Shown piece by piece: positions 1 through 64,000 of a DNA stretch of 64,000 nt; the first letter of the stretch is position 1; every line of letters starts with the position of its first letter. The stretch is from Sulfuritalea sp. (GTDB taxonomy: Bacteria; Pseudomonadota; Gammaproteobacteria; Burkholderiales; Rhodocyclaceae). The notes under the pieces were generated by a model, which made no database searches, was not told the DNA's origin, and worked only from the letters and a program-made list of their open reading frames with translations. The DNA lies in contig NZ_JAFLDR010000008.1 in the NCBI RefSeq assembly GCF_017302275.1, positions 1 through 64,000 on the forward strand, in the 5' to 3' direction. A program made the translations under genes and the position numbers.

Positions 1-328
1 GGCCATCGACCAGTCCCGCCACAGTGTCGCCAAAGCCGGCTTTCAGGCGTTCGCCGCAATCCGGCACGTGGTCGCTGGCGGCAAACAGAAGCGCGGCAAC
101 GCGAGCATCGGCATCGAGGTCGAGCGAGGCGACGATCAGGGCCATGCCCAAGGCGTGTTGCAGGACTGCTTCGCCGGTACCGACCTGCTTGTCGCCATAG
201 GCGTCGCGGGCCAGCGCCAGCGCTTCGGCAGCGCGCGCCGCGGCCGGCTCCGGCAGCCCGGCGCACAGGCGTTCCAGCACCTCGGCTTCGCCGCTCGACG
301 GCTTGAGGGAATGCACCACGGAGACCAT
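1..328 (-). CDS. relA: RelA-type (p)ppGpp synthetase, N-terminal part (truncated by window edge)
   Basis: The first ~109 residues of a leftward gene are present; the rest lies outside the window. The start is ATG at 328. The translation begins MVSVVHSLK and includes VLQHALGMALIVASLDLDA and ARVAALLFAASDH, which match the start of the degenerate HD domain of RelA-family stringent-response enzymes. Known family role: ATP- and GTP-dependent (p)ppGpp synthesis on stalled ribosomes. The usual SpoT-like HD metal motif is not visible in this stretch, which favours RelA over SpoT. The synthetase, TGS and ACT domains cannot be checked. Confidence 0.72.
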   Translation of the reverse strand, partial: MVSVVHSLKPSSGEAEVLERLCAGLPEPAAARAAEALALARDAYGDKQVGTGEAVLQHALGMALIVASLDLDADARVAALLFAASDHVPDCGERLKAGFGDTVAGLVDG

Positions 329-460
329 GCGGCGATTATCCCATGCCGTGCATAATCGCCCTTCCATGACGAACCTGCCGCGCACCCCATCCTGCTTGCC
401 GTCCCCGCCACCCGAGGTGATCCATGTCGGCGCCGCAGGCGAGGCGGGCGGCAACTGATC

Positions 461-1225
461 ATGGGCATATCCGACTGGTGGCGGCGGCGCCAGGCCGACC
501 GCCTGGACATTGCGGAATCGCTATGGGAGCAGGTCGAGTCCGAATTGCATTTTCTCTGCCACCTGCTACCCGACGAGCGCGCGCAGTTGCGCCTGCTGGC
601 CCGCCAGTTCATCGCGGAAAAACAATGGAGCGGCGCCCAGGGCCTGCAATTGACGCCCCGCATCCAGCTCACCATCGCGCTGCAGGCCTGCCTGCTGGTC
701 CTCCACCTCGGCCTCGACTGGTATGCGGGCTGGGTCGGCATCGTGGTGTATCCCGGCGATTTCCTGATCCCGCGCCGCATGATCGACGAGGATGGGGTGG
801 TGCACGTGTACGACGACGAAGTCATGGGCGAGGCCTGGCACGGGGGCCCGGTGCTGCTTTCCTGGTTCGATGACTTGGCCGACGCCCACGGCATCAACGT
901 CGTGATCCACGAGTTCGCCCACAAGCTGGACATGCGCAGCGGTGATGCCGACGGCGTGCCGCCGCTGCATGAAGGCATGTCGCGCCGGCACTGGATAGCG
1001 GTCATGCGCGAGGCGTTCGACGACTTCCAGCGGCGCGTTGATCGCAGTGAGGAAACCCTGCTGGACCCCTATGGCGCCGAATGGCCTTCCGAGTTCTTCG
1101 CAGTCGCCAGCGAAGCCTTTTTCGAAAACCCCGCGGTGCTGCTGGATGAGTACCCGCATGTCCACGAACAGCTCAGGCTGTTCTACCGCCAGAACCCCGT
1201 CGTTCAGCGCGCCGTTCCGCGATAA
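461..1225 (+). CDS. mtfA: Zinc-dependent peptidase of the MtfA (M90) family
   Basis: 254 residues, close to the usual MtfA length (~265). A zinc-peptidase motif HEFAHKLD begins at about residue 150 (H150, E151, H154). A downstream WPSEFFAVASEAFFE segment supplies the likely third ligand Glu. In E. coli MtfA binds the Mlc repressor and is an aminopeptidase linked to glucose PTS control; whether that role applies here is unknown. The start at 461 gives MGISDWWRRR, typical of the family N terminus. The 3' end overlaps the convergent gene at 1204-3447 by 22 bases. Confidence 0.88.
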   Translation: MGISDWWRRRQADRLDIAESLWEQVESELHFLCHLLPDERAQLRLLARQFIAEKQWSGAQGLQLTPRIQLTIALQACLLVLHLGLDWYAGWVGIVVYPGDFLIPRRMIDEDGVVHVYDDEVMGEAWHGGPVLLSWFDDLADAHGINVVIHEFAHKLDMRSGDADGVPPLHEGMSRRHWIAVMREAFDDFQRRVDRSEETLLDPYGAEWPSEFFAVASEAFFENPAVLLDEYPHVHEQLRLFYRQNPVVQRAVPR

Positions 1226-3447
1226 CGCGGCGCGGCGTAGGGATGGGTGTTGCGGAAGGCTTCGAACAGCTTCCAGCGCACTACCGGGATCCTTTCCACC
1301 ATGACCAGCGGCACGGAATAGATCTCGCAGCTGTCGAGCGCGACCAGCGGGACTTCCGGAGCGGATTCCACGGGAGGGGCCTCGGCCCCATTGGGCACCG
1401 CAGCGAACAGACCGTCGGCACCCCAGAATTCTCCCTTGCCGAGCACTGGCGCGTTTTCGTCCTTGCCACGCGCCAGCCGCCCCTTGCCGATGAGATGCAG
1501 TTGCCCCTGCGCGCCGACGAACTGCTTGCCGGCATGCAGGCGGGTGATCTCGCAGATCTTGGCGAGGCTGAACAGGGTGGTATTGGTGACCGCATCACTG
1601 AACAGGAAGGTGCGCCGCAGGCGCTCCTCGACCAGGCGCACATTGAGCAATTCCTCGCTTGAAAAGAAGCGCTCGACAAAGTTGCGATAGAGATCGGCCG
1701 GCAGGCGCAAGGCCTGGACGAAGCCGACGGAACGGTAGGTTTCCTCACTCTCGCGGTTGTGGATGGCCGCCGACTCCGCGAGCAGCGATCCGCTGAACAG
1801 GAAGTGCGCGCTGTTCGGGTCCTGGGTCAGGATCTCCACCTTCCCGGCAAGCAGCAGGTAGATTTCCGCCGGTACCGATCCGGCGGACATGATGATGGTC
1901 TCCGGGTTGAAGGTGACGATGCGATTGTTGAGCAACATGTGCAGTCGCTCCACCGGCACCGTGGGGAAATAGCTCTTGAGGAACTCGCTGGCATCGCGCA
2001 ACAGGAAATTCTGCTCGCCCGGAATCATCACGTCGAGGGTCCCGAAAGGCGCGCCGGAGCCGATGCGGCGCTCGGCCTGCGTCAGGTCCCGTGCGGTATG
2101 GGCGAGCAGCAGCCGCCTCGACCGGTCCTCGGAAAAATCCTCGGCGCAGCCATGGATCATGCCGCCACCGATGTCGATCTTCTTCAGGTCCACCCGCTCC
2201 AGGTAGGACGCCTTGACCGCATCGGCGCGCGCGGCGCTGAGCCCTGGCGCGCTCAGGTCGGGACTGATCATGGCGTCGATCATGGCGAAGGAGGCGATGT
2301 CGGCAAGATGCGCATAGGTGCGGTAGCCACCTTCCCAGAGCACGCGAAAATTGAACACCGTGGTTTCCACGGGATGCGGCGAAACCGTAGGCATCACTTC
2401 CAGGCCCATGATGTCGTTCCACTCCCCTGACGCGAGGTCGCGGATGTCGAAGTACTTGGCGAACTCGCTTTCTGGAATCGACAGCAGGGCGCAGAACTTG
2501 CGCGTCACCGACGCGCGCACCAGTGGCGTGGCGAAATATTGCAGCGGCCGGTCGCACTGCAGCAGCGTCGTCAGGCCGGCAAAGTGGTCGTCATGGCAAT
2601 GGGTATGGAAGATTCCGGCGACTTCCTTCTTGCCGATGCCCAGCGCATCGAGGCTGTAATGGATGTTGGGACCGGCATCGATCAGGTAGACGCGACCCTG
2701 GTGGATCAGCACGCTGCCCATCGCCGGCCGGTTGAAATCCCAGCCGTCGCCGTCGCCGGCATGCACCACGGCAAAGTAGTGGCGATCGACGGCGACATGG
2801 CTCAGGGGATAGGGGCAGGGATATATCCGGTGCTGGCCGAGGTTGAGGTCAACTTCGACCATGTCTTCGCCATGACGCACCTCGAAGACATTGTTCGCGA
2901 TTCGCTCGATGCTGACGCCGTCGCCAATGTCCATCCTCCCGGCGGTCAGAGGATGGCACTCGACGAATGCCTCGGGTCGCGCGATCTGGCCGAAGGCGAA
3001 TTTGAGCTTGACCCGCATCAACTCGTCGGCCTCGGCCTCGGAGACGCCGGCCTTCATCATCTCCTCGGCAGATATCAGTCCGTAGTTGCCGCGATGGATG
3101 TAGCGCAACTGCGCCGCAAGTTGCTCGGGGGTACCGATCAGCCGGGGTTTGCGGCCGGTATTGTTGGGATGGTTGGGGATCAGCATGCCCTGCCTGTAGA
3201 GCATCTGCAGAATGGGAAACTCGGCGAGGTTGCACAAGTGCCCGTTCTGCACCATCACATCCGACAGGAGGATGGCATTCGGCCCGTTTTCGAATGACAC
3301 CCCGTTGCGCTCGGTGGTCTGGATGATTCCCCGTCGCAGCAGGTGCTTGACGGCGTCGGCAGGCGAACCGCAAAGCAGGTAGACCCCGGCCGCCGGAATT
3401 TCGACGAAACAGATTCCATTGGCAACGATGAGCTTTCGCATCGACAT
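1204..3447 (-). CDS. Metallo-beta-lactamase-fold protein with C-terminal cyclic-nucleotide-binding-like domains
   Basis: 747 residues. Roughly residues 1-205 are of unrecognised fold. A metallo-beta-lactamase domain follows (~205-450), with metal motif HTHCHDDH at 281-288, a later His in SPHPVE (~358) and HLAD (~380-383). The C terminus (~475-735) looks like two cNMP-binding beta-rolls (for example IIMSAGSVPAEIYLLLAGKV). Neither shows a clear phosphate-binding cassette with the conserved Arg, so nucleotide binding is uncertain. The inferred role is a hydrolase or beta-lactamase-fold redox enzyme gated by a ligand or by partner binding. Start 3447 has AGGAAA eight bases upstream. It lies alone, tail to tail with the mtfA-like gene. 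Confidence 0.8.
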   Translation of the reverse strand: MSMRKLIVANGICFVEIPAAGVYLLCGSPADAVKHLLRRGIIQTTERNGVSFENGPNAILLSDVMVQNGHLCNLAEFPILQMLYRQGMLIPNHPNNTGRKPRLIGTPEQLAAQLRYIHRGNYGLISAEEMMKAGVSEAEADELMRVKLKFAFGQIARPEAFVECHPLTAGRMDIGDGVSIERIANNVFEVRHGEDMVEVDLNLGQHRIYPCPYPLSHVAVDRHYFAVVHAGDGDGWDFNRPAMGSVLIHQGRVYLIDAGPNIHYSLDALGIGKKEVAGIFHTHCHDDHFAGLTTLLQCDRPLQYFATPLVRASVTRKFCALLSIPESEFAKYFDIRDLASGEWNDIMGLEVMPTVSPHPVETTVFNFRVLWEGGYRTYAHLADIASFAMIDAMISPDLSAPGLSAARADAVKASYLERVDLKKIDIGGGMIHGCAEDFSEDRSRRLLLAHTARDLTQAERRIGSGAPFGTLDVMIPGEQNFLLRDASEFLKSYFPTVPVERLHMLLNNRIVTFNPETIIMSAGSVPAEIYLLLAGKVEILTQDPNSAHFLFSGSLLAESAAIHNRESEETYRSVGFVQALRLPADLYRNFVERFFSSEELLNVRLVEERLRRTFLFSDAVTNTTLFSLAKICEITRLHAGKQFVGAQGQLHLIGKGRLARGKDENAPVLGKGEFWGADGLFAAVPNGAEAPPVESAPEVPLVALDSCEIYSVPLVMVERIPVVRWKLFEAFRNTHPYAAPRYRGTAR

Positions 3448-3699
3448 TGGGCCGTTTCCTTCTTCTTCTGTTCGCTCAGGGATGTGGCGGCCGGCGGCGT
3501 TTGCCGCGATTTCGCCCTGACTCCTCCGCGGTCATTCTATGCCTCGTTGCCTCACATGCCAAAGAAGGTCGGAAATCGGCTCCGATGCTGGCCAAGGCGG
3601 ACCGCAGGCCCGTGCCGGATTTCGAAACCATCCGGGTTCCGGACGCCGGCGCCGAGACTGCGACTGGCTGTCGGAGGACTCTGTGGTCTTCGGCACAGA
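3448..3699. other. Intergenic region upstream of the MBL/cNMP gene
   Basis: No convincing coding sequence is seen. The stretch must carry the leftward promoter of the MBL/cNMP gene near its left end, but I cannot identify -35/-10 boxes with confidence. The short ORFs here lack homologous features and overlap the tRNA antisense. Confidence 0.4.
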
Positions 3700-3725
3700 T
3701 AAAAAAACGGAGCCAAAGGCTCCGA
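3700..3725 (-). terminator. Intrinsic terminator downstream of tRNA-His
   Basis: A perfect 7-bp stem CGGAGCC / GGCTCCG (3708-3714 and 3718-3724) with an AAA loop is flanked by seven A residues at 3701-3707, which read as a U-tract on the minus strand. It lies about 60 bases past the tRNA-His 3' end on that strand. Confidence 0.8.
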
Positions 3726-3785
3726 TTTCTGACTCGCACGACCCGGGGTGAAATGGCCGGCGACGCTCCCGCGGGCGATCTTGGG

Positions 3786-3862
3786 TGGGGTGGCTGATGG
3801 GACTCGAACCCACGACAACTGGAATCACAATCCAGGACTCTACCAACTGAGCTACAGCCACC
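3786..3862 (-). tRNA. tRNA-His (GTG anticodon)
   Basis: On the minus strand a full cloverleaf is visible: acceptor GTGGCTG pairing with CAGCCAC, D-loop AGCTCAGTTGGTAGAG, anticodon GTG in the context GATTGTGATTC, T-arm GGGTTCGAGTCCC, and an encoded CCA. The extra 5' G (position -1) and discriminator C, both tRNA-His identity elements, are present. A terminator follows at 3700-3725. Confidence 0.95.
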
Positions 3863-3908
3863 ACCGGAACGTCTGCAGTCGGGAATACCCCCCGGCGGCA
3901 GGGGGTGG

Positions 3909-3937
3909 ATTATCGGAGATCGTGGACAAAGAATCAA
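3909..3937 (-). promoter_or_regulatory. Candidate sigma-70 promoter for tRNA-His
   Basis: Minus strand: TTGATT (3932-3937), a 17-bp spacer, then GATAAT (3909-3914). The expected start would be near 3902, leaving a ~40-base leader before the tRNA. Inferred from consensus only. Confidence 0.5.
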
Positions 3938-4065
3938 GCATCGCACCGATTTGCGGCCCGTCAGAGTTGCCTAAACTCCTTCAGCGGGATTGCGCGAGTC
4001 TCGAGGAAACCCGCCGGGCGATAGGGGACGCCTTGTCACATCCGGCTAACTCGCGTACCATTCTT

Positions 4066-4082
4066 GCGGAACATTGTTCTGC
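4066..4082. promoter_or_regulatory. Candidate operator upstream of the first catabolic operon
   Basis: The 17-bp sequence GCGGAACATTGTTCTGC is a palindrome except for one mismatched pair (core GAACATTGTTC). It sits ~40 bp before the first acyl-CoA dehydrogenase start, where a TetR- or MarR-type repressor could act. No regulator gene lies next to it. Confidence 0.4.
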
Positions 4083-4123
4083 ATTGCGAACCATCATAGC
4101 CCATTCTTGAGGACCAACACCCC

Positions 4124-5332
4124 ATGGATCTGAATTTCACGCCGGAGGAACACGCATTCCGCGACGAGGTACGCAGCTTCCTGGATGGCAACCTGCCCGC
4201 CGAAATCAGCCGCAAGGTCCACGGCGGTCGGCGCATGACCAGGGATGACTTCGTTCGCTGGCAAAAAATCCTTCATGCGCGCGGCTGGGGCGCCTCCAGT
4301 TGGCCGGTGAGCCACGGCGGCACGGGCTGGAGCCCGGTGCAGCAGCACATCTTCGACGAGGAATGCGCCGATGCCGGCGCACCGATGCAACTGCCCTTCG
4401 GCCTCAAGATGGTCGCGCCGGTCATCATGGCCTTCGGCAACCCGGCCCAGCAGGCGCATTTCCTTCCCCGCATTGTCGACGGCACCGACTGGTGGTGCCA
4501 GGGCTATTCCGAACCCGGCTCAGGCTCCGACCTGGCGTCATTGAAGACCCGCGCCGTCCGTGAGGGCGACCATTACGTCGTGAACGGCCAGAAGACCTGG
4601 AACACGCTGGGCCAGTACGCCGATTGGATCTTCTGCCTGGTGCGCACCAGTACCGAAGGCCGCCAGCAGGAGGGCATCTCCTTCCTGCTGATCGACATGA
4701 AGACGCCGGGCATCACCGTGCGCCCGATCATCATGATGGACGGCGAGCACGAGATCAACGAGGTCTGGTTCGAAGACGTCAGGGTTCCGGTCGAGAACCG
4801 CGTCGGCGAAGAGAACAAGGGCTGGACCTACGCCAAGTTCCTGCTCGGCCACGAGCGCACCGGCATCGCCGGCGTCGGCCGCTCCAAGCGCGAACTGAAA
4901 AAGCTCAAGGCCATCGCCCGCCGCGAAAGCAGCGCCGGCCGCCCGCTGATCGAGGACCCGCGCTTCCGCGACCGCATTGCCCAGGTCGAGATGGAACTCA
5001 TGGCGCTGGAAATCACCAACCTGCGCGTCATCTCCGCAGAGGGAGAGAAAAAGCGCGCTCCCGGCCCGGAAGCCTCGATCCTCAAGATCAAGGGCTCGGA
5101 GATCCAGCAGATGCTGACCGAACTGCAGATGCAGGCGCTGGGCCACTATGCCCTGCCTTACCTGCACGAGTCGCTCGATCCCGCCTGGTCCGGTGATCCA
5201 GCAATGCCTTCGTATGAAGACGACGCCGGCCCCTTGTCAGGTCACTATTTCAATGTGCGCAAGACCACCATCTACGGCGGCTCCAACGAAATCCAGAAGA
5301 ACATCATTTCGCAAATGATCCTTGGACTCTGA
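4124..5332 (+). CDS. Acyl-CoA dehydrogenase, large partner of a probable heteromeric pair
   Basis: 402 residues, a full acyl-CoA dehydrogenase (flavoprotein that introduces the alpha,beta double bond into acyl-CoA). The signature CQGYSEPGSGSDLASL is at 125-140. The C terminus reads IYGGSNEIQKNIISQM, so the position of the medium-chain catalytic Glu (YEGT) is Gly; the base must lie elsewhere or be supplied differently. The next gene is a second dehydrogenase starting four bases past the stop, as in alpha2-beta2 dehydrogenases known from steroid side-chain degradation (ChsE4/ChsE5 type). It is closely related to the gene at 20361-21515. It is the first gene of a ten-gene operon. Substrate not determinable; a bulky acyl-CoA is inferred. 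Confidence 0.9.
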   Translation: MDLNFTPEEHAFRDEVRSFLDGNLPAEISRKVHGGRRMTRDDFVRWQKILHARGWGASSWPVSHGGTGWSPVQQHIFDEECADAGAPMQLPFGLKMVAPVIMAFGNPAQQAHFLPRIVDGTDWWCQGYSEPGSGSDLASLKTRAVREGDHYVVNGQKTWNTLGQYADWIFCLVRTSTEGRQQEGISFLLIDMKTPGITVRPIIMMDGEHEINEVWFEDVRVPVENRVGEENKGWTYAKFLLGHERTGIAGVGRSKRELKKLKAIARRESSAGRPLIEDPRFRDRIAQVEMELMALEITNLRVISAEGEKKRAPGPEASILKIKGSEIQQMLTELQMQALGHYALPYLHESLDPAWSGDPAMPSYEDDAGPLSGHYFNVRKTTIYGGSNEIQKNIISQMILGL

Positions 5333-5336
5333 CACC

Positions 5337-6461
5337 ATGAACTTCGACTACACGGAAGAACAGACTGCCCTGCAGGACACCCTGCGCCGCTTCTTCGCCC
5401 GCGACTACGGCTTCGAACATCGCCGCGCGATGAGCAGATCAGCGGATGGCTTCGATCGCGCCGCCTGGGCCACCTTCGCAGAATTCGGCATCCTCGCCCT
5501 GCCCTTCCCCGAGGGCTTCGGTGGCCTCGATGGCAGCGCCGTCGACAGCATGCTGGTCATGGAAATGCTCGGTCGCGGCCTGGCGCTCGAGCCCTACCTG
5601 CCCACCGTCGTACTCTGTGGCGGCCTGATCCGCGATGCCGGCAGCGCCGCGCAAAAAGAGGCCCTGCTGCCCGCCATCGCCGGCGGTGAACTGATGCTCG
5701 CCTTCGCCCACAATGAGGCCGGTGGCCGCTATGCCCTCAACCACGTCGCCACCAAAGCCACGCCGGCGGGAAATGGCTGGAAGCTCGACGGTATCAAGGC
5801 GGTCGTGCTCGCCGCGCCCTCCGCCGGCAAATTCATCGTCTCGGCGCGCGAAGGCCTCGGCCTCTCGCTCTTCCTGGTCGACGCCAAGGCGCCCGGCCTC
5901 AGCCTGCGCAGCTACCCGACCCAGGATGGCGCGCGCGCCGCCGACATCCGCCTGTCCGGCGTCGAGATCGGTGCCGAGGCCCTGATCGGCCCCGCCGGTG
6001 GCACCCTGCCGCTGATCGAGCGCGCCGTCGATTACGCCAACGCCGCACTTTGCGCCGAAGCCGTCGGCATCATGGCCGCGCTCAACGAAGTCACGCTGGA
6101 ATACCTGAAGACGCGCAAGCAGTTCGGCACCCCGATCGGCAAGTTCCAGGCCCTGCAGCACCGCATGGCCGACATGGTGATCGCCACCGAGCAGGCCCGC
6201 TCCATGGCGACGCTGGCCGCCGTGCGTGCCGATTCGCCTGATTCCGCCGAACGCAGCCGCTGCATCGCCGCGGCCAAGGCCTACGTCCTGCAGTCGGCAC
6301 GCCTCGTCGGCCAACAGGCGGTGCAACTTCATGGCGGCATGGGCGTCACCGACGAACTCAACGTCGGCCACTACTTCAAGCGCCTGACCATGATCGGACT
6401 CACTTTCGGCGACGTCGATTACCACCTCGGCCGTTTTTCCGACAGCTTGCTGGCCGCCTGA
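5337..6461 (+). CDS. Acyl-CoA dehydrogenase, small partner of the pair
   Basis: 374 residues from ATG at 5337 (MNFDYTEEQTALQDTL, the usual family start); a longer reading from 5322 would overlap the upstream gene. Visible family segments are RKQFGTPIGKFQALQHRMAD and QLHGGMGVTDE. The usual YEGT catalytic motif near the C terminus is absent, and the middle domain is divergent, as in non-canonical partners of heteromeric acyl-CoA dehydrogenases. It probably assembles with the product of 4124-5332. The close paralogue is 21526-22623. The stop overlaps none, and the next gene begins two bases later at a GTG. Confidence 0.87.
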   Translation: MNFDYTEEQTALQDTLRRFFARDYGFEHRRAMSRSADGFDRAAWATFAEFGILALPFPEGFGGLDGSAVDSMLVMEMLGRGLALEPYLPTVVLCGGLIRDAGSAAQKEALLPAIAGGELMLAFAHNEAGGRYALNHVATKATPAGNGWKLDGIKAVVLAAPSAGKFIVSAREGLGLSLFLVDAKAPGLSLRSYPTQDGARAADIRLSGVEIGAEALIGPAGGTLPLIERAVDYANAALCAEAVGIMAALNEVTLEYLKTRKQFGTPIGKFQALQHRMADMVIATEQARSMATLAAVRADSPDSAERSRCIAAAKAYVLQSARLVGQQAVQLHGGMGVTDELNVGHYFKRLTMIGLTFGDVDYHLGRFSDSLLAA

Positions 6462-6463
6462 CC

Positions 6464-8269
6464 GTGGCGGGGATCATCAACCGCCGCGACCTCGACTTCC
6501 AGCTCTTCGAAGTCCTCGACGCCGAAGCGCTGACGCAGCGTCCGCGCTACGCCGAGCACAGCCGCGAAACCTTCGCCGCCGTGCTCGATACGGCGGCCGC
6601 CATCGCCGAAGAGAAGTTCGCGCCCCACAACCGCAAGGCCGACGAGCACGAGCCGACTTTCGACGGCCAGCGCGTGAGCATGATCCCGGAAGTCGCCGAG
6701 GCGCTGAAGGCTTTTTGCGAGGCCGGCTTCATCGCCGCCGCCCATGATTTCGAACGCGGCGGCATGCAGTTGCCGGTGCTGCTGACGCAGGCGGCGTTCT
6801 CGCTGTTCAAGGGCGCCAATGTCGGCACCGCGGCCTATCCCTTCCTCACCATCGCCAACGCCAATGTAATCCACCGCTTCGGCAGCGAGGCGCAACGGGC
6901 AAAGTATCTCGGCCCGCTGCTGGCCGGCCGCTTCTTCGGCACCATGGCGCTCACCGAGCCGCAGGCCGGCTCCAGCCTCTCCGACATCACCACCAGCGCA
7001 ACGCCCAATGCAGATGGCAGGTATTCGATAGTCGGCAACAAGATATTCATTTCCGCCGGTGACCACGATCTGTCGGAAAACATCGTGCACCTGGTGCTGG
7101 CCAGGATCCCCGGCGGGCCGCCGGGTGTCAAGGGCATTTCGCTGTTCATCGTGCCCAAGTTCCACGTCGCTGCAGACGGCAGCCTCGGCACCCGCAACGA
7201 CGTGGCGCTGGCCGGCCTGATCCACAAGATGGGCTATCGCGGCACCACCTCGACCATGCTCAGCTTCGGCGAAAAGGACGCCTGCATCGGCGAACTGGTG
7301 GGCGAGCCGCACAAGGGCCTCACCTACATGTTCCACATGATGAACGAGGCGCGCATCGGCGTCGGCATGGGCGCGGTGATGCTCGGCTACCGCGGCTACC
7401 TCGCCTCGCTCGATTACGCCAAAGAGCGCCCGCAGGGCCGCGCGCCGACCAACAAGAACCCGAACGACCCGCAGCTCAAGCTGATCGAACACGCCGACAT
7501 CCGCCGCATGCTGCTGGCGCAAAAGGCCTATGTCGAGGCCGGCTATGCGCTCTGCCTCTACTGCGCACGCCTCGTAGATGAAACAAGAGTCGGCGCTGAC
7601 GACACGGCGATTCAGGAGGCCAGTTTGCTGCTCGACCTGCTGACGCCGATCGCCAAGTCCTGGCCCTCGCAGTGGTGCCTCGAAGCCAACAGCCTGGCAA
7701 TCCAGATCCACGGCGGCTACGGCTACACGCGCGAATACCCGGTCGAGCAGTTCTACCGCGACAACCGCCTCAACCCCATCCACGAAGGCACCCACGGCAT
7801 CCAGGCGCTCGACCTGCTCGGGCGCAAGGCGGTTATGAACGGTGGCGCGGCGATGAAGCTGTTCGCCCGCGAAGCCGGCAAGACCGTCGCCGAAGCGCAA
7901 GGCGATCCGGCGCTGGCTCCCTACGCCGGCGAACTGCAGGCGGCCATGAACGAGGTCGCCACCACGCTGCAGGCCCTGGCCCCGGTGCTGGCCGCCAACC
8001 CGACGCTGGCACTCGCGAATGCCGTGCTCTTCCTCGAAGCCTTCGGCCACACGGTGATCGCCTGGATCTGGCTGCGCCAGACCATCGCTGCGCAGCGCGG
8101 GCTGCAAAGCGGCATCGCCACCCAGAGCACGGATGGGGACTTCTATCGTGGCAAACTGGCCGCCTGCCGCTGGTTTTACCGCTGGGAGCTGCCCAAGGTC
8201 CGCCAATGGCACGAACTCCTGCGCAGCCTCGACGACACCACTCTAGCGATGCCACCTGAAAGTTTCTAA
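6464..8269 (+). CDS. Long acyl-CoA dehydrogenase with C-terminal extension (DmdC/FadE5-like)
   Basis: 601 residues starting at GTG 6464; no nearby ATG preserves the N terminus. It belongs to the large acyl-CoA dehydrogenase group with an extra C-terminal domain (dmdC, FadE5). Signature [14 protein letters not shown] is near residue 164, and [18 protein letters not shown] and HEGTHGIQ are near 415-445. Unlike the paired enzymes it keeps the catalytic Glu in the canonical position. A dispersed-repeat copy lies in frame at 7586-7613 (residues ~375-383, TRVGADDTA). It may act on a different chain length or ring intermediate from the paired enzymes. Confidence 0.9.
7586..7613 (+). repeat. Dispersed short repeat copy inside the long acyl-CoA dehydrogenase gene
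   Basis: AGAGTCGGCGCTGACGACAC followed by GGCGATTC. The core is identical to the copy in mnmC (55711-55737, inverted) and close to 12085-12113. It is read in frame. Confidence 0.7.
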
Positions 8270-8273
8270 ACCA

Positions 8274-9050
8274 ATGAGCCACCCCAACATCCTGGTTACC
8301 CAACAGAACGGCATCCTCGGCATCGAGATCAGTCGCCGCGAGAAGAAGAACGCCATCACCTCGGACATGTATCGCGCCATGAGTGCGGCGCTGTCGCGGG
8401 CGCGGGACGACAGCCATGTGCGGGTGGTGCTGCTGCGCGGCCAGGACGACATGTTCACCGCCGGCAACGACCTCGCCGACTTCCTGCAGCGCAAGGTGGG
8501 CGACCCGAGCGCCGCCATCCCCTTCCTGCACCTGATCGCCGCCTTCGAAAAGCCCATCGTCGCCGCCGTCGCCGGCAACGCGGTGGGCATCGGCACGACC
8601 ATGCTGCTGCATTGCGACCTGGTCTATGCCGCCGACAATACCCGCTTCCAGTTGCCCTTCGTCAATCTCGCGCTCTGCCCCGAGGGCGGCTCCAGCCTCT
8701 TGCTGCCGCGCGTCGCCGGCTACCAGCGCGCCGCCGAACTGCTGATGCTGGGTGAGCCCTTCGATGCCACGACCGCACGGGAAGCCGGCTTCGTCAATCG
8801 CGTGCTGGCGCCCGGCGAACTGATGGCCGCCGCCATGGAAGCCGCGCAGAAGCTCGCCGCCCGCCCGGCCGGCTCGCTCGCCGTGACCAAGGCGCTCCTG
8901 AAACGCCCGCCGGATCGCAGCGCGATCGAGGCCATCGACGAGGAAGTGATTTTCTTCGGCGACCTCGTCGCCGCCCCCGCCGCCAAGGAAATCTTCGCCG
9001 CCTTCCTCGAAAAACGCGCTCCCGACCCCGACAAGATTCACAAAACCTGA
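8274..9050 (+). CDS. Enoyl-CoA hydratase/isomerase (crotonase family)
   Basis: 258 residues, standard crotonase length. The oxyanion-hole segments TAGNDLADF (~residues 62-70) and AGNAVGIGTTML (~100-111) are visible, and the C terminus has AVTKALLKRP. It likely hydrates or isomerises the enoyl-CoA made by the upstream dehydrogenases. The active-site acidic residues are not clearly those of a classical hydratase (LCPEGGSSLLLP region), so isomerase activity is possible. Its TGA overlaps the ATG of the next gene (ATGA). Confidence 0.88.
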   Translation: MSHPNILVTQQNGILGIEISRREKKNAITSDMYRAMSAALSRARDDSHVRVVLLRGQDDMFTAGNDLADFLQRKVGDPSAAIPFLHLIAAFEKPIVAAVAGNAVGIGTTMLLHCDLVYAADNTRFQLPFVNLALCPEGGSSLLLPRVAGYQRAAELLMLGEPFDATTAREAGFVNRVLAPGELMAAAMEAAQKLAARPAGSLAVTKALLKRPPDRSAIEAIDEEVIFFGDLVAAPAAKEIFAAFLEKRAPDPDKIHKT

Positions 9051-9505
9051 TGACCGAGAACATTCCCGAGGGCTACAAGCCCCTCAAGCGCGGCGGCGGC
9101 TACCTGACCGGCCTCGGCCCCTGGTACTACCGCATCGATGCCGGCAAGGGCGGCGAACGCGGGCAGATGGTGCTGGCGATCCGCGTCGAGGAACGCCATT
9201 GCAACATCCGCCACATCGCCCACGGCGGCTTCCTCGTCTCGATGTTCGACACGGCGCTGGGCATCGTCGTCTCCAGCTCGAAGGAGCCGCCGCAGCCCAT
9301 CGTCACGGTCAGCCTCACCACCAACTTCGTCTCCGCCGCCGAACCCGGCGACTGGGTCGAGGCCCACGTCGACCTCGACCGCATGGGCGGACGCCTGGCC
9401 TATGCCAGTTGCACGCTGGTCTGCGGCGAGCGCGTGATCATGACCGGCACCGGCGTCTTCGCCCTGATGAAGCCGGCCGTGCCCAAGGAACGCACGGATG
9501 GCTAA
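9050..9505 (+). CDS. PaaI-type hotdog-fold thioesterase
   Basis: 151 residues. The hotdog core AHGGFLVSMFDTALG (residues ~58-72) is typical of PaaI/YbgC-like acyl-CoA thioesterases. Such enzymes release CoA from stalled or aberrant thioesters during aromatic and alicyclic acid catabolism. It is translationally coupled to both neighbours: its ATG overlaps the upstream stop, and the next gene starts eight bases before its stop. Confidence 0.87.
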   Translation: MTENIPEGYKPLKRGGGYLTGLGPWYYRIDAGKGGERGQMVLAIRVEERHCNIRHIAHGGFLVSMFDTALGIVVSSSKEPPQPIVTVSLTTNFVSAAEPGDWVEAHVDLDRMGGRLAYASCTLVCGERVIMTGTGVFALMKPAVPKERTDG

Positions 9506-10217
9506 GGTTCATGTCCTGCTGAAAAAAGAAGAACTCGACGCCCAGCGCCTCGAAGGCAAGGTGGTGGTGGTGCTCGACATCCTTTTCGCCACCTCCTCCA
9601 TCGTCACCGCCCTGGCCCATGGCGCGACCGAAGTCATCGCCACCCTCGACGGCCGTGCCGCGCAGGCGGCAGCCGCCACCTACCCGGAAGGCTCCTACGT
9701 GCTCTCTGGCGAACTCAATGCCGACACACTGCCCGGCTTCGTACACCCGACGCCCAAGGCCCTGCTGGCCGAGGGGATCGCCGGCCGGCGCCTGATCTAC
9801 TGCACCACCAACGGCACCGTGGCGCTGGCCAAGTCGCAGGGCGCCGCCCACGTTTACGCCGCCGCTCTGCTCAACGGCCGCGCCGTGGTCGAGCGCATCG
9901 TCGCCGACCATGCGGAGGCCACCATCCTCATCGTCTGCTCCGGCTCGGCGGACAACTTCAACCTCGAGGATTTCTACGGCGCCGGCTACTTCGTCTCCCT
10001 GTTCCACCAGGCGCTGCCGGACGCCGAGTATTCCGATGCCGCGCTCGCCGCCGAACTGCTGCACGACCACTGCGACGGCCTCGACGCCCTGCGTCGCGCC
10101 CGCGTCGGCCGCATGATGCTGGCGCGCAGCCTCGATGACGAAGTCGCCTTCGCCGCCCAGGAAAGCTGTTACGACGTTGTGCCGAAGCTGCAGGACGGCG
10201 CCCTGCGTCCTGCCTGA
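9498..10217 (+). CDS. ComB-like 2-phosphosulfolactate phosphatase family protein
   Basis: 239 residues, the ComB family length. Typical segments are VVVLDILFATSSIVTAL (residues ~22-38) and IYCTTNGTVAL (~100-110), followed by LIVCSGSADNFNLEDFYGAG (~150-170). Archaeal ComB dephosphorylates 2-phosphosulfolactate in coenzyme M synthesis. Many bacteria carry homologues with no CoM pathway and unknown substrates. No other CoM gene is present here, and the gene is overlapped by catabolic genes on both sides, so a different phosphatase substrate is likely. The function is inferred by family only. Confidence 0.85.
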   Translation: MAKVHVLLKKEELDAQRLEGKVVVVLDILFATSSIVTALAHGATEVIATLDGRAAQAAAATYPEGSYVLSGELNADTLPGFVHPTPKALLAEGIAGRRLIYCTTNGTVALAKSQGAAHVYAAALLNGRAVVERIVADHAEATILIVCSGSADNFNLEDFYGAGYFVSLFHQALPDAEYSDAALAAELLHDHCDGLDALRRARVGRMMLARSLDDEVAFAAQESCYDVVPKLQDGALRPA

Positions 10218-10225
10218 AAGATGAC

Positions 10226-10705
10226 ATGACCACCAAAACCTACAAGTACTACTGGGAAGATTTCCCCGTCGGCAAGGTCCGCGAATTCGGCAACTACACC
10301 GTCAGCGCCGAGGAGATCATCGACTTCGCGAAGAAGTTCGACCCGCAGCCCTTCCACCTGTCGGAAGAAGCCGGCAAGGCCAGCCTCTTCGGCGGGCTGT
10401 GCGCCAGCGGCTGGCATACCTGCGCCATGGCGATGCGCATGATGTGCGACGAATTCCTGCTCGACACCGCCAGCCTCGGCTCGCCCGGCCTGGAGAACAT
10501 CCGCTGGATCAAGCCGGTGCGCCCCGGCGACACGCTGCACGTGCGCTCGGTGGTCCTGGAAGCGCGGCCGATGGAAAGCAAGCCGCACGTCGGCCTGGTC
10601 CTCGTGCGCTGGGAAGTGCTGAACCAGAAAAACGAGGAAGTCGCCCAGATGGAAGGCTACGGCATGTACCGGCGTCGCGACCCGGCGCCGCCCAAGGCCG
10701 AATGA
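10226..10705 (+). CDS. MaoC-family (R)-specific enoyl-CoA hydratase-like protein
   Basis: 159 residues, single hotdog domain. It has the MaoC features DFAKKFDPQPFHL (residues ~32-44, catalytic Asp and His) and FGGLCASGWHT (~54-64). Family role: hydration of a trans-2-enoyl-CoA. With the crotonases it gives the operon two stereochemically different hydratase types. The stop overlaps the ATG of the CoA ligase (ATGA). Confidence 0.9.
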   Translation: MTTKTYKYYWEDFPVGKVREFGNYTVSAEEIIDFAKKFDPQPFHLSEEAGKASLFGGLCASGWHTCAMAMRMMCDEFLLDTASLGSPGLENIRWIKPVRPGDTLHVRSVVLEARPMESKPHVGLVLVRWEVLNQKNEEVAQMEGYGMYRRRDPAPPKAE

Positions 10706-12270
10706 CTCTGGACCAACTGCTCGCCCGCCCCTTCGGCAGCTACGGCGAGCTGATCCGCCTCCATGCGCGGCAACGCCCCAACCACCCGGCCCTGATCGAG
10801 GGCGAACGCCGCGTCTCATTCGCCACGCTCGACACGATGATGGACCGTGTTGCCGCGACCCTGCAGCGCGCCGGCATACGCCCCACCGAAGCCGTCGCCA
10901 TCTGCGCCGGCACCTCGCTCGAATATGCCGCCGTCTTCCTCGGCGCGCTGCGCGCCGGCATCGCCGTCGCACCGCTGGCGCCCTCGTCGACGCCGCAGAC
11001 CATCGCCGACATGGCGGCCAATGCCGAAGCGCGCCTGTTCTTCGTCGATGCCGCCGTCGCCGGCGAACTGGCGCCGGTGCGGGACCGGATCGGCGTGCCC
11101 TGGATCGCGCTTGACGAATCCGCCACCGCTACGCGTTTCTCGACCTGGCTGGCCCCGGCCGGCAGCCAGCCGAAACCGGTGGCGATCCGCCCCGACTGGC
11201 CCTTCAACATCATCTATTCCTCGGGCACCACCGGCACACCCAAGGGCATCGTCCAGCCGCACGGCATGCGCTGGGTCCATGCGCAGCGCGCCCGCGACCA
11301 CGGCTACGGGCCCGATGCCGTGACCCTGGTGTCGACACCGCTCTACTCCAACACCACGCTGGTCAGCTTCTTCCCCGCCGTGGTGCTGGGCGGCACCGCC
11401 GTGCTGATGCCGAAGTTCGAGGCCGCCCGCTATCTCGAACTCGCGCAAGGCCATCGCGCCACCCACAGCATGCTGGTGCCGGTGCAGTACGCGCGCCTGA
11501 TGGCGCACCGCGAATTCGATCGCCACGACCTCTCCGCCTTCCGCATGAAGTTCTGCACCAGCGCGCCCTTCGCCGCCGCGCTCAAGGCCGACATCCTGCG
11601 CCGCTGGCCGGGCGGCCTGATCGAGTACTACGGCATGACCGAAGGCGGCGGCACGGTGGTGCTCAAGGCACACGAGCACCCGCACAAGCTCGCCACCGTC
11701 GGCCAGCCGGCCGAGGGCCATGACATCCGCCTGATCGACGAGGCCGGCCGCGAAGTCGCGCCCGGCGAAATCGGTGAAATCGTCGGCCATTCACCGGCGA
11801 TGATGCGGGGCTACCACCGCCAGCCGGAAAAGACCCGCGAGGCCGAGTGGTACGCGCCGGACGGCAAGCGCTTCATCCGTACCGGCGACGTCGGCCGCTT
11901 CGATGCCGATGGCTTTTTGACGCTGATGGACCGCAAGAAGGACATGATCATCAGCGGCGGATTCAACGTCTATCCCAGCGACCTCGAAGCCGTGCTGGCG
12001 CAGCACCCGGCTGTGGCCGAAGCGGCCGTGGTCGGCGTCGCCTCGCAGCGCTGGGGCGAAACGCCGGTGGCCTTCGTCGTTGCAGGAGTCGGCGCTGGTG
12101 GCACGGCGATTTCGACCGCGACCGGACTTCGCGACTGGGCCAACGCCCGCCTGGGCAAGACCCAGCGCCTCGCCGCCGTCGAAATCGTCGCCGCCCTGCC
12201 GCGCAGCGCCATCGGCAAGATCCTCAAGCGCGAGTTGCGCGACAATTTCCAGTCTCCGCCCGATTTCTGA
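10702..12270 (+). CDS. AMP-binding acyl-CoA synthetase (long-chain/aryl acid ligase family)
   Basis: 522 residues from ATG 10702, which overlaps the MaoC stop. ANL-superfamily motifs present: phosphate-binding YSSGTTGTPKG (~172-182), YYGMTEGGG (~309), RTGDVGRFDADG (~393) and the C-terminal lysine motif IGKILKRELR. It activates a carboxylic acid to its CoA thioester through an acyl-AMP, the entry step for this operon. A repeat copy is read in frame at 12085-12113, giving AGVGAGGTA in the C-terminal subdomain. A longer ORF upstream is an overlap with maoC, not the real start. Confidence 0.9.
   Translation: MTLDQLLARPFGSYGELIRLHARQRPNHPALIEGERRVSFATLDTMMDRVAATLQRAGIRPTEAVAICAGTSLEYAAVFLGALRAGIAVAPLAPSSTPQTIADMAANAEARLFFVDAAVAGELAPVRDRIGVPWIALDESATATRFSTWLAPAGSQPKPVAIRPDWPFNIIYSSGTTGTPKGIVQPHGMRWVHAQRARDHGYGPDAVTLVSTPLYSNTTLVSFFPAVVLGGTAVLMPKFEAARYLELAQGHRATHSMLVPVQYARLMAHREFDRHDLSAFRMKFCTSAPFAAALKADILRRWPGGLIEYYGMTEGGGTVVLKAHEHPHKLATVGQPAEGHDIRLIDEAGREVAPGEIGEIVGHSPAMMRGYHRQPEKTREAEWYAPDGKRFIRTGDVGRFDADGFLTLMDRKKDMIISGGFNVYPSDLEAVLAQHPAVAEAAVVGVASQRWGETPVAFVVAGVGAGGTAISTATGLRDWANARLGKTQRLAAVEIVAALPRSAIGKILKRELRDNFQSPPDF
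12085..12113 (+). repeat. Dispersed short repeat copy inside the CoA ligase gene
   Basis: GGAGTCGGCGCTGGTGGCAC followed by GGCGATTTC. It matches the 7586 and 55711 copies except for a few central bases and is read in frame. Confidence 0.6.
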
Positions 12271-12281
12271 AAGGAAGCCCC

Positions 12282-13094
12282 ATGGAATTCAGCACCCTCG
12301 ACGTAACGCTCGACGGCAACGTCGCCACCATCGCCCTCAACCGCCCCGACAAGGCCAACGCCATGAGCGAGCCGATGTGGTACGAAATAGAGCAGGCCAT
12401 GCAATGGCTGGACGAGACCCCCGAAGCCCGCGTCGGGGTCCTGGTCGGGCGCGGCAAATACTTCACCTCGGGCATCGATCTTGCGCTCCTGATGGGCGTT
12501 CCCGCCAAGATCGAGGACGAGGACGAGGCCCGCAAGCGCGAAAAGCTGCGCCGCCTGATCCTGCGCCTGCAGGACACGCTGAGCTCGGTCGAGCGCTGTC
12601 GCAAGCCGGTGCTGGCCGCCATCCACGGCGCCTGCATCGGCGGCGGCATCGACCTCGTCACCGCCTGCGACATGCGCTACTGCTCGGCCGAGGCCTGGTT
12701 CTCGGTGCGCGAGATCGACGTCGGCATGACGGCCGACGTCGGCACCCTGCAGCGCCTGCCCGGCCTGATCGGCGAGGGCATGGCACGCGAGCTGGCCTAC
12801 ACCGGCCGCCGCGTCGATGGCGCCGAAGCGAAAGAGATGCGCCTGGTCAACCGCTGCTACGAATCCGCCGAAGCGCTCCACGCCGGCGTCATGGAGACGG
12901 CGCGGAGCATCGCCGCCAAGTCGCCGCTGGCGATCCGCGGCTGCAAGGAAATGATCACCTACGCCCGCGACCACTCGGTGGCCGACGGCCTCAACTACAT
13001 CGCCACCTGGAACTCGGCGATGCTGATGTCGAAGGACTTGTTCGAGGCCGGCGCCGCCGCCATGCAGAAGCGCGAGCCGGTGTTCAAGGACTGA
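12282..13094 (+). CDS. Dienoyl-CoA isomerase-like crotonase (ECH1 type)
   Basis: 270 residues from ATG 12282. The acidic residues D124, E144 and D152 have exactly the spacing (20 and 8) of the catalytic Asp176/Glu196/Asp204 of rat delta3,5-delta2,4-dienoyl-CoA isomerase. The motif IDVGMTADVGTLQRLP (145-160) is diagnostic of that subfamily. It would shift double bonds of a dienoyl-CoA, pointing to an unsaturated or ring-derived substrate. TGATG overlap couples it to the next gene. Confidence 0.88.
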   Translation: MEFSTLDVTLDGNVATIALNRPDKANAMSEPMWYEIEQAMQWLDETPEARVGVLVGRGKYFTSGIDLALLMGVPAKIEDEDEARKREKLRRLILRLQDTLSSVERCRKPVLAAIHGACIGGGIDLVTACDMRYCSAEAWFSVREIDVGMTADVGTLQRLPGLIGEGMARELAYTGRRVDGAEAKEMRLVNRCYESAEALHAGVMETARSIAAKSPLAIRGCKEMITYARDHSVADGLNYIATWNSAMLMSKDLFEAGAAAMQKREPVFKD

Positions 13095-13990
13095 TGGACG
13101 AGTTCTACGCCCCGGCCAACGGCATCCGCCTGCACTGCGTCGCGCGGGGCGCGGCCGATGCGCCGCTGATGCTCTTCGTCCATGGCTTTCCCGAGTTCTG
13201 GTATTGCTGGCACGCCCAGCTCGACGAGTTCGGCCGCGACTACCGCGCGGTGGCCTTCGACCTGCGCGGCCACAACCTGTCCGACAAACCCGAGGGTGTC
13301 GAGGCCTACCGCATCAAGCCGCTGCTGGAAGACCTGCGCCAACTGATCGAGCACTTGCGCGCAGGGCAGGAAGACAAGTCCTGCGTGCTGGTGGCGCACG
13401 ACTGGGGCGGCGCCATCGCCTGGACCTTCGCCGCGCTGTACCCGCAGTACGTGAACAAGCTGGTCATCATCAACGCGCCGCATACCGTGCCCTTCGCCCG
13501 CGCCCTGGCTCACGACCCGGCGCAGCAGGCGGCCAGCGCCTACATGAATTTCTTCCGCCTCGACAAGGCCGAGCGCGTGCTGGGCGAAAACGGCTTCGAG
13601 CGCCTGCTGAAAATGTTCAACGCCACCGCCAGCGGCCGCTGCGCGCTGAACGACGACGACATCCCGCGCTACCTCGCCGCCTGGTCGCAGCCCGGCGCGC
13701 TGGCCTGCGCCCTCAAGCTCTACCGCGCCTCGCCGCTCTACCCGCCGACGGCCGGCGACCCCGGCGCCGCCGCACTCAAGCTCGACCCGGCGGCGCTGAC
13801 AGTGCACGTGCCAACGCTGGTGATCTGGGGCGAGGCCGACACGGCGCTGGGTCCGGTGCTGCTCGAAGGCCTGGATGAACTCGTGCCGGACCTGCGCATC
13901 GAGCGCTTTCCGGATGGCAGCCACTGGGTGATCCACGAACAGCCCCGGCAGCTCAACGCGGCGATCCGGGCATTCCTCGCGCCGGGCTGA
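13094..13990 (+). CDS. Alpha/beta hydrolase, epoxide hydrolase/haloalkane dehalogenase-like
   Basis: 298 residues from ATG 13094. The nucleophile elbow is AHDWGG (D103), with Asp rather than Ser, and the oxyanion motif is HGFPEFWYCWH (30-40). A C-terminal SHWVIHEQP supplies the catalytic His. These features define the epoxide hydrolase/dehalogenase branch; an esterase is unlikely. It is the last gene of the operon. Ring or side-chain epoxide opening, or C-C hydrolysis of a catabolic intermediate, is inferred. Confidence 0.88.
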   Translation: MDEFYAPANGIRLHCVARGAADAPLMLFVHGFPEFWYCWHAQLDEFGRDYRAVAFDLRGHNLSDKPEGVEAYRIKPLLEDLRQLIEHLRAGQEDKSCVLVAHDWGGAIAWTFAALYPQYVNKLVIINAPHTVPFARALAHDPAQQAASAYMNFFRLDKAERVLGENGFERLLKMFNATASGRCALNDDDIPRYLAAWSQPGALACALKLYRASPLYPPTAGDPGAAALKLDPAALTVHVPTLVIWGEADTALGPVLLEGLDELVPDLRIERFPDGSHWVIHEQPRQLNAAIRAFLAPG

Positions 13991-13992
13991 CT

Positions 13993-14020
13993 ACCGGCAG
14001 GCGCCGGAATTGCCGGTTTA
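13993..14020 (+). terminator. Weak candidate terminator at the end of the first catabolic operon
   Basis: ACCGGCA (13993-13999) pairs with TGCCGGT (14011-14017) across an 11-base loop, followed by TTTA. It overlaps the stop region of the convergent hemerythrin gene. The U-tract is poor. Confidence 0.3.
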
Positions 14021-14665
14021 TCCGGCGACGCCACGCCCCGCCAACTGCAAGCGCAGGCGCTGTACTTCCGCTCTGGCCTCACCCAGTTCGGCCTCCAGCT
14101 TGCCGTTCCGTTCATTCAGGGCCTTTGTCCGCTCATGTACCAAGCGTTCCAGCTGCTCGTTGGCGCGCCGCAATTCGTTGAGCAGGTGACGCTCGGAGTC
14201 GGTCAGGTCATCGACCATGGTCGTGGCCAGCGCCGCGGCGACGCGCGCCGCCAACTCGGGGTCGGCCGCATTGAGTTGTTGCGACATGGCCCGATCCACC
14301 ACGACAATGTGGTGCAGCAGCCAATGCACCAGATACTCGATCAGGGTCACGGTGATGCCGGCGTAACCCCTTTCAAAGTCGGCAGTCAGATCGCGCAGCA
14401 CGCTGCGAAAATAGGCATGTTCGGCGGTATGGCGTGTCACCAGCTCCTGGGTGCAGCCGCCACCAGCCATCAGACGTTCCTCGAAGGCAAAGTGATCGCG
14501 CACGTAGGCGTTCAGTTCGTCGAGCATCTTGCGCATGCCTTCCGCGCTGTAGTCGGCGTGGGTGCTCGCATCCAGTGCATTGATCATCCCGACCAGGGCA
14601 CGATGCTGGTCGTCGATCTCGGCGATACCCAGGGCAAAGTCGCTGCTCCACTCGATGATCTGCAC
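14018..14665 (-). CDS. Bacteriohemerythrin with C-terminal coiled-coil extension
   Basis: 215 residues from a GTG at 14665 preceded by a strong GAGGAG site. All di-iron ligands expected in hemerythrin are present: H21, H58, E62, H79, H83, H119 and D124, with motifs EIDDQH and WLLHHIVVVD. It binds oxygen, with proposed roles in O2 storage, delivery or sensing in microaerobes. Residues ~140-215 form an extra charged helix (NEQLERLVHERTKALNERN), so it is longer than the usual ~130-150 residue protein and may oligomerise or dock to a partner. It stands alone, convergent with the upstream operon. Confidence 0.92.
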   Translation of the reverse strand: MQIIEWSSDFALGIAEIDDQHRALVGMINALDASTHADYSAEGMRKMLDELNAYVRDHFAFEERLMAGGGCTQELVTRHTAEHAYFRSVLRDLTADFERGYAGITVTLIEYLVHWLLHHIVVVDRAMSQQLNAADPELAARVAAALATTMVDDLTDSERHLLNELRRANEQLERLVHERTKALNERNGKLEAELGEARAEVQRLRLQLAGRGVAG

Positions 14666-14821
14666 TTGCGTCTCCTCGGTTCCGATCGGCCACTGGCGGC
14701 ACCGCCGGAATCCATGTCTTGTTTTGTCGCAGCCCTTGTCCCGCCTTCGTCATCCGGCCGTGCGCTGCAGCCTACTACGCCGCGCCTTGCTGGTCAAAGC
14801 GCCCCGCTCCCGCGTCCGGAA

Positions 14822-15301
14822 TCAATCAGCCACCAGCTCCGTCGATTCGATCACGACCGGAAAATTTACCGAGTTCGCTATGAAGCACAGGCGATGCGCT
14901 TCCCCATGCAGGGCCCTGGCCCGTTTGGCATCGCTCCCCGCGGCCAGCGTCGCCACCGGGCGCAGCAGCGCATGGCTGAAGCGGCCGCCGCCGCTCGCGT
15001 CCTCGACCATGGTGCCGACCGCGTCGTCGCGATACGCCAGTACGACGATCTTCGCCTGGCTGCAAAGATGCAGGTACCACAGCATGTGACAGGACGACAG
15101 CGAGGCGACCAGCAGGTCCTCCGGGTTCCAGCGCGTCGCATCGCCGCGAAACGCCGGATCGGACGATCCCGGGATTTCCGGTTTGGCCACCGCGGAAATC
15201 CCATGGTCGCGCGAATAGGCACGGTAGCCGGCGGTACCTTCGCCGAGATTGCCGGTCCATTCGGTGCGCGTGGTATAGAGGTGCTGCTTGGCGAGAGACA
15301 T
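14822..15301 (-). CDS. OsmC-family protein
   Basis: 159 residues from ATG 15301, which has GGAGG seven bases upstream; a longer reading with a leader-like extension is less likely. OsmC/Ohr fold features are NPEDLLVASLSSCHMLWYLHLC (about residues 56-77, containing one conserved Cys) and the C-terminal HRLCFIANS with the second Cys. The family reduces organic or lipid peroxides through a Cys pair. This subfamily lacks the exact Ohr signature, so the substrate is open. Confidence 0.86.
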   Translation of the reverse strand: MSLAKQHLYTTRTEWTGNLGEGTAGYRAYSRDHGISAVAKPEIPGSSDPAFRGDATRWNPEDLLVASLSSCHMLWYLHLCSQAKIVVLAYRDDAVGTMVEDASGGGRFSHALLRPVATLAAGSDAKRARALHGEAHRLCFIANSVNFPVVIESTELVAD

Positions 15302-15490
15302 GGGACGACCTCCGGCGAAAAACAGGAGCGTGACCCCAAGGATAAACGATACCCGCATGCTCCCGCCCACTCGTTGCCGGAAACCGGTCGATGGCCTGGC
15401 CTGCGGAGGCGTAAAATGCGGCGAACATGCAGGTGCCGCGACCCCGGGCCGCGGCACCTGCGACGCCTCACAGGACAGACAAGGGTCGCG

Positions 15491-16420
15491 ATGATGAAAA
15501 TGCCTCTGATCGCCATGCTGTTGATGGCATGTTCCAGCGCCATTGCCCAGGGCCGCCTGCCGCCCTGTTCGCCGCAAGCGGAGACCGCATGGAGCGGATG
15601 CTCCGGAACGACCGTATCCCCCGCCGGCGAGCGCTATGTCGGCGACTTCTGGAACGGCAGGCGCCATGGCTACGGCAGTTATGCCTGGCCCAACGGTGAC
15701 CGCTACGTGGGCGAATTCGTGAACAACGCACGGCACGGTCAGGGCACGCTGCTTTCCGCCGGTGGCGACAAGTATGTCGGCGAGTTCCGCAACGATGGCA
15801 TCGACGGCAAGGGAACCCTGACCACCGCCGGCGGCGACAAGTACGTCGGCGAATTCAAGGCCGGACGGCGAGATGGCAAAGGCACCCTCACTGCCGCGAA
15901 TGGCGACAGCTACGTCGGTCAGTTCCTCAATGATCTCCCGCAGGGACAGGGAACTTACACCTGGAAGAATGGGGACGTGTACGTCGGGGCATTCCGCGAC
16001 GGCTCGCGCAACGGGCAGGGCAGCCTGAGTTCCGCCGGCGGCGGCAAGTATGTCGGCGGTTTCAGGAACGACAAGTTCGACGGCGAAGGCACGCAGACGG
16101 CAGCCAATGGCGACCGGTATGTCGGTGAATTCAGGAACGACAAGCGCAACGGGAAGGGCAAGCTGACCTGGGCCAACGGCAACGAGTACAACGGCGACTT
16201 CGTGGACGGCCGACTGCAGGGCAAGGGCGTGTTCCTGTCATCCGGCGGCAGCAGGTACGAAGGCGATTTTCAGGATGACAAGTTCCATGGAAGCGGCACC
16301 CTGACGGCCCGCAATGGCACCGTGTTCGTCGGCGAGTTCAAGGATGGGCTGCGCAGCGGACAGGGTACCGAAACCCGCGCCGACGGAACCGTGATCCGCT
16401 CGGGAACCTGGAACGAGTAA
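15491..16420 (+). CDS. Secreted protein with eleven MORN repeats
   Basis: 309 residues. A hydrophobic N terminus (MMKMPLIAMLLMACSSAIA) looks like a signal peptide, probably cleaved after AIA. After a short Cys-containing segment there are eleven consecutive 23-residue MORN repeats of the form YVGEFxNxxxxGxGTxxxxxG, running to the C terminus. MORN repeats build an elongated beta-solenoid-like ribbon used for protein or lipid contact. No enzymatic domain is present. The start could also be the second ATG at 15494. Function unknown; a periplasmic or surface scaffold is inferred. Confidence 0.85.
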   Translation: MMKMPLIAMLLMACSSAIAQGRLPPCSPQAETAWSGCSGTTVSPAGERYVGDFWNGRRHGYGSYAWPNGDRYVGEFVNNARHGQGTLLSAGGDKYVGEFRNDGIDGKGTLTTAGGDKYVGEFKAGRRDGKGTLTAANGDSYVGQFLNDLPQGQGTYTWKNGDVYVGAFRDGSRNGQGSLSSAGGGKYVGGFRNDKFDGEGTQTAANGDRYVGEFRNDKRNGKGKLTWANGNEYNGDFVDGRLQGKGVFLSSGGSRYEGDFQDDKFHGSGTLTARNGTVFVGEFKDGLRSGQGTETRADGTVIRSGTWNE

Positions 16421-16447
16421 ACCGGCGGGCGACCGACGGACCTGTCA

Positions 16448-17275
16448 CTAGCCGCGCAACCCCAGCGAAGCCTCCAGTTGCTTGACCAGCCCGATCAGGC
16501 GCGGTCTTACCTCGCCGAGCAGGAATTCCCTTGACAGGGTGAACGCCGGGCCGCCGCAATTGATCGCCATCGGCGGCAGGCCGCCGCCGGGACGCAGCGG
16601 CACGGCGATCGCATTGACATCGGACTGCCACTCGCCGAAGGAGCTGACTGCGCCCGTCTCGCGGTATTCCTGCAGCGAGCGTTCGATGCCGGCGCGGATA
16701 GTCGGCCAGGCCACTTCATCGAGCTCGCGCACGCGTTCCATGATGTCCTCGCGTTCGCGCTCCGGCACCATCGCCAGGTAGGCGCGCCCCATCGCCGTGG
16801 TCGCGATCGGAATTCGCGAGCCGATGTCGAGCGAAAGCGTCAGCGCCGCCGAACTGCGCGCATTGCCGACGTAGATCATCGACAGGCGGTCGCGGCTGCC
16901 GAGCGACACCATGGCCTTGGAAAAGTCCGCCAGTTCCTGCATCAGCGGTCGCGCCAGGTCGCGCACGTCGAGCCGCGCCAGCATGGCGCTGCCCAGCGCC
17001 AGGGTCGAGGTGCCGAGCCGGTACTTGCCTGTCTCCTCCACATAGACCAGGTAGCCGAGTTTGGTCAGCGTGTAAGTCAGGCGCGAGACCGTGGACTTGG
17101 GCAGCTTGCAGCGTTTGGCGATGTCGAGGTTGCCGAGCATCTTTTCGCCGGAACTGAAACAGGACAGCACCGACAGGCCGCGCGCCAGCGCCGTGACGAA
17201 ATGCCGGTCCTCCTTGACCGGCATCTTTTCCGCCAGCGGCGCGGCAACTGCGGCGGCTTTCTTCTGTTTGACCAT
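16448..17275 (-). CDS. IclR-family transcriptional regulator
   Basis: 275 residues from ATG 17275, immediately after the stop of the nitronate monooxygenase gene, with GGAG upstream. An N-terminal winged helix (~residues 22-85: ALARGLSVLSCF, LPKSTVSRLTYTLTKLGYL) is followed by an IclR effector domain with TTAMGRAYLA and RPGGGLPPMAINCGGPAF. IclR proteins sense small acids or CoA-ester precursors and often control the adjacent catabolic operon. It is the third gene of a leftward unit that is divergent from the catabolic genes beginning at 19920, so it is the best candidate regulator of both. Confidence 0.9.
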   Translation of the reverse strand: MVKQKKAAAVAAPLAEKMPVKEDRHFVTALARGLSVLSCFSSGEKMLGNLDIAKRCKLPKSTVSRLTYTLTKLGYLVYVEETGKYRLGTSTLALGSAMLARLDVRDLARPLMQELADFSKAMVSLGSRDRLSMIYVGNARSSAALTLSLDIGSRIPIATTAMGRAYLAMVPEREREDIMERVRELDEVAWPTIRAGIERSLQEYRETGAVSSFGEWQSDVNAIAVPLRPGGGLPPMAINCGGPAFTLSREFLLGEVRPRLIGLVKQLEASLGLRG

Positions 17276-17276
17276 T

Positions 17277-18251
17277 TCAACGGGCTCCTTTCCAGGTTTG
17301 CGCGCACAGTGCTTGCTGCGCCGCGCGGTATTCGCGTCCGAGCCGGGCCACGACCTCGGCCACCGGAATGATGTCATCGATCGAGCCTACCCCCTGCCCG
17401 ACGCCCCAGATGTCGCGCCAGGCCTTGGTGCGGTCCGAGCCGAAGCTCATGCTGGTCTTGTCGCGCAAGGGCAGGTTGTCGGGATCCAGCCCCTGCGCGA
17501 CGATGCTTGACCGCAGGTAGTTGCCATGCACGCCGGTGAAGTAAGGCGTATAGACCACGTCGGCGGCGGTGCTCTCGACGATCATCCGCTTGTAGGCATC
17601 AACCGCATTGGCCTCCGGCGTCGGGATGAAACGCGTGCCCATGTAGGCCAGGTCGGCGCCCATGGCCTGCGCGGCCAGGATCTGCCGGCCGTTCGTCATG
17701 GCGCCGGACAGCGCGATCGGACCGTCCCAGAAACGCCGCACTTCGGACACCAGGACGAAGGGGCTCAGCGTCCCGGCATGGCCGCCGGCGCCGGCGGCGA
17801 CCAGGATCAGGCCGTCGACGCCGGCCTCCAGCGCCTTCTGCGCGTGGCGCACGTTGATCACGTCGTGGAACACGATGCCACCGTAGCCATGCACCTCCTT
17901 CACCACGTCGCCCGGCGCCCGCAGGCTGGTGATGATCATCGGCACCTTGTGCCTGACACAAAGCGCAACGTCATGATCGAGGCGGTCGTTGGAATGGTGC
18001 ACGATCTGGTTAACCGCGAAGGGTGCGACCTTGCGGCCCGGATCGGCGCGACGCGCGCCGTCGATCTGCGCGGTGATGGTGGTCAGCCATTCGTCGAGCA
18101 ATTCCTTGGGGCGCGCGTTCAATGCAGGGAAAGAGCCGACGATGCCGGCCATGCACTGCGCCAGCACCAGTTCGGGCTGCGACACGATGAACATCGGCGC
18201 GCCGATCACCGGCAGCGCGAGATTGTCCTGCAACACCTTGGGCAGGGGCAT
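17277..18251 (-). CDS. Nitronate monooxygenase/2-nitropropane dioxygenase-like FMN enzyme
   Basis: 324 residues from ATG 18251 with AGGAG upstream. TIM-barrel FMN enzyme features are PVIGAPMFIVSQPELV (~residues 14-29), GVDGLILVAAGAGGHAGTLS (~150-169) and GADLAYMGTRFIPTPEA (~203-219). NMO enzymes oxidise alkyl nitronates; many members also act as enoyl reductases or quinone reductases. Placed between an MFS exporter and an IclR regulator beside beta-oxidation genes, an enoyl-type or detoxification role is possible. Starts nine bases after the MFS stop. Confidence 0.88.
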   Translation of the reverse strand: MPLPKVLQDNLALPVIGAPMFIVSQPELVLAQCMAGIVGSFPALNARPKELLDEWLTTITAQIDGARRADPGRKVAPFAVNQIVHHSNDRLDHDVALCVRHKVPMIITSLRAPGDVVKEVHGYGGIVFHDVINVRHAQKALEAGVDGLILVAAGAGGHAGTLSPFVLVSEVRRFWDGPIALSGAMTNGRQILAAQAMGADLAYMGTRFIPTPEANAVDAYKRMIVESTAADVVYTPYFTGVHGNYLRSSIVAQGLDPDNLPLRDKTSMSFGSDRTKAWRDIWGVGQGVGSIDDIIPVAEVVARLGREYRAAQQALCAQTWKGAR

Positions 18252-18259
18252 GAAGTCTC

Positions 18260-19693
18260 CTAGGCAGGTCGTGGGGTGGGCGTGCGGCCGATCATCAGCC
18301 ACGCGGGTATCAGGGCCAGGCAATAGACGAAGGCGATCAGGAAGAATCCCTCCTGCATCGGCTGCAATCCATGCACGGCATTCAACTGGCGTTCGCGCCC
18401 TTCGAGGAACAGCGCCAGCAGCGTGACGCCGAGGGCGCCGCCGAGCTGGCGGAAGAAATTGATCGACGCCGAGCCCGCTGCCTCGGTGCCGTAAGGCAGC
18501 AGGCGCAGGGCCCCGGCATTGAGCCCAGGAATGATCAGTCCCAGCCCAATGCGACCGATCGCCACCCACAGCGCCAGCATCCAGAAACCGGTGGTGGTCG
18601 ACGACAACCCCATCAGGATTGCCGAGAGCGCGAAGAACGCCAGCCCCGCCATCGCCACGCGGTTGGAAGGAAAACGGTCCGCCAGCTTGCCCGCCAGCAG
18701 CAGCACGGCGGCCAGCACCGCGCCGCCCGGCAGCAGCATCAGGCCCGCTTCGTAACCGGAAAAGCCGAGGCCGATCTGGGCGAACACCGGCGCCAGGTAG
18801 GTAGAACCATAAATGCCAACGCCATAGGCCAGCGCCACCAGCACGGCGGCGGCAAAGCCCGCTTCGCGGAAGATGCGGAAATCCAGAAGCGGATGGAGCG
18901 TGTTGCGTTCCCACAGCACGAAGCCCGCCGCCAGCGCCATGCCGAGGCCCACCGCCGCAGAACCCGCCGCCGGCTGGCGGATCAGCGCTGTCAGGCCGCC
19001 AAGCAGCGCGCACAGCGCGGCGATCACCAGCACCAGTCCGATCCAATCGATGGGCCGCCTGTGCGCGCCCGCCACTGGCAGCGCCGCGATCACGTAGCGC
19101 GGCGCCAGCGCGATCGCCGCGAGGCACAACGGCACCGTGACGAGGAATACCGAGGGCCAGCCAAAATGGTCGACCAGCAGGCCGCCTGCCACCGGCCCCA
19201 CGGCCGGCGCCAGCACGATGCCGAGGCCATAGGCACCCATCGCGCGGCCGCGTTCCTGCGGCGGAAAGACGTCGATGATGACCAGCATCGACAGCGGCTG
19301 GATCAGTCCGGCGATGCCGCCCTGGCCGATGCGGCACAACGCCAGCACCACGAAACGGTCGGCCAGCGCTGCCAGCACCGAAAACGTGACCAGCAGCACC
19401 AGCGCGCCGGTATAGGTGCGGCGCACGCCGAAGCGCTGCATGGCCCAGGTCGCAAGCAGCATCGAGGCCGTGGTGGCGGCGAGGAAGCCGGTGGACAGCA
19501 GTTGCACCTGGTCGTGTCCAAGGTGGAAAACGCGGATGATCTCCGGCAATGCCACATTCACCACCGTGGCTTCCATGATCGCCGACACCGTGCCGAGCAT
19601 CACGGTCAGCACCGCCCACCAGCGATAGCCCGGCCCGTGGCGGTCGAACATGGCCGCGACTTCTCGCTGCCGGGCATCGGCTTCGGCGCTCAT
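18260..19693 (-). CDS. MFS transporter, DHA2 (14-helix drug:H+ antiporter) family
   Basis: 477 residues, strongly hydrophobic, with about 14 membrane segments. Family motifs are visible: GFLAATTASMLLATWAMQRFG after helix 1-2 (motif A-like) and GPVAGGLLVDHFGWPSVFLV in helix 5 (motif C, antiporter signature). EmrB/QacA relatives export hydrophobic compounds. Next to an IclR gene and a catabolic operon, it probably exports (or imports) the substrate or a toxic intermediate. It begins the leftward unit. Confidence 0.9.
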   Translation of the reverse strand: MSAEADARQREVAAMFDRHGPGYRWWAVLTVMLGTVSAIMEATVVNVALPEIIRVFHLGHDQVQLLSTGFLAATTASMLLATWAMQRFGVRRTYTGALVLLVTFSVLAALADRFVVLALCRIGQGGIAGLIQPLSMLVIIDVFPPQERGRAMGAYGLGIVLAPAVGPVAGGLLVDHFGWPSVFLVTVPLCLAAIALAPRYVIAALPVAGAHRRPIDWIGLVLVIAALCALLGGLTALIRQPAAGSAAVGLGMALAAGFVLWERNTLHPLLDFRIFREAGFAAAVLVALAYGVGIYGSTYLAPVFAQIGLGFSGYEAGLMLLPGGAVLAAVLLLAGKLADRFPSNRVAMAGLAFFALSAILMGLSSTTTGFWMLALWVAIGRIGLGLIIPGLNAGALRLLPYGTEAAGSASINFFRQLGGALGVTLLALFLEGRERQLNAVHGLQPMQEGFFLIAFVYCLALIPAWLMIGRTPTPRPA

Positions 19694-19742
19694 GGTGGCA
19701 AATCGCTAATTCCGCTTTCAGTTATTGTGTTCCGGATAGTGG

Positions 19743-19752
19743 CACAGCTGTG
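19743..19752. promoter_or_regulatory. Short palindrome in the divergent promoter region
   Basis: CACAGCTGTG is a perfect 10-bp palindrome ~50 bp upstream of the MFS start. It could be a regulator half-site in the 226-bp MFS/thioesterase intergenic region. Support is weak because of its length. Confidence 0.25.
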
Positions 19753-19827
19753 AATCCAGCGTCAAGGCGCCGCCAATCGCTTGTCGACCCGCTGCCGCAC
19801 CCTATTAAAGTCCTTATGCGGCGCACA

Positions 19828-19856
19828 TTGACTTTTCGGCGAGGGACGGCAAGAAT
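19828..19856 (+). promoter_or_regulatory. Candidate promoter for the second catabolic operon
   Basis: TTGACT (19828-19833), a 17-bp spacer, then AAGAAT (19851-19856). The predicted start near 19863 falls in the inverted repeat at 19861-19882, as expected for a repressed promoter. Inferred from consensus only. Confidence 0.4.
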
Positions 19857-19860
19857 TCAC

Positions 19861-19882
19861 ATTCTGTCTTCCTTAACAGAAT
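19861..19882. promoter_or_regulatory. Candidate operator for the second catabolic operon
   Basis: ATTCTGT (19861-19867) and ACAGAAT (19876-19882) form a perfect 7-bp inverted repeat with an 8-bp spacer, 38 bp upstream of the first ATG. It is a plausible site for the adjacent IclR regulator or another repressor. Confidence 0.5.
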
Positions 19883-19919
19883 TGTATTCCACTGTGCAGG
19901 CCTTCAATCCCTCCCTGTC

Positions 19920-20351
19920 ATGACCGAAAAAGCCGATCTGCTTGCACTCGGCCGCCGCGTCCTGGCCGCACAGCCCTTCAGCGTTCTACTCGGTGCGGAG
20001 CTGTCCGCCTTCGAACCCGGACGGGCCGAACTGAGGCTGGCCGTGCGCGGCGACCACCTGCAGCAACACGGCTTCGTCCACGGCGGCGCCGTCAGCTACC
20101 TGGCCGACAACGCCCTGACCTATGCCGGCGGCAGCGCGCTGCCGGGCCTGGGCGTGGTCACCTCGGAATACAAGATCAACTACCTGCGACCCGCCCAGGG
20201 TGAAACCCTGATCGCGCGGGCCAGCGTGCTCTACGCCGGAAAATCGCAGGCCGTGTGCCGCTGCGATGTTTTCGCGGTGAAGGACGGCGTCGAGAAACTC
20301 TGTGCCACGGCCCAGGGCACCATCGTGCCGCTCGGAGGCGCGCCCCGATAG
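19920..20351 (+). CDS. PaaI-type hotdog-fold thioesterase
   Basis: 143 residues. The core HGGAVSYLADNALTYAGGSA (residues ~50-69) matches PaaI-like acyl-CoA thioesterases. It is the first gene of the rightward catabolic operon and lies nine bases before the acyl-CoA dehydrogenase start. It likely recycles CoA from dead-end thioesters. It is different in sequence from the thioesterase at 9050, so not a simple duplication. Confidence 0.87.
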   Translation: MTEKADLLALGRRVLAAQPFSVLLGAELSAFEPGRAELRLAVRGDHLQQHGFVHGGAVSYLADNALTYAGGSALPGLGVVTSEYKINYLRPAQGETLIARASVLYAGKSQAVCRCDVFAVKDGVEKLCATAQGTIVPLGGAPR

Positions 20352-20360
20352 GACGCAAGC

Positions 20361-21515
20361 ATGGATCTCTCTTTCAGCCCCGAAGAAAATACCTTCCGCG
20401 AGGAAGTTCGCCGCTTTGTCGCGGAGAAACTCCCGGACGCCATCCGCCACAAGGTGATGAACGGCGTACACCTGAGTCGCGAGGAGCATGTGCAGTGGCA
20501 GCGCGCACTGCACGGGCGCGGCTGGGGCGGCGTCGGCTGGCCCAGGGAATTCGGTGGCCCCGGCTGGACACCGACCGAGCAATACATTTTCGAGGAGGAA
20601 TGCGCCGCGGCCGGCGCCCCGCGCCTGATTTCCTTCGGCCTCAAGATGATCGCGCCGGTGCTGATGGCTTTCGGCAGCCCGGCCCAGCAGCAGCGCTTCC
20701 TGCCGAAAATCATGTCCGCCGAGGAATGGTGGTGCCAGGGCTACTCGGAACCCGGCGCCGGCTCCGACCTCGCCTCGGTCAAGACCCGCGCGATCCGCGA
20801 AGGCGACCACTACGTCGTCAATGGCCAGAAAACCTGGACCACACTCGGCCAGTATGCCGACTGGATCTTCTGCCTGGTGCGTACCGATCCCGAGGCCAAG
20901 AAGCAGAGCGGCATTTCCTTCCTCCTGATCGACATGAAGTCGCCGGGCGTCACGGTGCGACCGATCATCACGCTGGACGGCGCGCACGAGGTCAACGAGG
21001 TCTGGCTGGAAGACGTCAGGGTGCCTCTCGAAAACCGGGTGGGCGAGGAAAACAAGGGCTGGACCTACGCCAAGTTTCTGCTCGGCCACGAACGCACCAA
21101 CATCGCCGGCATCGGCATCGCCAAGCGCGAACTGGCGCGCCTCAAGCGCATCGCGGCGGCCGAGGGACGGCTTGACCAACCCTTGTTCGCGGCGAAGGTG
21201 GCCCAGGTCGAAATCGACCTGATGGCGCTGGAGATCACCAACCTGCGCGTGCTCTCCGCCGAGCGCGAACACAAGGCACCGGGACCGGAAGCCTCGATCC
21301 TCAAGATCAAGGGCACGGAAATCCAGCAGACCATTTCCGAACTGATGATGCAGGCGGTTGGCGCCTGCGCCCTGCCCTTCAAGCAGGCCGGCGTCGGCCC
21401 CGACTATGCGGCCAACCTCGGCACCGGCTACTGCAACCTGCGCAAGCTGTCGATCTTCGGCGGCTCAAACGAAATCCAGAAGAACATCATCTCGCAGATG
21501 ATCATGGGCCTGTGA
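20361..21515 (+). CDS. Acyl-CoA dehydrogenase, large partner of the second pair
   Basis: 384 residues. It is a close paralogue of the 4124 gene over its length: both have CQGYSEPGxGSDLAS, GQKTWxTLGQYADWIFCLVR and FGGSNEIQ/YGGSNEIQ. Here too Gly replaces the canonical C-terminal catalytic Glu. With the 21526 product it probably forms a heteromeric dehydrogenase. Two such pairs in one window suggest successive beta-oxidation rounds on related intermediates, or two related substrates. Confidence 0.9.
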   Translation: MDLSFSPEENTFREEVRRFVAEKLPDAIRHKVMNGVHLSREEHVQWQRALHGRGWGGVGWPREFGGPGWTPTEQYIFEEECAAAGAPRLISFGLKMIAPVLMAFGSPAQQQRFLPKIMSAEEWWCQGYSEPGAGSDLASVKTRAIREGDHYVVNGQKTWTTLGQYADWIFCLVRTDPEAKKQSGISFLLIDMKSPGVTVRPIITLDGAHEVNEVWLEDVRVPLENRVGEENKGWTYAKFLLGHERTNIAGIGIAKRELARLKRIAAAEGRLDQPLFAAKVAQVEIDLMALEITNLRVLSAEREHKAPGPEASILKIKGTEIQQTISELMMQAVGACALPFKQAGVGPDYAANLGTGYCNLRKLSIFGGSNEIQKNIISQMIMGL

Positions 21516-21525
21516 GGTCGATGCC

Positions 21526-22623
21526 ATGAACTTTGATTTCAACGAAGACCAGCGCGCGCTGGCCGATACCGTGCACCGCTTCGTCGCCAGGGACTACACA
21601 TTCGAGAAGCGCCGCGCCATCCGCGACTCGAAGCCCGGCTGGAGCCGGGAAGTCTGGCAGGTGCTGGCCGACCTCGGCGTGCTGGCCATCAATATCGACG
21701 AAGACTACGGCGGCCTCGGCTATGGGCCGCAGGAAACCGGCCTGGTGATGGGCGCCTTCGGCGCCGGCCTGTTGCTGGAACCCTACCTCACCGGCGCTGT
21801 GGTTGCCCCGGCCCTGATTCGCCGTGCCGCCAGCGCCGACTTTCAGGAAGAATGGCTGCCGCGCGTCGCCACCGGCGAGACCATCGTGGTGCTGGCCGAC
21901 GCCGATGCGCGCGACGCGCCGGTCAGGGAAGTCGGCGGCAACCTCGCCGGCCGCAAGGCGGTGGTCGCCCATGGCGGCTGCGCCGACCTGCTGCTGGTTT
22001 CCGCGCGCTGCGCCGACGGCCTTACCGGACTATTTGCGGTCACACCCGGCGCCGACGGCGTCACGCTGCGCGACTATCCGACGCTCGACGGCCAGCGCGC
22101 CGCCGACCTGGCGCTGAACGATGCGCCGGCGGTGCGACTGGATGCCGGCGGCGCCCGCGATGCGATCGACGCGGCGCTGGACATCGGCCTCGCCGCGCTT
22201 TGCGCCGAAGCCGTCGGCATCATGGACGCCACGGTCGCCGCCACCACCGAATACCTCAAGACGCGCCAGCAGTTCGGCCAACCCATCGGCCGCTTCCAGG
22301 CCCTGCAGCACCGCATGGCCGACATGCTGCTGCACCTTGAGCAGGCGCGTTCGATGAGCTACCTCGCGGCCATGGATTGCAGCAACGACGACGCGGCTGC
22401 GCGCCGACGCACGCTGTCCGCGGCCAAGGTCACCGTCGGCCAGGCCTGTCGCTTCATCGCGCAGAATGCCGTGCAGTTGCACGGCGGCATGGGCATGACC
22501 GACGAAATGATCCTCAGCCACTGGTTCAAGCGCCTGACGGCCATCGAGATGAGTTTCGGCGACACCGATTTCCACCTGCAGCGCTTTGCCGCGAACCTGT
22601 CACGGGAAGCGCGGGCCGCATGA
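21526..22623 (+). CDS. Acyl-CoA dehydrogenase, small partner of the second pair
   Basis: 365 residues. It shares TRQQFGQPIGRFQALQHRMADM and QLHGGMGMTDE with the 5337 gene, and likewise lacks the C-terminal YEGT Glu. The middle domain is reduced, consistent with a partner subunit rather than a stand-alone flavoenzyme. Its stop overlaps the start of the ligase gene (ATGA). Confidence 0.87.
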   Translation: MNFDFNEDQRALADTVHRFVARDYTFEKRRAIRDSKPGWSREVWQVLADLGVLAINIDEDYGGLGYGPQETGLVMGAFGAGLLLEPYLTGAVVAPALIRRAASADFQEEWLPRVATGETIVVLADADARDAPVREVGGNLAGRKAVVAHGGCADLLLVSARCADGLTGLFAVTPGADGVTLRDYPTLDGQRAADLALNDAPAVRLDAGGARDAIDAALDIGLAALCAEAVGIMDATVAATTEYLKTRQQFGQPIGRFQALQHRMADMLLHLEQARSMSYLAAMDCSNDDAAARRRTLSAAKVTVGQACRFIAQNAVQLHGGMGMTDEMILSHWFKRLTAIEMSFGDTDFHLQRFAANLSREARAA

Positions 22624-24101
22624 CCGCTGCGCTCGTCTGCGGCGCTTTGCAGCGCACCGGCGCCGAAACCGACGCAAATGCCGCACGCCTGGCCGGCGGC
22701 CTGGTCCGCCTCGGCATCGAAGACGGCGACGTGGTCGCCGTGATGTTGCGCAACGTCCCGGCCTTCGTCGACATCATCCAGGGCTGTCGCCTCGCCGGCG
22801 CCTATTACTGCCAGATCAACTGGCACTTCAAGAGCGACGAAGCCGGCTTCATCCTCGCCGACTGCGGCGCCAAGGTGCTGTTCATCCAACCCGACCTGCT
22901 GGCAGGGATTTCATCGGCGGTTCCGGCCAGCGTGCAGGTGATCGTCATCGATGCCGGCGCAGGACGGAACGATCACTTCGACGCCTGGCTCGCCGTCCAG
23001 TCGCCCTGCTGCGGCCCGCCGCGCACGCCGCGCGGCCACATGGCCTACACCTCAGGTACCACCGGCCGACCCAAGGGCGTGCGCCGCCTGCCTCTGTCGC
23101 CGGAGCAACAGGCGCTCTCGGCGCAGGTGGCGAAGGAAGCGCTGGGCATCTATCCCGGCGTGCGCAGCCTGCTCTCGGCACCCCTCTACCACAGCGCGCC
23201 GAGTTCCTTCGCCCAGCAATCCCTGCTGCAAGGGGAGTTGTTCGTGCTGGAGGAAAAGTTCGACGCCGAAGCGACGCTGGCCCTGATCGAGCGCCACCGC
23301 ATCGACACCGTGTACCTGGTGCCGGTGATGTACGTGCGCCTGCTGCGCCTGCCGCCCGACGTGCGTTCGCGCTACGACCTGTCCTCGCTGAAATTCGTCG
23401 CCTCGACCGGTTCGCCTTGCGCGCCGGAGGTCAAAAAGGCGATGATCGAGTGGCTCGGCCCGGTGATCCACGAAGCCTATGCGTCAAGCGAAACCGGCTA
23501 CATCACCGTGATGAAACCGCAGGATGCGGCGCGCAAACCGGGCAGCGCCGGACGTGCGGTCGGCCAAGCGAAGATCCGCATCCTCGACGACGCCGGCCGC
23601 GAGTTGCCGACCGGCGAGATCGGCACCATCTACGCCCACCAGCCGGCCTATTCCGACTTCACCTACCATGGCAACGAGGCGGCCCGCCGCGCCATCGAAT
23701 GCGACGGCCTGGCCAGCGTCGGCGACATGGGCTACGTCGACGACGAGGGCTTCCTCTACGTCTGCGACCGCGCCTCGGACATGGTGATCTCGGGCGGCGT
23801 GAACATCTATCCGGCCGAAATAGAGCACGTGCTGATCACCCTGCCCGGCATCGCCGACTGCGCCGTGGTCGGCATCCCCGATGAGGAGTTCGGCGAGGCG
23901 CTGGCCGCGCAAGTGGTGGCCGAAACCGGCGCCGCGCTCGACGCTGACAGCATCCGCCGCGAGCTCGGCCTGCGCATCGCCGGCTACAAGGTGCCCCGCC
24001 GCATCGACATCGTCGCCGCCCTGCCGCGCGACGACAACGGCAAGGTGCAGAAGCGCCGCATCCGCGACGCCTACTGGAGCGGCAAGGCGCGCAGGATATG
24101 A
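22620..24101 (+). CDS. AMP-binding acyl-CoA synthetase
   Basis: 493 residues from ATG 22620, overlapping the upstream stop. Motifs: AYTSGTTGRPKGVRR (~142-156), EAYASSETGYIT (~284-295), a GDMGYVDDEGFLYVCDR stretch (~371-387) and a C-terminal NGKVQKRRIRD lysine motif. It activates the carboxylic substrate of this operon. The N terminus is slightly short compared with typical ~510-550 residue ligases. It is distinct from the ligase at 10702, suggesting a different acid substrate. Confidence 0.9.
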   Translation: MTAALVCGALQRTGAETDANAARLAGGLVRLGIEDGDVVAVMLRNVPAFVDIIQGCRLAGAYYCQINWHFKSDEAGFILADCGAKVLFIQPDLLAGISSAVPASVQVIVIDAGAGRNDHFDAWLAVQSPCCGPPRTPRGHMAYTSGTTGRPKGVRRLPLSPEQQALSAQVAKEALGIYPGVRSLLSAPLYHSAPSSFAQQSLLQGELFVLEEKFDAEATLALIERHRIDTVYLVPVMYVRLLRLPPDVRSRYDLSSLKFVASTGSPCAPEVKKAMIEWLGPVIHEAYASSETGYITVMKPQDAARKPGSAGRAVGQAKIRILDDAGRELPTGEIGTIYAHQPAYSDFTYHGNEAARRAIECDGLASVGDMGYVDDEGFLYVCDRASDMVISGGVNIYPAEIEHVLITLPGIADCAVVGIPDEEFGEALAAQVVAETGAALDADSIRRELGLRIAGYKVPRRIDIVAALPRDDNGKVQKRRIRDAYWSGKARRI

Positions 24102-24892
24102 GCATTCACCCCTTCGACAGCGCCATCGAACTGGCGCACGAAGCGCCGGACCGCTGGCAGGGCCGCACCAGCGAAGACTACTGGAACATGGTCAGCCCAT
24201 ACGGCGGCGTCACCGCCGGGGTGATGATGCAGGCCATGCTGCGCCGTCCTGAACGGCGCGGTACGCCCCTGTCATTCACGCTGAACTTCCTGGCGCCGAT
24301 CGAGCGCGGCAAATTCGTCGTCGACACCGAACTGGTGCGCGCCAATCGCAGCAGCCAGCATTGGGCGATTCGTCTTTCGCAGCAGGACACGGTGCTGGCC
24401 CAGGCCATCGCCATCTGCGCCACGCGCCGCGAAACCTGGGGCAAGATCGAAGCCGAGCGGCCCGACGTGCCGCCGGCGGAGCAATGCGCGGTCGCGCCGC
24501 CACGCAAACCCGACGGCTTCCTCCAGCGCTACGAGTTCCGCATCGTGCGCGGCAAACCCTTCGCCGTGAATGATGACAGCCTGTCCCACGTCTGGGTCGC
24601 CGACAACCCGCCGCGGCCGCTCGACTTCGCCTCGCTCACCGCGTTGTGCGACAGCTTCCTGCCGCGCATCTACCTGCACCGCCCGGATTTCGTGCCGATC
24701 GGCACGGTGTCGATCAACATCTACTTCCATGCCGGACCAGAAGCCTTGACCCGTCAGGGCGCGGCGCCGCTGCTCGCCGTGGCCCAGGCCCAGGCCTTCA
24801 GCGACGGCCACTTCGACCACCATGGCCATGTCTGGAGCAGCGACGGTACGCTGCTCGCCACCACCCAGCAACTGGTCTGGTACAAGGAATAG
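24098..24892 (+). CDS. Double-hotdog acyl-CoA thioesterase (TesB-like)
   Basis: 264 residues, the size of TesB-like enzymes with two hotdog domains. N-terminal part: YWNMVSPYGGVTAGVMMQA (~residues 28-46) and SFTLNFLAPIERGKF; C-terminal part: FSDGHFDHHGHVWSSDGTLLA with TTQQLVWY at the end. It hydrolyses acyl-CoA. It overlaps the ligase stop by four bases, so the two opposing activities are made together, possibly for CoA balance. Confidence 0.87.
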   Translation: MSIHPFDSAIELAHEAPDRWQGRTSEDYWNMVSPYGGVTAGVMMQAMLRRPERRGTPLSFTLNFLAPIERGKFVVDTELVRANRSSQHWAIRLSQQDTVLAQAIAICATRRETWGKIEAERPDVPPAEQCAVAPPRKPDGFLQRYEFRIVRGKPFAVNDDSLSHVWVADNPPRPLDFASLTALCDSFLPRIYLHRPDFVPIGTVSINIYFHAGPEALTRQGAAPLLAVAQAQAFSDGHFDHHGHVWSSDGTLLATTQQLVWYKE

Positions 24893-24931
24893 TCGAATGC
24901 ATCCCATTCCACCTTAACCGAGGACATCATC

Positions 24932-26038
24932 ATGACCCAGCAAGCCCGTGCCGTCATTTGCCGCGAAGTCGGCAAACCCGTCGTCGTCGAAGCCGTCAGC
25001 GTCGGCGCGCCGCAGCGCGGCGAAGTGATGATCAAGCTCGCCGCCTGCGGCGTTTGCCACAGCGACCTGTCCGCCACCAACGGCACGCTGCCGCTGCCGC
25101 CGCCGGTGGTGCTGGGCCATGAAGGTGCCGGCAGCATCGTCGCGATCGGCGAAGGCGTCGGCGGCTTCGCCGTCGGCGACCACGTCGTCAGTTCCTTCGT
25201 CAGCATGTGCGGCAAATGCCGCTACTGCCAGACCGGGCGCCCACAGCTCTGCGATCAGGCCGCCAAGGCCGCCTTCACGCTGCCCGACGGCACCACGCGC
25301 TTCAAGGATGCCGCCGGCCAGCCCCTCAACATCTTCTCCGGCTGCGGCGTAATGGCCGAGTACGCCACGCTGCACGTCGACAACGTGGTCAAGATCGACG
25401 CCGCCATGCCGCTCGACAAGGCCGCATTGATCGGCTGCGGCGTGATGACCGGCGTCGGCGCCGCCGTGAACACGGCGAAGGTCGAACCCGGCTCGGCCGC
25501 GGTGGTGTTCGGCTGCGGCGGCGTCGGTCTCAACGCCATCCAGGGCTGCGCTATCGCCGGCGCGCGCATCATCGTCGCCGTCGACACTTCCGACGCCAAA
25601 CTGGAAATGGCAAAGGCCTTCGGCGCCACGCATGTCCTCAACCCGAAGAATGAAGAGAACGCCGTCAAGGCGCTCAAGAAGCTCACCGAGGGCGGAGCCG
25701 ATTACGCCTTCGAATGCGTCGGATTCGGCGAGGTCGCGGCGCAGGCCTACGGCTGCCTGCGCAAGGGCGGCACGGCGGTCGTGGTCGGCGTCGCCGGCCC
25801 CAGGGACACGACAACGATCCGCACCGCGACCCTCACCTTCGAAGAGAAGACCCTGAAGGGCAGCTACTTCGGTTCGGCCCGCCCGCAACAAGACTTTCCA
25901 CGCCTGATCGGCCTCTATCGCGGCGGCCGGCTCAAGCTTGACGAACTGATCACCCGCACATACGGCATCGGGGAGGCGCCGCAGGCTTTCGCCGACCTCG
26001 CCGAGGGACGCAATGCGCGGGGCGTGATATTGTTCTGA
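24932..26038 (+). CDS. Zinc-dependent alcohol dehydrogenase (MDR superfamily)
   Basis: 368 residues. Zinc ligands are visible: ACGVCHSD (~residues 38-45, catalytic Cys), GHEGAG (~68-73, catalytic His/Glu) and the structural-zinc loop CGKCRYCQTGRPQLC (~92-106). The Rossmann motif VFGCGGVGLNAIQG (~192-205) is typical of class III/Zn-ADH relatives. It would interconvert a hydroxyl and a carbonyl, as in hydroxyacyl-CoA oxidation or alcohol entry. A GAGGA site precedes the ATG by eight bases. Confidence 0.9.
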   Translation: MTQQARAVICREVGKPVVVEAVSVGAPQRGEVMIKLAACGVCHSDLSATNGTLPLPPPVVLGHEGAGSIVAIGEGVGGFAVGDHVVSSFVSMCGKCRYCQTGRPQLCDQAAKAAFTLPDGTTRFKDAAGQPLNIFSGCGVMAEYATLHVDNVVKIDAAMPLDKAALIGCGVMTGVGAAVNTAKVEPGSAAVVFGCGGVGLNAIQGCAIAGARIIVAVDTSDAKLEMAKAFGATHVLNPKNEENAVKALKKLTEGGADYAFECVGFGEVAAQAYGCLRKGGTAVVVGVAGPRDTTTIRTATLTFEEKTLKGSYFGSARPQQDFPRLIGLYRGGRLKLDELITRTYGIGEAPQAFADLAEGRNARGVILF

Positions 26039-26216
26039 CCCAAACCATTTGCTGCGCAGGGTCACCCGCAGAAGATGAAACACGCAAAGGACATATTGAA
26101 GGCCCGCTCCCATCCCCCCTCACAGGGGGCTACCGAACGGCTCGCTTCGCTCGACTAAATGCAGTCGCTTCGAACGAGTTGTTTCAAGTTAAGCCATTGG
26201 CCGTGAAGGGTCACCC

Positions 26217-27032
26217 ATGAAGCACCGCAAACTGCACACCCTGCATCGCCCGGCAGGGCGCCACAACGGGCATCCGCCGCTGGTCTTCGTCCATGGCGGC
26301 TACATCCACGGCGGCTGCTGGGACGTTAACTTCATGCCCCACTTCAGCGCGCTCGGCTACCACTGCCATGCCATCGACCTTTCCGGGCACGGCAAAAGCG
26401 AAGGACGCGACGAGCTCGACAGCTACGACATCAACCATTACGCCGGCGATGTCGCCCATGTGGTCGCCGGACTCGACGCGCCGCCGGTGCTGATCGGCCA
26501 TTCGATGGGTGCGCTGGTGGTCCAACGCTACCTGGAACGCGGCACCGCGGCGGCCGTCATCATGATGGCGCCGGTGCCAACCACCGGGCTAACCGCCTGC
26601 AGCATCCAGCTCAACCTGCGACAGCCGGATTTCCTGCGCGAGGCCGCCTACGCGGTACGCGGCAAGTACACCGAGAACACCGCCAGGGTGATGCGCGAAG
26701 TGTATTTTTCGCCCGACGTCACGCACGAACAGTTCGCCTCGTTCAAGCCGCTGGTGCAGGACGAATCGACCACGGCGATCGCCGAGATGATGGCGTTGGC
26801 ATGGCGTCCGCCGTTTCGCCGACCGAAGATCCCCGCGCTGGTCATGGGCGGCGAACTTGACGCGCTCTTTCCCGCCAACCTGCTGCATTTCACCGCCACC
26901 GGCTGGAACGCCGAAACCTGCGTCATTCCGGGCGCCGGGCACATGCTGATGATGGAGCCGCAATGGACGACCGTCGCCAGCCGCATCGACAACTGGATCA
27001 ACCGCCGCCTGCCGCGGACGGCAGCCGCCTGA
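26217..27032 (+). CDS. Alpha/beta hydrolase (Ser nucleophile)
   Basis: 271 residues. Oxyanion motif VHGGYIHGGCWD (25-36) and nucleophile elbow IGHSMGAL (S96) are seen, with a C-terminal PGAGHMLMMEPQW supplying the His. Ser nucleophile marks an esterase, lipase or C-C hydrolase, in contrast to the Asp enzyme at 13094. It is 178 bases after the alcohol dehydrogenase, with AAGGG before the ATG, and may have its own promoter. Confidence 0.85.
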   Translation: MKHRKLHTLHRPAGRHNGHPPLVFVHGGYIHGGCWDVNFMPHFSALGYHCHAIDLSGHGKSEGRDELDSYDINHYAGDVAHVVAGLDAPPVLIGHSMGALVVQRYLERGTAAAVIMMAPVPTTGLTACSIQLNLRQPDFLREAAYAVRGKYTENTARVMREVYFSPDVTHEQFASFKPLVQDESTTAIAEMMALAWRPPFRRPKIPALVMGGELDALFPANLLHFTATGWNAETCVIPGAGHMLMMEPQWTTVASRIDNWINRRLPRTAAA

Positions 27033-27046
27033 CGCACGAGCCCGCG

Positions 27047-27718
27047 ATGTTCGACAAAGCCACCTTCGCTTTCCTCGACGAACTGGCCGCCAACAACGAA
27101 CGGGCCTGGTTCGAGGCCAACAAACCCCGCTACGAGGCACTGGTGCGCGAACCGGCGCTGGAGTTCATCGCCGCGATGGGGCCGCAACTCGCAAAGTTCG
27201 CCCCGCACTTCCGCGCCGAACCGCGCAAGGCGGGAGGCTCGCTCATGCGCGTGTTCCGCGACACGCGCTTTTCCCGCGACAAGACGCCCTACAAGACCAA
27301 CATCGGCATCCAGTTCCGCCATGAACTGGGCAAGGACATCCATGCCCCCGGCTTCTACCTGCACATCGCAACCGATGAATGCTTCTTTGGCGCCGGCTCC
27401 TGGCATCCGGAGGCCGACCTGCTGGGCCGCATCCGCGACCACATCGCGCGGGACCCTGAACGCTGGATCGCGGCGCGCGATGACAGGAAATTCGCCGCGC
27501 ACTGGGCGCTGGCCGGTGACCGCCTGACTCGCCCGCCGCGCGGCTACGCCGCCGACCACCCGGCGATCGAGGACCTCAAGCGCAAGGACTTCATCGGCCT
27601 TGCGGCGCTTTCCAGGGCCGAGGCCATCGGGCCAGGCCTGGTCAAGCTCGCCGCGCGGCGCTTCGCGGCGGCCGCGCCGCTGATGAGATTCCTCTGCGAG
27701 GCACAGGGCCTGCAGTAA
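27047..27718 (+). CDS. DUF2461 (TIGR02453) family protein
   Basis: 223 residues from ATG 27047, 14 bases after the hydrolase stop. The sequence MFDKATFAFLDELAANNERA and the segments FRDTRFSRDKTPYKTNIG (~68-85) and HAPGFYLHI are typical of DUF2461. The biochemical role is unknown in the family. A longer reading overlaps the hydrolase gene and is rejected. Confidence 0.88.
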   Translation: MFDKATFAFLDELAANNERAWFEANKPRYEALVREPALEFIAAMGPQLAKFAPHFRAEPRKAGGSLMRVFRDTRFSRDKTPYKTNIGIQFRHELGKDIHAPGFYLHIATDECFFGAGSWHPEADLLGRIRDHIARDPERWIAARDDRKFAAHWALAGDRLTRPPRGYAADHPAIEDLKRKDFIGLAALSRAEAIGPGLVKLAARRFAAAAPLMRFLCEAQGLQ

Positions 27719-27908
27719 ACAGCACCGGCGGAGAGGGCCAGTTCCGCAGCCGAACGGGCGAGGCCCAGCCCACCAGCCCGCCAGACCGCCAGACCGCCCG
27801 CCAGCCTACGCCGCAAGCCACCGTGCGGCAAGACAAACAGATGCGTTTAGTCCGTTCGGACTATTGCATCGGGATAATGGTTCGCGCTAGATTTTCCGAA
27901 AAAATCCG

Positions 27909-27924
27909 GCCTGCCAAGGCAGGC
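27909..27924 (+). other. Small hairpin in the leader of the PEP-CTERM gene
   Basis: GCCTGCC-AA-GGCAGGC is a perfect 7-bp inverted repeat about 28 bases before the ATG, just upstream of the ribosome-binding site. It could modulate translation; no riboswitch is recognised. Confidence 0.3.
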
Positions 27925-27951
27925 ACAACACTTAGTGGAGGAGAGACCACC

Positions 27952-28653
27952 ATGAAGACCTGTGGCACTTCGCAGCATTTCGTCGCGCTTGCCGCCGCCT
28001 CATTGGCCCTTTGCGCCCCGGCCGGCGCCGCCATCATCGATGCCTCCGACCACAGCTACCTGAGCGACACCGCAACGGGGCTGGACTGGCTTGACGTCAC
28101 CACCACGGCAGGGATGTCCTTCAACTACGTCAGTTCCCAGTTGGGCGTAGGCGGCCAGTTCGCCGGTTGGCGCTACGCCACCGGGGACGAGTTCAATACG
28201 CTGATTTCCAGCTACTCTGGCGTCGCCATCGGGGCTGGCAACTATGTCCCGGTAGATATGGAGACGGATCGCATCGATGGACTGCTTGGTCTCATGGGCA
28301 GTACACTGGACTACCATTACAGTGTGCTATTTGGCCATTCTTATGACCAACACTGGGGTTATGCCGAAGGCCAGGGGCTGGATTTCAGCTACGGTTTGCT
28401 TGCGGATTCGCATTCCCTTCCGGGATTTCAGTTCCTGGGAATCGTCTACGATAACGACGAAGTACCTGGCGGCGACCTGACCGCAGCCCATGCCACCTAC
28501 TTCCATATTTCTTCGGCGGAGAACCACGTCGGCTCCTTCCTGGTTCGTGATCACGTTGCCGCGCCGATTCCCGAACCCGAGACATACGCCTTGCTGCTCG
28601 CGGGGCTGGGCCTTCTGGGGTTCATCCGCCGCCGCACCGGCAAGAAGGCCTAA
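27952..28653 (+). CDS. Exported PEP-CTERM sorting-signal protein
   Basis: 233 residues from ATG 27952, which follows a GGAGGAGA site. A signal peptide (HFVALAAASLALCAPAGAA, ~10-28) is followed by a beta-rich domain with TGLDWLDVTTTAG and GWRYATGDEFNTL. The C terminus is PIPEPETYALLLAGLGLLG then FIRRR: PEP motif, hydrophobic helix, basic tail. Such proteins are processed by exosortase (EpsH) and usually linked to exopolysaccharide. No exosortase gene is in the window. Upstream readings to 27823 lack a ribosome-binding site. Confidence 0.9.
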   Translation: MKTCGTSQHFVALAAASLALCAPAGAAIIDASDHSYLSDTATGLDWLDVTTTAGMSFNYVSSQLGVGGQFAGWRYATGDEFNTLISSYSGVAIGAGNYVPVDMETDRIDGLLGLMGSTLDYHYSVLFGHSYDQHWGYAEGQGLDFSYGLLADSHSLPGFQFLGIVYDNDEVPGGDLTAAHATYFHISSAENHVGSFLVRDHVAAPIPEPETYALLLAGLGLLGFIRRRTGKKA

Positions 28654-28981
28654 CGCTCAGCGCCGCGCACGTCGGCGACCATCGCAAGACGGCTAGGAAA
28701 AGGCTTCACGCCTGACTGTCCGGACCGCCGAAGGGCAACGCGCCCCGCGTTGTCCGGATGCGCGGGGCAGCGGGTGCCCGAAAATTCTTCGGCGGACTGC
28801 CAAATTCGCGGGTGCCGGTCGCACGAGACAGAGCCTCACGACTGCTAGCACGCGGCGGCGCCTCCGAGGCAGTTTCGAAGGCATTGGGATGCTGGTCTCC
28901 TCCTCCGTTTGCCGATAACCTGTCGATTTCCCTGTCCGCTCGGGAGAAGCCAGCCCCGGCAACGCGACAAATCCAAACCCC
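28654..28981. other. 328-bp intergenic region
   Basis: No gene is seen. A GC-rich hairpin, GCCCCGCG (28742-28749) pairing with CGCGGGGC (28761-28768), may end PEP-CTERM transcription but lacks a U-tract. The rest carries no feature I can support. Confidence 0.35.
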
Positions 28982-29806
28982 ATGCTCGACATCCTCTACC
29001 GCGACGACTATCTCGTCGCGGTGAACAAGCCATCCGGACTGCTGGTGCATCGCAGCGACATCGATCGGCACGAGACGCGCTTTGCGGTGCAGTTGCTGCG
29101 CGACCAGATCGGGCGGCGCGTGTTCCCGCTGCATCGGCTCGACAAGCCGACCTCCGGCGTGCTGCTGTTCGCCTTCGACGCCGAGTGCGCGCGCGAGGTC
29201 GGCGGCCAGTTCGAGCGCGACGAGATCGCCAAGCGCTACCTTGCCGTGGTGCGCGGCTGGCCACCCGACGCCGGTGTGATCGACCATCCGCTGTCGCGCC
29301 AGTTCGACGACTATGGGCGCAAGTTTGTTGCCGGTGCGGGCCCGGAAGCGCAGCCGGCCGTCACCGAGTTCCGGCGACTGGCGACGGTCGAACTGCCCGA
29401 GGCGGTAGACCGCTATCCGGGCGCGCGCTACGCCCTGCTCGAACTGCGGCCCCGGAGCGGACGCCGGCACCAGTTGCGGCGCCACCTGAAGCATGTCGCC
29501 CACCCGATCATCGGCGATGCCAACTGGGGCAAGGGCGTGCACAACCGGTTCTTCCAGCGTCGCTTCGGCTGCCACCGCCTGCTGCTGGCTTGCACGGAAC
29601 TGGTCCTGCGCCATCCCGCGAACGGCGAGCGGCTGACCATTGCTGCCGCGCCCGAAGCCAGCTTTTCCGCCGTGACCGATGCGCTGGGATGGACCGCGGC
29701 GGGAAGCCTGGCGCTGCATTCCGCAATAGTCGGCGCCCCGCAGGGACTTCCTTCGGTCGCTGGCGGAACGGCAATTGTCGGCGGCACGGACGACCCGTCG
29801 GCATAG
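28982..29806 (+). CDS. truC: tRNA pseudouridine-65 synthase TruC
   Basis: 274 residues, RluA-superfamily. N terminus MLDILYRDDYLVAVNKPSGL and catalytic motif HRLDKPTSGVLLFA (catalytic Asp in HRLD, residues ~51-54) match E. coli TruC (YqcB), as do RPRSGRRHQLRRHLKH and HPIIGDANWGKG. It isomerises U65 of tRNA. The last ~35 residues, including IVGAPQGLPSVAGGTA, are an extension encoded by a long-form dispersed repeat at 29729-29774. Confidence 0.85.
   Translation: MLDILYRDDYLVAVNKPSGLLVHRSDIDRHETRFAVQLLRDQIGRRVFPLHRLDKPTSGVLLFAFDAECAREVGGQFERDEIAKRYLAVVRGWPPDAGVIDHPLSRQFDDYGRKFVAGAGPEAQPAVTEFRRLATVELPEAVDRYPGARYALLELRPRSGRRHQLRRHLKHVAHPIIGDANWGKGVHNRFFQRRFGCHRLLLACTELVLRHPANGERLTIAAAPEASFSAVTDALGWTAAGSLALHSAIVGAPQGLPSVAGGTAIVGGTDDPSA
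29729..29774 (+). repeat. Dispersed repeat, long form, in the 3' end of truC
   Basis: It begins AGTCGGCGCC and ends CTGGCGGAACGGC, the ends of the short repeat, with an internal insert containing GGGACTTCC and TTCGGTCG. It matches the inverted copy at 57371-57412 at 35 of 42 aligned positions without gaps. Confidence 0.7.
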
Positions 29807-29909
29807 AAATGTCGCCGTCACGCCGAGTTTGCGGCAAAATTCACCTGATATGCATGAATCGCCCGCCCCGCCCGGGCAGCGGACGAATCACCGGGAGCGA
29901 CGTATTGCC

Positions 29910-32900
29910 ATGAGCCAGGTACTCAGCAGATCACCCAAGGGACTTCGCGAAGCGACAGGCAAGACCAATACGCTGTCCGAGGAATTGCTGGAAGTGCTCA
30001 AGGCCTGCAAGGGCCAGTTCGAGCCGGAGCAAGTCGCCGCCGCCTGGCCGGAAAAGGATCGCAAAGTTATCGTATGGGCGATCTCCGAACTGGTGGCGCA
30101 AGGCTACCTGCGCGAAGTGGAAATCAGCCGCAGCGCGGCGCCCGCGCCCGGCGCACCGAGCGCACCGAGTGCGCCGGCAGAGGAAGGCTTCGACCTCGAT
30201 TTCAGCGCGGCCGCGCCCAGCTTCGATGCGGCGGCGGACGACACCGCCGCCGAGCAAGCCCGCCGCGACGCTGAAGAAAATGCCAGGCGCGACGCCGAAG
30301 CCCGCGCCCGCCGCGACGCCGAAGAACGGGTGCGACGTGAAACCGAGGAAAGGGTCAGGCGCGAGACCGAGGAGAAAATCCGCCGCGAAACCGAGGAGCG
30401 CATCCGGCGCGAGACCGAGGAGCGGGCACGGCGGGAAGCCGAGGAAAGGAGCCGCCGCGAGGCGGAAGAAAAGCTCAGGCGCGAAGCCGAGGACAATGCC
30501 CGCCACGAGGCGGAAGAACGCATCCGGCGCGAGACGGAAGAAAAGGTCCGTCGCGAAACCGAGGAAAAGCTCCGCCGCGAAGCCGAGGAGCGGCTGAAGC
30601 GCGACGCCGAGGAAAGGGCGCGGCGCGAGGCAACGGAAAAGCAGCGCCGGGAAACGGAAGAAAAGCTCAGGCGCGAAGCCGACGAAAAGGCACGCCACGA
30701 AGCGGAAGAACGGATTCGGCGCGAGACCGAAGAAAAGGTCAGGCGCGAGATCGAAGAAAAAGTGCGGCGCGAAACCGAGGAACGGGCCCACCAGGAAGAG
30801 GAGGCCCGGGCCCGGCGCGAAGCCGAGGAACGCTCGCGCCGCGAGGCCGAGGACAGGATGCGGCGCGAGGCCGAGGAAAGGGCGCGCGTCGAGGCCGAGG
30901 AAAAGATCCGCCGCGAGACCGAAGAAAAGGTGCGGCGCGAGAGCGAGGAAATGCAGCGCAGGCAGGCCGAGGAGCAGGCGCGGCGCTACGCCGAGGAGAG
31001 TGCGCGGCGCGCGGCGGAAGACAAGCAGCGGCGCGAGGCCGCGGAAAAGCAGCTGCGCGATGCGGAGGAAAGGGTCCGCGCCGAGGCGGCGGAACGCGTG
31101 CGGCGCGAAACCGAGGAAAGGCTGCGGCGCGAAGCCGAAGAGAAGGCTCGCCTCGAAGCCGAGGAACAGGCGCGCCGCGAAGCCGAGCTGAAGGCGGCTG
31201 GCACCGACGACATCGCCGAACGCCTGCGCCAGGCGATCGCGGCACGGCGCGGCCAGCGCGACAAGCAGGCGGTGGAATACGTCAGGCAGGGCGAGGAAGA
31301 CGCGCGCCGCCGCGCCGAGGAAAAGGCCCGTCTGGAAGCCGAGGAAAAAGCCCGCGTCGAAGCCGAGGAAAGGGCCCGCCGCGAAGCGGAGGAACAGGCG
31401 CGGCGCGAAGCCGAGGAAAAGGCCCGCATCGAAGCCGAAGCGAAGGCTCGCCGCGAGGCCGAGGAAAGGGCCCGGCGCGAGGCCGAAGAGCAAGCGCGGC
31501 GCGAAGCCGAGGAAAAGGCCCGCAAGGAAGCCGAAGAGAAGGCCCGCATCGAAGCCGAGGAGCAGGCCCGCCGCGATGCGATCGAGAAGGCAAGGCGAGA
31601 CGCCGAGGAAAGGGCACGGCGCGAAGCGGAAGAAAAGCTGCGGCGCGAGACCGAGGAAAGGATACGCATCGCGGCCGAGGAGAAGGCACGGCGCGACGCG
31701 ATCGAGAAGGAAAAGCGCGAAGCCGAGGAGAAGGCCCGCAAGGCGGCCGTCGAAGAGGCCCTGCGCTTCGCGGAGCAGGCGCGCCTCGCGGCCGAGGAAA
31801 AGGCCCGCAAGGAAGCCGAGGAACGCGCCCGCATCGAAGCCGAGGAACGTGCCCGCCTCGAAGCCGAGGAAAAGGCGCGCAAGGAAGCCGAGGAGCGCGC
31901 CCGGCGCAAGGCCGAGGAAAAGGCGCGCAAGGAAGCCGAGGAGCGCGCGCGCCTGGAGGAAGAGGAACGCGAGCGGGAACTCATCAAGGAACGCCTGCGC
32001 CAGCGCGCGGAAAAGGTGAAGAAGCAGTCGCGCATCGCTGCCGCGGTGGTTGCGATCGTGCTGCCCCTGGCCGGCCTGTTCCTGATCAAGTTCATCCCCT
32101 TCGACGGCAAACGGCAGGCCTTCGAGACCTTGGCCAGCGCCGCCCTCGGCGTGCCGGTAAAAGCTGGCAGCGCCCATGTCGAACTGATACCGAAGCCTCT
32201 GCTGACCGTGAGCGATGTCGCCATCGGCGACGACGGCGCGGTAAAGGTTCAGCGCATCGCCCTCGGCGTGCCGTTTTCCGTGCTGTGGCAGACGCCGGCG
32301 GAATTCGAGTCGGCGCACCTCGACCAGGCGCGCGTCCCGGTCGCCGTATTGCTCAAGGCGCTGCATGCAAGCAGCGCGAAGATTCCGATGAAGGCCGGCG
32401 CGCTCACCACCAGCGGGCTGCAGGTCATCGCCGAAGCCAAGCCGCTGCTGCCGCCCATGGACCTCGAGGCACGCTTCCAGGATGGACTGCTGGCACGCAT
32501 CGCCGGCACCGGCCAAAGCGATGATTTCGGCAAGGCCACGCTGGACGCGCAGCGCGGCGCGGGATTCTGGCAGGTGAGCCTCGGCGCGCAGCGCTTCCTG
32601 TTGCCGCTGGGCTTCGATATGCCGCTCAGCGATCTCACGCTTGGCGCGCGACTGACACCCGACAGCCTGAGCTTCACCGATGCCAAGGCCTGGAACTCGG
32701 AAGGCGAACTCACCGCCAGCGGTGCCGTCTCATGGAGCCGTGGCTGGAAGCTGACCGCCAAGGTCAAGGCCAGGCGCGTAAATGTCGCCAAGTTCGCGCC
32801 GAACTGGATGTCCGGCGGCTTCATGGATGGCCAGGCGGATCTTGCCTCGGAAGCGGCGACCGCTGCCGAGCTTTATGCGCGCGGCCGGATGCAAGGCCGC

Positions 32901-33203
32901 GCAACACTCGGCCGCGGCGTGCTGGTCGGCGTCGACCTCGACCGCGTGGTGCAAGGGCGCGGCGTCGGCGACCAGTACACCTTCGAAGCCCTCGAAGGCA
33001 ACGCGCTGCTCGACGCCCGGCGCTACGACTTCACCGACATCCGGCTCAGCGCGGGGGAACTCGCCGCCACCGGCGCGTTCGGCATTGCGCCGGACGGCGC
33101 CGTGCGCGGCAGGTTCGCCGTCGAAGTCAAGGCCGCGCGCATGCGCCTGACCGGCGGCGTCGCCCTTGCCGGCACCGCTGCCAAGCCGCAGTACCAGCGC
33201 TGA
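29910..33203 (+). CDS. Membrane protein with a giant octad-repeat single alpha-helix and an AsmA-like C-terminal domain
   Basis: 1097 residues from ATG 29910 (GGGAG upstream). Layout: ~1-75 a small helical, winged-helix-like domain; 76-120 a Pro/Ala linker; 122-425 38 consecutive eight-residue units of form EE(K/R)ARREA; 426-461 a break (KAAGTDDIAERL); 462-~691 about 28 further units; basic segment; membrane helix ~709-731 (AAAVVAIVLPLAGLFLIKF); ~735-1097 a beta-rich domain resembling AsmA-type repeats (VPVKAGSAHVELIPKPLLTV, AWNSEGELTASGAVSW). In each octad every charged residue has an opposite charge at i+4, as in ER/K single alpha-helices. By the positive-inside rule the repeats are cytoplasmic. 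Function unknown. Confidence 0.85.
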   Translation: MSQVLSRSPKGLREATGKTNTLSEELLEVLKACKGQFEPEQVAAAWPEKDRKVIVWAISELVAQGYLREVEISRSAAPAPGAPSAPSAPAEEGFDLDFSAAAPSFDAAADDTAAEQARRDAEENARRDAEARARRDAEERVRRETEERVRRETEEKIRRETEERIRRETEERARREAEERSRREAEEKLRREAEDNARHEAEERIRRETEEKVRRETEEKLRREAEERLKRDAEERARREATEKQRRETEEKLRREADEKARHEAEERIRRETEEKVRREIEEKVRRETEERAHQEEEARARREAEERSRREAEDRMRREAEERARVEAEEKIRRETEEKVRRESEEMQRRQAEEQARRYAEESARRAAEDKQRREAAEKQLRDAEERVRAEAAERVRRETEERLRREAEEKARLEAEEQARREAELKAAGTDDIAERLRQAIAARRGQRDKQAVEYVRQGEEDARRRAEEKARLEAEEKARVEAEERARREAEEQARREAEEKARIEAEAKARREAEERARREAEEQARREAEEKARKEAEEKARIEAEEQARRDAIEKARRDAEERARREAEEKLRRETEERIRIAAEEKARRDAIEKEKREAEEKARKAAVEEALRFAEQARLAAEEKARKEAEERARIEAEERARLEAEEKARKEAEERARRKAEEKARKEAEERARLEEEERERELIKERLRQRAEKVKKQSRIAAAVVAIVLPLAGLFLIKFIPFDGKRQAFETLASAALGVPVKAGSAHVELIPKPLLTVSDVAIGDDGAVKVQRIALGVPFSVLWQTPAEFESAHLDQARVPVAVLLKALHASSAKIPMKAGALTTSGLQVIAEAKPLLPPMDLEARFQDGLLARIAGTGQSDDFGKATLDAQRGAGFWQVSLGAQRFLLPLGFDMPLSDLTLGARLTPDSLSFTDAKAWNSEGELTASGAVSWSRGWKLTAKVKARRVNVAKFAPNWMSGGFMDGQADLASEAATAAELYARGRMQGRATLGRGVLVGVDLDRVVQGRGVGDQYTFEALEGNALLDARRYDFTDIRLSAGELAATGAFGIAPDGAVRGRFAVEVKAARMRLTGGVALAGTAAKPQYQR
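30273..31984 (+). repeat. Tandem 24-bp coding repeat array (octad repeats)
   Basis: About 66 imperfect 24-bp units in two blocks (30273-31184 and 31293-31984), separated by ~108 bp of non-repeat sequence. Each encodes one EE(K/R)ARREA-like octad. The DNA units vary at synonymous and charged positions, so it is an aged rather than recently expanded array. Confidence 0.9.
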
Positions 33204-33368
33204 TCGCCAGGTTCTGTTCTCGATAATGCGACGGCGCCGCCGCATGCTGGCTTTGTCCCAGATCAAGCCCCCGGATTCCCCGGGTGTTCTAATGGTCCGG
33301 GTGTTGCCGGTGTCGGGAACTGAAAATTGAACTCGCCTTTCATGCGGGCATGAATCGAACGCGAAGCC

Positions 33369-36300
33369 ATGCGTAGCGAAATCAACTATTTTCTGATGAT
33401 GGTTGCCGCACTTGGCTGCATCGCGGTGCTGGCCGGCCTCGTCAAGGGCGGTGATCTGCTGGGCAAGAACGCCGCCGTCCGCCGCTGGGCCCAGGGCGCC
33501 CTGCTGGCCTGCCTCGGTTTCGCCTTGCTCACCCTGCGCGGCCATGTGCCCGACCTGATCGGAATCGTCGCGGCGGACTTCCTGTTCGTGATCGGTTTTG
33601 CCAGGGCCCATGGCGGGTTCCGCCTCTACTTCGGCGGTCCCGGACCGCGGTGGTGGAGCTTGCCACTGATCGCGGCGGCGGGCGGCGGCCTCCTGTATTT
33701 CACCTATGTCGAAGCAAACCCCGCGGTGCGCCTGGCGATCATCGCGCTCAGCGACAGCGTCATCAGCTGCGGCATCGCCAGCCTGTTGCTGCGCGCGCGG
33801 GCGAAGGGCGCCGTCCCCGGCCCCTATCGCATCCTCATCGCCATTTTCATGACTACCGGCGTACTGGCTCTCGCCGCTGCGGTCACCGCGATCCTGCTGC
33901 CGGCGGGAACCGACGGCGGGCAAGGCCATTCGGTGGTGGCGACGGCCCTGATGGCATCGGTCACCGTGCTGGTGCTGGTCGTCGCGATCATCCTCCCGAT
34001 AGAGATCCTGGCCCGCGCCCGGCATGGCATCGCGACAAGCGAAAACCGCTACCGCAGCATGTTCCACACCAGCCCCGACCCGGTCAGCATCAGTTCGACG
34101 GTCGATGGCCGCATCCTGGACGTCAATGACGCCTTCGAGCAGGCCATCGGCGTGCGGCGCGACGAGATCGTCGGCCGCGGCTGGAATGACCTCGGCATCT
34201 GGGCCGATCCGGGAGATCAGGCGCGCCTGCTGGCGGGCTTGGCCGCGGACGGCTATTGCCGCGACTTCGAAACCCGGCTGCTGTGCCGGAACGGCGAACC
34301 GCTGGACTGCCTGATATCGGCATCCAGGATCGAACTCGATGGCGAGACCTGCCTGCTGTCGATCGCCCGCGATGTCACCGAGCGCAAGCGCGCGGAAGCG
34401 ACCTTGCGCGAACAGGAGGAATTCTTCCGGCTGATCGCGGAGAACATCGGGGACTTCATCGCGGTACTCGACCTCGACGGGCGCCGGATCTACAACAGCC
34501 CTTCCTATCAGCGCTTTTTCGGCGAGACGCGGGACCTGCGCGGCACCGACTCCTTCGCCGACGTTCATCCGGACGATCAGTCACGCGTCCGACAGGCGTT
34601 TCGCGAGACCGTCCGCACCGGCATCGGGCAGGAACTCGAGTATCGGTTCCTCAAGGCCGACGGCAGCGTTCGCGAGATGGAATCACGCGGCTTCGCGATC
34701 AGGGACGGCAGCGGCCGCGTCGCGCGTATCGTCGTCGTCGCGCGCGACATCACCGAGCGCAAGGAACAGGAAAGCCGAATCGTCGAATTGATGCAGGAAC
34801 AGCGCCTGATTTTCGACAACGCCCACGTCGGCATCCTGCTCCTGCGCAACCGCCAAATCCTCAAGTGCAACCAGCGCATCGCGGACATGTTCGGCTTCGC
34901 CAGTCCGCACGACGTCATCGGCAAGACCACGGAAGTGTTCTATGGCTCGACGGAACAGTTCTTGTCCTGCGGTCGGGAAGGTTATGCACAACTGGCGAAG
35001 CAGGGATATGCCAATTTCGAGACCGAGATGCGCCATCAGGACGGCAGCCTCATCTGGGTGATCCAGACCGGGCGCCCGCTCGACCCGAATTCGGTTCTGG
35101 AGGCTCCCTCGATCTGGGTCTACACCGACATCACGGCACGCAAGCGCGCCGAAGCCGAACTCGAACAGCACCGCCACCACCTCAAGGAACTGGTCTATTC
35201 GCGCACCGCCGAACTGGCCGAGGCGCGCGACGCCGCGGAAGCTGCGAACCGTGCAAAGAGCGTGTTCCTGGCCAACATGAGCCACGAACTGCGCACGCCG
35301 ATGAACGGCATCATGGGCATGACCAGCCTGGCGCTGCGCAGCGCGACCGACCCGACACAGATCCGCTGGCTGAAAAAGGGTCTGAACGCCGCCCAGCACC
35401 TGCTCGACGTCATCAACGACATCCTCGACATCTCGCAAATCGAAGCCCAGCGCCTGACGTTGGAAGAACACAACTTCTCCCTTGCGCAACTGGTGCGCGA
35501 CACCCTCGAACTGCAGCAGGTGCCGGCCCAGGCCAAGGATCTGGTCCTCGCATCGGAAATCGACCCGGGCTTGCCCGAGCGGCTCTGCGGCGACCCCACC
35601 CGCCTCAAGCAGATCCTGCTCAATTTCGTCGGCAATGCCGTCAAGTTCTCGGAACACGGCCAGATCACCCTGCGCGCCCGCGCCGTCGAAGACGACAGCC
35701 TTGGCGTCTTGCTGCGCATCGAAGTGCACGACCAGGGAATCGGTATCAGCCCGGAGCAGCAGACCCGCCTGTTCCTTCCCTTTGTCCAGGCCGACGACTC
35801 GATGACCCGCAGATATGGGGGAAGCGGACTTGGCCTCGCCATTTCCAGGCGCATCGCCAACCTGATGGGCGGCGAAGTCGGCGTGACCAGCGAGGCCGGC
35901 CGCGGCAGTTGCTTCTGGGTAACGGTGCGCCTGCGGCATGCCCGCGCCGACAAGGCGGCAGACGACGCCGCCGAAGATGCTTCCGCGCGCGCGCTGCTGG
36001 CCAGGGAATTCGCCGGGACCCGAATCCTGATCGCCGAAGACGAGCCGGTGAATCGCGAAGTGGAAGTGGGCCTGCTCGCCGACGTCGGCCTGGTGGTCGA
36101 CGTTGCGCACAACGGCGAGGAGGCCGTGCGAAAAGCCAGGGACGGGCGCTACGCGCTGATCCTGATGGACGTGCAGATGCCGGTCATGAACGGCCTCGAC
36201 GCCACGCGCGCGATTCGGCGCTTGCCGGGGATGTCCTCCGCGGTCCCCATCCTGGCATTGACCGCCAACGCCTTTGACAGTGATCGCGAGGCCTGCCTCG

Positions 36301-36407
36301 CCGCCGGAATGGACGACCACATCGCCAAGCCGGTAACCCCGGATGAGCTGCATGCGATGGTTCTGCATTGGTTGCGGCAGGCCGCGACGGCAGTTCGCCG
36401 TCCCTAG
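33369..36407 (+). CDS. Hybrid sensor histidine kinase (seven-helix N terminus, PAS domains, receiver)
   Basis: 1012 residues. Residues 1-~215 have about seven membrane helices, then three PAS segments (~220-610, e.g. SENRYRSMFHTSPDPV). HisKA: ANMSHELRTPMNG with phospho-acceptor H639. The ATPase has a GGSGLGLAISRRI G-box. A C-terminal receiver has LILMDVQMPVMNG with D934. It should autophosphorylate and pass phosphate to its own receiver, then to an Hpt or response regulator not in this window. It resembles the kinase at 49741 and shares the ELEQHRHHL linker before the histidine domain. Ligand unknown. Confidence 0.92.
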   Translation: MRSEINYFLMMVAALGCIAVLAGLVKGGDLLGKNAAVRRWAQGALLACLGFALLTLRGHVPDLIGIVAADFLFVIGFARAHGGFRLYFGGPGPRWWSLPLIAAAGGGLLYFTYVEANPAVRLAIIALSDSVISCGIASLLLRARAKGAVPGPYRILIAIFMTTGVLALAAAVTAILLPAGTDGGQGHSVVATALMASVTVLVLVVAIILPIEILARARHGIATSENRYRSMFHTSPDPVSISSTVDGRILDVNDAFEQAIGVRRDEIVGRGWNDLGIWADPGDQARLLAGLAADGYCRDFETRLLCRNGEPLDCLISASRIELDGETCLLSIARDVTERKRAEATLREQEEFFRLIAENIGDFIAVLDLDGRRIYNSPSYQRFFGETRDLRGTDSFADVHPDDQSRVRQAFRETVRTGIGQELEYRFLKADGSVREMESRGFAIRDGSGRVARIVVVARDITERKEQESRIVELMQEQRLIFDNAHVGILLLRNRQILKCNQRIADMFGFASPHDVIGKTTEVFYGSTEQFLSCGREGYAQLAKQGYANFETEMRHQDGSLIWVIQTGRPLDPNSVLEAPSIWVYTDITARKRAEAELEQHRHHLKELVYSRTAELAEARDAAEAANRAKSVFLANMSHELRTPMNGIMGMTSLALRSATDPTQIRWLKKGLNAAQHLLDVINDILDISQIEAQRLTLEEHNFSLAQLVRDTLELQQVPAQAKDLVLASEIDPGLPERLCGDPTRLKQILLNFVGNAVKFSEHGQITLRARAVEDDSLGVLLRIEVHDQGIGISPEQQTRLFLPFVQADDSMTRRYGGSGLGLAISRRIANLMGGEVGVTSEAGRGSCFWVTVRLRHARADKAADDAAEDASARALLAREFAGTRILIAEDEPVNREVEVGLLADVGLVVDVAHNGEEAVRKARDGRYALILMDVQMPVMNGLDATRAIRRLPGMSSAVPILALTANAFDSDREACLAAGMDDHIAKPVTPDELHAMVLHWLRQAATAVRRP

Positions 36408-36430
36408 GCGCGGTACCCGCGCCGATCGCA

Positions 36431-36454
36431 AAAGTCGGCGCCGGCGACACGGCG
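36431..36454 (+). repeat. Dispersed short repeat copy between kinase and small secreted gene
   Basis: AAAGTCGGCGCCGGCGACAC followed by GGCG, lying just past the hybrid kinase stop. Confidence 0.7.
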
Positions 36455-36477
36455 CCCAGGCGCGGATCAAACCCGCG

Positions 36478-36876
36478 CTATGGCCGCCAGACGACTTCCT
36501 TGACGGTGAACTTCGCCAGCGTCGCCAGCGCGGGCAACTGGCCGTCGAGGGACTCCGAGCGACCCTGCAACACGTAGGACACGTGCGCGCTGCCGGGATG
36601 CGGACAGATCACCCTGCCCGACATTTCCTCTTCCCCGGCGACGCAGCCGGGCGCGATTGCTTTGGCGCCGTAAATGGTGACGGTGATGTCGATCACGGCG
36701 CCGCGCTGGCTAATGACAACCGTGTTCCCCGACGACGACAACCATGTCCCGTTGGGATCGAACTTGAGCCGCGCCAGGCTTGTCCCGCTCCAGGCCGCCG
36801 CGATCAACAGGCCAAGCGCGGCGACAAACCCGCGCAGCAGGCACGACCGGAACACGGAATCTCGCATCGACGTCAT
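36478..36876 (-). CDS. Small secreted protein of unknown function
   Basis: 132 residues from ATG 36876 (AAGGGG upstream). A signal peptide is likely (FVAALGLLIAAAWSGTSLA, ~14-32), followed by a small beta-rich domain with two Cys (APGCVAG, VICPHPG) that could form a disulfide. No family recognised. It lies 44 bases after the LprI-like gene on the same strand and probably shares its transcript. Alternative start: ATG at 36867. Confidence 0.65.
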   Translation of the reverse strand: MTSMRDSVFRSCLLRGFVAALGLLIAAAWSGTSLARLKFDPNGTWLSSSGNTVVISQRGAVIDITVTIYGAKAIAPGCVAGEEEMSGRVICPHPGSAHVSYVLQGRSESLDGQLPALATLAKFTVKEVVWRP

Positions 36877-36920
36877 CGCCCGCCCCTTGTCACCAGCAAT
36901 GGTGCCGCGCGCCGCGCCGC

Positions 36921-37319
36921 CTAGCGGCGGCATGTGACGTCACCCTCTTCGCACTTGCCCAGCGCCTCGATCTCCAGGGCTCGCTGCCGCGTCTTCGCCT
37001 GCAGACAGCGTCCCATCGCCATCGAATTCACCGATCCGCCCGCGGAAGATCCCGACTCGAACCTGCAGGCCAGGTCGCGGAACCTGATCCATGCCAGTTG
37101 CACTTCCTTCAACTGGGCCTGCGCCTCCGGCGCCAGCGTGCGGCGGTAGGCGTTGTAACTGGCATTGATCCGCGCGTTCTCGCGCTCCAGGTCCAGCGCC
37201 GCGCACTGGTTCATGTCGGCCTGCGTCATCGCATTCCTGCAATCCACCGCGGCGCCCGCCCCCGCCGACAGCATCGCGCCGGCCACGGCAAGGACTCCAA
37301 CTACCCATCGCCTTGCCAT
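36921..37319 (-). CDS. LprI/DUF1311-family secreted protein
   Basis: 132 residues from ATG 37319, with GGAGG eight bases upstream. Signal peptide MARRWVVGVLAVAGAMLSAG, then the DUF1311 pattern CRNAMTQADMNQCAALDLERE and LAWIRFRDLACRF with paired Cys. The mycobacterial member LprI inhibits lysozyme; other members are uncharacterised envelope proteins. Upstream readings to 37532 run through repeat elements and are not supported. Confidence 0.85.
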   Translation of the reverse strand: MARRWVVGVLAVAGAMLSAGAGAAVDCRNAMTQADMNQCAALDLERENARINASYNAYRRTLAPEAQAQLKEVQLAWIRFRDLACRFESGSSAGGSVNSMAMGRCLQAKTRQRALEIEALGKCEEGDVTCRR

Positions 37320-37410
37320 TTGCCGCCTCCGGGGACTGTCGAGAATGAGAGCCAGCATACACCGTGCGCCCGGGAGCACGGGCTTGAAGTAGCCAATGGG
37401 GGCGCGCACG

Positions 37411-37433
37411 AAAGTCGGCGCTGGCGGGACGGC
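37411..37433 (+). repeat. Dispersed short repeat copy
   Basis: AAAGTCGGCGCTGGCGGGAC followed by GGC, in the intergenic region left of the zinc-ribbon gene. With 37508-37529 it forms an inverted pair ~75 bp apart. Confidence 0.7.
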
Positions 37434-37507
37434 AAGGAGTGATGGCTGGGTACGACCAGAGTCTGGTCGTCGGCCTAATGTGGAGCTCAACATAGGCCGA
37501 TCACCCG

Positions 37508-37529
37508 CCGTATCGCCAGCGCCGACTTT
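37508..37529 (-). repeat. Dispersed short repeat copy, inverted
   Basis: On the minus strand AAAGTCGGCGCTGGCGATAC followed by GG. It forms an inverted pair with the copy at 37411-37433. Confidence 0.7.
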
Positions 37530-37681
37530 CATGACCGCTTTTGCCAGAACTGCTCAAGTCGCCGAGCGAACTCGAAGCCCGATATGAGAAAATCCGCAGC
37601 CTTCCATTCCGCCAGCCACACCTTGCTGCGACGACAATGGCCGCCGGACTCACAGGATTCCCGAACCTGCCCTTCTGAACC

Positions 37682-37906
37682 ATGAGAAAGAAACGTTGCA
37701 CCTGTGGTGCCGAAGTTAACGTGCGCCGCCGCACCCGCCGCACGGCGGACGGGCGCGAGGAGGTTTTCTACCAGGTGAATTGTCCCGTCTGCGGCCAGTC
37801 GGGGCCGGAGGTTCCGGCGGCGGGCAAGGACGAGGCGACCGCCACGGCCGAAGCGATCCTGGCCTGGAACGAAATGATCGCGCGCCTGCGTCCGTTCGAG
37901 GACTGA
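37682..37906 (+). CDS. Small zinc-ribbon protein (Lar-like)
   Basis: 74 residues. CTCGAEV (two Cys) and NCPVCGQSGPE (two Cys) form a likely zinc ribbon, and the C-terminal AEAILAWNEMI resembles the end of Lar-type restriction-alleviation and related phage small proteins. That similarity is weak, and the sequence has no phage neighbours. Function not assigned. Confidence 0.6.
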   Translation: MRKKRCTCGAEVNVRRRTRRTADGREEVFYQVNCPVCGQSGPEVPAAGKDEATATAEAILAWNEMIARLRPFED

Positions 37907-37932
37907 GGCGACGTTATGGAAACACTGATTAA

Positions 37933-38023
37933 GTCCGGTCGCGTTGAGCCCGTCGAAACGCAGGCCATACACATCGAGAGCTTCGACCGTTCGACACACT
38001 CACGACTCAGCCCGAACGGGAGG
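37933..38023. repeat. Imperfect inverted repeat of the widespread GTCGAA/TTCGAC intergenic type
   Basis: GTTGAGCCCGTCGAA near 37943 and an inverted relative, TTCGACACACTCACGACTCA then GCCCGAACGG, near 37990-38020. This kind of sequence (for example TTCGGGCTGAG...GTCGAA) is common between genes in many proteobacteria; that recognition rests on general knowledge. The short ORF across it is an artefact of the repeat. Confidence 0.5.
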
Positions 38024-38137
38024 TATTTGTTCAGCGCTTCCTTATCGATTCGACGTGGCGGACACGCGATGAAATTGGCATTGCTTGCGCCGCGAAGACT
38101 GGCGCGGGCCTGAAGCCGGCCTGCTGGCCTGTATCCG

Positions 38138-38359
38138 ATGCAGCCCGCCGACCTGGAACTGCTGGTGACCCGCGTCATGCCCTTCGGCAAGCACAAGGGC
38201 CGCGTGATCGCCGACCTGCCGGGCAACTACCTGAACTGGTTCGCCCGCGAGGGCTTCCCGTCGGGCGAGATCGGGCGCCTGCTGGCGCTGATGCAGGAGA
38301 TCGACCACAATGGGCTGAACGACCTGCTGACACCGCTGCGCCAACGCGGCGGACGCTGA
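38138..38359 (+). CDS. DUF3820-family small protein
   Basis: 73 residues. The sequence TRVMPFGKHKGRVIADLPGN with YLNWFAREGFP is typical of DUF3820, described as related to a quorum-sensing-regulated virulence factor. PFGKHKG is the diagnostic segment. Function unknown. It is followed by the carboxymuconolactone-decarboxylase-like gene five bases later. Confidence 0.85.
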   Translation: MQPADLELLVTRVMPFGKHKGRVIADLPGNYLNWFAREGFPSGEIGRLLALMQEIDHNGLNDLLTPLRQRGGR

Positions 38360-38364
38360 CAACC

Positions 38365-38880
38365 ATGGACCACACGATTTCCGGCGCGGGCTTTCGACGA
38401 CGCATCTACAGCAGCCCGCTGCATTTCCTGCGCGACCTCGGCCGCGTCGTCGGGGTGTTCGGCAGCGTGCTGGCGCTATCGATGAAAGGCGGCATATCCG
38501 CCGGTTTTCGCGAGCGGCTGATGCTGGTGGTGACGGCGGTCAATCGCTGCCGGCATTGCGCCTGGGGCCACCAGATCTTCGCCCGGCACGCGGGGCTGTC
38601 GCAGGCGGAAATCGCGGCGCTGCTGATGCTGGACCTGGGCAGTTGCCCCGCCGCAGAACTGCCGGGCTTGCGCTACGCGATCCACGGCGCCGAACGCGAC
38701 GGGCAGCCGACGACCGAGGCCCGCGCCTTCCTCGACGCGACCTATGGCGCCGTCGTCGCGCGCCAGATCGACACGGCCTGCCTGCTGATCCAGGTCGGCA
38801 ACCGCGTCGGCAATACCGGCGACTTCCTGCTCTGCTGGCTGTCGCGCGGCCGCTTCGGCCTGCTGCCCGAGGAACGCTGA
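38365..38880 (+). CDS. Carboxymuconolactone decarboxylase/AhpD-like family protein
   Basis: 171 residues. The AhpD-like redox motif NRCRHCAWGH (C62, C65, H69) is intact. Family members are peroxide-handling disulfide reductases or decarboxylases; with the CxxC intact an alkylhydroperoxidase-type role is more likely. It may form an operon with the DUF3820 gene. Confidence 0.86.
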   Translation: MDHTISGAGFRRRIYSSPLHFLRDLGRVVGVFGSVLALSMKGGISAGFRERLMLVVTAVNRCRHCAWGHQIFARHAGLSQAEIAALLMLDLGSCPAAELPGLRYAIHGAERDGQPTTEARAFLDATYGAVVARQIDTACLLIQVGNRVGNTGDFLLCWLSRGRFGLLPEER

Positions 38881-38913
38881 ACGGAATCGTGGCCATCATT
38901 CGGCGTCGGCCAG

Positions 38914-38940
38914 AAAGTCGGCGCCGGCGCTACGGCAAGG
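38914..38940 (+). repeat. Dispersed short repeat copy
   Basis: AAAGTCGGCGCCGGCGCTAC followed by GGCAAGG, in the gap before the methyltransferase gene. Confidence 0.7.
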
Positions 38941-39029
38941 GCGACGCCACCCCGGCTTGCGCGTAAGATGGCGCCCTTTCCGCGAATGCCCGCCTTCGGC
39001 GCTCGCGTCGCCATAGCCGGAACGCCGCC

Positions 39030-40046
39030 ATGTCCACTGAGCTGATCCCCCTGCTTGCCGCCGCCTTCGATGCGCGCGCCGAACTGTTCGCGCGCCTCGC
39101 CGCCGAGCAGACCGATGCCTGCCGCGTGTTCCACGGCAGCGTCGAGGGCCACCCGGGGCTGACCGTCGACCGCTACGGCGAGCTGCTGCTGGTGCAAAGC
39201 TTCCACAGCCCGCTGGCGCCGCGGGCGCTGGCGGCGCTGCGCGCCTTCTATGCCGAACGGCTGCCGGGCCTGACGCTGGTGTACAACGATCGCAGCCAGG
39301 CCAATTCGCGCATCGGCAATCCGCTGCCGCCGGACCAGATCGAGGCGGCGACGCTGCCGCGCGAGATGCACGAGATGGGTGTCGCCTACCGCATCGCCGG
39401 GCGCCATGCCGGGCAGGACCCGTGGCTGTTCCTCGACCTGCGCGCGGCGCGGCGACGGGTGATGCGGGAGGTGCCGGGCAAATCGCTGCTGAACCTGTTC
39501 GCCTACACCTGCGGCGTCGGCATCGCGGCGGCGAAGGCCGGCGCGCGCTTCGTGGTCAATGTCGATTTCTCCGAATCGAGCCTGTCGATCGGCAAGGAAA
39601 GCGCGCGGCTCAACGCGCTGCCGGTGCGCCCGCGCTTCGTCAAGTGCGATGCCTTCGCCGCGATGCGCCAGTACTCGGGGCTGGGCCAGGCGGAACGGGT
39701 GCGCGGCAAGGTCATGCCTCCCTTCCCCAAATTGGAAAAGCAGGCCTTCGACCTGGTCTTCCTCGATCCGCCGCGTTACGCCAAGAGTCCCTTCGGCGTG
39801 GTGGACCTGGTCAATGACTACGCCTCGGTGTTCAAGCCGGCCCTGCTCTGCGTCGCCGAGGGCGGCACGCTGATCTGCACCAACAACGTCGCCGATGTGA
39901 AACGCGATGCCTGGCTGGACCAGTTGCAGCGCAGCGCCGCCAAGGCCGGCCGGCCGATCCGCGAGATGGAATGGATCCTGCCGGAAGCCGACTTCCCGAG
40001 TTCCGACGGCCAGCCGCCGCTCAAGGTGGCGCTGCTGCGGGTCTGA
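39030..40046 (+). CDS. Class I SAM-dependent methyltransferase (RlmI-like rRNA m5C type)
   Basis: 338 residues. An N-terminal part with TVDRYGELLLVQ is followed by a Rossmann domain with LLNLFAYTCGVGIAAAKAGA (~residues 153-172, motif I) and DLVFLDPPRYAKSPFG (~243-258, the catalytic DPP motif). E. coli RlmI methylates 23S rRNA C1962. The usual N-terminal PUA domain is short or missing, so the exact target is uncertain. It is followed 14 bases later by a thioredoxin gene. Confidence 0.82.
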   Translation: MSTELIPLLAAAFDARAELFARLAAEQTDACRVFHGSVEGHPGLTVDRYGELLLVQSFHSPLAPRALAALRAFYAERLPGLTLVYNDRSQANSRIGNPLPPDQIEAATLPREMHEMGVAYRIAGRHAGQDPWLFLDLRAARRRVMREVPGKSLLNLFAYTCGVGIAAAKAGARFVVNVDFSESSLSIGKESARLNALPVRPRFVKCDAFAAMRQYSGLGQAERVRGKVMPPFPKLEKQAFDLVFLDPPRYAKSPFGVVDLVNDYASVFKPALLCVAEGGTLICTNNVADVKRDAWLDQLQRSAAKAGRPIREMEWILPEADFPSSDGQPPLKVALLRV

Positions 40047-40060
40047 GGCGGGGAAACACG

Positions 40061-40432
40061 ATGCAGGCGAAACAGGAAGCGACGGCAACGGTGTTCGACG
40101 TCACCGAGGAGGATTTCGAGGCGGCGGTGGTGGCGCGCTCACAGCAAACCCCGGTGCTGGTGGACATCGGCGCCGACTGGTGCGCGCCCTGCCGCGTGCT
40201 GGGGCCGCTACTGCACCGCCTGGCGGACGGCTATGCGGGCGCCTTCCTGCTGGCCAACGTGGATGCCGACGAGAACATGCGCATCGCCGGGCGGCACAAG
40301 GTGCGCGGCTTTCCGACCGTGATCGCCTACAGCCGCGGAGTGGAAATCGACCGCTTCCACAGCGCCCAGACCGAAGGTTTCCTGCGCAAATTCATCGACG
40401 GCGTGATCGAACGCCATGGCGCGGGCGAATAA
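40061..40432 (+). CDS. Thioredoxin-family protein
   Basis: 123 residues from ATG 40061. Active site DWCAPCRVLGPL (C41, C44) and a cis-Pro RGFPTVIAY are present. It reduces protein disulfides in the cytoplasm, as no signal peptide is seen. The CAPC pair differs from the standard CGPC and may alter redox potential. Co-transcription with the upstream methyltransferase is likely. Confidence 0.9.
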   Translation: MQAKQEATATVFDVTEEDFEAAVVARSQQTPVLVDIGADWCAPCRVLGPLLHRLADGYAGAFLLANVDADENMRIAGRHKVRGFPTVIAYSRGVEIDRFHSAQTEGFLRKFIDGVIERHGAGE

Positions 40433-40539
40433 ACACGGGCTATTTGGCCCGAACTAGCGGATAATGCGCGGTTCTCCGGCCGCTTGATGTTTTCCGGCCC
40501 GCCTTTCCCTCGAAATTCCCTGCCCAGCGCAGGTACGCC

Positions 40540-42423
40540 ATGACCACCACCCCAGAAACCACTGCCGCCGGGTTCGATACCCTCGGGCTTGCCCAACCAT
40601 TGCTCAAGGCGCTCGCCGATGTCGGCTACGAGACGCCCTCGCCGATCCAGGCGGCCTGCATCCCCGTCCTGCTGGCCGGCCACGACCTGCTCGGCGAAGC
40701 CCAGACCGGCACCGGCAAGACGGCGGCCTTCGCCCTGCCGCTGTTGCAGAAGATCGACCTCAAGCGCGCCGTGCCGCAGGCCCTGATCCTGACGCCGACG
40801 CGCGAACTGGCGATCCAGGTCGCCGAAGCCCTGCAGAAGTACGCCCACCACATGCCCGGCTTCCACGTCCTGCCGATTTATGGCGGGCAGAGCATGGTGG
40901 TGCAGTTGCGCGCCCTGTCGCGCGGCACCCACGTCATCGTCGGCACGCCGGGGCGCGTCATGGACCACCTGGAGCGCAAGAGCCTGGCGCTCAACAATTT
41001 GCAAACGCTGGTGCTCGACGAAGCCGACGAGATGCTGCGCATGGGTTTCATCGACGACGTCAAGTGGATCCTCGAACACACCCCGGCCGAGCGCCAGACC
41101 GCGCTGTTCTCGGCCACCATGCCCGACGTGATCCGCCGCGTCGCGCACGAGCACCTGCGCCAGCCGAAGGAAATCAAGATCCGCTCGGCCACCTCGACGG
41201 TGGTCACCACCAGCCAGTCGTATTGCCAGACGCATACCGGCCAGAAGCTCGAAGCCCTGACGCGCATCCTCGAAGTGGAGGACGACTTCGACGCCGCCAT
41301 CGTCTTCGTGCGCACCAAGACCGCCACCGTGGAACTGGCCGACAAGCTGGAGGCGCGCGGCTATTCGGTCGCCGCCCTGAACGGCGACCTGACCCAGGGC
41401 CTGCGCGAACAGGTGATCGAACGGCTCAAGGCCGGCACCATCGACATCGTGGTCGCCACCGACGTCGCCGCGCGCGGATTGGACGTGGCGCGCATCAGCC
41501 ACGTCATCAACTACGACGTGCCCTACGACACTGAGGCCTACGTGCACCGCATCGGCCGCACCGGCCGCGCCGGACGCACCGGCCGCGCCATCCTGTTCCT
41601 GGCGCCGCGCGAAATGTACATGCTGAAGCTGATCGAGCGCGCCACCAAGCAGAAGATCACCGCGCTGACCATGCCGACGCCGGGCGAGGTGGCCAACCGC
41701 CGCGTCGCGCAGTTCACGCAGCAGGTGGTGGATATCATCAAGGGCGAGAAGCTGGATTTCTTCTTCGACGTGGTGCGCCGCATGGAAGGCGAGCAGGACA
41801 TCGCCGCGCGCGAGATCGCCGCCGCGCTGGCCTGGCTGGCGACGCGCGAGCGCCCGCTGCAGATGCCGGGCGCCAACAACGACCACGCGCCGCGCGATGC
41901 GGCGCCGGCCGCGAACGCCGTGGCGCCAGCGCCGACTTTTGAACGCAAGCCCGATTTCAAGGCCCGCAGCAAGCCCGACGAAGGCGCCGCCGCCGAACCG
42001 CGCCGCGAGCGCCCGGTGAAGGAAGGCCGCGGCGACACGCCGGTCGCGCAGCGCACGTTCGCGCCGGGACAACTGGCGCGCTACCGCATCGAGATCGGCC
42101 GCAACCAGGGCGTGCTGCCCAAGGAAATCGTCGGCGCCATCGCCAACGAGGCGGGCATCGCCGGCAAGGACATCGGCCAGATCAACCTGTTCGACGACTA
42201 CAGCTCGGTCGAACTGCCGGCCGGCCTGCCGGCGGACCTGATGGACATCCTGCGCCGCATCCGCGTGCGCCAGTTCGCGCTCAAGACGCGCGTCATGGAA
42301 CCCGGCGAGTTCGTCGACACCCGCCCGCCGCGCAAGGCACCGCCGCCCCGCGACAGCAGGAAACCGGACTGGAAAAAACCCGCCGGTGCCAGGCCGGAAT
42401 GGAAGGCAAAGCGCGAACGCTAA
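40540..42423 (+). CDS. deaD: DEAD-box RNA helicase DeaD/CsdA
   Basis: 627 residues. Helicase motifs: AQTGTGKTAAF (I), PTRELAIQV (Ia), VLDEADEML (II), SATMP (III), TDVAARGLDVARISHV (V) and HRIGRTGRAGRTGR (VI). The C terminus has a DbpA-type RNA-binding fold (RYRIEIGRNQGVLPKEIVGA, ~518-537) and a basic tail. It unwinds RNA in ribosome assembly and cold adaptation. The linker between core and RNA-binding domain contains an in-frame repeat copy (APAPTFERK). Confidence 0.92.
   Translation: MTTTPETTAAGFDTLGLAQPLLKALADVGYETPSPIQAACIPVLLAGHDLLGEAQTGTGKTAAFALPLLQKIDLKRAVPQALILTPTRELAIQVAEALQKYAHHMPGFHVLPIYGGQSMVVQLRALSRGTHVIVGTPGRVMDHLERKSLALNNLQTLVLDEADEMLRMGFIDDVKWILEHTPAERQTALFSATMPDVIRRVAHEHLRQPKEIKIRSATSTVVTTSQSYCQTHTGQKLEALTRILEVEDDFDAAIVFVRTKTATVELADKLEARGYSVAALNGDLTQGLREQVIERLKAGTIDIVVATDVAARGLDVARISHVINYDVPYDTEAYVHRIGRTGRAGRTGRAILFLAPREMYMLKLIERATKQKITALTMPTPGEVANRRVAQFTQQVVDIIKGEKLDFFFDVVRRMEGEQDIAAREIAAALAWLATRERPLQMPGANNDHAPRDAAPAANAVAPAPTFERKPDFKARSKPDEGAAAEPRRERPVKEGRGDTPVAQRTFAPGQLARYRIEIGRNQGVLPKEIVGAIANEAGIAGKDIGQINLFDDYSSVELPAGLPADLMDILRRIRVRQFALKTRVMEPGEFVDTRPPRKAPPPRDSRKPDWKKPAGARPEWKAKRER
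41917..41940 (-). repeat. Dispersed short repeat copy in the deaD linker
   Basis: On the minus strand AAAAGTCGGCGCTGGCGCCA followed by CGGCG. Plus-strand frame reads AVAPAPTF in the disordered linker of deaD. Confidence 0.7.
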
Positions 42424-42439
42424 GGAAGTGATGAACCTG

Positions 42440-42466
42440 TCATTCCGGCCTTCGCCGGCGTGACGG
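42440..42466 (+). repeat. REP-like stem-loop after deaD
   Basis: TCATTCCGGC-CTTC-GCCGGCGTGA forms a long hairpin 17 bases past the deaD stop. It resembles widespread CATTCCGGCGAAGGCCGGAAT-type repeats. It could stabilise or end the deaD message; no U-tract follows. Confidence 0.5.
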
Positions 42467-42508
42467 ACTTGTTCATCGAATCCCAAACGTCAGGACAAGG
42501 AGACCGTC

Positions 42509-43030
42509 ATGCCCATCTACACCCTCGGCGACCGCCAGCCCGTGCTCGGACAGGAGGCCTGGGTCGCACCCAACGCCACCGTGATCGGCGACGTCCGCCT
42601 CGGCGACCATGCCAGCATCTGGTGGAGCGCCGTTGCGCGTGGCGACAACGACACGATCAGCATCGGTGCCGGAAGCAACATCCAGGACGGCTCGGTGTTG
42701 CACGCCGATGCCGGTGTGCCTCTCTCCATCGGCGCCAACGTCACCGTCGGCCACCTGGTGATGCTGCACGGCTGCAGCATCGGCGCGGAATCGCTGATCG
42801 GCATCAAGTCGGTGATCCTTAACCGGGCCGTGATCGGCCGCCACTGCATCATCGGTGCCAATTCACTGATCCCGGAAGGCAAGGTGATCCCGGAACGCTC
42901 GCTGGTGATGGGCTCGCCGGGCAAGGTGGTGCGCCAGCTGACCGACGAGGAAGTGGCGCGGCTGCTGCTGGCCGCGCAGGGCTACGTGGACAATGCCCGG
43001 CGCTACCGGGCGCAGCTGAAACCCGCCTGA
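42509..43030 (+). CDS. Gamma-carbonic anhydrase family protein (left-handed beta-helix)
   Basis: 173 residues from ATG 42509 with AAGGAG upstream. Hexapeptide-repeat beta-helix with the three zinc-binding His of gamma-CAs at H65, H82 and H87 (SVLHADAG, GHLVMLHGC). Members hydrate CO2 or bind acyl groups (CaiE/PaaY-like); the thioesterase-type PaaY is another possibility. It is convergent with ftsB, stops one base apart. Confidence 0.87.
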   Translation: MPIYTLGDRQPVLGQEAWVAPNATVIGDVRLGDHASIWWSAVARGDNDTISIGAGSNIQDGSVLHADAGVPLSIGANVTVGHLVMLHGCSIGAESLIGIKSVILNRAVIGRHCIIGANSLIPEGKVIPERSLVMGSPGKVVRQLTDEEVARLLLAAQGYVDNARRYRAQLKPA

Positions 43031-43031
43031 G

Positions 43032-43361
43032 CTATTTCACCGCGGCCGGTGCGGGCAAAGTCGGCGCCGGCGGCACGGGTGCCGGCGATGCCTTCTGCGG
43101 CACCTGGACGAAGACCTCGCCTTCCTTGATCATGCCCAGTTCATAACGGGCGCGCTCCTCGATGGCCTCGAAGCCCGACTTCAGGTCGCGCACCTCGGCA
43201 TCCAGCGCGTCGTTGCGCTGTTCCAGCTTCCGGTTGTGCTCGCGTTGCGCCAGCAACTGGCGTTCGTAGTCCCAGACGCGGATCCAGCCGCCCTTGCCCA
43301 GCCACAACGGGTACTGCAGCAGGGCGATGAGGGCGACCAGCACCAGCGTCGGCCAGTTCAT
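43032..43361 (-). CDS. ftsB: Cell division protein FtsB
   Basis: 109 residues. A short N-terminal segment, one membrane helix ([18 protein letters not shown], ~5-22), then a periplasmic coiled coil ([20 protein letters not shown]) and the [20 protein letters not shown] block typical of FtsB. It bridges FtsL and FtsQ in the divisome. The C-terminal tail [18 protein letters not shown] is unusual and is partly encoded by a dispersed repeat. It is the last gene of the pyrG-kdsA-DUF1330-eno-ftsB cluster. Confidence 0.92.
43057..43079 (+). repeat. Dispersed short repeat copy in the 3' end of ftsB
   Basis: AAAGTCGGCGCCGGCGGCAC followed by GGG. The opposite-strand reading encodes the Pro/Ala tail PVPPAPTLP of FtsB. 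Confidence 0.7.
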
Positions 43362-43381
43362 CGCGGAACGTGGAAGATGGC

Positions 43382-44689
<1,308 letters not shown>

Positions 44690-44983
44690 TCAGTAAGCGT
44701 CCACGAGCAGTATGTCGAAATCCGACACGCCGGCTCGCGCTTCACGTGCTGCACGATATTCGGGAGAATCGTAGAAGGCCCGCGCCGCGGCCATGCTGGG
44801 GAACTCGAGCACCACCAGGCGCTGCGGCTGCCAGCTTCCTTCCAGCGTTTCGTAAGCTGCGCCGCGCACCAGGTAGCGGCCGCCGTAGTGCGCCACGGCA
44901 ATCTGCGCCAGGCGACGATATTCCACCATCCTGTCGGGATCGCTCGACCGCGCATCCACCACCATGTAGGCCAGCTTGCTCAC
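44690..44983 (-). CDS. DUF1330-family protein
   Basis: 97 residues from a GTG at 44983, overlapping the kdsA stop by four bases (GTGA). Ferredoxin-like dimeric alpha-beta fold pattern: [29 protein letters not shown] and PEYRAARE are typical DUF1330 segments. Function unknown, but commonly inserted between kdsA and eno in betaproteobacteria. Confidence 0.9.
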
Positions 44984-45834
44984 GTCGCCATGCCTTTCCG
45001 CTTGACCAGTGCGTCAAGCTCGACCAGTTGTTCCAGCAATGCGGCCATCTGCGGCAACGGCCAGGCGTTGGGTCCGTCGGACATGGCCTTGGCCGGATCG
45101 GGATGGGTTTCCATGAACAGGCCGGAAACGCCGACCGCCACGGCCGCGCGCGCCAGCACCGGCACGAACTCGCGCTGGCCGCCACTCCTGTCGCCCTGCC
45201 CGCCCGGCAGTTGAACCGAATGCGTGGCGTCGAACACCACCGGGCAGCCCGTCTCGCGCATGATGGCCAGGCTGCGCATGTCGGATACCAGATTGTTGTA
45301 GCCGAACGAGGCACCGCGCTCGCAGACCATTATGGTGTTGCTGTCCACGTCGGCGCCGCCCGCCTTTGCCACAATGGCCTCGCGCGCCTTGAGCACCACC
45401 TGCTTCATGTCGCCCGGCGCCATGAACTGGCCCTTCTTGATGTTCACCGACTTGCCCGAGGCGGCACAGGCCTGGATGAAGTCGGTCTGGCGACAGAGGA
45501 AGGCCGGCGTCTGCAGCACGTCAACGACGGCCGCGACGGCCGCGACTTCCTGTTCGGCATGGACGTCGGTCAGCACCGGCACGCCGAGCCGCTTTTTCAC
45601 ATCGGCGAGGATGTCCAGGCCCTGCTCCATGCCCAGCCCGCGGAAGGACTTGCCCGAGCTGCGATTGGCCTTGTCGTAGGACGACTTGTAGATGAAATTG
45701 AGACCCAGCACGCGGCAGATCTCCCCCAGCTTGCCCGCCGTGTCGAGGGCCATGTCGCGCGATTCGATGACGCAGGGGCCGGCGATCAGGAACAGCGGCC
45801 GGTCGAGGCCGACCTCGAATCCGCAAAGATTCAT
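44980..45834 (-). CDS. kdsA: 3-deoxy-D-manno-octulosonate 8-phosphate synthase
   Basis: 284 residues from ATG 45834 ([10 protein letters not shown]). Motifs [17 protein letters not shown] and [18 protein letters not shown] match KDO8P synthases, as do FLCRQTDFI and [13 protein letters not shown]. It condenses PEP and arabinose 5-phosphate for lipopolysaccharide core synthesis. The N-terminal extension to 45903 reads into the pyrG stop region and is not supported. Confidence 0.97.
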
Positions 45835-45865
45835 GGTGCGGCCTTCCATTTTGTGCCGCGGAGTT

Positions 45866-48347
<2,482 letters not shown>

Positions 48348-48484
48348 CGCATTGAATCCCGGATTCGATGCCGGGAGGCTAACACATCGCGCCGCAGGCC
48401 GATTCGCGGCCACTTGCCGCAAGCCGGCCAGGGGCACCAACGCGTATAATCGAACGCTTTCGCCCCATCAGGATCAGACCCGTC

Positions 48485-49589
48485 ATGGAAGCCGAACGCA
48501 TCAACGCCGTCGCCAACCGTATCGCCGACCTCTCCGGTCGCGGCGAGCAACTGCGGAGGTATCTTTGACTACGATGGCAAAGCGGAAAAGCTCAGCGAAC
48601 TGAGCCAGATTCTCGAAGACCCGAAGCTCTGGGACGACGCCGAGCGGGCGCAGGCCCTCGGCAAGGAAAAGAAGTTGCTCGAAGCGGTGGTGGGCACCCT
48701 CTCCGGCGTCGGCACCGGACTCGCGGAAGCGCGCGAACTGTTCGAACTGGCGCGCGATGAAGACGACGAAGACACCATCGCGGCGGTGGAAGCCGACCTC
48801 GATGCGACCGAGAAGCTGGTGGCAGACCTCGAGTTCCGCCGCATGTTCAACAACCCGGCGGACCCCAACAACTGCTTCATCGACATCCAGGCCGGCGCCG
48901 GCGGCACGGAAGCCTGCGACTGGGCCTCGATGCTGCTGCGCCAGTACCTGAAATACTGCGAGCGCAAGGGCTGGAAGACCGAACTGCTGGAGCAGACCGA
49001 CGGCGACGTGGCCGGCATCCGCAGCGCCTCGATCAAGGTCGAGGGCGACTATGCCTACGGCTTCCTGCGCACCGAAACCGGCGTGCATCGCCTGGTGCGC
49101 AAGTCGCCCTTCGATTCCTCGGGCGGGCGCCACACCAGCTTCGCCAGCCTCTACGTCTATCCCGAGATCGACGACAGCATCGAGGTGGAGATCAACCCCG
49201 CCGACCTGCGCACCGACACCTTCCGCGCCTCCGGCGCCGGCGGCCAGCACATCAACAAGACCGACTCGGCGATCCGCATCACCCACGTCCCGACCGGCAT
49301 CGTCGTCCAGTGCCAGAACGACCGCTCGCAGCACCGCAACCGCGCCGAAGCCATGGCGATGCTGAAATCGCGCCTCTACGAGCTCGAACTGCGCAAGCGC
49401 CAGGCCGAAGCCGACAAGCTCGAAGCCGGCAAGACCGACGTCGGCTGGGGCCACCAGATCCGCAGCTACGTGCTCGACAATTCGCGCATCAAGGACCTGC
49501 GCACCAATGTCGAAATCTCGGCCACGCAGAAGGTGCTTGACGGCGACCTCGACGCCTTCATCGAGGCCAGCCTGAAACAAGGTGTCTAA
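48485..49589 (+). CDS. prfB: Peptide chain release factor 2 with programmed +1 frameshift
   Basis: 367 residues when both parts are joined: 27 codons from ATG 48485 in one frame, then a +1 shift at CTTTGAC (48563-48569) into the frame that ends at 49589. The GGAGG (48555-48559), TAT, CTT, TGA, C arrangement matches the E. coli RF2 recoding site. RF2 recognises UGA and UAA, and low RF2 lets the ribosome shift. GGQ is present in [16 protein letters not shown], as is the SPF tripeptide in [10 protein letters not shown]. Confidence 0.97.
48551..48569 (+). promoter_or_regulatory. Programmed +1 frameshift element in prfB
   Basis: CTGCGGAGGTATCTTTGAC: internal Shine-Dalgarno GGAGG, the slippery CTT (48563-48565) and in-frame TGA (48566-48568) followed by C. 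This is the autoregulatory recoding signal of RF2. Confidence 0.95.
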
Positions 49590-49590
49590 G

Positions 49591-49610
49591 AGTCGGCGCC
49601 GAGAGGACGC
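49591..49610 (+). repeat. Partial dispersed short repeat copy
   Basis: AGTCGGCGCC then GAGAGGACGC, just after the prfB stop. Only the left half matches the family consensus. Confidence 0.35.
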
Positions 49611-49672
49611 CGAGGCAGCAAAACACCGGGGCCGCCCGCGTGTTCATTCGCGCCGCCCGGCCATCGAGAGTA

Positions 49673-49703
49673 TTGATAGGCAACTCGTCCCAGTAGGTCT
49701 AAT
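49673..49703 (+). promoter_or_regulatory. Candidate promoter for the second hybrid kinase
   Basis: TTGATA (49673-49678) and TCTAAT (49698-49703) with a 19-bp spacer, ~40 bp upstream of the kinase ATG. The spacing is long for sigma-70. Confidence 0.3.
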
Positions 49704-49740
49704 CTAGCCGTTTTCGGTGTTCCTGCAAGGCTGCCTCCCC

Positions 49741-52707
49741 ATGGGTCCCCACTACCGGTCCGCAAACCAACGCCACAGCACGCTGCGGGTGGTTCTCGCC
49801 TACGCGGTATTTGGCGCCTTGTGGATCATGGTTTCGGATACGATCTTGTTTGCCCTGATCGGTGAAGCCGCCCGGGCGGAGGAAGCCAGCAAGTTCAAAG
49901 GCCTCGGCTTCGTCGTGGTCACCTCGGTGCTGCTTTACGTCCTGATCGAGCGGACCTGGCTTCGCCAGGCCGGCATCCTGACATCGCAATTGGAGTTGTT
50001 GCGCGTATTCGTCGACCAGGCCCCCGCCGCCATCGCCATGTTCGACCGCGACATGCGATACATCGGCGCCAGCCGGCGCTGGCACGACGACTTCCAGTTG
50101 GGCGACCAGGACCTGACCGGCAGATCGCACTACGAGGTGTTTCCGGAACTTCCCGCCAAGTGGAAGGAAGTCCATCAACGTGGCATGCGGGGCGAATCGG
50201 CCGGGGCGGACCGCGACCGCTTCGAGCGTGCCGACGGCACCGTCCAGTGGCTGAAATGGGAAATGCACCCCTGGCATGACGGCAAGGACAGCGTGGGCGG
50301 CATCGTCCTCCTGTCGGAAGACATCACGCGGCAGGTGGTGGCCGAAGAAAAGCTGCGCTTGCAGGCGCTGGTGCTCGACCAGATTCAAGACCATGTAACT
50401 GTCACGAACCTGAGCGGCGTGGTGACCTACACCAACGCGGCCGAACAGAAGGCATTGCAATCCGACCGCATCGGTCAGCATGTCGAGGCCTACGGAGAGG
50501 GTTCGCGGGCCGATGCCACTCAGCAGGAAATCGTCGAAGCAACGCTGGGCAAGGGGCACTGGAAAGGAGTCGTGGTTAACCGCGCCGCCGACGGATCGGA
50601 GTTCTTGCTGGACTTGCGAACCACCCTGGTCAAGGATGACGAGGGAAACCCGGTGGCGATGGTCGGCATCGGCACCGACGTCACCGAGCGCAAGCAGGCC
50701 GAGGACGTACTTCGGGAAAGCGAACAGCACTATCGCACCCTGGCCAACGGCGGTGCCGCCCTGATCTGGACATCCGGACCCGACATGCTTTGCGACTACT
50801 TCAATGAGCCCTGGTTGCGCTTCACCGGCCGTCGCCTGGAACAGGAACTGGGGAACGGCTGGACGGAAGGCGTGCACCCCGATGACTTTGATCGGTGCGT
50901 GCAAATCTACGCCAGCCACTTCGAGCGTCGTGAGCCGTTCTCGATGGAATACCGATTGCGCAAGGCCAATGGCGAGTTCGCCTGGATTCTCGATCAAGGC
51001 AGTCCCCGTTACGACAGCACTGGTCATTTCATCGGCTATATCGGCTATTGCCAAGACATTGCGGAACAAAAGCTGTTCGAACTGGCCCTGGAGCAGAGCG
51101 CGAAACAACTGCGCTTTGTCCTGGAAGGTTCGGAACTCGGTTTTTGGGATTGGGACATCGCCGCCGGCAAGGTCGACCGAAACGAACAATGGGCCTTGAT
51201 GCTGGGGTACTCGCCCGACGAAATCCGGCAGACAACCCGGCAGTGGACGGATTTCATTCATCCCGAGGATCGCGAGCGCGCATGGGATTCCATCAACTCG
51301 GTCCTCGAGGGACGCTCAAAACTGCATCGGCTCGAATACCGGATGCTCCACAAGGACGGGAGCATCCGTTGGATTCTCGACCAGGCCAGCGTGATGCAGC
51401 GTGATCCCGGAGGAAAGCCGCTGCGCATGTGTGGAACGCATACCGACATTACCGCGCGCAAGCGCAGCGAACTCGAACTGGAACAGCATCGCCACCACCT
51501 GCAGGACCTCGTCGAAGAACAAACCGTGGACCTGCGCAAGGCCAAGGACGCCGCCGAAACCGCCAATGTCGCCAAGAGCTCGTTCCTCGCGAACATGAGC
51601 CATGAAATCCGCACGCCGTTGAATGCCATCACCGGCATGGTGCATATCCTGCGGCGCGGCGGGACCAGCCCGCAACAGGCCGACAAGCTCGACAAGATCG
51701 AGGCCGCGGGCAACCATCTGCTCGAAATCATCAACGCCGTGCTTGACCTCTCCAAGATCGAGGCCGGCAAATTCTCCCTCGCCGAAGACCTGATCTGCGC
51801 GGACGACCTGATCGAGAACGTGTCAAGCATGATCCGGCCGAAGGCCCAGGCCAAGGGCCTGACCTATGCCCTCGAACTCTCCTGCCTGCCCGACAACCTG
51901 CTGGGCGACCGCACCCGCCTGCAGCAGGCCTTGCTCAATTACCTGTCCAATGCCGTCAAATTCACCGAGAGCGGCACCATCACCCTGGCCGCCAAGGCTG
52001 TCGAAGACGATGCCGAAAGCGCGTTGCTGCGCTTCGAGGTCCGCGATACCGGGCCGGGCATTGCCCCGGAGGCGCTGACCAGGCTCTTCTCGACCTTCGA
52101 GCAGGCCGACAATTCCATTACCCGCAAATATGGCGGCACCGGCCTGGGACTGGCCATTGCGCGCAAGATTTCCCGGATCATGGGAGGTGACGCCGGGGTG
52201 GACACCGAGCCTGGCAAGGGGAGCCGCTTCTGGCTCACGGTGCGCCTGAAGAAGGGCGACATCGGATGCGGCGCCATCGCCGCCCAATCCGCGTCGGAGA
52301 CCGAGGCCATCCTGAAACGCGACCATGCCGGCGCCCGCATCCTCCTGGCCGAAGACGAACCTGTCAATCGGGAAGTCGCGCTGAGCTTGCTCGACGAGGT
52401 TGGCTTGATGGTCGATCTCGCCGATGACGGCGAAAAGGCGGTACAACTGGCCGCTGACAATCGCTACGACCTGATCCTGATGGACATGCAAATGCCGAAC
52501 ATGGACGGCCTGGAGGCGACGCGGCGGATACGCCGGCTTTCCCACCAGGCGGAGGTGCCCGTCCTCGCGATGACCGCCAATGCCTTCAGCGACGACAAGC
52601 AACGCTGCCTGCAGGCCGGGATGGACGATTTCATCGCCAAACCGGTGAGCCCGGCGATTTTCTATGGGGCCCTGTTGCAGTGGCTGGCGAAATCCGGATC
52701 GAGGTGA
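49741..52707 (+). CDS. Hybrid sensor histidine kinase (two membrane helices, four PAS domains, receiver)
   Basis: 988 residues from ATG 49741; a GTG at 49717 would add eight residues. Membrane helices near 20-40 and 55-73, four PAS modules (~80-600, with [17 protein letters not shown] and [17 protein letters not shown]), His[19 protein letters not shown] with H621, ATPase [11 protein letters not shown], and a receiver with [13 protein letters not shown] and D915. The output partner is not visible. It sits between prfB and lysS, which are often neighbours, so it and the toxin-antitoxin pair may have been inserted there. Confidence 0.92.
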
Positions 52708-52778
52708 TCTCCGCGGAAGAGCACGCGACGCGCAACGACTATTATGCCATCAGTATTTGCGACATGGCCCATCCGAAA

Positions 52779-52807
52779 TGTGTCACAATATCGCCCGTTG
52801 TGACACA
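52779..52807. promoter_or_regulatory. Perfect inverted-repeat operator of the toxin-antitoxin operon
   Basis: TGTGTCACAA (52779-52788) and TTGTGACACA (52798-52807) are exact inverted repeats separated by nine bases. The site ends 12 bases before the antitoxin ATG, so it would be a binding site for autoregulation by the antitoxin or the complex. Confidence 0.75.
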
Positions 52808-52819
52808 AGCAGGTTCCCC

Positions 52820-53056
52820 ATGAAAACCATCACCATCCGCGAGGCGCGCGAGGGGCTTTCCCACCCGGAACAGCTTTTCGCCAGCGACGACGAAGTCATC
52901 GTCACCCGGCGTGGCGAGCCGGTGGCGCGCATCCTGCCGATCAAGCCCGCGGCAAAGCCGAAGATCCGCTCCCTGGCGGCGTTTCGCGCCAGCCAGGTAC
53001 CGCTCGACCCGCCGCTTTCCCAAACCATTGCCGACGATCGGGAAGATCGCTGCTGA
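52820..53056 (+). CDS. Phd/YefM-type antitoxin
   Basis: 78 residues from ATG 52820. The N-terminal Phd fold ITIREAREGLSHPEQLFASD and VTRRGEPVARILP are typical of type II antitoxins that bind DNA with the N terminus and neutralise the toxin with the C terminus. It overlaps the VapC start as TGATG. A longer reading from 52664 would run through the operator and is rejected. Confidence 0.87.
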   Translation: MKTITIREAREGLSHPEQLFASDDEVIVTRRGEPVARILPIKPAAKPKIRSLAAFRASQVPLDPPLSQTIADDREDRC

Positions 53057-53481
53057 TGATCTATGCCGATACCAGCGCGCTGGTAAAGCGCTATCTGGAA
53101 GAGCCGTTCAGCACCGAGTTCGACGCACTGTTCCAGCAGGGTGCGATGGCGATCAGCCGCCTGACGGTCGTCGAGTTGCGCTGCGCACTGGCGCGCCGAC
53201 GCCGTAACCGGGAGATCGACGCCCTGCGCGAGAACCGCATCAATGCGGAACTTGCCGCCGACGTCCAGGACGGCGCGTTGCACCTCGGCAGCGTCGGCGA
53301 TGGCGACTTCAACGCGGCCTACCATCTGATCGGCCGGCTCGCCGACATCCCCCTGCGATCTCTGGATGCCTTGCACCTGGCCGCCGCCGGGCAAATTGGT
53401 GCAGACGCTTTCGCCACCGCCGACAAAACCCAGGCCGAGGCCGCCACGGCGCTCGGCTTCACCATTCATCGTTTTTTCTAG
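53056..53481 (+). CDS. vapC: PIN-domain ribonuclease toxin (VapC)
   Basis: 141 residues. The PIN active site is complete: D5 (IYADTS), E40 (TVVELR), D104 (SLDALHLA) and D123 (FATADKTQ). VapC toxins cleave tRNA or rRNA with Mg2+. Paired here with a Phd-type rather than VapB-type antitoxin. The lysS ATG follows eight bases past the stop, so readthrough from the TA promoter may reach lysS. Confidence 0.9.
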
Positions 53482-53488
53482 ACCCATC

Positions 53489-55003
53489 ATGACCGACACC
53501 AACCCAACCCAGCCCGCCGACGAAAACCGCCTGATCGCCGAACGCCGCGAAAAACTCGCCGCCTGGCGCGCCACGGGCAAGGCCTTCCCCAACGATTTCT
53601 CGCGCGAGAACCTTGCCGGCAAGCTCGACGAGCTCTACAGCGCAAAGACGCGGGAGGAGCTCGAAGCGACGCCCATCGCAGTCAAGGTCGCCGGTCGCAT
53701 CATGTTGAAGCGCGTCATGGGCAAGGCCAGCTTCGCCAGCATCCAGGACGTCTCCGGCCGCATCCAGATCTTCGTCAGCAACGACATCAGCGGCGAGGAA
53801 ACCCACAAGCAGTTCAAGGGCTGGGACCTGGGCGACATCGTCGGCTGCGAGGGCACGCTGTTCAAGACCAAAACCGGCGAACTCACCGTGCAGTGCTCCT
53901 CGATCCGCCTGCTGACCAAGTCCCTGCGACCGCTGCCGGAAAAATTCCACGGCCTCACCGACGTCGAGCAGAAGTACCGCGCACGCGAACTCGACCTGAT
54001 CACCAACGAGCAGACGCGCTTCACTTTCGTCGCCCGCAGCCGGATGATCCAGTCGATCCGCAATTTCATGATGCACCACGGCTTCCTCGAGGTCGAAACG
54101 CCGATGATGCACCCCATCCCCGGCGGCGCCGCGGCCAAGCCCTTCACCACCCACCACAATGCGCTGGACATGGAACTGTTCCTGCGCATCGCGCCCGAGC
54201 TGTACCTGAAGCGTCTGGTGGTCGGCGGCTTCGAGAAGGTATTCGAGGTGAACCGCAACTTCCGCAACGAGGGACTCAGCCCGCGCCACAATCCCGAGTT
54301 CACCATGATGGAATTCTACGAGGCCTACACCGATTACCGGCGCCTGATGGACTTCACCGAGGGCCTGCTGCGCCACTCGGCGCGCGAGGCGCTGGGTACC
54401 GAGGTGTTCGAGTACCAGGGCCGCACGCTGGACCTCTCCAAGCCATTTGCCCGGCTCACCATCGTCGGCGCCATCCATCACTACCATCCCGGCTACAGTT
54501 TCGAGCAGCTCAACGACATCGACTGGCTGCGGCAGAAACTCAAGGACCTGCGCGTCGACCTCAAGGCGCCGCACATGAAGAACGCGGGGCTTGGCACGCT
54601 GCAATTGGCGCTGTTCGAGGAAACCACCGAGGCCGAACTGTGGGAACCGACCTATATCATCGACTATCCGGCCGAAGTCTCGCCGCTGGCGCGAGCCAGC
54701 AACGACAATCCCGCGATCACCGAGCGCTTCGAACTTTTCATCGTCGGCCGCGAGATCGCCAACGGATTTTCCGAGCTCAACGATCCGGAAGACCAGGCCG
54801 CGCGCTTCATGCAGCAGGCCCAGGCCAAGGAGGCCGGCGACGAAGAAGCGATGTATTTCGACGCCGATTTCATCCGGGCACTGGAATACGGCCTGCCGCC
54901 GACCGGCGGCTGCGGCATCGGCATCGACCGCCTGGTGATGCTGCTGACCAATTCGGCCTCGATCCGCGACGTGATCCTGTTCCCGCAAATGCGGCGCGAG
55001 TGA
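53489..55003 (+). CDS. lysS: Lysyl-tRNA synthetase (class II)
   Basis: 504 residues from ATG 53489. OB-fold anticodon domain ([19 protein letters not shown]) and class II motifs: motif 2 [21 protein letters not shown] and motif 3 [18 protein letters not shown]. It charges tRNA-Lys. The start is eight bases after the toxin stop, so a promoter inside vapC or upstream is needed for independence. Confidence 0.98.
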
Positions 55004-55010
55004 TGCCGGG

Positions 55011-56942
55011 GTGAAATCACCTCCGCTGGTTCCCGCCGAACCGGCGGCAGCCGGCGACGGCACGCCGTATTCGCCGCTTTACGACGACATCTACCACACC
55101 GCCCACGGCGGGCTCGCGCAGGCCCGCCATGTCTTCCTCGCCGGCAACGATCTGCCGGCACGCTGGCTTGGCAGCGAGCGCTTCATTGTCTTCGAAACCG
55201 GCTTCGGCCTTGCCCTGAATTTCCTCGCCACCTGGCAGGCCTGGCGCGAGTCTCAGGCAGGTGGCCGCCTGCATTTCGTTTCTGTCGAGAAGCATCCTTT
55301 CCGGCGCGACGATCTCGCCACGCTGCTGGCCGCCTACCCTGAACTGGCAGGACTGGCCGGGCCATTGCTGGCGCAGTGGCCGCCGCTCGTGCCCGGTTTC
55401 CATCGGCTGCACTTCGATGGGGGCCGGGTCACGCTGACACTGCTGCTCGGTGACGCGTCATCCCTGCTGCCGCAACTGGTCGCGCAGGCCGACGCCCTGT
55501 TCCTCGACGGCTTCGCGCCAGCGAAGAATCCCGGCATGTGGGCGCCTGCCCTGCTCGCTTCCATCACGCGCCTGTGCCGGCCCGGCGCGACGCTGGCTAC
55601 ATGGAGCGTGGCCGGCGACTTGCGCCACACGCTGGAAAACCTCGGTTGGACCCTGGAGCGCCGCCCGGGCTTTGGCACCAAGCGCGAAATGCTGGCTGGA
55701 CGGCGCGCGGTCGCCGTGTCGTCAGCGCCGACTCCTGTGCCAGCTCCATCCACCGGCGAACGCCGCGCCATTGTCATCGGCGCGGGACTCGCCGGCAGCG
55801 CCGTCTGCGAGCGCCTTGCCGCGCGCGGCTGGCTGGTGGATCTGCTCGAGCGTCGCGATGGTCCGGCGCGGGAGGCCTCGGGCAATCCGGCCGGCATACT
55901 GCTGCCGCACCTGGCGAAGGACGATGCGCTGGCGGCGCGTCTGTCGCGCGCCGCCTACCTGTATGCATTGCGCTGCCTGGAGGAGCTGCCGGGGGTGCGC
56001 TGGTCGCCCTGCGGCGTACTGCAGGTCGCCCGCGACGCCGAACACGAAATCCTGCAACGGGCGACGATCGAACACCTCTTGCCGCCCGCCGACTTCGCCG
56101 CGTTCCTCGACCGCGATGCGGCGTCGAGCCTGATCGGCCGTGCCGTGGCGCATGGCAGCTGGTGGTTCCCCGGTGGCGGCTGGGTCAGTCCCGGCAGCCT
56201 CTGTGGCGCGATGCTGCTGGCCGGCGGCACGCGCATCCGCCTGCGCTTCGGAGCGGAAGTCGCGTCGCTGCAAAGGCATGCCGGCGGCTGGCAGGCCCTG
56301 GACTCCCGGGGCGAAGTGCTGGCCAGCGCGCCGCAGGTGGTGCTCGCCAACGCCCATGCCGCCAACCGGCTGCTGCCCCAGGCGCTGCCGCTGACGCCGA
56401 TCCGCGGCCAGATCAGTTGCCTGGCGCCCGACATGGCCAAACGGATCGATCCGCCATTCCGCCACGTGCTGTGCCGTTCGGGCTATGTAACCCCTCCGCA
56501 AGCCGGAATCGTCTGCGTCGGTGCCAGCTTCGACAGCGGCGACGCCGATCTGAACCTGCGTCAGGCGGACCATGCCGACAACCTGCGGCGCCTCGACGAA
56601 CTGCTGCCGGGTGCCGCGCAAGGCATCGATGCGGCACGGCTGGGCGGCCGCGTCGGTCTTCGCTGCGCCGCCCCCGATCGACTGCCACTGATCGGGAGCC
56701 TGCCCGACGCCGCGGCATGTGCCGGCAGTTCGCCGACGCTGGACAATCTGGCGCGCATGCCCGGCCTGCATGCGCTGCTCGGGCTGTCCGCACGCGGCAT
56801 GGTCTGGGCGCCGCTGGGGGCTGAGCTGCTGGCCTGCCAACTGGATGGGGAACCGCTTCCGATAGAGCGCGACCTGGTCCGCGCCGTTGACCCGGCGCGC
56901 TTCCACCTGCGGGCGCTGCGCCGTGCCACACCGGGTTTGTAA
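55011..56942 (+). CDS. mnmC: Bifunctional tRNA mnm5s2U biosynthesis protein MnmC
   Basis: 643 residues from a GTG at 55011, seven bases after the lysS stop. The N-terminal MnmD methyltransferase has FLDGFAPAKNPGMW (~residues 164-177). The C-terminal FAD oxidoreductase has VIGAGLAGSAVCERLAARGW (~255-274) and RLGGRVGLRCAAPDRLPLIG (~542-561). It removes the carboxymethyl group and methylates U34 of tRNAs. The linker between domains contains a repeat copy (SSAPTPVPAPS). Confidence 0.92.
   Translation: MKSPPLVPAEPAAAGDGTPYSPLYDDIYHTAHGGLAQARHVFLAGNDLPARWLGSERFIVFETGFGLALNFLATWQAWRESQAGGRLHFVSVEKHPFRRDDLATLLAAYPELAGLAGPLLAQWPPLVPGFHRLHFDGGRVTLTLLLGDASSLLPQLVAQADALFLDGFAPAKNPGMWAPALLASITRLCRPGATLATWSVAGDLRHTLENLGWTLERRPGFGTKREMLAGRRAVAVSSAPTPVPAPSTGERRAIVIGAGLAGSAVCERLAARGWLVDLLERRDGPAREASGNPAGILLPHLAKDDALAARLSRAAYLYALRCLEELPGVRWSPCGVLQVARDAEHEILQRATIEHLLPPADFAAFLDRDAASSLIGRAVAHGSWWFPGGGWVSPGSLCGAMLLAGGTRIRLRFGAEVASLQRHAGGWQALDSRGEVLASAPQVVLANAHAANRLLPQALPLTPIRGQISCLAPDMAKRIDPPFRHVLCRSGYVTPPQAGIVCVGASFDSGDADLNLRQADHADNLRRLDELLPGAAQGIDAARLGGRVGLRCAAPDRLPLIGSLPDAAACAGSSPTLDNLARMPGLHALLGLSARGMVWAPLGAELLACQLDGEPLPIERDLVRAVDPARFHLRALRRATPGL
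55711..55737 (-). repeat. Dispersed short repeat copy in the mnmC domain linker
   Basis: On the minus strand CAGGAGTCGGCGCTGACGAC followed by ACGGCGA. The central AGTCGGCGCTGACGACAC is identical to 7589-7605. It falls between the two MnmC domains. Confidence 0.7.
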
Positions 56943-57028
56943 CAGATGTAACACCCGATTGCGGCCGTCCCGTGCGCCGCCGGCCGGACGTTAATGTGCT
57001 CATGGGATTCACACACAAGGAGCACATC

Positions 57029-57847
57029 ATGGAAGCAACGCAAGCAGGCCACACCGGCATCGCCGCAACGCAAACCCACCCGCTGCTGCTGGTCGCGGCA
57101 GCCTCCGTCACGGTCCTCAGCCTGGCCGGCGTCGGCGCGCTCGCCGGCTGGCTGCCCGGCCCCGGCGCGCACAATGCCGAGCCGGCCAGGCTCGCGGCGG
57201 CCACCGCGCCGGTACCGATCTCCATCCAGCAGACCGTCACCGTTCCAAAGGAGCAGGCCAAACCGGCAAGCAAGCCGGTCGAACGCGCGCCTAGCGTGGC
57301 ACGCCGAACCGAGTACACGCCTGTCTATACCCGCAGCTCCTCGCGACAGGAGCAGGCCTCCGAATACGCGGTTGCGCCAGCGACCGATGGAAGTCCCCGT
57401 GGGGCGCTGCCCGCAAGGGATACCGCCTCCGGCGCCGCCGGAGGCATAACTTATGTGGCGTCGACGCAGCGGCAAGCGAGCTGCGCCGACTGCGGCGTGG
57501 TCGAAGCGGTACGCGAAGTGCAGATCGAAGCCAAGGGCAGCGGCGGCGGCGCGGTTGCGGGCGGCCTGGTCGGCGGACTGATCGGCAACCAGATGGGCCG
57601 CGGCGCCACGCGCGACATCGCCACCGTGCTGGGCGCGGTCGGCGGCGCCTATGCCGGCAACCACATCGAGAAATCAGTCAAGGAAAGCAAGCGCTATGAC
57701 GTGGTGGTCCGCTTCGAGGATGGCAGCACGCGGACCTTCAGCAGCGACACGCCGCCGGCATGGCACAACGGCGATCGCGTGAGGCTTCAGAACGGCTTGC
57801 TGATCATGGGCGGTGGCAGCACGAACGGTGGCGGTGGCGCGACCTGA
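57029..57847 (+). CDS. Glycine-zipper 2TM-domain envelope protein
   Basis: 272 residues from ATG 57029, with AAGGAG seven bases upstream. N-terminal membrane helix (LLLVAAASVTVLSLAGVGALAG, ~20-41), a Pro/Ala/Ser-rich linker, and a glycine zipper (SGGGAVAGGLVGGLIGNQMG, ~172-191) as in SlyB and 17-kDa-antigen-like proteins, ending in a Gly/Ser tail. A linker Cys pair (QASCADCG) is seen. It contains a long-form repeat copy. Its last 61 bases overlap the convergent M48-like gene. Confidence 0.85.
   Translation: MEATQAGHTGIAATQTHPLLLVAAASVTVLSLAGVGALAGWLPGPGAHNAEPARLAAATAPVPISIQQTVTVPKEQAKPASKPVERAPSVARRTEYTPVYTRSSSRQEQASEYAVAPATDGSPRGALPARDTASGAAGGITYVASTQRQASCADCGVVEAVREVQIEAKGSGGGAVAGGLVGGLIGNQMGRGATRDIATVLGAVGGAYAGNHIEKSVKESKRYDVVVRFEDGSTRTFSSDTPPAWHNGDRVRLQNGLLIMGGGSTNGGGGAT
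57371..57412 (-). repeat. Dispersed repeat, long form, in the glycine-zipper gene
   Basis: On the minus strand it contains GCGCCCCACGGGGACTTCC and ATCGGTCGCTGGCG, aligning with 29729-29770 at 35 of 42 positions. Plus-strand frame reads PATDGSPRGALPA in the linker. Confidence 0.7.
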
Positions 57848-58704
57848 ACCTGCGTTCCGGCGATCTCCGGCATCGGCGGACCCTGCAGCAGGACAGCGAT
57901 GCGCTGCATCGATTCACGCAGTTCGACCACCCAGTCCGGTTCGTCGGGCAGCGCCGGACGCATCGATTGGAGCTGGTCGCTGACTTCGTGGCCGTCCCAG
58001 CCGGCGGCGACCAGCAGTTTCATGGCCATGGTCTCGGCTTCGACCACATGCTGCGGCCTGTAGCTGGCGCGTAGCGCGCGAGATCCGGCGAACGAGGCAG
58101 CCGACGCCACCGCGGTTGAGGCCACGGCGGAGCTGGCGGCGCTGGTTGCCGCGGTCGTCGCCGCGCTGCCGGTAATCAGCGCACCAAGGTTGAGTGCCGG
58201 AAACAGGATTTGCGCCGCGAGCGCGACCAGGATGCTGGTGGTCACGTTTTCGTCATGGTGGCCGGCGATGATGTGGCTCATTTCGCGCGCCAGGATGAAG
58301 GCCAGCGCCGCGTCGTCGAGTTCGAGGTGGCGCACGCCGCGAAAGATCACCACCGTACCCGCCGCACTCGATGCCGCACCGGCATCGGCCTTGTCGGCCA
58401 CCACGATGTCGAAGCGCGGGAACCGCAGGTGCAGGTCGGGGTGCTGGCGAAAGGCGACATCCGCCAGCCGATTCCCCAGCGCCAGTATGCGCTGGTCGAA
58501 GGCCCGGTCGGCCGCGCATTCCGCCTCCTTGCATGAAGGTGCGTCTGTCGCGGTCACCAGCTGCAACTGCATGTCGAACTCGGAATACACGGCGCTGAAG
58601 CCCTGCAAGGGAGCCGGTGCCACAAGCTGCGAGCGGCCTTCCGGGGATGTCGCGCAGCCGGTGACGACCAACAGCAAGAGCAGGGTAGGTAGAATGCGGA
58701 ACAT
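57787..58704 (-). CDS. M48-like lipoprotein with a degenerate zinc motif
   Basis: 305 residues from ATG 58704 (MFRILPTLLLLLVVTGCATS); VTGC is a lipobox, so an outer- or inner-membrane lipoprotein. M48 peptidase resemblance: AFILAREMSHIIAGHHDEN at ~150-170 and a downstream EAETMAMKLLVAAGWD. The first His of HExxH is Arg (REMSH), so one zinc ligand is lost and the protein may be inactive as a protease. A hydrophobic Ala/Ser-rich segment (~185-215) lies between. It overlaps the convergent glycine-zipper gene by 61 bases. Confidence 0.8.
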   Translation of the reverse strand: MFRILPTLLLLLVVTGCATSPEGRSQLVAPAPLQGFSAVYSEFDMQLQLVTATDAPSCKEAECAADRAFDQRILALGNRLADVAFRQHPDLHLRFPRFDIVVADKADAGAASSAAGTVVIFRGVRHLELDDAALAFILAREMSHIIAGHHDENVTTSILVALAAQILFPALNLGALITGSAATTAATSAASSAVASTAVASAASFAGSRALRASYRPQHVVEAETMAMKLLVAAGWDGHEVSDQLQSMRPALPDEPDWVVELRESMQRIAVLLQGPPMPEIAGTQVQVAPPPPFVLPPPMISKPF

Positions 58705-58766
58705 GGTTCGCGCCGGTTTTGGCTGCGGTAACTCTCGCCCGGAAGCGAGCACTTGTCAATCCGGCA

Positions 58767-60164
58767 TCAGACGGGAATCTCACGAGCAAGGCGCGCCAGC
58801 ACGCGTTCGCGCCCCATGACTTCGAGCACGGCGTCGATCGACGGCGACTGCGGCTGTCCAAGCAGGACGATGCGCAGCGGAATGGCCAGTTGCGGCATTT
58901 TCAGTCCGGACTCGGCGGCGGTCTGCTTGACGGCCTGGCCCAGATCCGCGGCCTGCCAGGTGCAGCCCGCCAGCCTGTCACTCAATGCCTTCAGCCCTTT
59001 GCGCGCCGCCTCGGTCAAGTGCTGCGCCACCAGTTCGGCGGTCGGCACCACGGCAACGAAAAACGGATGGATGGCATCGGCGAGTTCGTTCAGGTTGGAC
59101 ACTCGGTCGCGATAGAGTACGGCGACATCGGCCACATCGGGCCCACCGTCGACGGCCACTCCTTGCGCCGCCAGGCGGCGGGAAGCCTCTGCCGCGAGCC
59201 GCTGCGGATCAGCCAGCTTGAGGTAATGCGCGTTGAGCCAGTTCAGCTTCTCGGTGTTGAACTGAGCCGCCGACGCCGTGATGTGGTCCAGGTCGAACCA
59301 CTTCACGAACTGCTCCATGCCGAACACTTCCTCGTCACCGTGTGACCACCCCAGGCGTGCGAGGTAGTTGAGCACCGCCTCCGGCAGGTAGCCATCTTCT
59401 TCGTACTGCATCACGGATACGGCGCCATGACGTTTCGACAGCTTCTGGCCATCGTCGCCGAGGATCATCGACAGATGGGCATACTGCGGTACCGGCGCGC
59501 CGAGCGCCTGCAGCAGGTTGATCTGGCGCGGCGTGTTGTTGACGTGGTCGTCGCCGCGGATGACGTGCGTGATGTCCATGTCACGGTCATCGACCACGAC
59601 GCAGAAATTGTAGGTCGGCGTGCCGTCGGCACGGGCGATGACGAAATCGTCGAGTTCCGCGTTGGCGAACTCGATGCGCCCCTTGACCTGATCCTGCCAG
59701 CCCACGACCCCGTCCTTCGGATTGCGAAAGCGGATCGCCGGCGCCACGCCGGCGGGCGGTGCGGGCAGGGTCTTGCCGGCTTCCGGACGCCAGCGGCCAT
59801 CGTAGCGGGGCTTTTCCTTGCGCGCTTCCTGCTCGGCCCGCAACAGATCGAGTTCCTCCCTCGACATGTAGCAGCGATACGCCGTGCCGGCCTCGAGCAT
59901 TTCGGCGATCACCTGCCGGTAGCGATCCATGCGCTGCATCTGATAGAACGGACCCTCGTCATGCGTCAGACCCAGCCATTGCATGCCATCCAGAATCGCC
60001 TGCACCGCCTCGGGCGTCGATCGCGCGACGTCGGTATCCTCGATGCGCAGGATGAATGTTCCGCCGTGACGACGGGCGTAAGCCCAGGAAAACAGCGCCG
60101 TGCGGGCGCCGCCGATGTGCAGGAAACCGGTGGGACTGGGAGCGAAGCGGGTACGAACCGTCAT
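58767..60164 (-). CDS. gltX: Glutamyl-tRNA synthetase
   Basis: 465 residues from ATG 60164. Class I motifs: [20 protein letters not shown] (HIGH-type, residues 7-26) and [14 protein letters not shown] (KMSKS-type KLSKR, ~242-255). It charges tRNA-Glu. The length and anticodon-binding C terminus are normal for discriminating bacterial GltX. It stands alone, leftward. Confidence 0.98.
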
Positions 60165-60217
60165 GGGATTTCCAGGCTGGCGAAATGCCCGAATTCTACG
60201 CCACGCCGCCAGGCGGA

Positions 60218-60247
60218 TTGACCGCAGGCGTGGCTTTGTGGTTAAAT
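60218..60247 (+). promoter_or_regulatory. Promoter of tRNA-Val
   Basis: TTGACC (60218-60223), 18-bp spacer, TTAAAT (60242-60247). Expected start ~60254, nine bases before the tRNA. Confidence 0.6.
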
Positions 60248-60262
60248 GCGCAGCTCTTTCGC

Positions 60263-60337
60263 GGGCGGTTAACTCAGCGGTAGAGTGCCACCTTCACACG
60301 GTGGAAGCCACTGGTTCGATCCCAGTACCGCCCACCA
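60263..60337 (+). tRNA. tRNA-Val (CAC anticodon)
   Basis: Complete cloverleaf: acceptor GGGCGGT with ACCGCCC, D-loop AACTCAGCGGTAGAG, anticodon stem with CAC in CCTTCACACGG, T-arm TGGTTCGATCCCA, encoded CCA. CAC reads the GUG codon, frequent in this GC-rich genome. Confidence 0.95.
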
Positions 60338-60390
60338 TCCATATGCATTGGAAGTCGGCTCGCTGTGGATGTTGCCGTCCCTCCGGGGGC

Positions 60391-60421
60391 GAAAAAAAGG
60401 GGTGTCGCCACCCCTTTGTTC
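60391..60421. terminator. Bidirectional terminator between tRNA-Val and the HiPIP gene
   Basis: AAAGGGGTG (60396-60404) pairs with CACCCCTTT (60409-60417) around a TCGC loop. A-tract to the left and TTTGTT to the right allow it to stop both the rightward tRNA and the leftward HiPIP transcript. Confidence 0.75.
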
Positions 60422-60437
60422 GGACAATGCCAACCGA

Positions 60438-60701
60438 TCAGGGCTTCTTTGCCCAGGCCACGCAGTAGCCCTTCGGCGAAACCTCGGTGTCACCCGGAAA
60501 AATCTTGCAGCCACCCTTGTCGGTGGCCGTCTTGCCCGGCACGAACTGGATGCAGTTTGCACAGGATTTGTCGCCCTCCGGCGTGTCCTTGTATTTCATC
60601 GAAGCGCGCATGGCATCGTTCTTTGCGGCAACCGCGGCCACGGGAATCATTGCCAGGGTGACGGCGCCTAGCTTGAGCATGTTACGACGTGATTGATCCA
60701 T
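60438..60701 (-). CDS. High-potential iron-sulfur protein (HiPIP)
   Basis: 87 residues from ATG 60701 with GGAG upstream. A Tat signal (SRRNMLKLGAVTLAMIPVAA) precedes a mature part with four Cys in the HiPIP order: CANCIQF, GGCKIFPG and GYCVAWA. It carries one [4Fe-4S] cluster and moves electrons in the periplasm, typically from the bc1 complex to an oxidase or reaction centre. The terminator at 60391-60421 follows. Confidence 0.92.
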   Translation of the reverse strand: MDQSRRNMLKLGAVTLAMIPVAAVAAKNDAMRASMKYKDTPEGDKSCANCIQFVPGKTATDKGGCKIFPGDTEVSPKGYCVAWAKKP

Positions 60702-60930
60702 TGCAGGGTTCTCCAGTAATAGTCCCCCTTCATTGAGGGCCGTTCATAACTTTAGCAAAAATTGCATCCGGCTCAACCCTGTCGCAAGCGCCCCGCCCGC
60801 GCTTCCACCGCGCCACGGCATCGTCGACCGACCAGCCCGCCGGGCTGAAAGCCGCCTCAGGCATCAACGCCACCAGTGGGCAGCGTGACGCCAATGCCGC
60901 TGCATTCAGGCGGCGCAATCGCCCATGCGA

Positions 60931-61461
60931 TCAGCCGCGTGTTAGTTCTTCCGCAAGCGGCAGGATCTTGTTCTTCAACGCCTCTGGCGTAACCGGACCT
61001 ATGTGCTTGTAGCGGATCACGCCGTTCTTGTCGATGAGGAAGGTTTCCGGCACGCCATAAACACCCAGATCGATGCCGACCCGCCCGTCGGCATCGACTG
61101 CGGAAACCAGGTAGGGATCACCGCCGTACCGAGTCAGCCAGGCTTGCGCCGCCGCGCGGTCATCCTTGTAGTTGAGGCCGACGATGGCGATCTTCTTCTG
61201 CCGGTCCAGATCGAGTAGCACCGGGTGCTCCTGCCGACAGGAAACGCACCACGACGCCCATACGTTCAACAGCCAGACCTTGCCGCGCATGTCCTCGGCA
61301 GAAATGAACTTGTCGCCGGCATGCAGCTGCGCCAAGCGGAAAGACGGCACCGGCTTGCCGATCAGCGGCGAGGGAACCTCGCGCGGGTTCAAGCGCAATC
61401 CGACCGCGAGAAAGCCGACCAGAACGATGAAAACCACCAGGGGAAGAAGAAAACGCCTCAT
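60931..61461 (-). CDS. dsbE: DsbE/CcmG-like thiol:disulfide protein
   Basis: 176 residues from ATG 61461 (MRRFLLPLVVF), preceded by GAGGAG; a TTG three bases earlier is less likely. Membrane anchor ~5-22, thioredoxin fold with WASWCVSCRQEHPV (C72, C75) and VYGVPETFLIDKNG (cis-Pro). DsbE-type proteins reduce apocytochrome c thiols during heme attachment. No other ccm gene is nearby; the HiPIP neighbour suggests a link to periplasmic electron carriers. Confidence 0.87.
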   Translation of the reverse strand: MRRFLLPLVVFIVLVGFLAVGLRLNPREVPSPLIGKPVPSFRLAQLHAGDKFISAEDMRGKVWLLNVWASWCVSCRQEHPVLLDLDRQKKIAIVGLNYKDDRAAAQAWLTRYGGDPYLVSAVDADGRVGIDLGVYGVPETFLIDKNGVIRYKHIGPVTPEALKNKILPLAEELTRG

Positions 61462-61635
61462 CAAGACTCCTCAAGCCATAAGCAGCGGACGGGCAACCGT
61501 GACATCGACGGACCGCCGGTTCCGCAGGATGCCATGATAATCTGCCGCGACTGTCATGGCCCGGCCGTTGATGAAAGAGTCCGGCACGATGCGTGCCGCA
61601 GGGCAGGCCGAATTGCCCAAGGTTCCTGAAACCAC

Positions 61636-62127
61636 ATGAAAACCCTACTCGTCGTTTATCACTCGATGACCGGCGGCAGCGAACAGATGGCGCTAGCGCT
61701 GATCGAAGGCGCCGCAAGCGAAGCCGGCACGACGGCACGCCTGCTGCGCGCCGCCTCCACTCGGCCGGACGACGTGCTCGCCGCAGACGCCTATGTTTTC
61801 GTCACACCGGAAAACCTTGCGGCCATCTCTGGCCAGTTGAAGGATTTCTTCGATCGGTGCTACTACCCGGTATTGGACCTGATCAATGGGCGACCCTATG
61901 CGACGATGATTTCTGCGGGCAGTGACGGACAGAACGCGGCAAGGCAGATCGCCCGCATCGCTACCGGTTGGCGATTGCGTCAGGTTGCCGAGCCACTGAT
62001 CGTCTGCACTCATGCGCAAACACCTGAGCAAATACTGGCCCCGAAAAGCATCGATGCCAGCGACCTTGCGCGTTGCCGGGACCTGGGAGCGGCCATGGCA
62101 AGCGGACTCGCCCTGGGCGTGTTCTAA
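61636..62127 (+). CDS. Flavodoxin-like NAD(P)H-dependent oxidoreductase-type protein
   Basis: 163 residues. N-terminal VVYHSMTGGSEQMALALIEGA is an FMN-binding phosphate loop of flavodoxin-like folds, and VFVTPENLAAISGQLKDFFDR (~55-75) is typical of the flavodoxin/NAD(P)H oxidoreductase group. Substrate unknown. It stands alone; the upstream ~170 bp hold no recognised site. Confidence 0.82.
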   Translation: MKTLLVVYHSMTGGSEQMALALIEGAASEAGTTARLLRAASTRPDDVLAADAYVFVTPENLAAISGQLKDFFDRCYYPVLDLINGRPYATMISAGSDGQNAARQIARIATGWRLRQVAEPLIVCTHAQTPEQILAPKSIDASDLARCRDLGAAMASGLALGVF

Positions 62128-62211
62128 GGCGATAGTGGAGTCAGGCAATGACTGCAGGTGGAACTGCATCCGCCGCGCTGTCACCAGGCTGACCTGACCG
62201 CCAAGGCGGGA

Positions 62212-63450
62212 TCAGACTGCCTGGTCGAGGTCGAAGGCCTTGTGCAGCACCCTAACCGCTAGTTCCAGGTATTTTTCATCGACCACCACGGAAATCTTGA
62301 TTTCGGAGGTGGAGATCATCTGGATGTTGATGCCTTCTTCGGCAAGGATGCGGAACATCTTGCTGGCAACGCCTGGATGGGAGCGCATGCCCACGCCAAC
62401 CGCGGACACCTTGCAGATCTTGTTGTCACCGTCGACCGCGCGAGCGCCGACGTGCGGTCGAATCTGGTCTTCCAGCATCTTCCGCGTGCGGGCGAATTCG
62501 CTGCGATTGACCGTGAAGGAAAAGTCGGTCGTGCCGTCATGGCCGACGTTCTGGATGATCATGTCGACATCGATGTTGGCGTCCGCGATCGGACCGAGGA
62601 TCTGGTAGGCGATGCCCGGACGGTCGGGCACGCCGAGGACGGTCAGCTTGGCCTCGTCCCGGTTGAACGCTATGCCGGAGATGATCGGTTGTTCCATTTT
62701 GGTATCTTCCTCGAGAGTGATAAGCGTGCCCATGGTCTCCTGGCCTTCTTCCTCGAAGCTTGAGAGCACACGCAACTTGACCTTGTACTTGCCAGCGAAT
62801 TCCACGGAGCGTATCTGCAGCACCTTGGACCCCAGGCTGGCCATTTCCAGCATTTCCTCGAACGTGATGCGATCGAGTTTCCGAGCTTCGGGCACGATTC
62901 GCGGATCGGTCGTGTAGACGCCGTCGACATCGGTGTAAATCTGGCATTCGTCGGCCTTCAGCGCGGCGGCGAGCGCCACCGCGGAGGTATCCGAACCGCC
63001 GCGGCCGAGTGTCGTGATGTTGCCAAGGGCATCCACCCCCTGGAACCCGGCGACAACGATTACCATGTCATTATCGAGATCGCGGCGAATGCTGGCATCG
63101 TCGATTTCCAGGATCCGCGCCTTGGTGAAGGTACTGTCAGTCAGCACCTTGACCTGCCCACCGGTATAGCTGCGTGCTTTCAACCCGAGATCCCGGATCG
63201 CCATCGTCAGCAGCGCGATGGTGACCTGCTCCCCGGTTGAAATCATCACGTCGAGTTCGCGTTCATCCGGATTCGGTGACACGTCCTTGGCCAATGCGAT
63301 CAGCCTGTTGGTTTCTCCGCTCATGGCGGAAACCACCACCACAAGCTGGTGCCCCTGGGCCTTCCAGCGGGCCACCCGCTTCGCGACGCTGCGAATGCGG
63401 TCCGGCGACCCCATGGAAGTACCGCCGTATTTCTGAACGATCAATGCCAT
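62212..63450 (-). CDS. lysC: Aspartate kinase
   Basis: 412 residues. Kinase part begins MALIVQKYGGTSMGSPDRI and contains VVSAMSGETNRLI, FQGVDALGNITTLGRGGSDT and TDVDGVYTTDPRIVPEA. Two C-terminal ACT domains (e.g. VLGVPDRPGIAYQILGPIAD and VGVGMRSHPGVASKMFRIL) give lysine/threonine feedback. It makes aspartyl phosphate, the first step to lysine, threonine and methionine. Single gene. Confidence 0.97.
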   Translation of the reverse strand: MALIVQKYGGTSMGSPDRIRSVAKRVARWKAQGHQLVVVVSAMSGETNRLIALAKDVSPNPDERELDVMISTGEQVTIALLTMAIRDLGLKARSYTGGQVKVLTDSTFTKARILEIDDASIRRDLDNDMVIVVAGFQGVDALGNITTLGRGGSDTSAVALAAALKADECQIYTDVDGVYTTDPRIVPEARKLDRITFEEMLEMASLGSKVLQIRSVEFAGKYKVKLRVLSSFEEEGQETMGTLITLEEDTKMEQPIISGIAFNRDEAKLTVLGVPDRPGIAYQILGPIADANIDVDMIIQNVGHDGTTDFSFTVNRSEFARTRKMLEDQIRPHVGARAVDGDNKICKVSAVGVGMRSHPGVASKMFRILAEEGINIQMISTSEIKISVVVDEKYLELAVRVLHKAFDLDQAV

Positions 63451-63551
63451 TGCCGTGGTTCTTGAGTTGGAAAGCGGCGGATTTTACCCGATAGTCGATG
63501 TCCCCATGCCTGGCAAGGGGAGTCGCCCAACGATAGCGTCGAACTATCCAT

Positions 63552-63571
63552 TTGTTCTAATGTCAGAACAA
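63552..63571. promoter_or_regulatory. Operator site 1 of the HTH regulator
   Basis: TTGTTCT (63552-63558) and AGAACAA (63565-63571), perfect inverted repeat with six-base spacer, immediately upstream of the candidate -35 box. Confidence 0.6.
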
Positions 63572-63576
63572 TTTCC

Positions 63577-63605
63577 TTGTAGGGTGAGAGCAATTGTTCT
63601 ATAGT
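63577..63605 (+). promoter_or_regulatory. Candidate promoter of the HTH regulator
   Basis: TTGTAG (63577-63582), 17-bp spacer, TATAGT (63600-63605). Operator site 2 lies in the spacer. Expected start ~63612, giving an ~80-base leader. Confidence 0.5.
63587..63600. promoter_or_regulatory. Operator site 2 of the HTH regulator
   Basis: AGAGCAATTGTTCT, a 14-bp palindrome with one mismatched pair, between the -35 and -10 boxes. It is the same half-site (TTGTTCT/AGAACAA) as site 1; centres are 32 bp apart, about three helical turns. A further half-site AGAACAA lies at 63667-63673. Confidence 0.6.
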
Positions 63606-63692
63606 CACGCCTCTATTACGTTGGTAATAGTCTATCGAGGGCGCGAACCGATTGGACCGACGCCTGAGAACAATCAACTTGGGGAGCAAGAA

Positions 63693-63995
63693 ATGGGAGC
63701 CAGCGAAAAAATCGATGCCCGTGCAATCCGCAGCAGGATGGGACTTAACCAGCAACAATTCTGGGCCAAGCTCGGCGTGACCCAAAGTGGCGGCTCACGC
63801 TACGAAAGCGGCCGCAACATGCCCCGTCCGGTGCAGCAACTGCTACGCCTGGTTCACGTCGAACAGATCGATATCCAGAAGATCAAGCGCGAAGACTACG
63901 AGGTCGTCGAGTACTTGCGAACCGCAAAGCCCAATCTGCTCAAGGAACTCAAGAAAGAGGCCAAGGCGGCTGCGAAAAGCAGGAAAGCCGCCTGA
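63693..63995 (+). CDS. Small helix-turn-helix regulator (Xre-like)
   Basis: 100 residues from ATG 63693, with GGGGAG upstream. The HTH core is RSRMGLNQQQFWAKLGVTQS then GGSRYESGRNMPRP (residues ~13-46), as in Xre/Cro-type proteins. The C terminus is lysine-rich (ELKKEAKAAAKSRKAA). Its promoter carries matching inverted repeats, so autorepression is likely. Other targets are unknown. Divergent from lysC, 242 bases between starts. Confidence 0.82.
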   Translation: MGASEKIDARAIRSRMGLNQQQFWAKLGVTQSGGSRYESGRNMPRPVQQLLRLVHVEQIDIQKIKREDYEVVEYLRTAKPNLLKELKKEAKAAAKSRKAA

Positions 63996-64000
63996 AGTCG

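Follow-up and report, generated by a model that had tools for sequence, protein, structure and literature searches.

Organization of the gene and its relatives

The window (the whole 64,000-nt stretch of DNA that was analyzed) comes from a Sulfuritalea-like genome and contains a gene whose stop-free translation yields a protein of 1097 amino acids; the genome carries a single copy (Table 1). The start at 29910 agrees with the heads of related proteins, which begin at the same point. The reading frame is open beyond this position on the 5′ side, with a TTG at 29775. A pseudouridine synthase gene that forms no cluster with genes at other loci lies upstream, and a PAS/histidine-kinase/receiver hybrid that falls only in a broad cluster of two-component proteins lies downstream; these neighbor clusters rest on rough open reading frame (ORF) picking, which also yielded antisense false ORFs. 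No sigma-70 promoter-like sites were found, and terminator-like sites numbered 9 compared to 6.8 ± 2.5 in shuffled sequences.

Table 1. The gene and the parts of its product, in order from the N terminus to the C terminus.
Feature	Position	Strand	Basis and remarks
Whole gene	29910..33203	+	1097 aa; stop-free translation; one copy in its own genome
Winged-helix head (residues 1–73), predicted	29910..30128	+	Relatives, AF2 model, structural matches, profile matches
DLDFS short linear motif (residues 95–99)	30192..30206	+	Low-confidence linker between head and arm; relatives, compared by eye
Arm 1, 39 octads (residues 115–426), consensus E[RK][AVIL]RRE[AT]E	30252..31187	+	Charge, periodicity
Break motif (residues 427–461), ~D(D/E).A(A/E)(K/R)LR(A/Q)..A.RRGQRD	31188..31292	+	9 relatives
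Arm 2, ~29 octads (residues 462–692)	31293..31985	+	Charge, periodicity, distance to tail
Membrane helix, single (residues 711–729), N-terminal side basic	32040..32096	+	Hydrophobicity, charge bias
AsmA/TamB-type beta domain (residues 730–1097), inferred periplasmic	32097..33200	+	Pfam, PDB profile, AF2 model, fold matches

In total, 45 ORFs were extracted. Apart from L052, which is truncated at the end of its contig, and 7 ORFs without an arm, 37 remained in which the membrane helix lies beyond residue 100. Head, long linker, and tail occur in one frame in at least 37 of the 150 sampled genomes of the order, and 34 of these have a clear charge pattern. Linker length did not suffice for measurement in L083 and L084; among the remaining 35, no pattern was seen in L080 and L082. 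Arm limits were set by a charge threshold, which favors charged sequence; start codons of relatives were chosen mechanically, the N terminus of L055 being doubtful; and many relatives are metagenome assemblies in which repeats may be collapsed. Neither the head nor the arrangement as a whole is represented by a model in Pfam or NCBIfam, and no AsmA protein with a winged helix or a single α-helix was found among the open-licence PMC papers listed. The original remark that no described family of this kind was known fits these sources, yet other genomes also encode such a protein.

Both arms have the charge pattern of single α-helices

Arm 1 spans 312 residues with zero insertions or deletions. 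The array is unbroken, as had been predicted, but contains 39 units, not 38. Its charged residues form 193 favorable and no unfavorable i,i+4 pairs; at lags of 4 and 8 residues, charge autocorrelation amounts to −0.91 and +0.89, respectively, and periodicity peaks at 4 and 8 residues. In arm 2, counted over residues 462 to 698, there are 124 favorable and 8 unfavorable i,i+4 pairs, as well as a single register slip close to VEEALRFAEQARLAAE. Perfect pairing across every unit boundary, claimed for both arms, is therefore true of arm 1 only. The units after the break number ~29 (~28 in the original count). Pairing at i+3 is weakly favorable in both arms (67 favorable and 60 unfavorable pairs in arm 1; 52 and 37 in arm 2). 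Across residues 112 to 705, 324 favorable pairs were counted versus 11 unfavorable ones, an excess that surpasses that of shuffled versions of this segment by 20.8 standard deviations.

Neither arm has power at 3.5 or 3.67 residues, and no 28-residue window of either arm reaches an a/d occupancy of 0.5 (the RmuC control for this heptad analysis consisted of 2 of 9 sequences). The AF2 model assigns a pLDDT of 96 to 98 to the arm helix across most of the 60 modeled residues after the head and places a confident helix in the ~40 residues ahead of the membrane helix. Both arms combine opposite charges at i,i+4 with few hydrophobic seams, which supports the predicted ER/K single α-helix design. Sequence analysis revealed no heptad core, so in this respect the outcome that would have refuted the original proposal, a dimeric coiled coil throughout, did not appear.

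It is improbable, in our view, that the arms are instead dimeric or higher coiled-coil rods that make the protein a dimeric spacer. Long E/K/R/A-rich helices are frequently termed coiled coils, Ala, Val, Leu, Ile, or Thr at octad positions 3 and 7 form a continuous weak stripe, and heptad occupancy is better in some relatives (fraction of windows at 0.5 or more: 0.21 in L063, 0.12 in L079, and 0.10 in L021). Against such rods stand the missing heptad periodicity and the 4-4 spacing, which drifts round the helix, so that a straight helix pair should be unable to hold register.

At 0.15 nm per residue, the contour lengths of the arms are ~47 and 35 nm, in agreement with the earlier arithmetic. 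The persistence length of a single helix is 15 to 20 nm; with this value assumed, a contour of 81.5 nm corresponds to a root mean square end-to-end distance of ~45 to 50 nm. The proposed ~80 nm fits the contour; as a rigid reach, it needs qualification.

The arms resemble single α-helix domains such as those of INCENP and myosin 10 in being E/K/R-rich, with i,i+4 opposite charges and scarce hydrophobic residues; such domains are described, in passages of PMC5812594 and PMC4571873, as serving as a leash or spacer. The arms differ from them in the strict octad, in Ala, Thr, or aliphatic residues at two positions, in the 39 indel-free units, and in adjoining a bacterial membrane anchor; a monomeric state is proposed for them.

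The linker varies in length, in arm 2 by whole octads

For the same residue at lag 8, codon identity in arm 1 is 0.54 compared to 0.47 expected, rising to 0.58 to 0.61 at lags 64 and 128. Since the codons of neighboring units are nearly as varied as expected by chance, a recent expansion of the whole array by DNA duplication was rejected. A 192-bp higher-order repeat agrees with the slight rise at the two longer lags, showing that some duplication of eight-unit blocks took place.

Across relatives, linker length ranges from 23 to >1000 residues, and proteins with 91 to 92% identical tails differ by 120 amino acids in arm 2. Repeat number is thus not kept, and the original interpretation of the arms as a fixed ruler was rejected. 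As the helix design is retained while length changes freely, a leash appears to be the more fitting description.

The short break noted between the arms is present and proves to be a conserved motif, also found in nine relatives (L013, L014, L016, L017, L018, and L053 to L056); in the four of these without a detected head, it lies near the N terminus. The motif model was built from 15 seeds picked by pattern, so that seed scores follow from its construction; the single independent match is L268 (6.7e-4). In all 10 proteins compared, the distance from the break motif to the tail equals 1 modulo 8, so that arm 2 changes length by whole octads only; these 10 proteins are related and represent five distinct lengths, and slippage of 24-bp units could also explain the pattern. 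No octad quantization was found in the distance from the head to the motif.

These data also bear on the possibility that the arm arose by expansion of a tandem repeat and has no role as a spacer, being tolerated as a harmless soluble helix next to the only part that matters, the AsmA tail. Hypervariable length among near-identical proteins, octad-sized changes of the kind slippage would give, and the seven armless AsmA-like frames (445 to 488 aa) among the same relatives are consistent with this idea. However, a neutral repeat is expected to decay, whereas here synonymous codons are nearly randomized with the charge pattern retained, the pattern persists in many families of the order, and the DLDF motif accompanies long linkers. 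We therefore regard a merely tolerated repeat as very improbable.

The arms precede a membrane helix and an AsmA-like domain

Hydrophobicity and charge bias agree with the one membrane helix that had been claimed, although AF2 confidence is low there (pLDDT about 45 to 50). In 37 of 37 proteins examined, the positive-inside bias places the head and arms in the cytoplasm, so the predicted topology bears out a cytoplasmic arm.

The tail scores 29.7 bits against Pfam AsmA (PF05170), just under the cut-off of 29.8 (E = 3.9e-7), and 28 of 34 family members match this model at E ≤ 0.01. Its profile also matches TamB in the PDB, and the AF2 model and fold matches agree with an AsmA/TamB type. By these sequence comparisons, the tail is clearly homologous to the AsmA superfamily, as anticipated from its AsmA-like beta domain. 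Like AsmA, TamB, YhdP, and YdbH, the protein has a membrane helix and, after it, a beta-rich domain that is predicted to lie outside the inner membrane. As described in PMC6791001, one membrane helix at the N terminus anchors TamB, and AsmA is predicted to be anchored likewise. In contrast, the head and helical leash of the window protein place ~700 residues ahead of its membrane helix, and its AsmA-like tail is only ~370 aa long. No plasmid homologs of the tail were found. A whole-protein Pfam match to Fibrinogen_BP (8.4e-7; 28.1 bits versus a cut-off of 50) was discounted as an effect of the low-complexity arm.

TolA also has a long E/K/A-rich helical arm joined to an inner-membrane helix. 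Its arm, however, is periplasmic and follows an N-terminal membrane helix, with the TolA C-terminal domain after it, whereas the arm of the window protein comes before the membrane helix and is predicted to be cytoplasmic. Pfam and NCBIfam scans of the window protein gave no match to the TolA family. An ordinary TolA was rejected on account of this topology.

The head is a predicted winged helix shared with receiver-domain proteins

The family consensus of the head is ~TKTxKGxxE...LSxDLRxVLxxxDGxS...L..GYIRE. A winged-helix fold, in line with the original prediction, is suggested by the AF2 model, structural matches, and profile matches to MarR-type (93.5%) and PqqD winged helices, as well as a match to the MarR/HxlR-type chain 1yyv (E = 0.0034); any closer likeness to the peptide-binding PqqD/RRE type is tentative. 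Because a Foldseek search with the head model gave no match below E = 0.79, only the fold class was used. The profile comparison drew on 22 of the 31 listed PqqD matches and 27 MarR loci, of which 18 and 25, respectively, passed a length filter.

The fold raises the possibility of a membrane-tethered DNA binder of the ToxR/CadC type, in which the head would bind DNA, the periplasmic domain would sense the envelope, and the helix would extend to the nucleoid. A long leash would suit DNA access, and conserved basic residues in the N-terminal strand (TKTxKG), in the DGK turn, and after GYI could make a nonclassical nucleic-acid contact. Yet in a profile of 54 heads, the recognition helix is net negative and has no conserved basic positions, unlike in the 25 MarR domains, so the head does not have the basic recognition helix of MarR-like proteins. 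Other proteins carry the head as a fusion with receiver domains, with TonB-C, or with a cNMP-binding domain, and it also occurs in small proteins; the 20 other head loci were hand-chosen, are mostly mid-sized frames, and do not fairly sample the partner domains. The acidic recognition helix and the fusion to response-regulator receivers make protein a more likely target than DNA, and a DNA-binding role appears quite unlikely.

The DLDF motif occurs in 19 of 29 proteins with a head and long linker and in none of 6 with a short linker. A DLDFT-type motif likewise follows the head in four receiver-domain proteins.

Some relatives adjoin a PspA-related module

In 10 of 30 armed loci, genes for DUF350, SPFH-SHOCT, DUF4178, and a membrane spermidine synthase–like protein follow the arm gene in the same orientation, with no gap in 8 of these loci. 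A survey of phage-shock proteins (PMC11237479) describes operons of PspA with DUF350, DUF4178, and 7TM-spermidine synthase, for which membrane assembly roles were proposed. The window protein could accordingly be a dedicated part of such a module, its arm being a scaffold on the inner membrane face. However, the linkage is missing at the other 20 loci and at the window gene, whose own genome carries the four-gene module on another contig; all 10 linked loci are close relatives; and a second Sulfuritalea clade has different neighbors (RmuC- and FeoB-like by eye). The module also differs from the PspA-associated operons in containing the SPFH-SHOCT protein. Judged by linkage to the genes of this module, the window gene does not belong to a PspA-type membrane-stress operon, and we consider a dedicated role in the module unlikely.

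DISCUSSION

We see about an even chance that the window protein is an AsmA-superfamily inner-membrane protein with a cytoplasmic leash. The best reading is that this leash may let a cytoplasmic partner recruit or regulate the AsmA module. Within the periplasm, the tail would handle lipids or contribute to assembly of the envelope, the role proposed for AsmA-superfamily proteins. Both arms would be stable, semi-flexible, monomeric single α-helices, and the head together with the DLDF(S/T) motif would dock onto a cytoplasmic protein. Across tens of nanometers, the docked partner could then recruit the AsmA module, set its position, or switch it. Selection would act on the leash only to keep it long, straight, and non-sticky, allowing arm 2 to drift by whole octads.

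A wider generalization is more tentative, and we hold it to be rather doubtful: that an unnamed family of one bacterial order uses a single-helix leash to link cytoplasmic signaling with a lipid-transfer module of the AsmA type; that the head and DLDF(S/T) motif form a docking unit common to receiver-domain and leash proteins; and that leash length is free, except that only whole octads are allowed between the break motif and the anchor, which would keep a fixed helical phase.

AsmA-superfamily proteins are leading candidates for phospholipid transport to the outer membrane, and their placement and control are open questions; the molecular bases of their polar localization remain for investigation, as stated in a passage of PMC12977461. 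If the proposed explanation is true, an AsmA module on a docking single-helix leash would offer a handle on AsmA placement and control, and the family would provide a natural bacterial series of candidate single helices, from about a hundred to >1000 residues long, for studies of helix mechanics and for protein design.

Repeat design and helical state of the arms

The translated arm gene and its charge-pair counts agree with the anatomy originally described for the protein except for small counts: arm 1 consists of 39 eight-residue charge-paired units (octads), not 38, without an indel. Perfect charge pairing at i,i+4 holds for arm 1 (193 favourable and 0 unfavourable pairs) but not for arm 2 (124 and 8, with one register slip). 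Among the 39 units of arm 1, an acidic residue fills octad position 1 in 37, Arg or Lys fills position 4 in 37, and Arg fills position 5 in 33; positions 6 and 8 each hold an acidic residue in 36. The same residue in neighbouring units is encoded by the same codon with a frequency of 0.54 in arm 1 (0.47 expected from codon use) and 0.57 in arm 2 (0.51 expected); GAA and GAG are used about equally in the arms. Since synonymous sites are almost randomised while the protein pattern is preserved, the array is not a recent repeat.

The sequence supports the proposed single-alpha-helix design over a heptad coiled coil. Arm 1 has strong periodic power at 4 and 8 residues and none at 3.5 to 3.67. The best occupancy of a/d positions by strong hydrophobics averaged 0.18 in arm 1 and 0.17 in arm 2 (maximum, 0.38), compared to 0.55 in stretches of two RmuC proteins, which we take to be coiled coils. 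In single-chain AF2 models, residues 108 to 173 of the head construct form one helix (pLDDT 96 to 98 for most), as do residues 2 to 67 of the tail construct, where confidence is 83 to 92 across the first 40 residues and drops to 45 to 62 around the membrane helix. We infer from these data that the arms are single helices.

Arm 2 changes length by whole octads

A break motif resembling D(D/E).A(A/E)(K/R)LR(A/Q)..A.RRGQRD is common to the window protein and nine relatives (L013, L014, L016 to L018, and L053 to L056); behind the head, five proteins of a second clade (L058, L062, L063, L064, and L067) have a similar element, LR.KI.A(R/K)R. The distance from the break motif to a fixed tail residue is 193 in five proteins, 233, 313, 321 (window), and 353 in two, which equals 1 modulo 8 in all 10; no modulo-8 rule was seen for the head-to-motif distance. 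The whole-octad rule could stem either from slippage of units or from selection for helical phase. L014, L016, and L017 have tails 91 to 92% identical and motif-to-tail distances of 353, 233, and 353. Such free linker length among relatives, 23 to 1138 aa overall, argues against the ruler proposed originally.

By eye, L268 looks like a head plus membrane-helix protein. Its head is followed by a break-like motif (RIRADIAARRAQRERQD) and, at the C-terminus, by a hydrophobic stretch, and it has no AsmA tail; the motif may be an independent module.

A widespread family

Searched separately, the head matched in 11 and the tail in 41 of 61 genomes, own genome counted. Within that genome, the head occurs once in this form; besides the arm gene, the tail profile picks up two AsmA/TamB-type genes more weakly. 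Of the 12 named loci that rank closest, five are from Sulfuritalea MAGs, three from Rhodocyclales MAGs, and four from uncultured betaproteobacteria, which places the window among these groups. Among 45 extracted ORFs, 37 had a membrane helix beyond residue 100 and 35 of these a measurable linker. An i+4 excess (z ≥ 3.4) was present in 33 linkers, spanning 135 to 1138 aa; the best self-match period was 8 or 16 in 30 of them.

The order was sampled evenly at 150 genomes: 74 gave a head-profile match, and 83 matched the tail profile at E ≤ 1e-10, a threshold that also admits other AsmA-type proteins. Head and tail shared one frame in 35 of 40 loci pulled from this sample, with linkers of 23 to 1034 aa. 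The linker reached at least 250 aa in 29, with the charge pattern (z ≥ 4.5) in 26; the other three, from one genus, were weakly patterned (z 2.7 to 3.5). The six linkers under 100 aa had no pattern. In the five loci without a detected head, some cut by contig ends, linkers were long and patterned. With eight same-sample genomes fetched earlier (those of the window, L020, L021, L069, L070, L071, L078, and L085), head, long linker, and tail occur in at least 37 of 150 genomes, with a clear pattern in 34. The longest charge-paired linkers observed (1018 to 1138 aa; L078 in G041, L162 in G176, and L165 in G091, all of genus g12) would have contours of ~150 to 170 nm if helical.

In an even class sample of 185 genomes, nearly all outside the order, heads (E ≤ 1e-6) were found in 14, own included. 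None but the window's own lay in a frame longer than 340 aa, so the long-arm form appears confined to the order within these samples. No tail match was found on plasmids. The protein is one member of a widespread family, not a singleton; the earlier impression that no such family is described stands insofar as neither a model (Pfam, NCBIfam) nor a description (open-licence literature searched) was found.

The head and its partners

In the AF2 head model (eight sequences, mean pLDDT 81), a strand is followed by helices and a closing strand. Winged helices and related small domains came up as its structural matches, all in the tool's "middling" range: TigE (7.3), PriA (7.2), methionine aminopeptidase (7.0), a GATOR1 subunit (7.0), MccB (6.9), NisB (6.8), and TbtB (6.6). 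Profile comparison gave 93.5% against MarR and 88% against PqqD (MarR against PqqD, 24%), consistent with the predicted winged-helix-like head. Across 54 heads, the recognition helix has an acidic character that sets it apart from that of 25 MarR domains. Neither Pfam nor NCBIfam has a family that covers the head.

We surveyed partners in 20 other loci picked from order-sample head matches plus the own-genome paralogue. By eye, the head is N-terminal to receiver domains in 11 proteins; a Pfam scan of 10 head proteins matched a receiver in five, one below cut-off. Heads before response-regulator receivers were seen at L264, L265, L266, L269, L270, L273, L276, L279, L280, and L282, and genome G133 has several such proteins. 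Other partners are TonB-C, a cNMP-binding domain, and YcaO (weak head match, 16.7 bits); L278 and L274 appear by eye to be further head plus charged-arm proteins, and the head also occurs in small proteins. By eye, the own-genome paralogue (168 aa, contig C23) has GroEL on one side and a response regulator on the other; for its C-terminal part, Pfam gave no match at E ≤ 0.001.

Behind the head, a DLDF(S/T)-type motif is present in 19 of the 29 proteins with long linkers, in none of the six with short ones, in four receiver fusions (L282, L273, L269, and L276), and, as DLDFS, in the window protein. Head and motif would together form a docking unit.

Gene neighbourhood

Downstream of the arm gene, on the same strand, 10 of 30 armed loci carry DUF350, SPFH-SHOCT, DUF4178, and membrane spermidine-synthase-like genes. 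All four were seen in eight (the last partial in L053); in L013 and L015 the rest is lost at contig ends. A 1.3- to 2.7-kb gap precedes DUF350 in L014 and L018, in the latter with an acyl-CoA-dehydrogenase-like gene in between. The window's genome has the module on contig C33, 84 to 93% identical to that of L054 and without the arm gene beside it; a gene of the same dehydrogenase type (by eye) lies nearby on the opposite strand. According to a survey of PSP systems, DUF350, DUF4178, and spermidine synthase are connected with PspA and with membrane-associated assembly; its main text never mentions "AsmA" (PMC11237479). Two-component genes beside arm genes may be there by chance, such genes being common.

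Coordinates of the arm gene, its neighbours, and related loci
Feature	Sequence	Positions	Strand	Remark
MORN-repeat protein	window	15500-16417	+	eight MORN repeats by Pfam; 69-bp DNA repeats
PEP-CTERM protein	window	27823-28653	+	sorting signal; upstream of pseudouridine synthase and arm gene
Arm gene	window	29910-33203	+	1097 aa
Hybrid kinase	window	33369-36407		after arm gene
Two-component gene(s)	L071	11078-13869		directly adjoin arm gene (by eye)
Two-component gene(s)	L020	5269-6462		directly adjoin arm gene (by eye)
Four-gene module	L202 (C33)	5298-11027		own genome
168-aa head protein	L203 (C23)	2329-2829		same as L087 1486-1992
Head plus membrane-helix protein	L268	482-1276	-	

A proposed leash rather than a ruler

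The predicted length of ~80 nm matches the contour of the two arms (81.5 nm). With a persistence length of 15 nm for a single helix, this contour would span ~45 nm rms, so the arms would behave as a leash and not as a rod. The closest physical parallel is the INCENP single helix, for which a leash role reaching up to about 80 nm has been proposed (PMC4571873).

The data establish the architecture, charge design, and family of the arm protein, its freely varying length, and a predicted topology; it is an AsmA-superfamily protein of a new form. Its head would dock on a protein, and its tail would have a lipid-related role in the periplasm.
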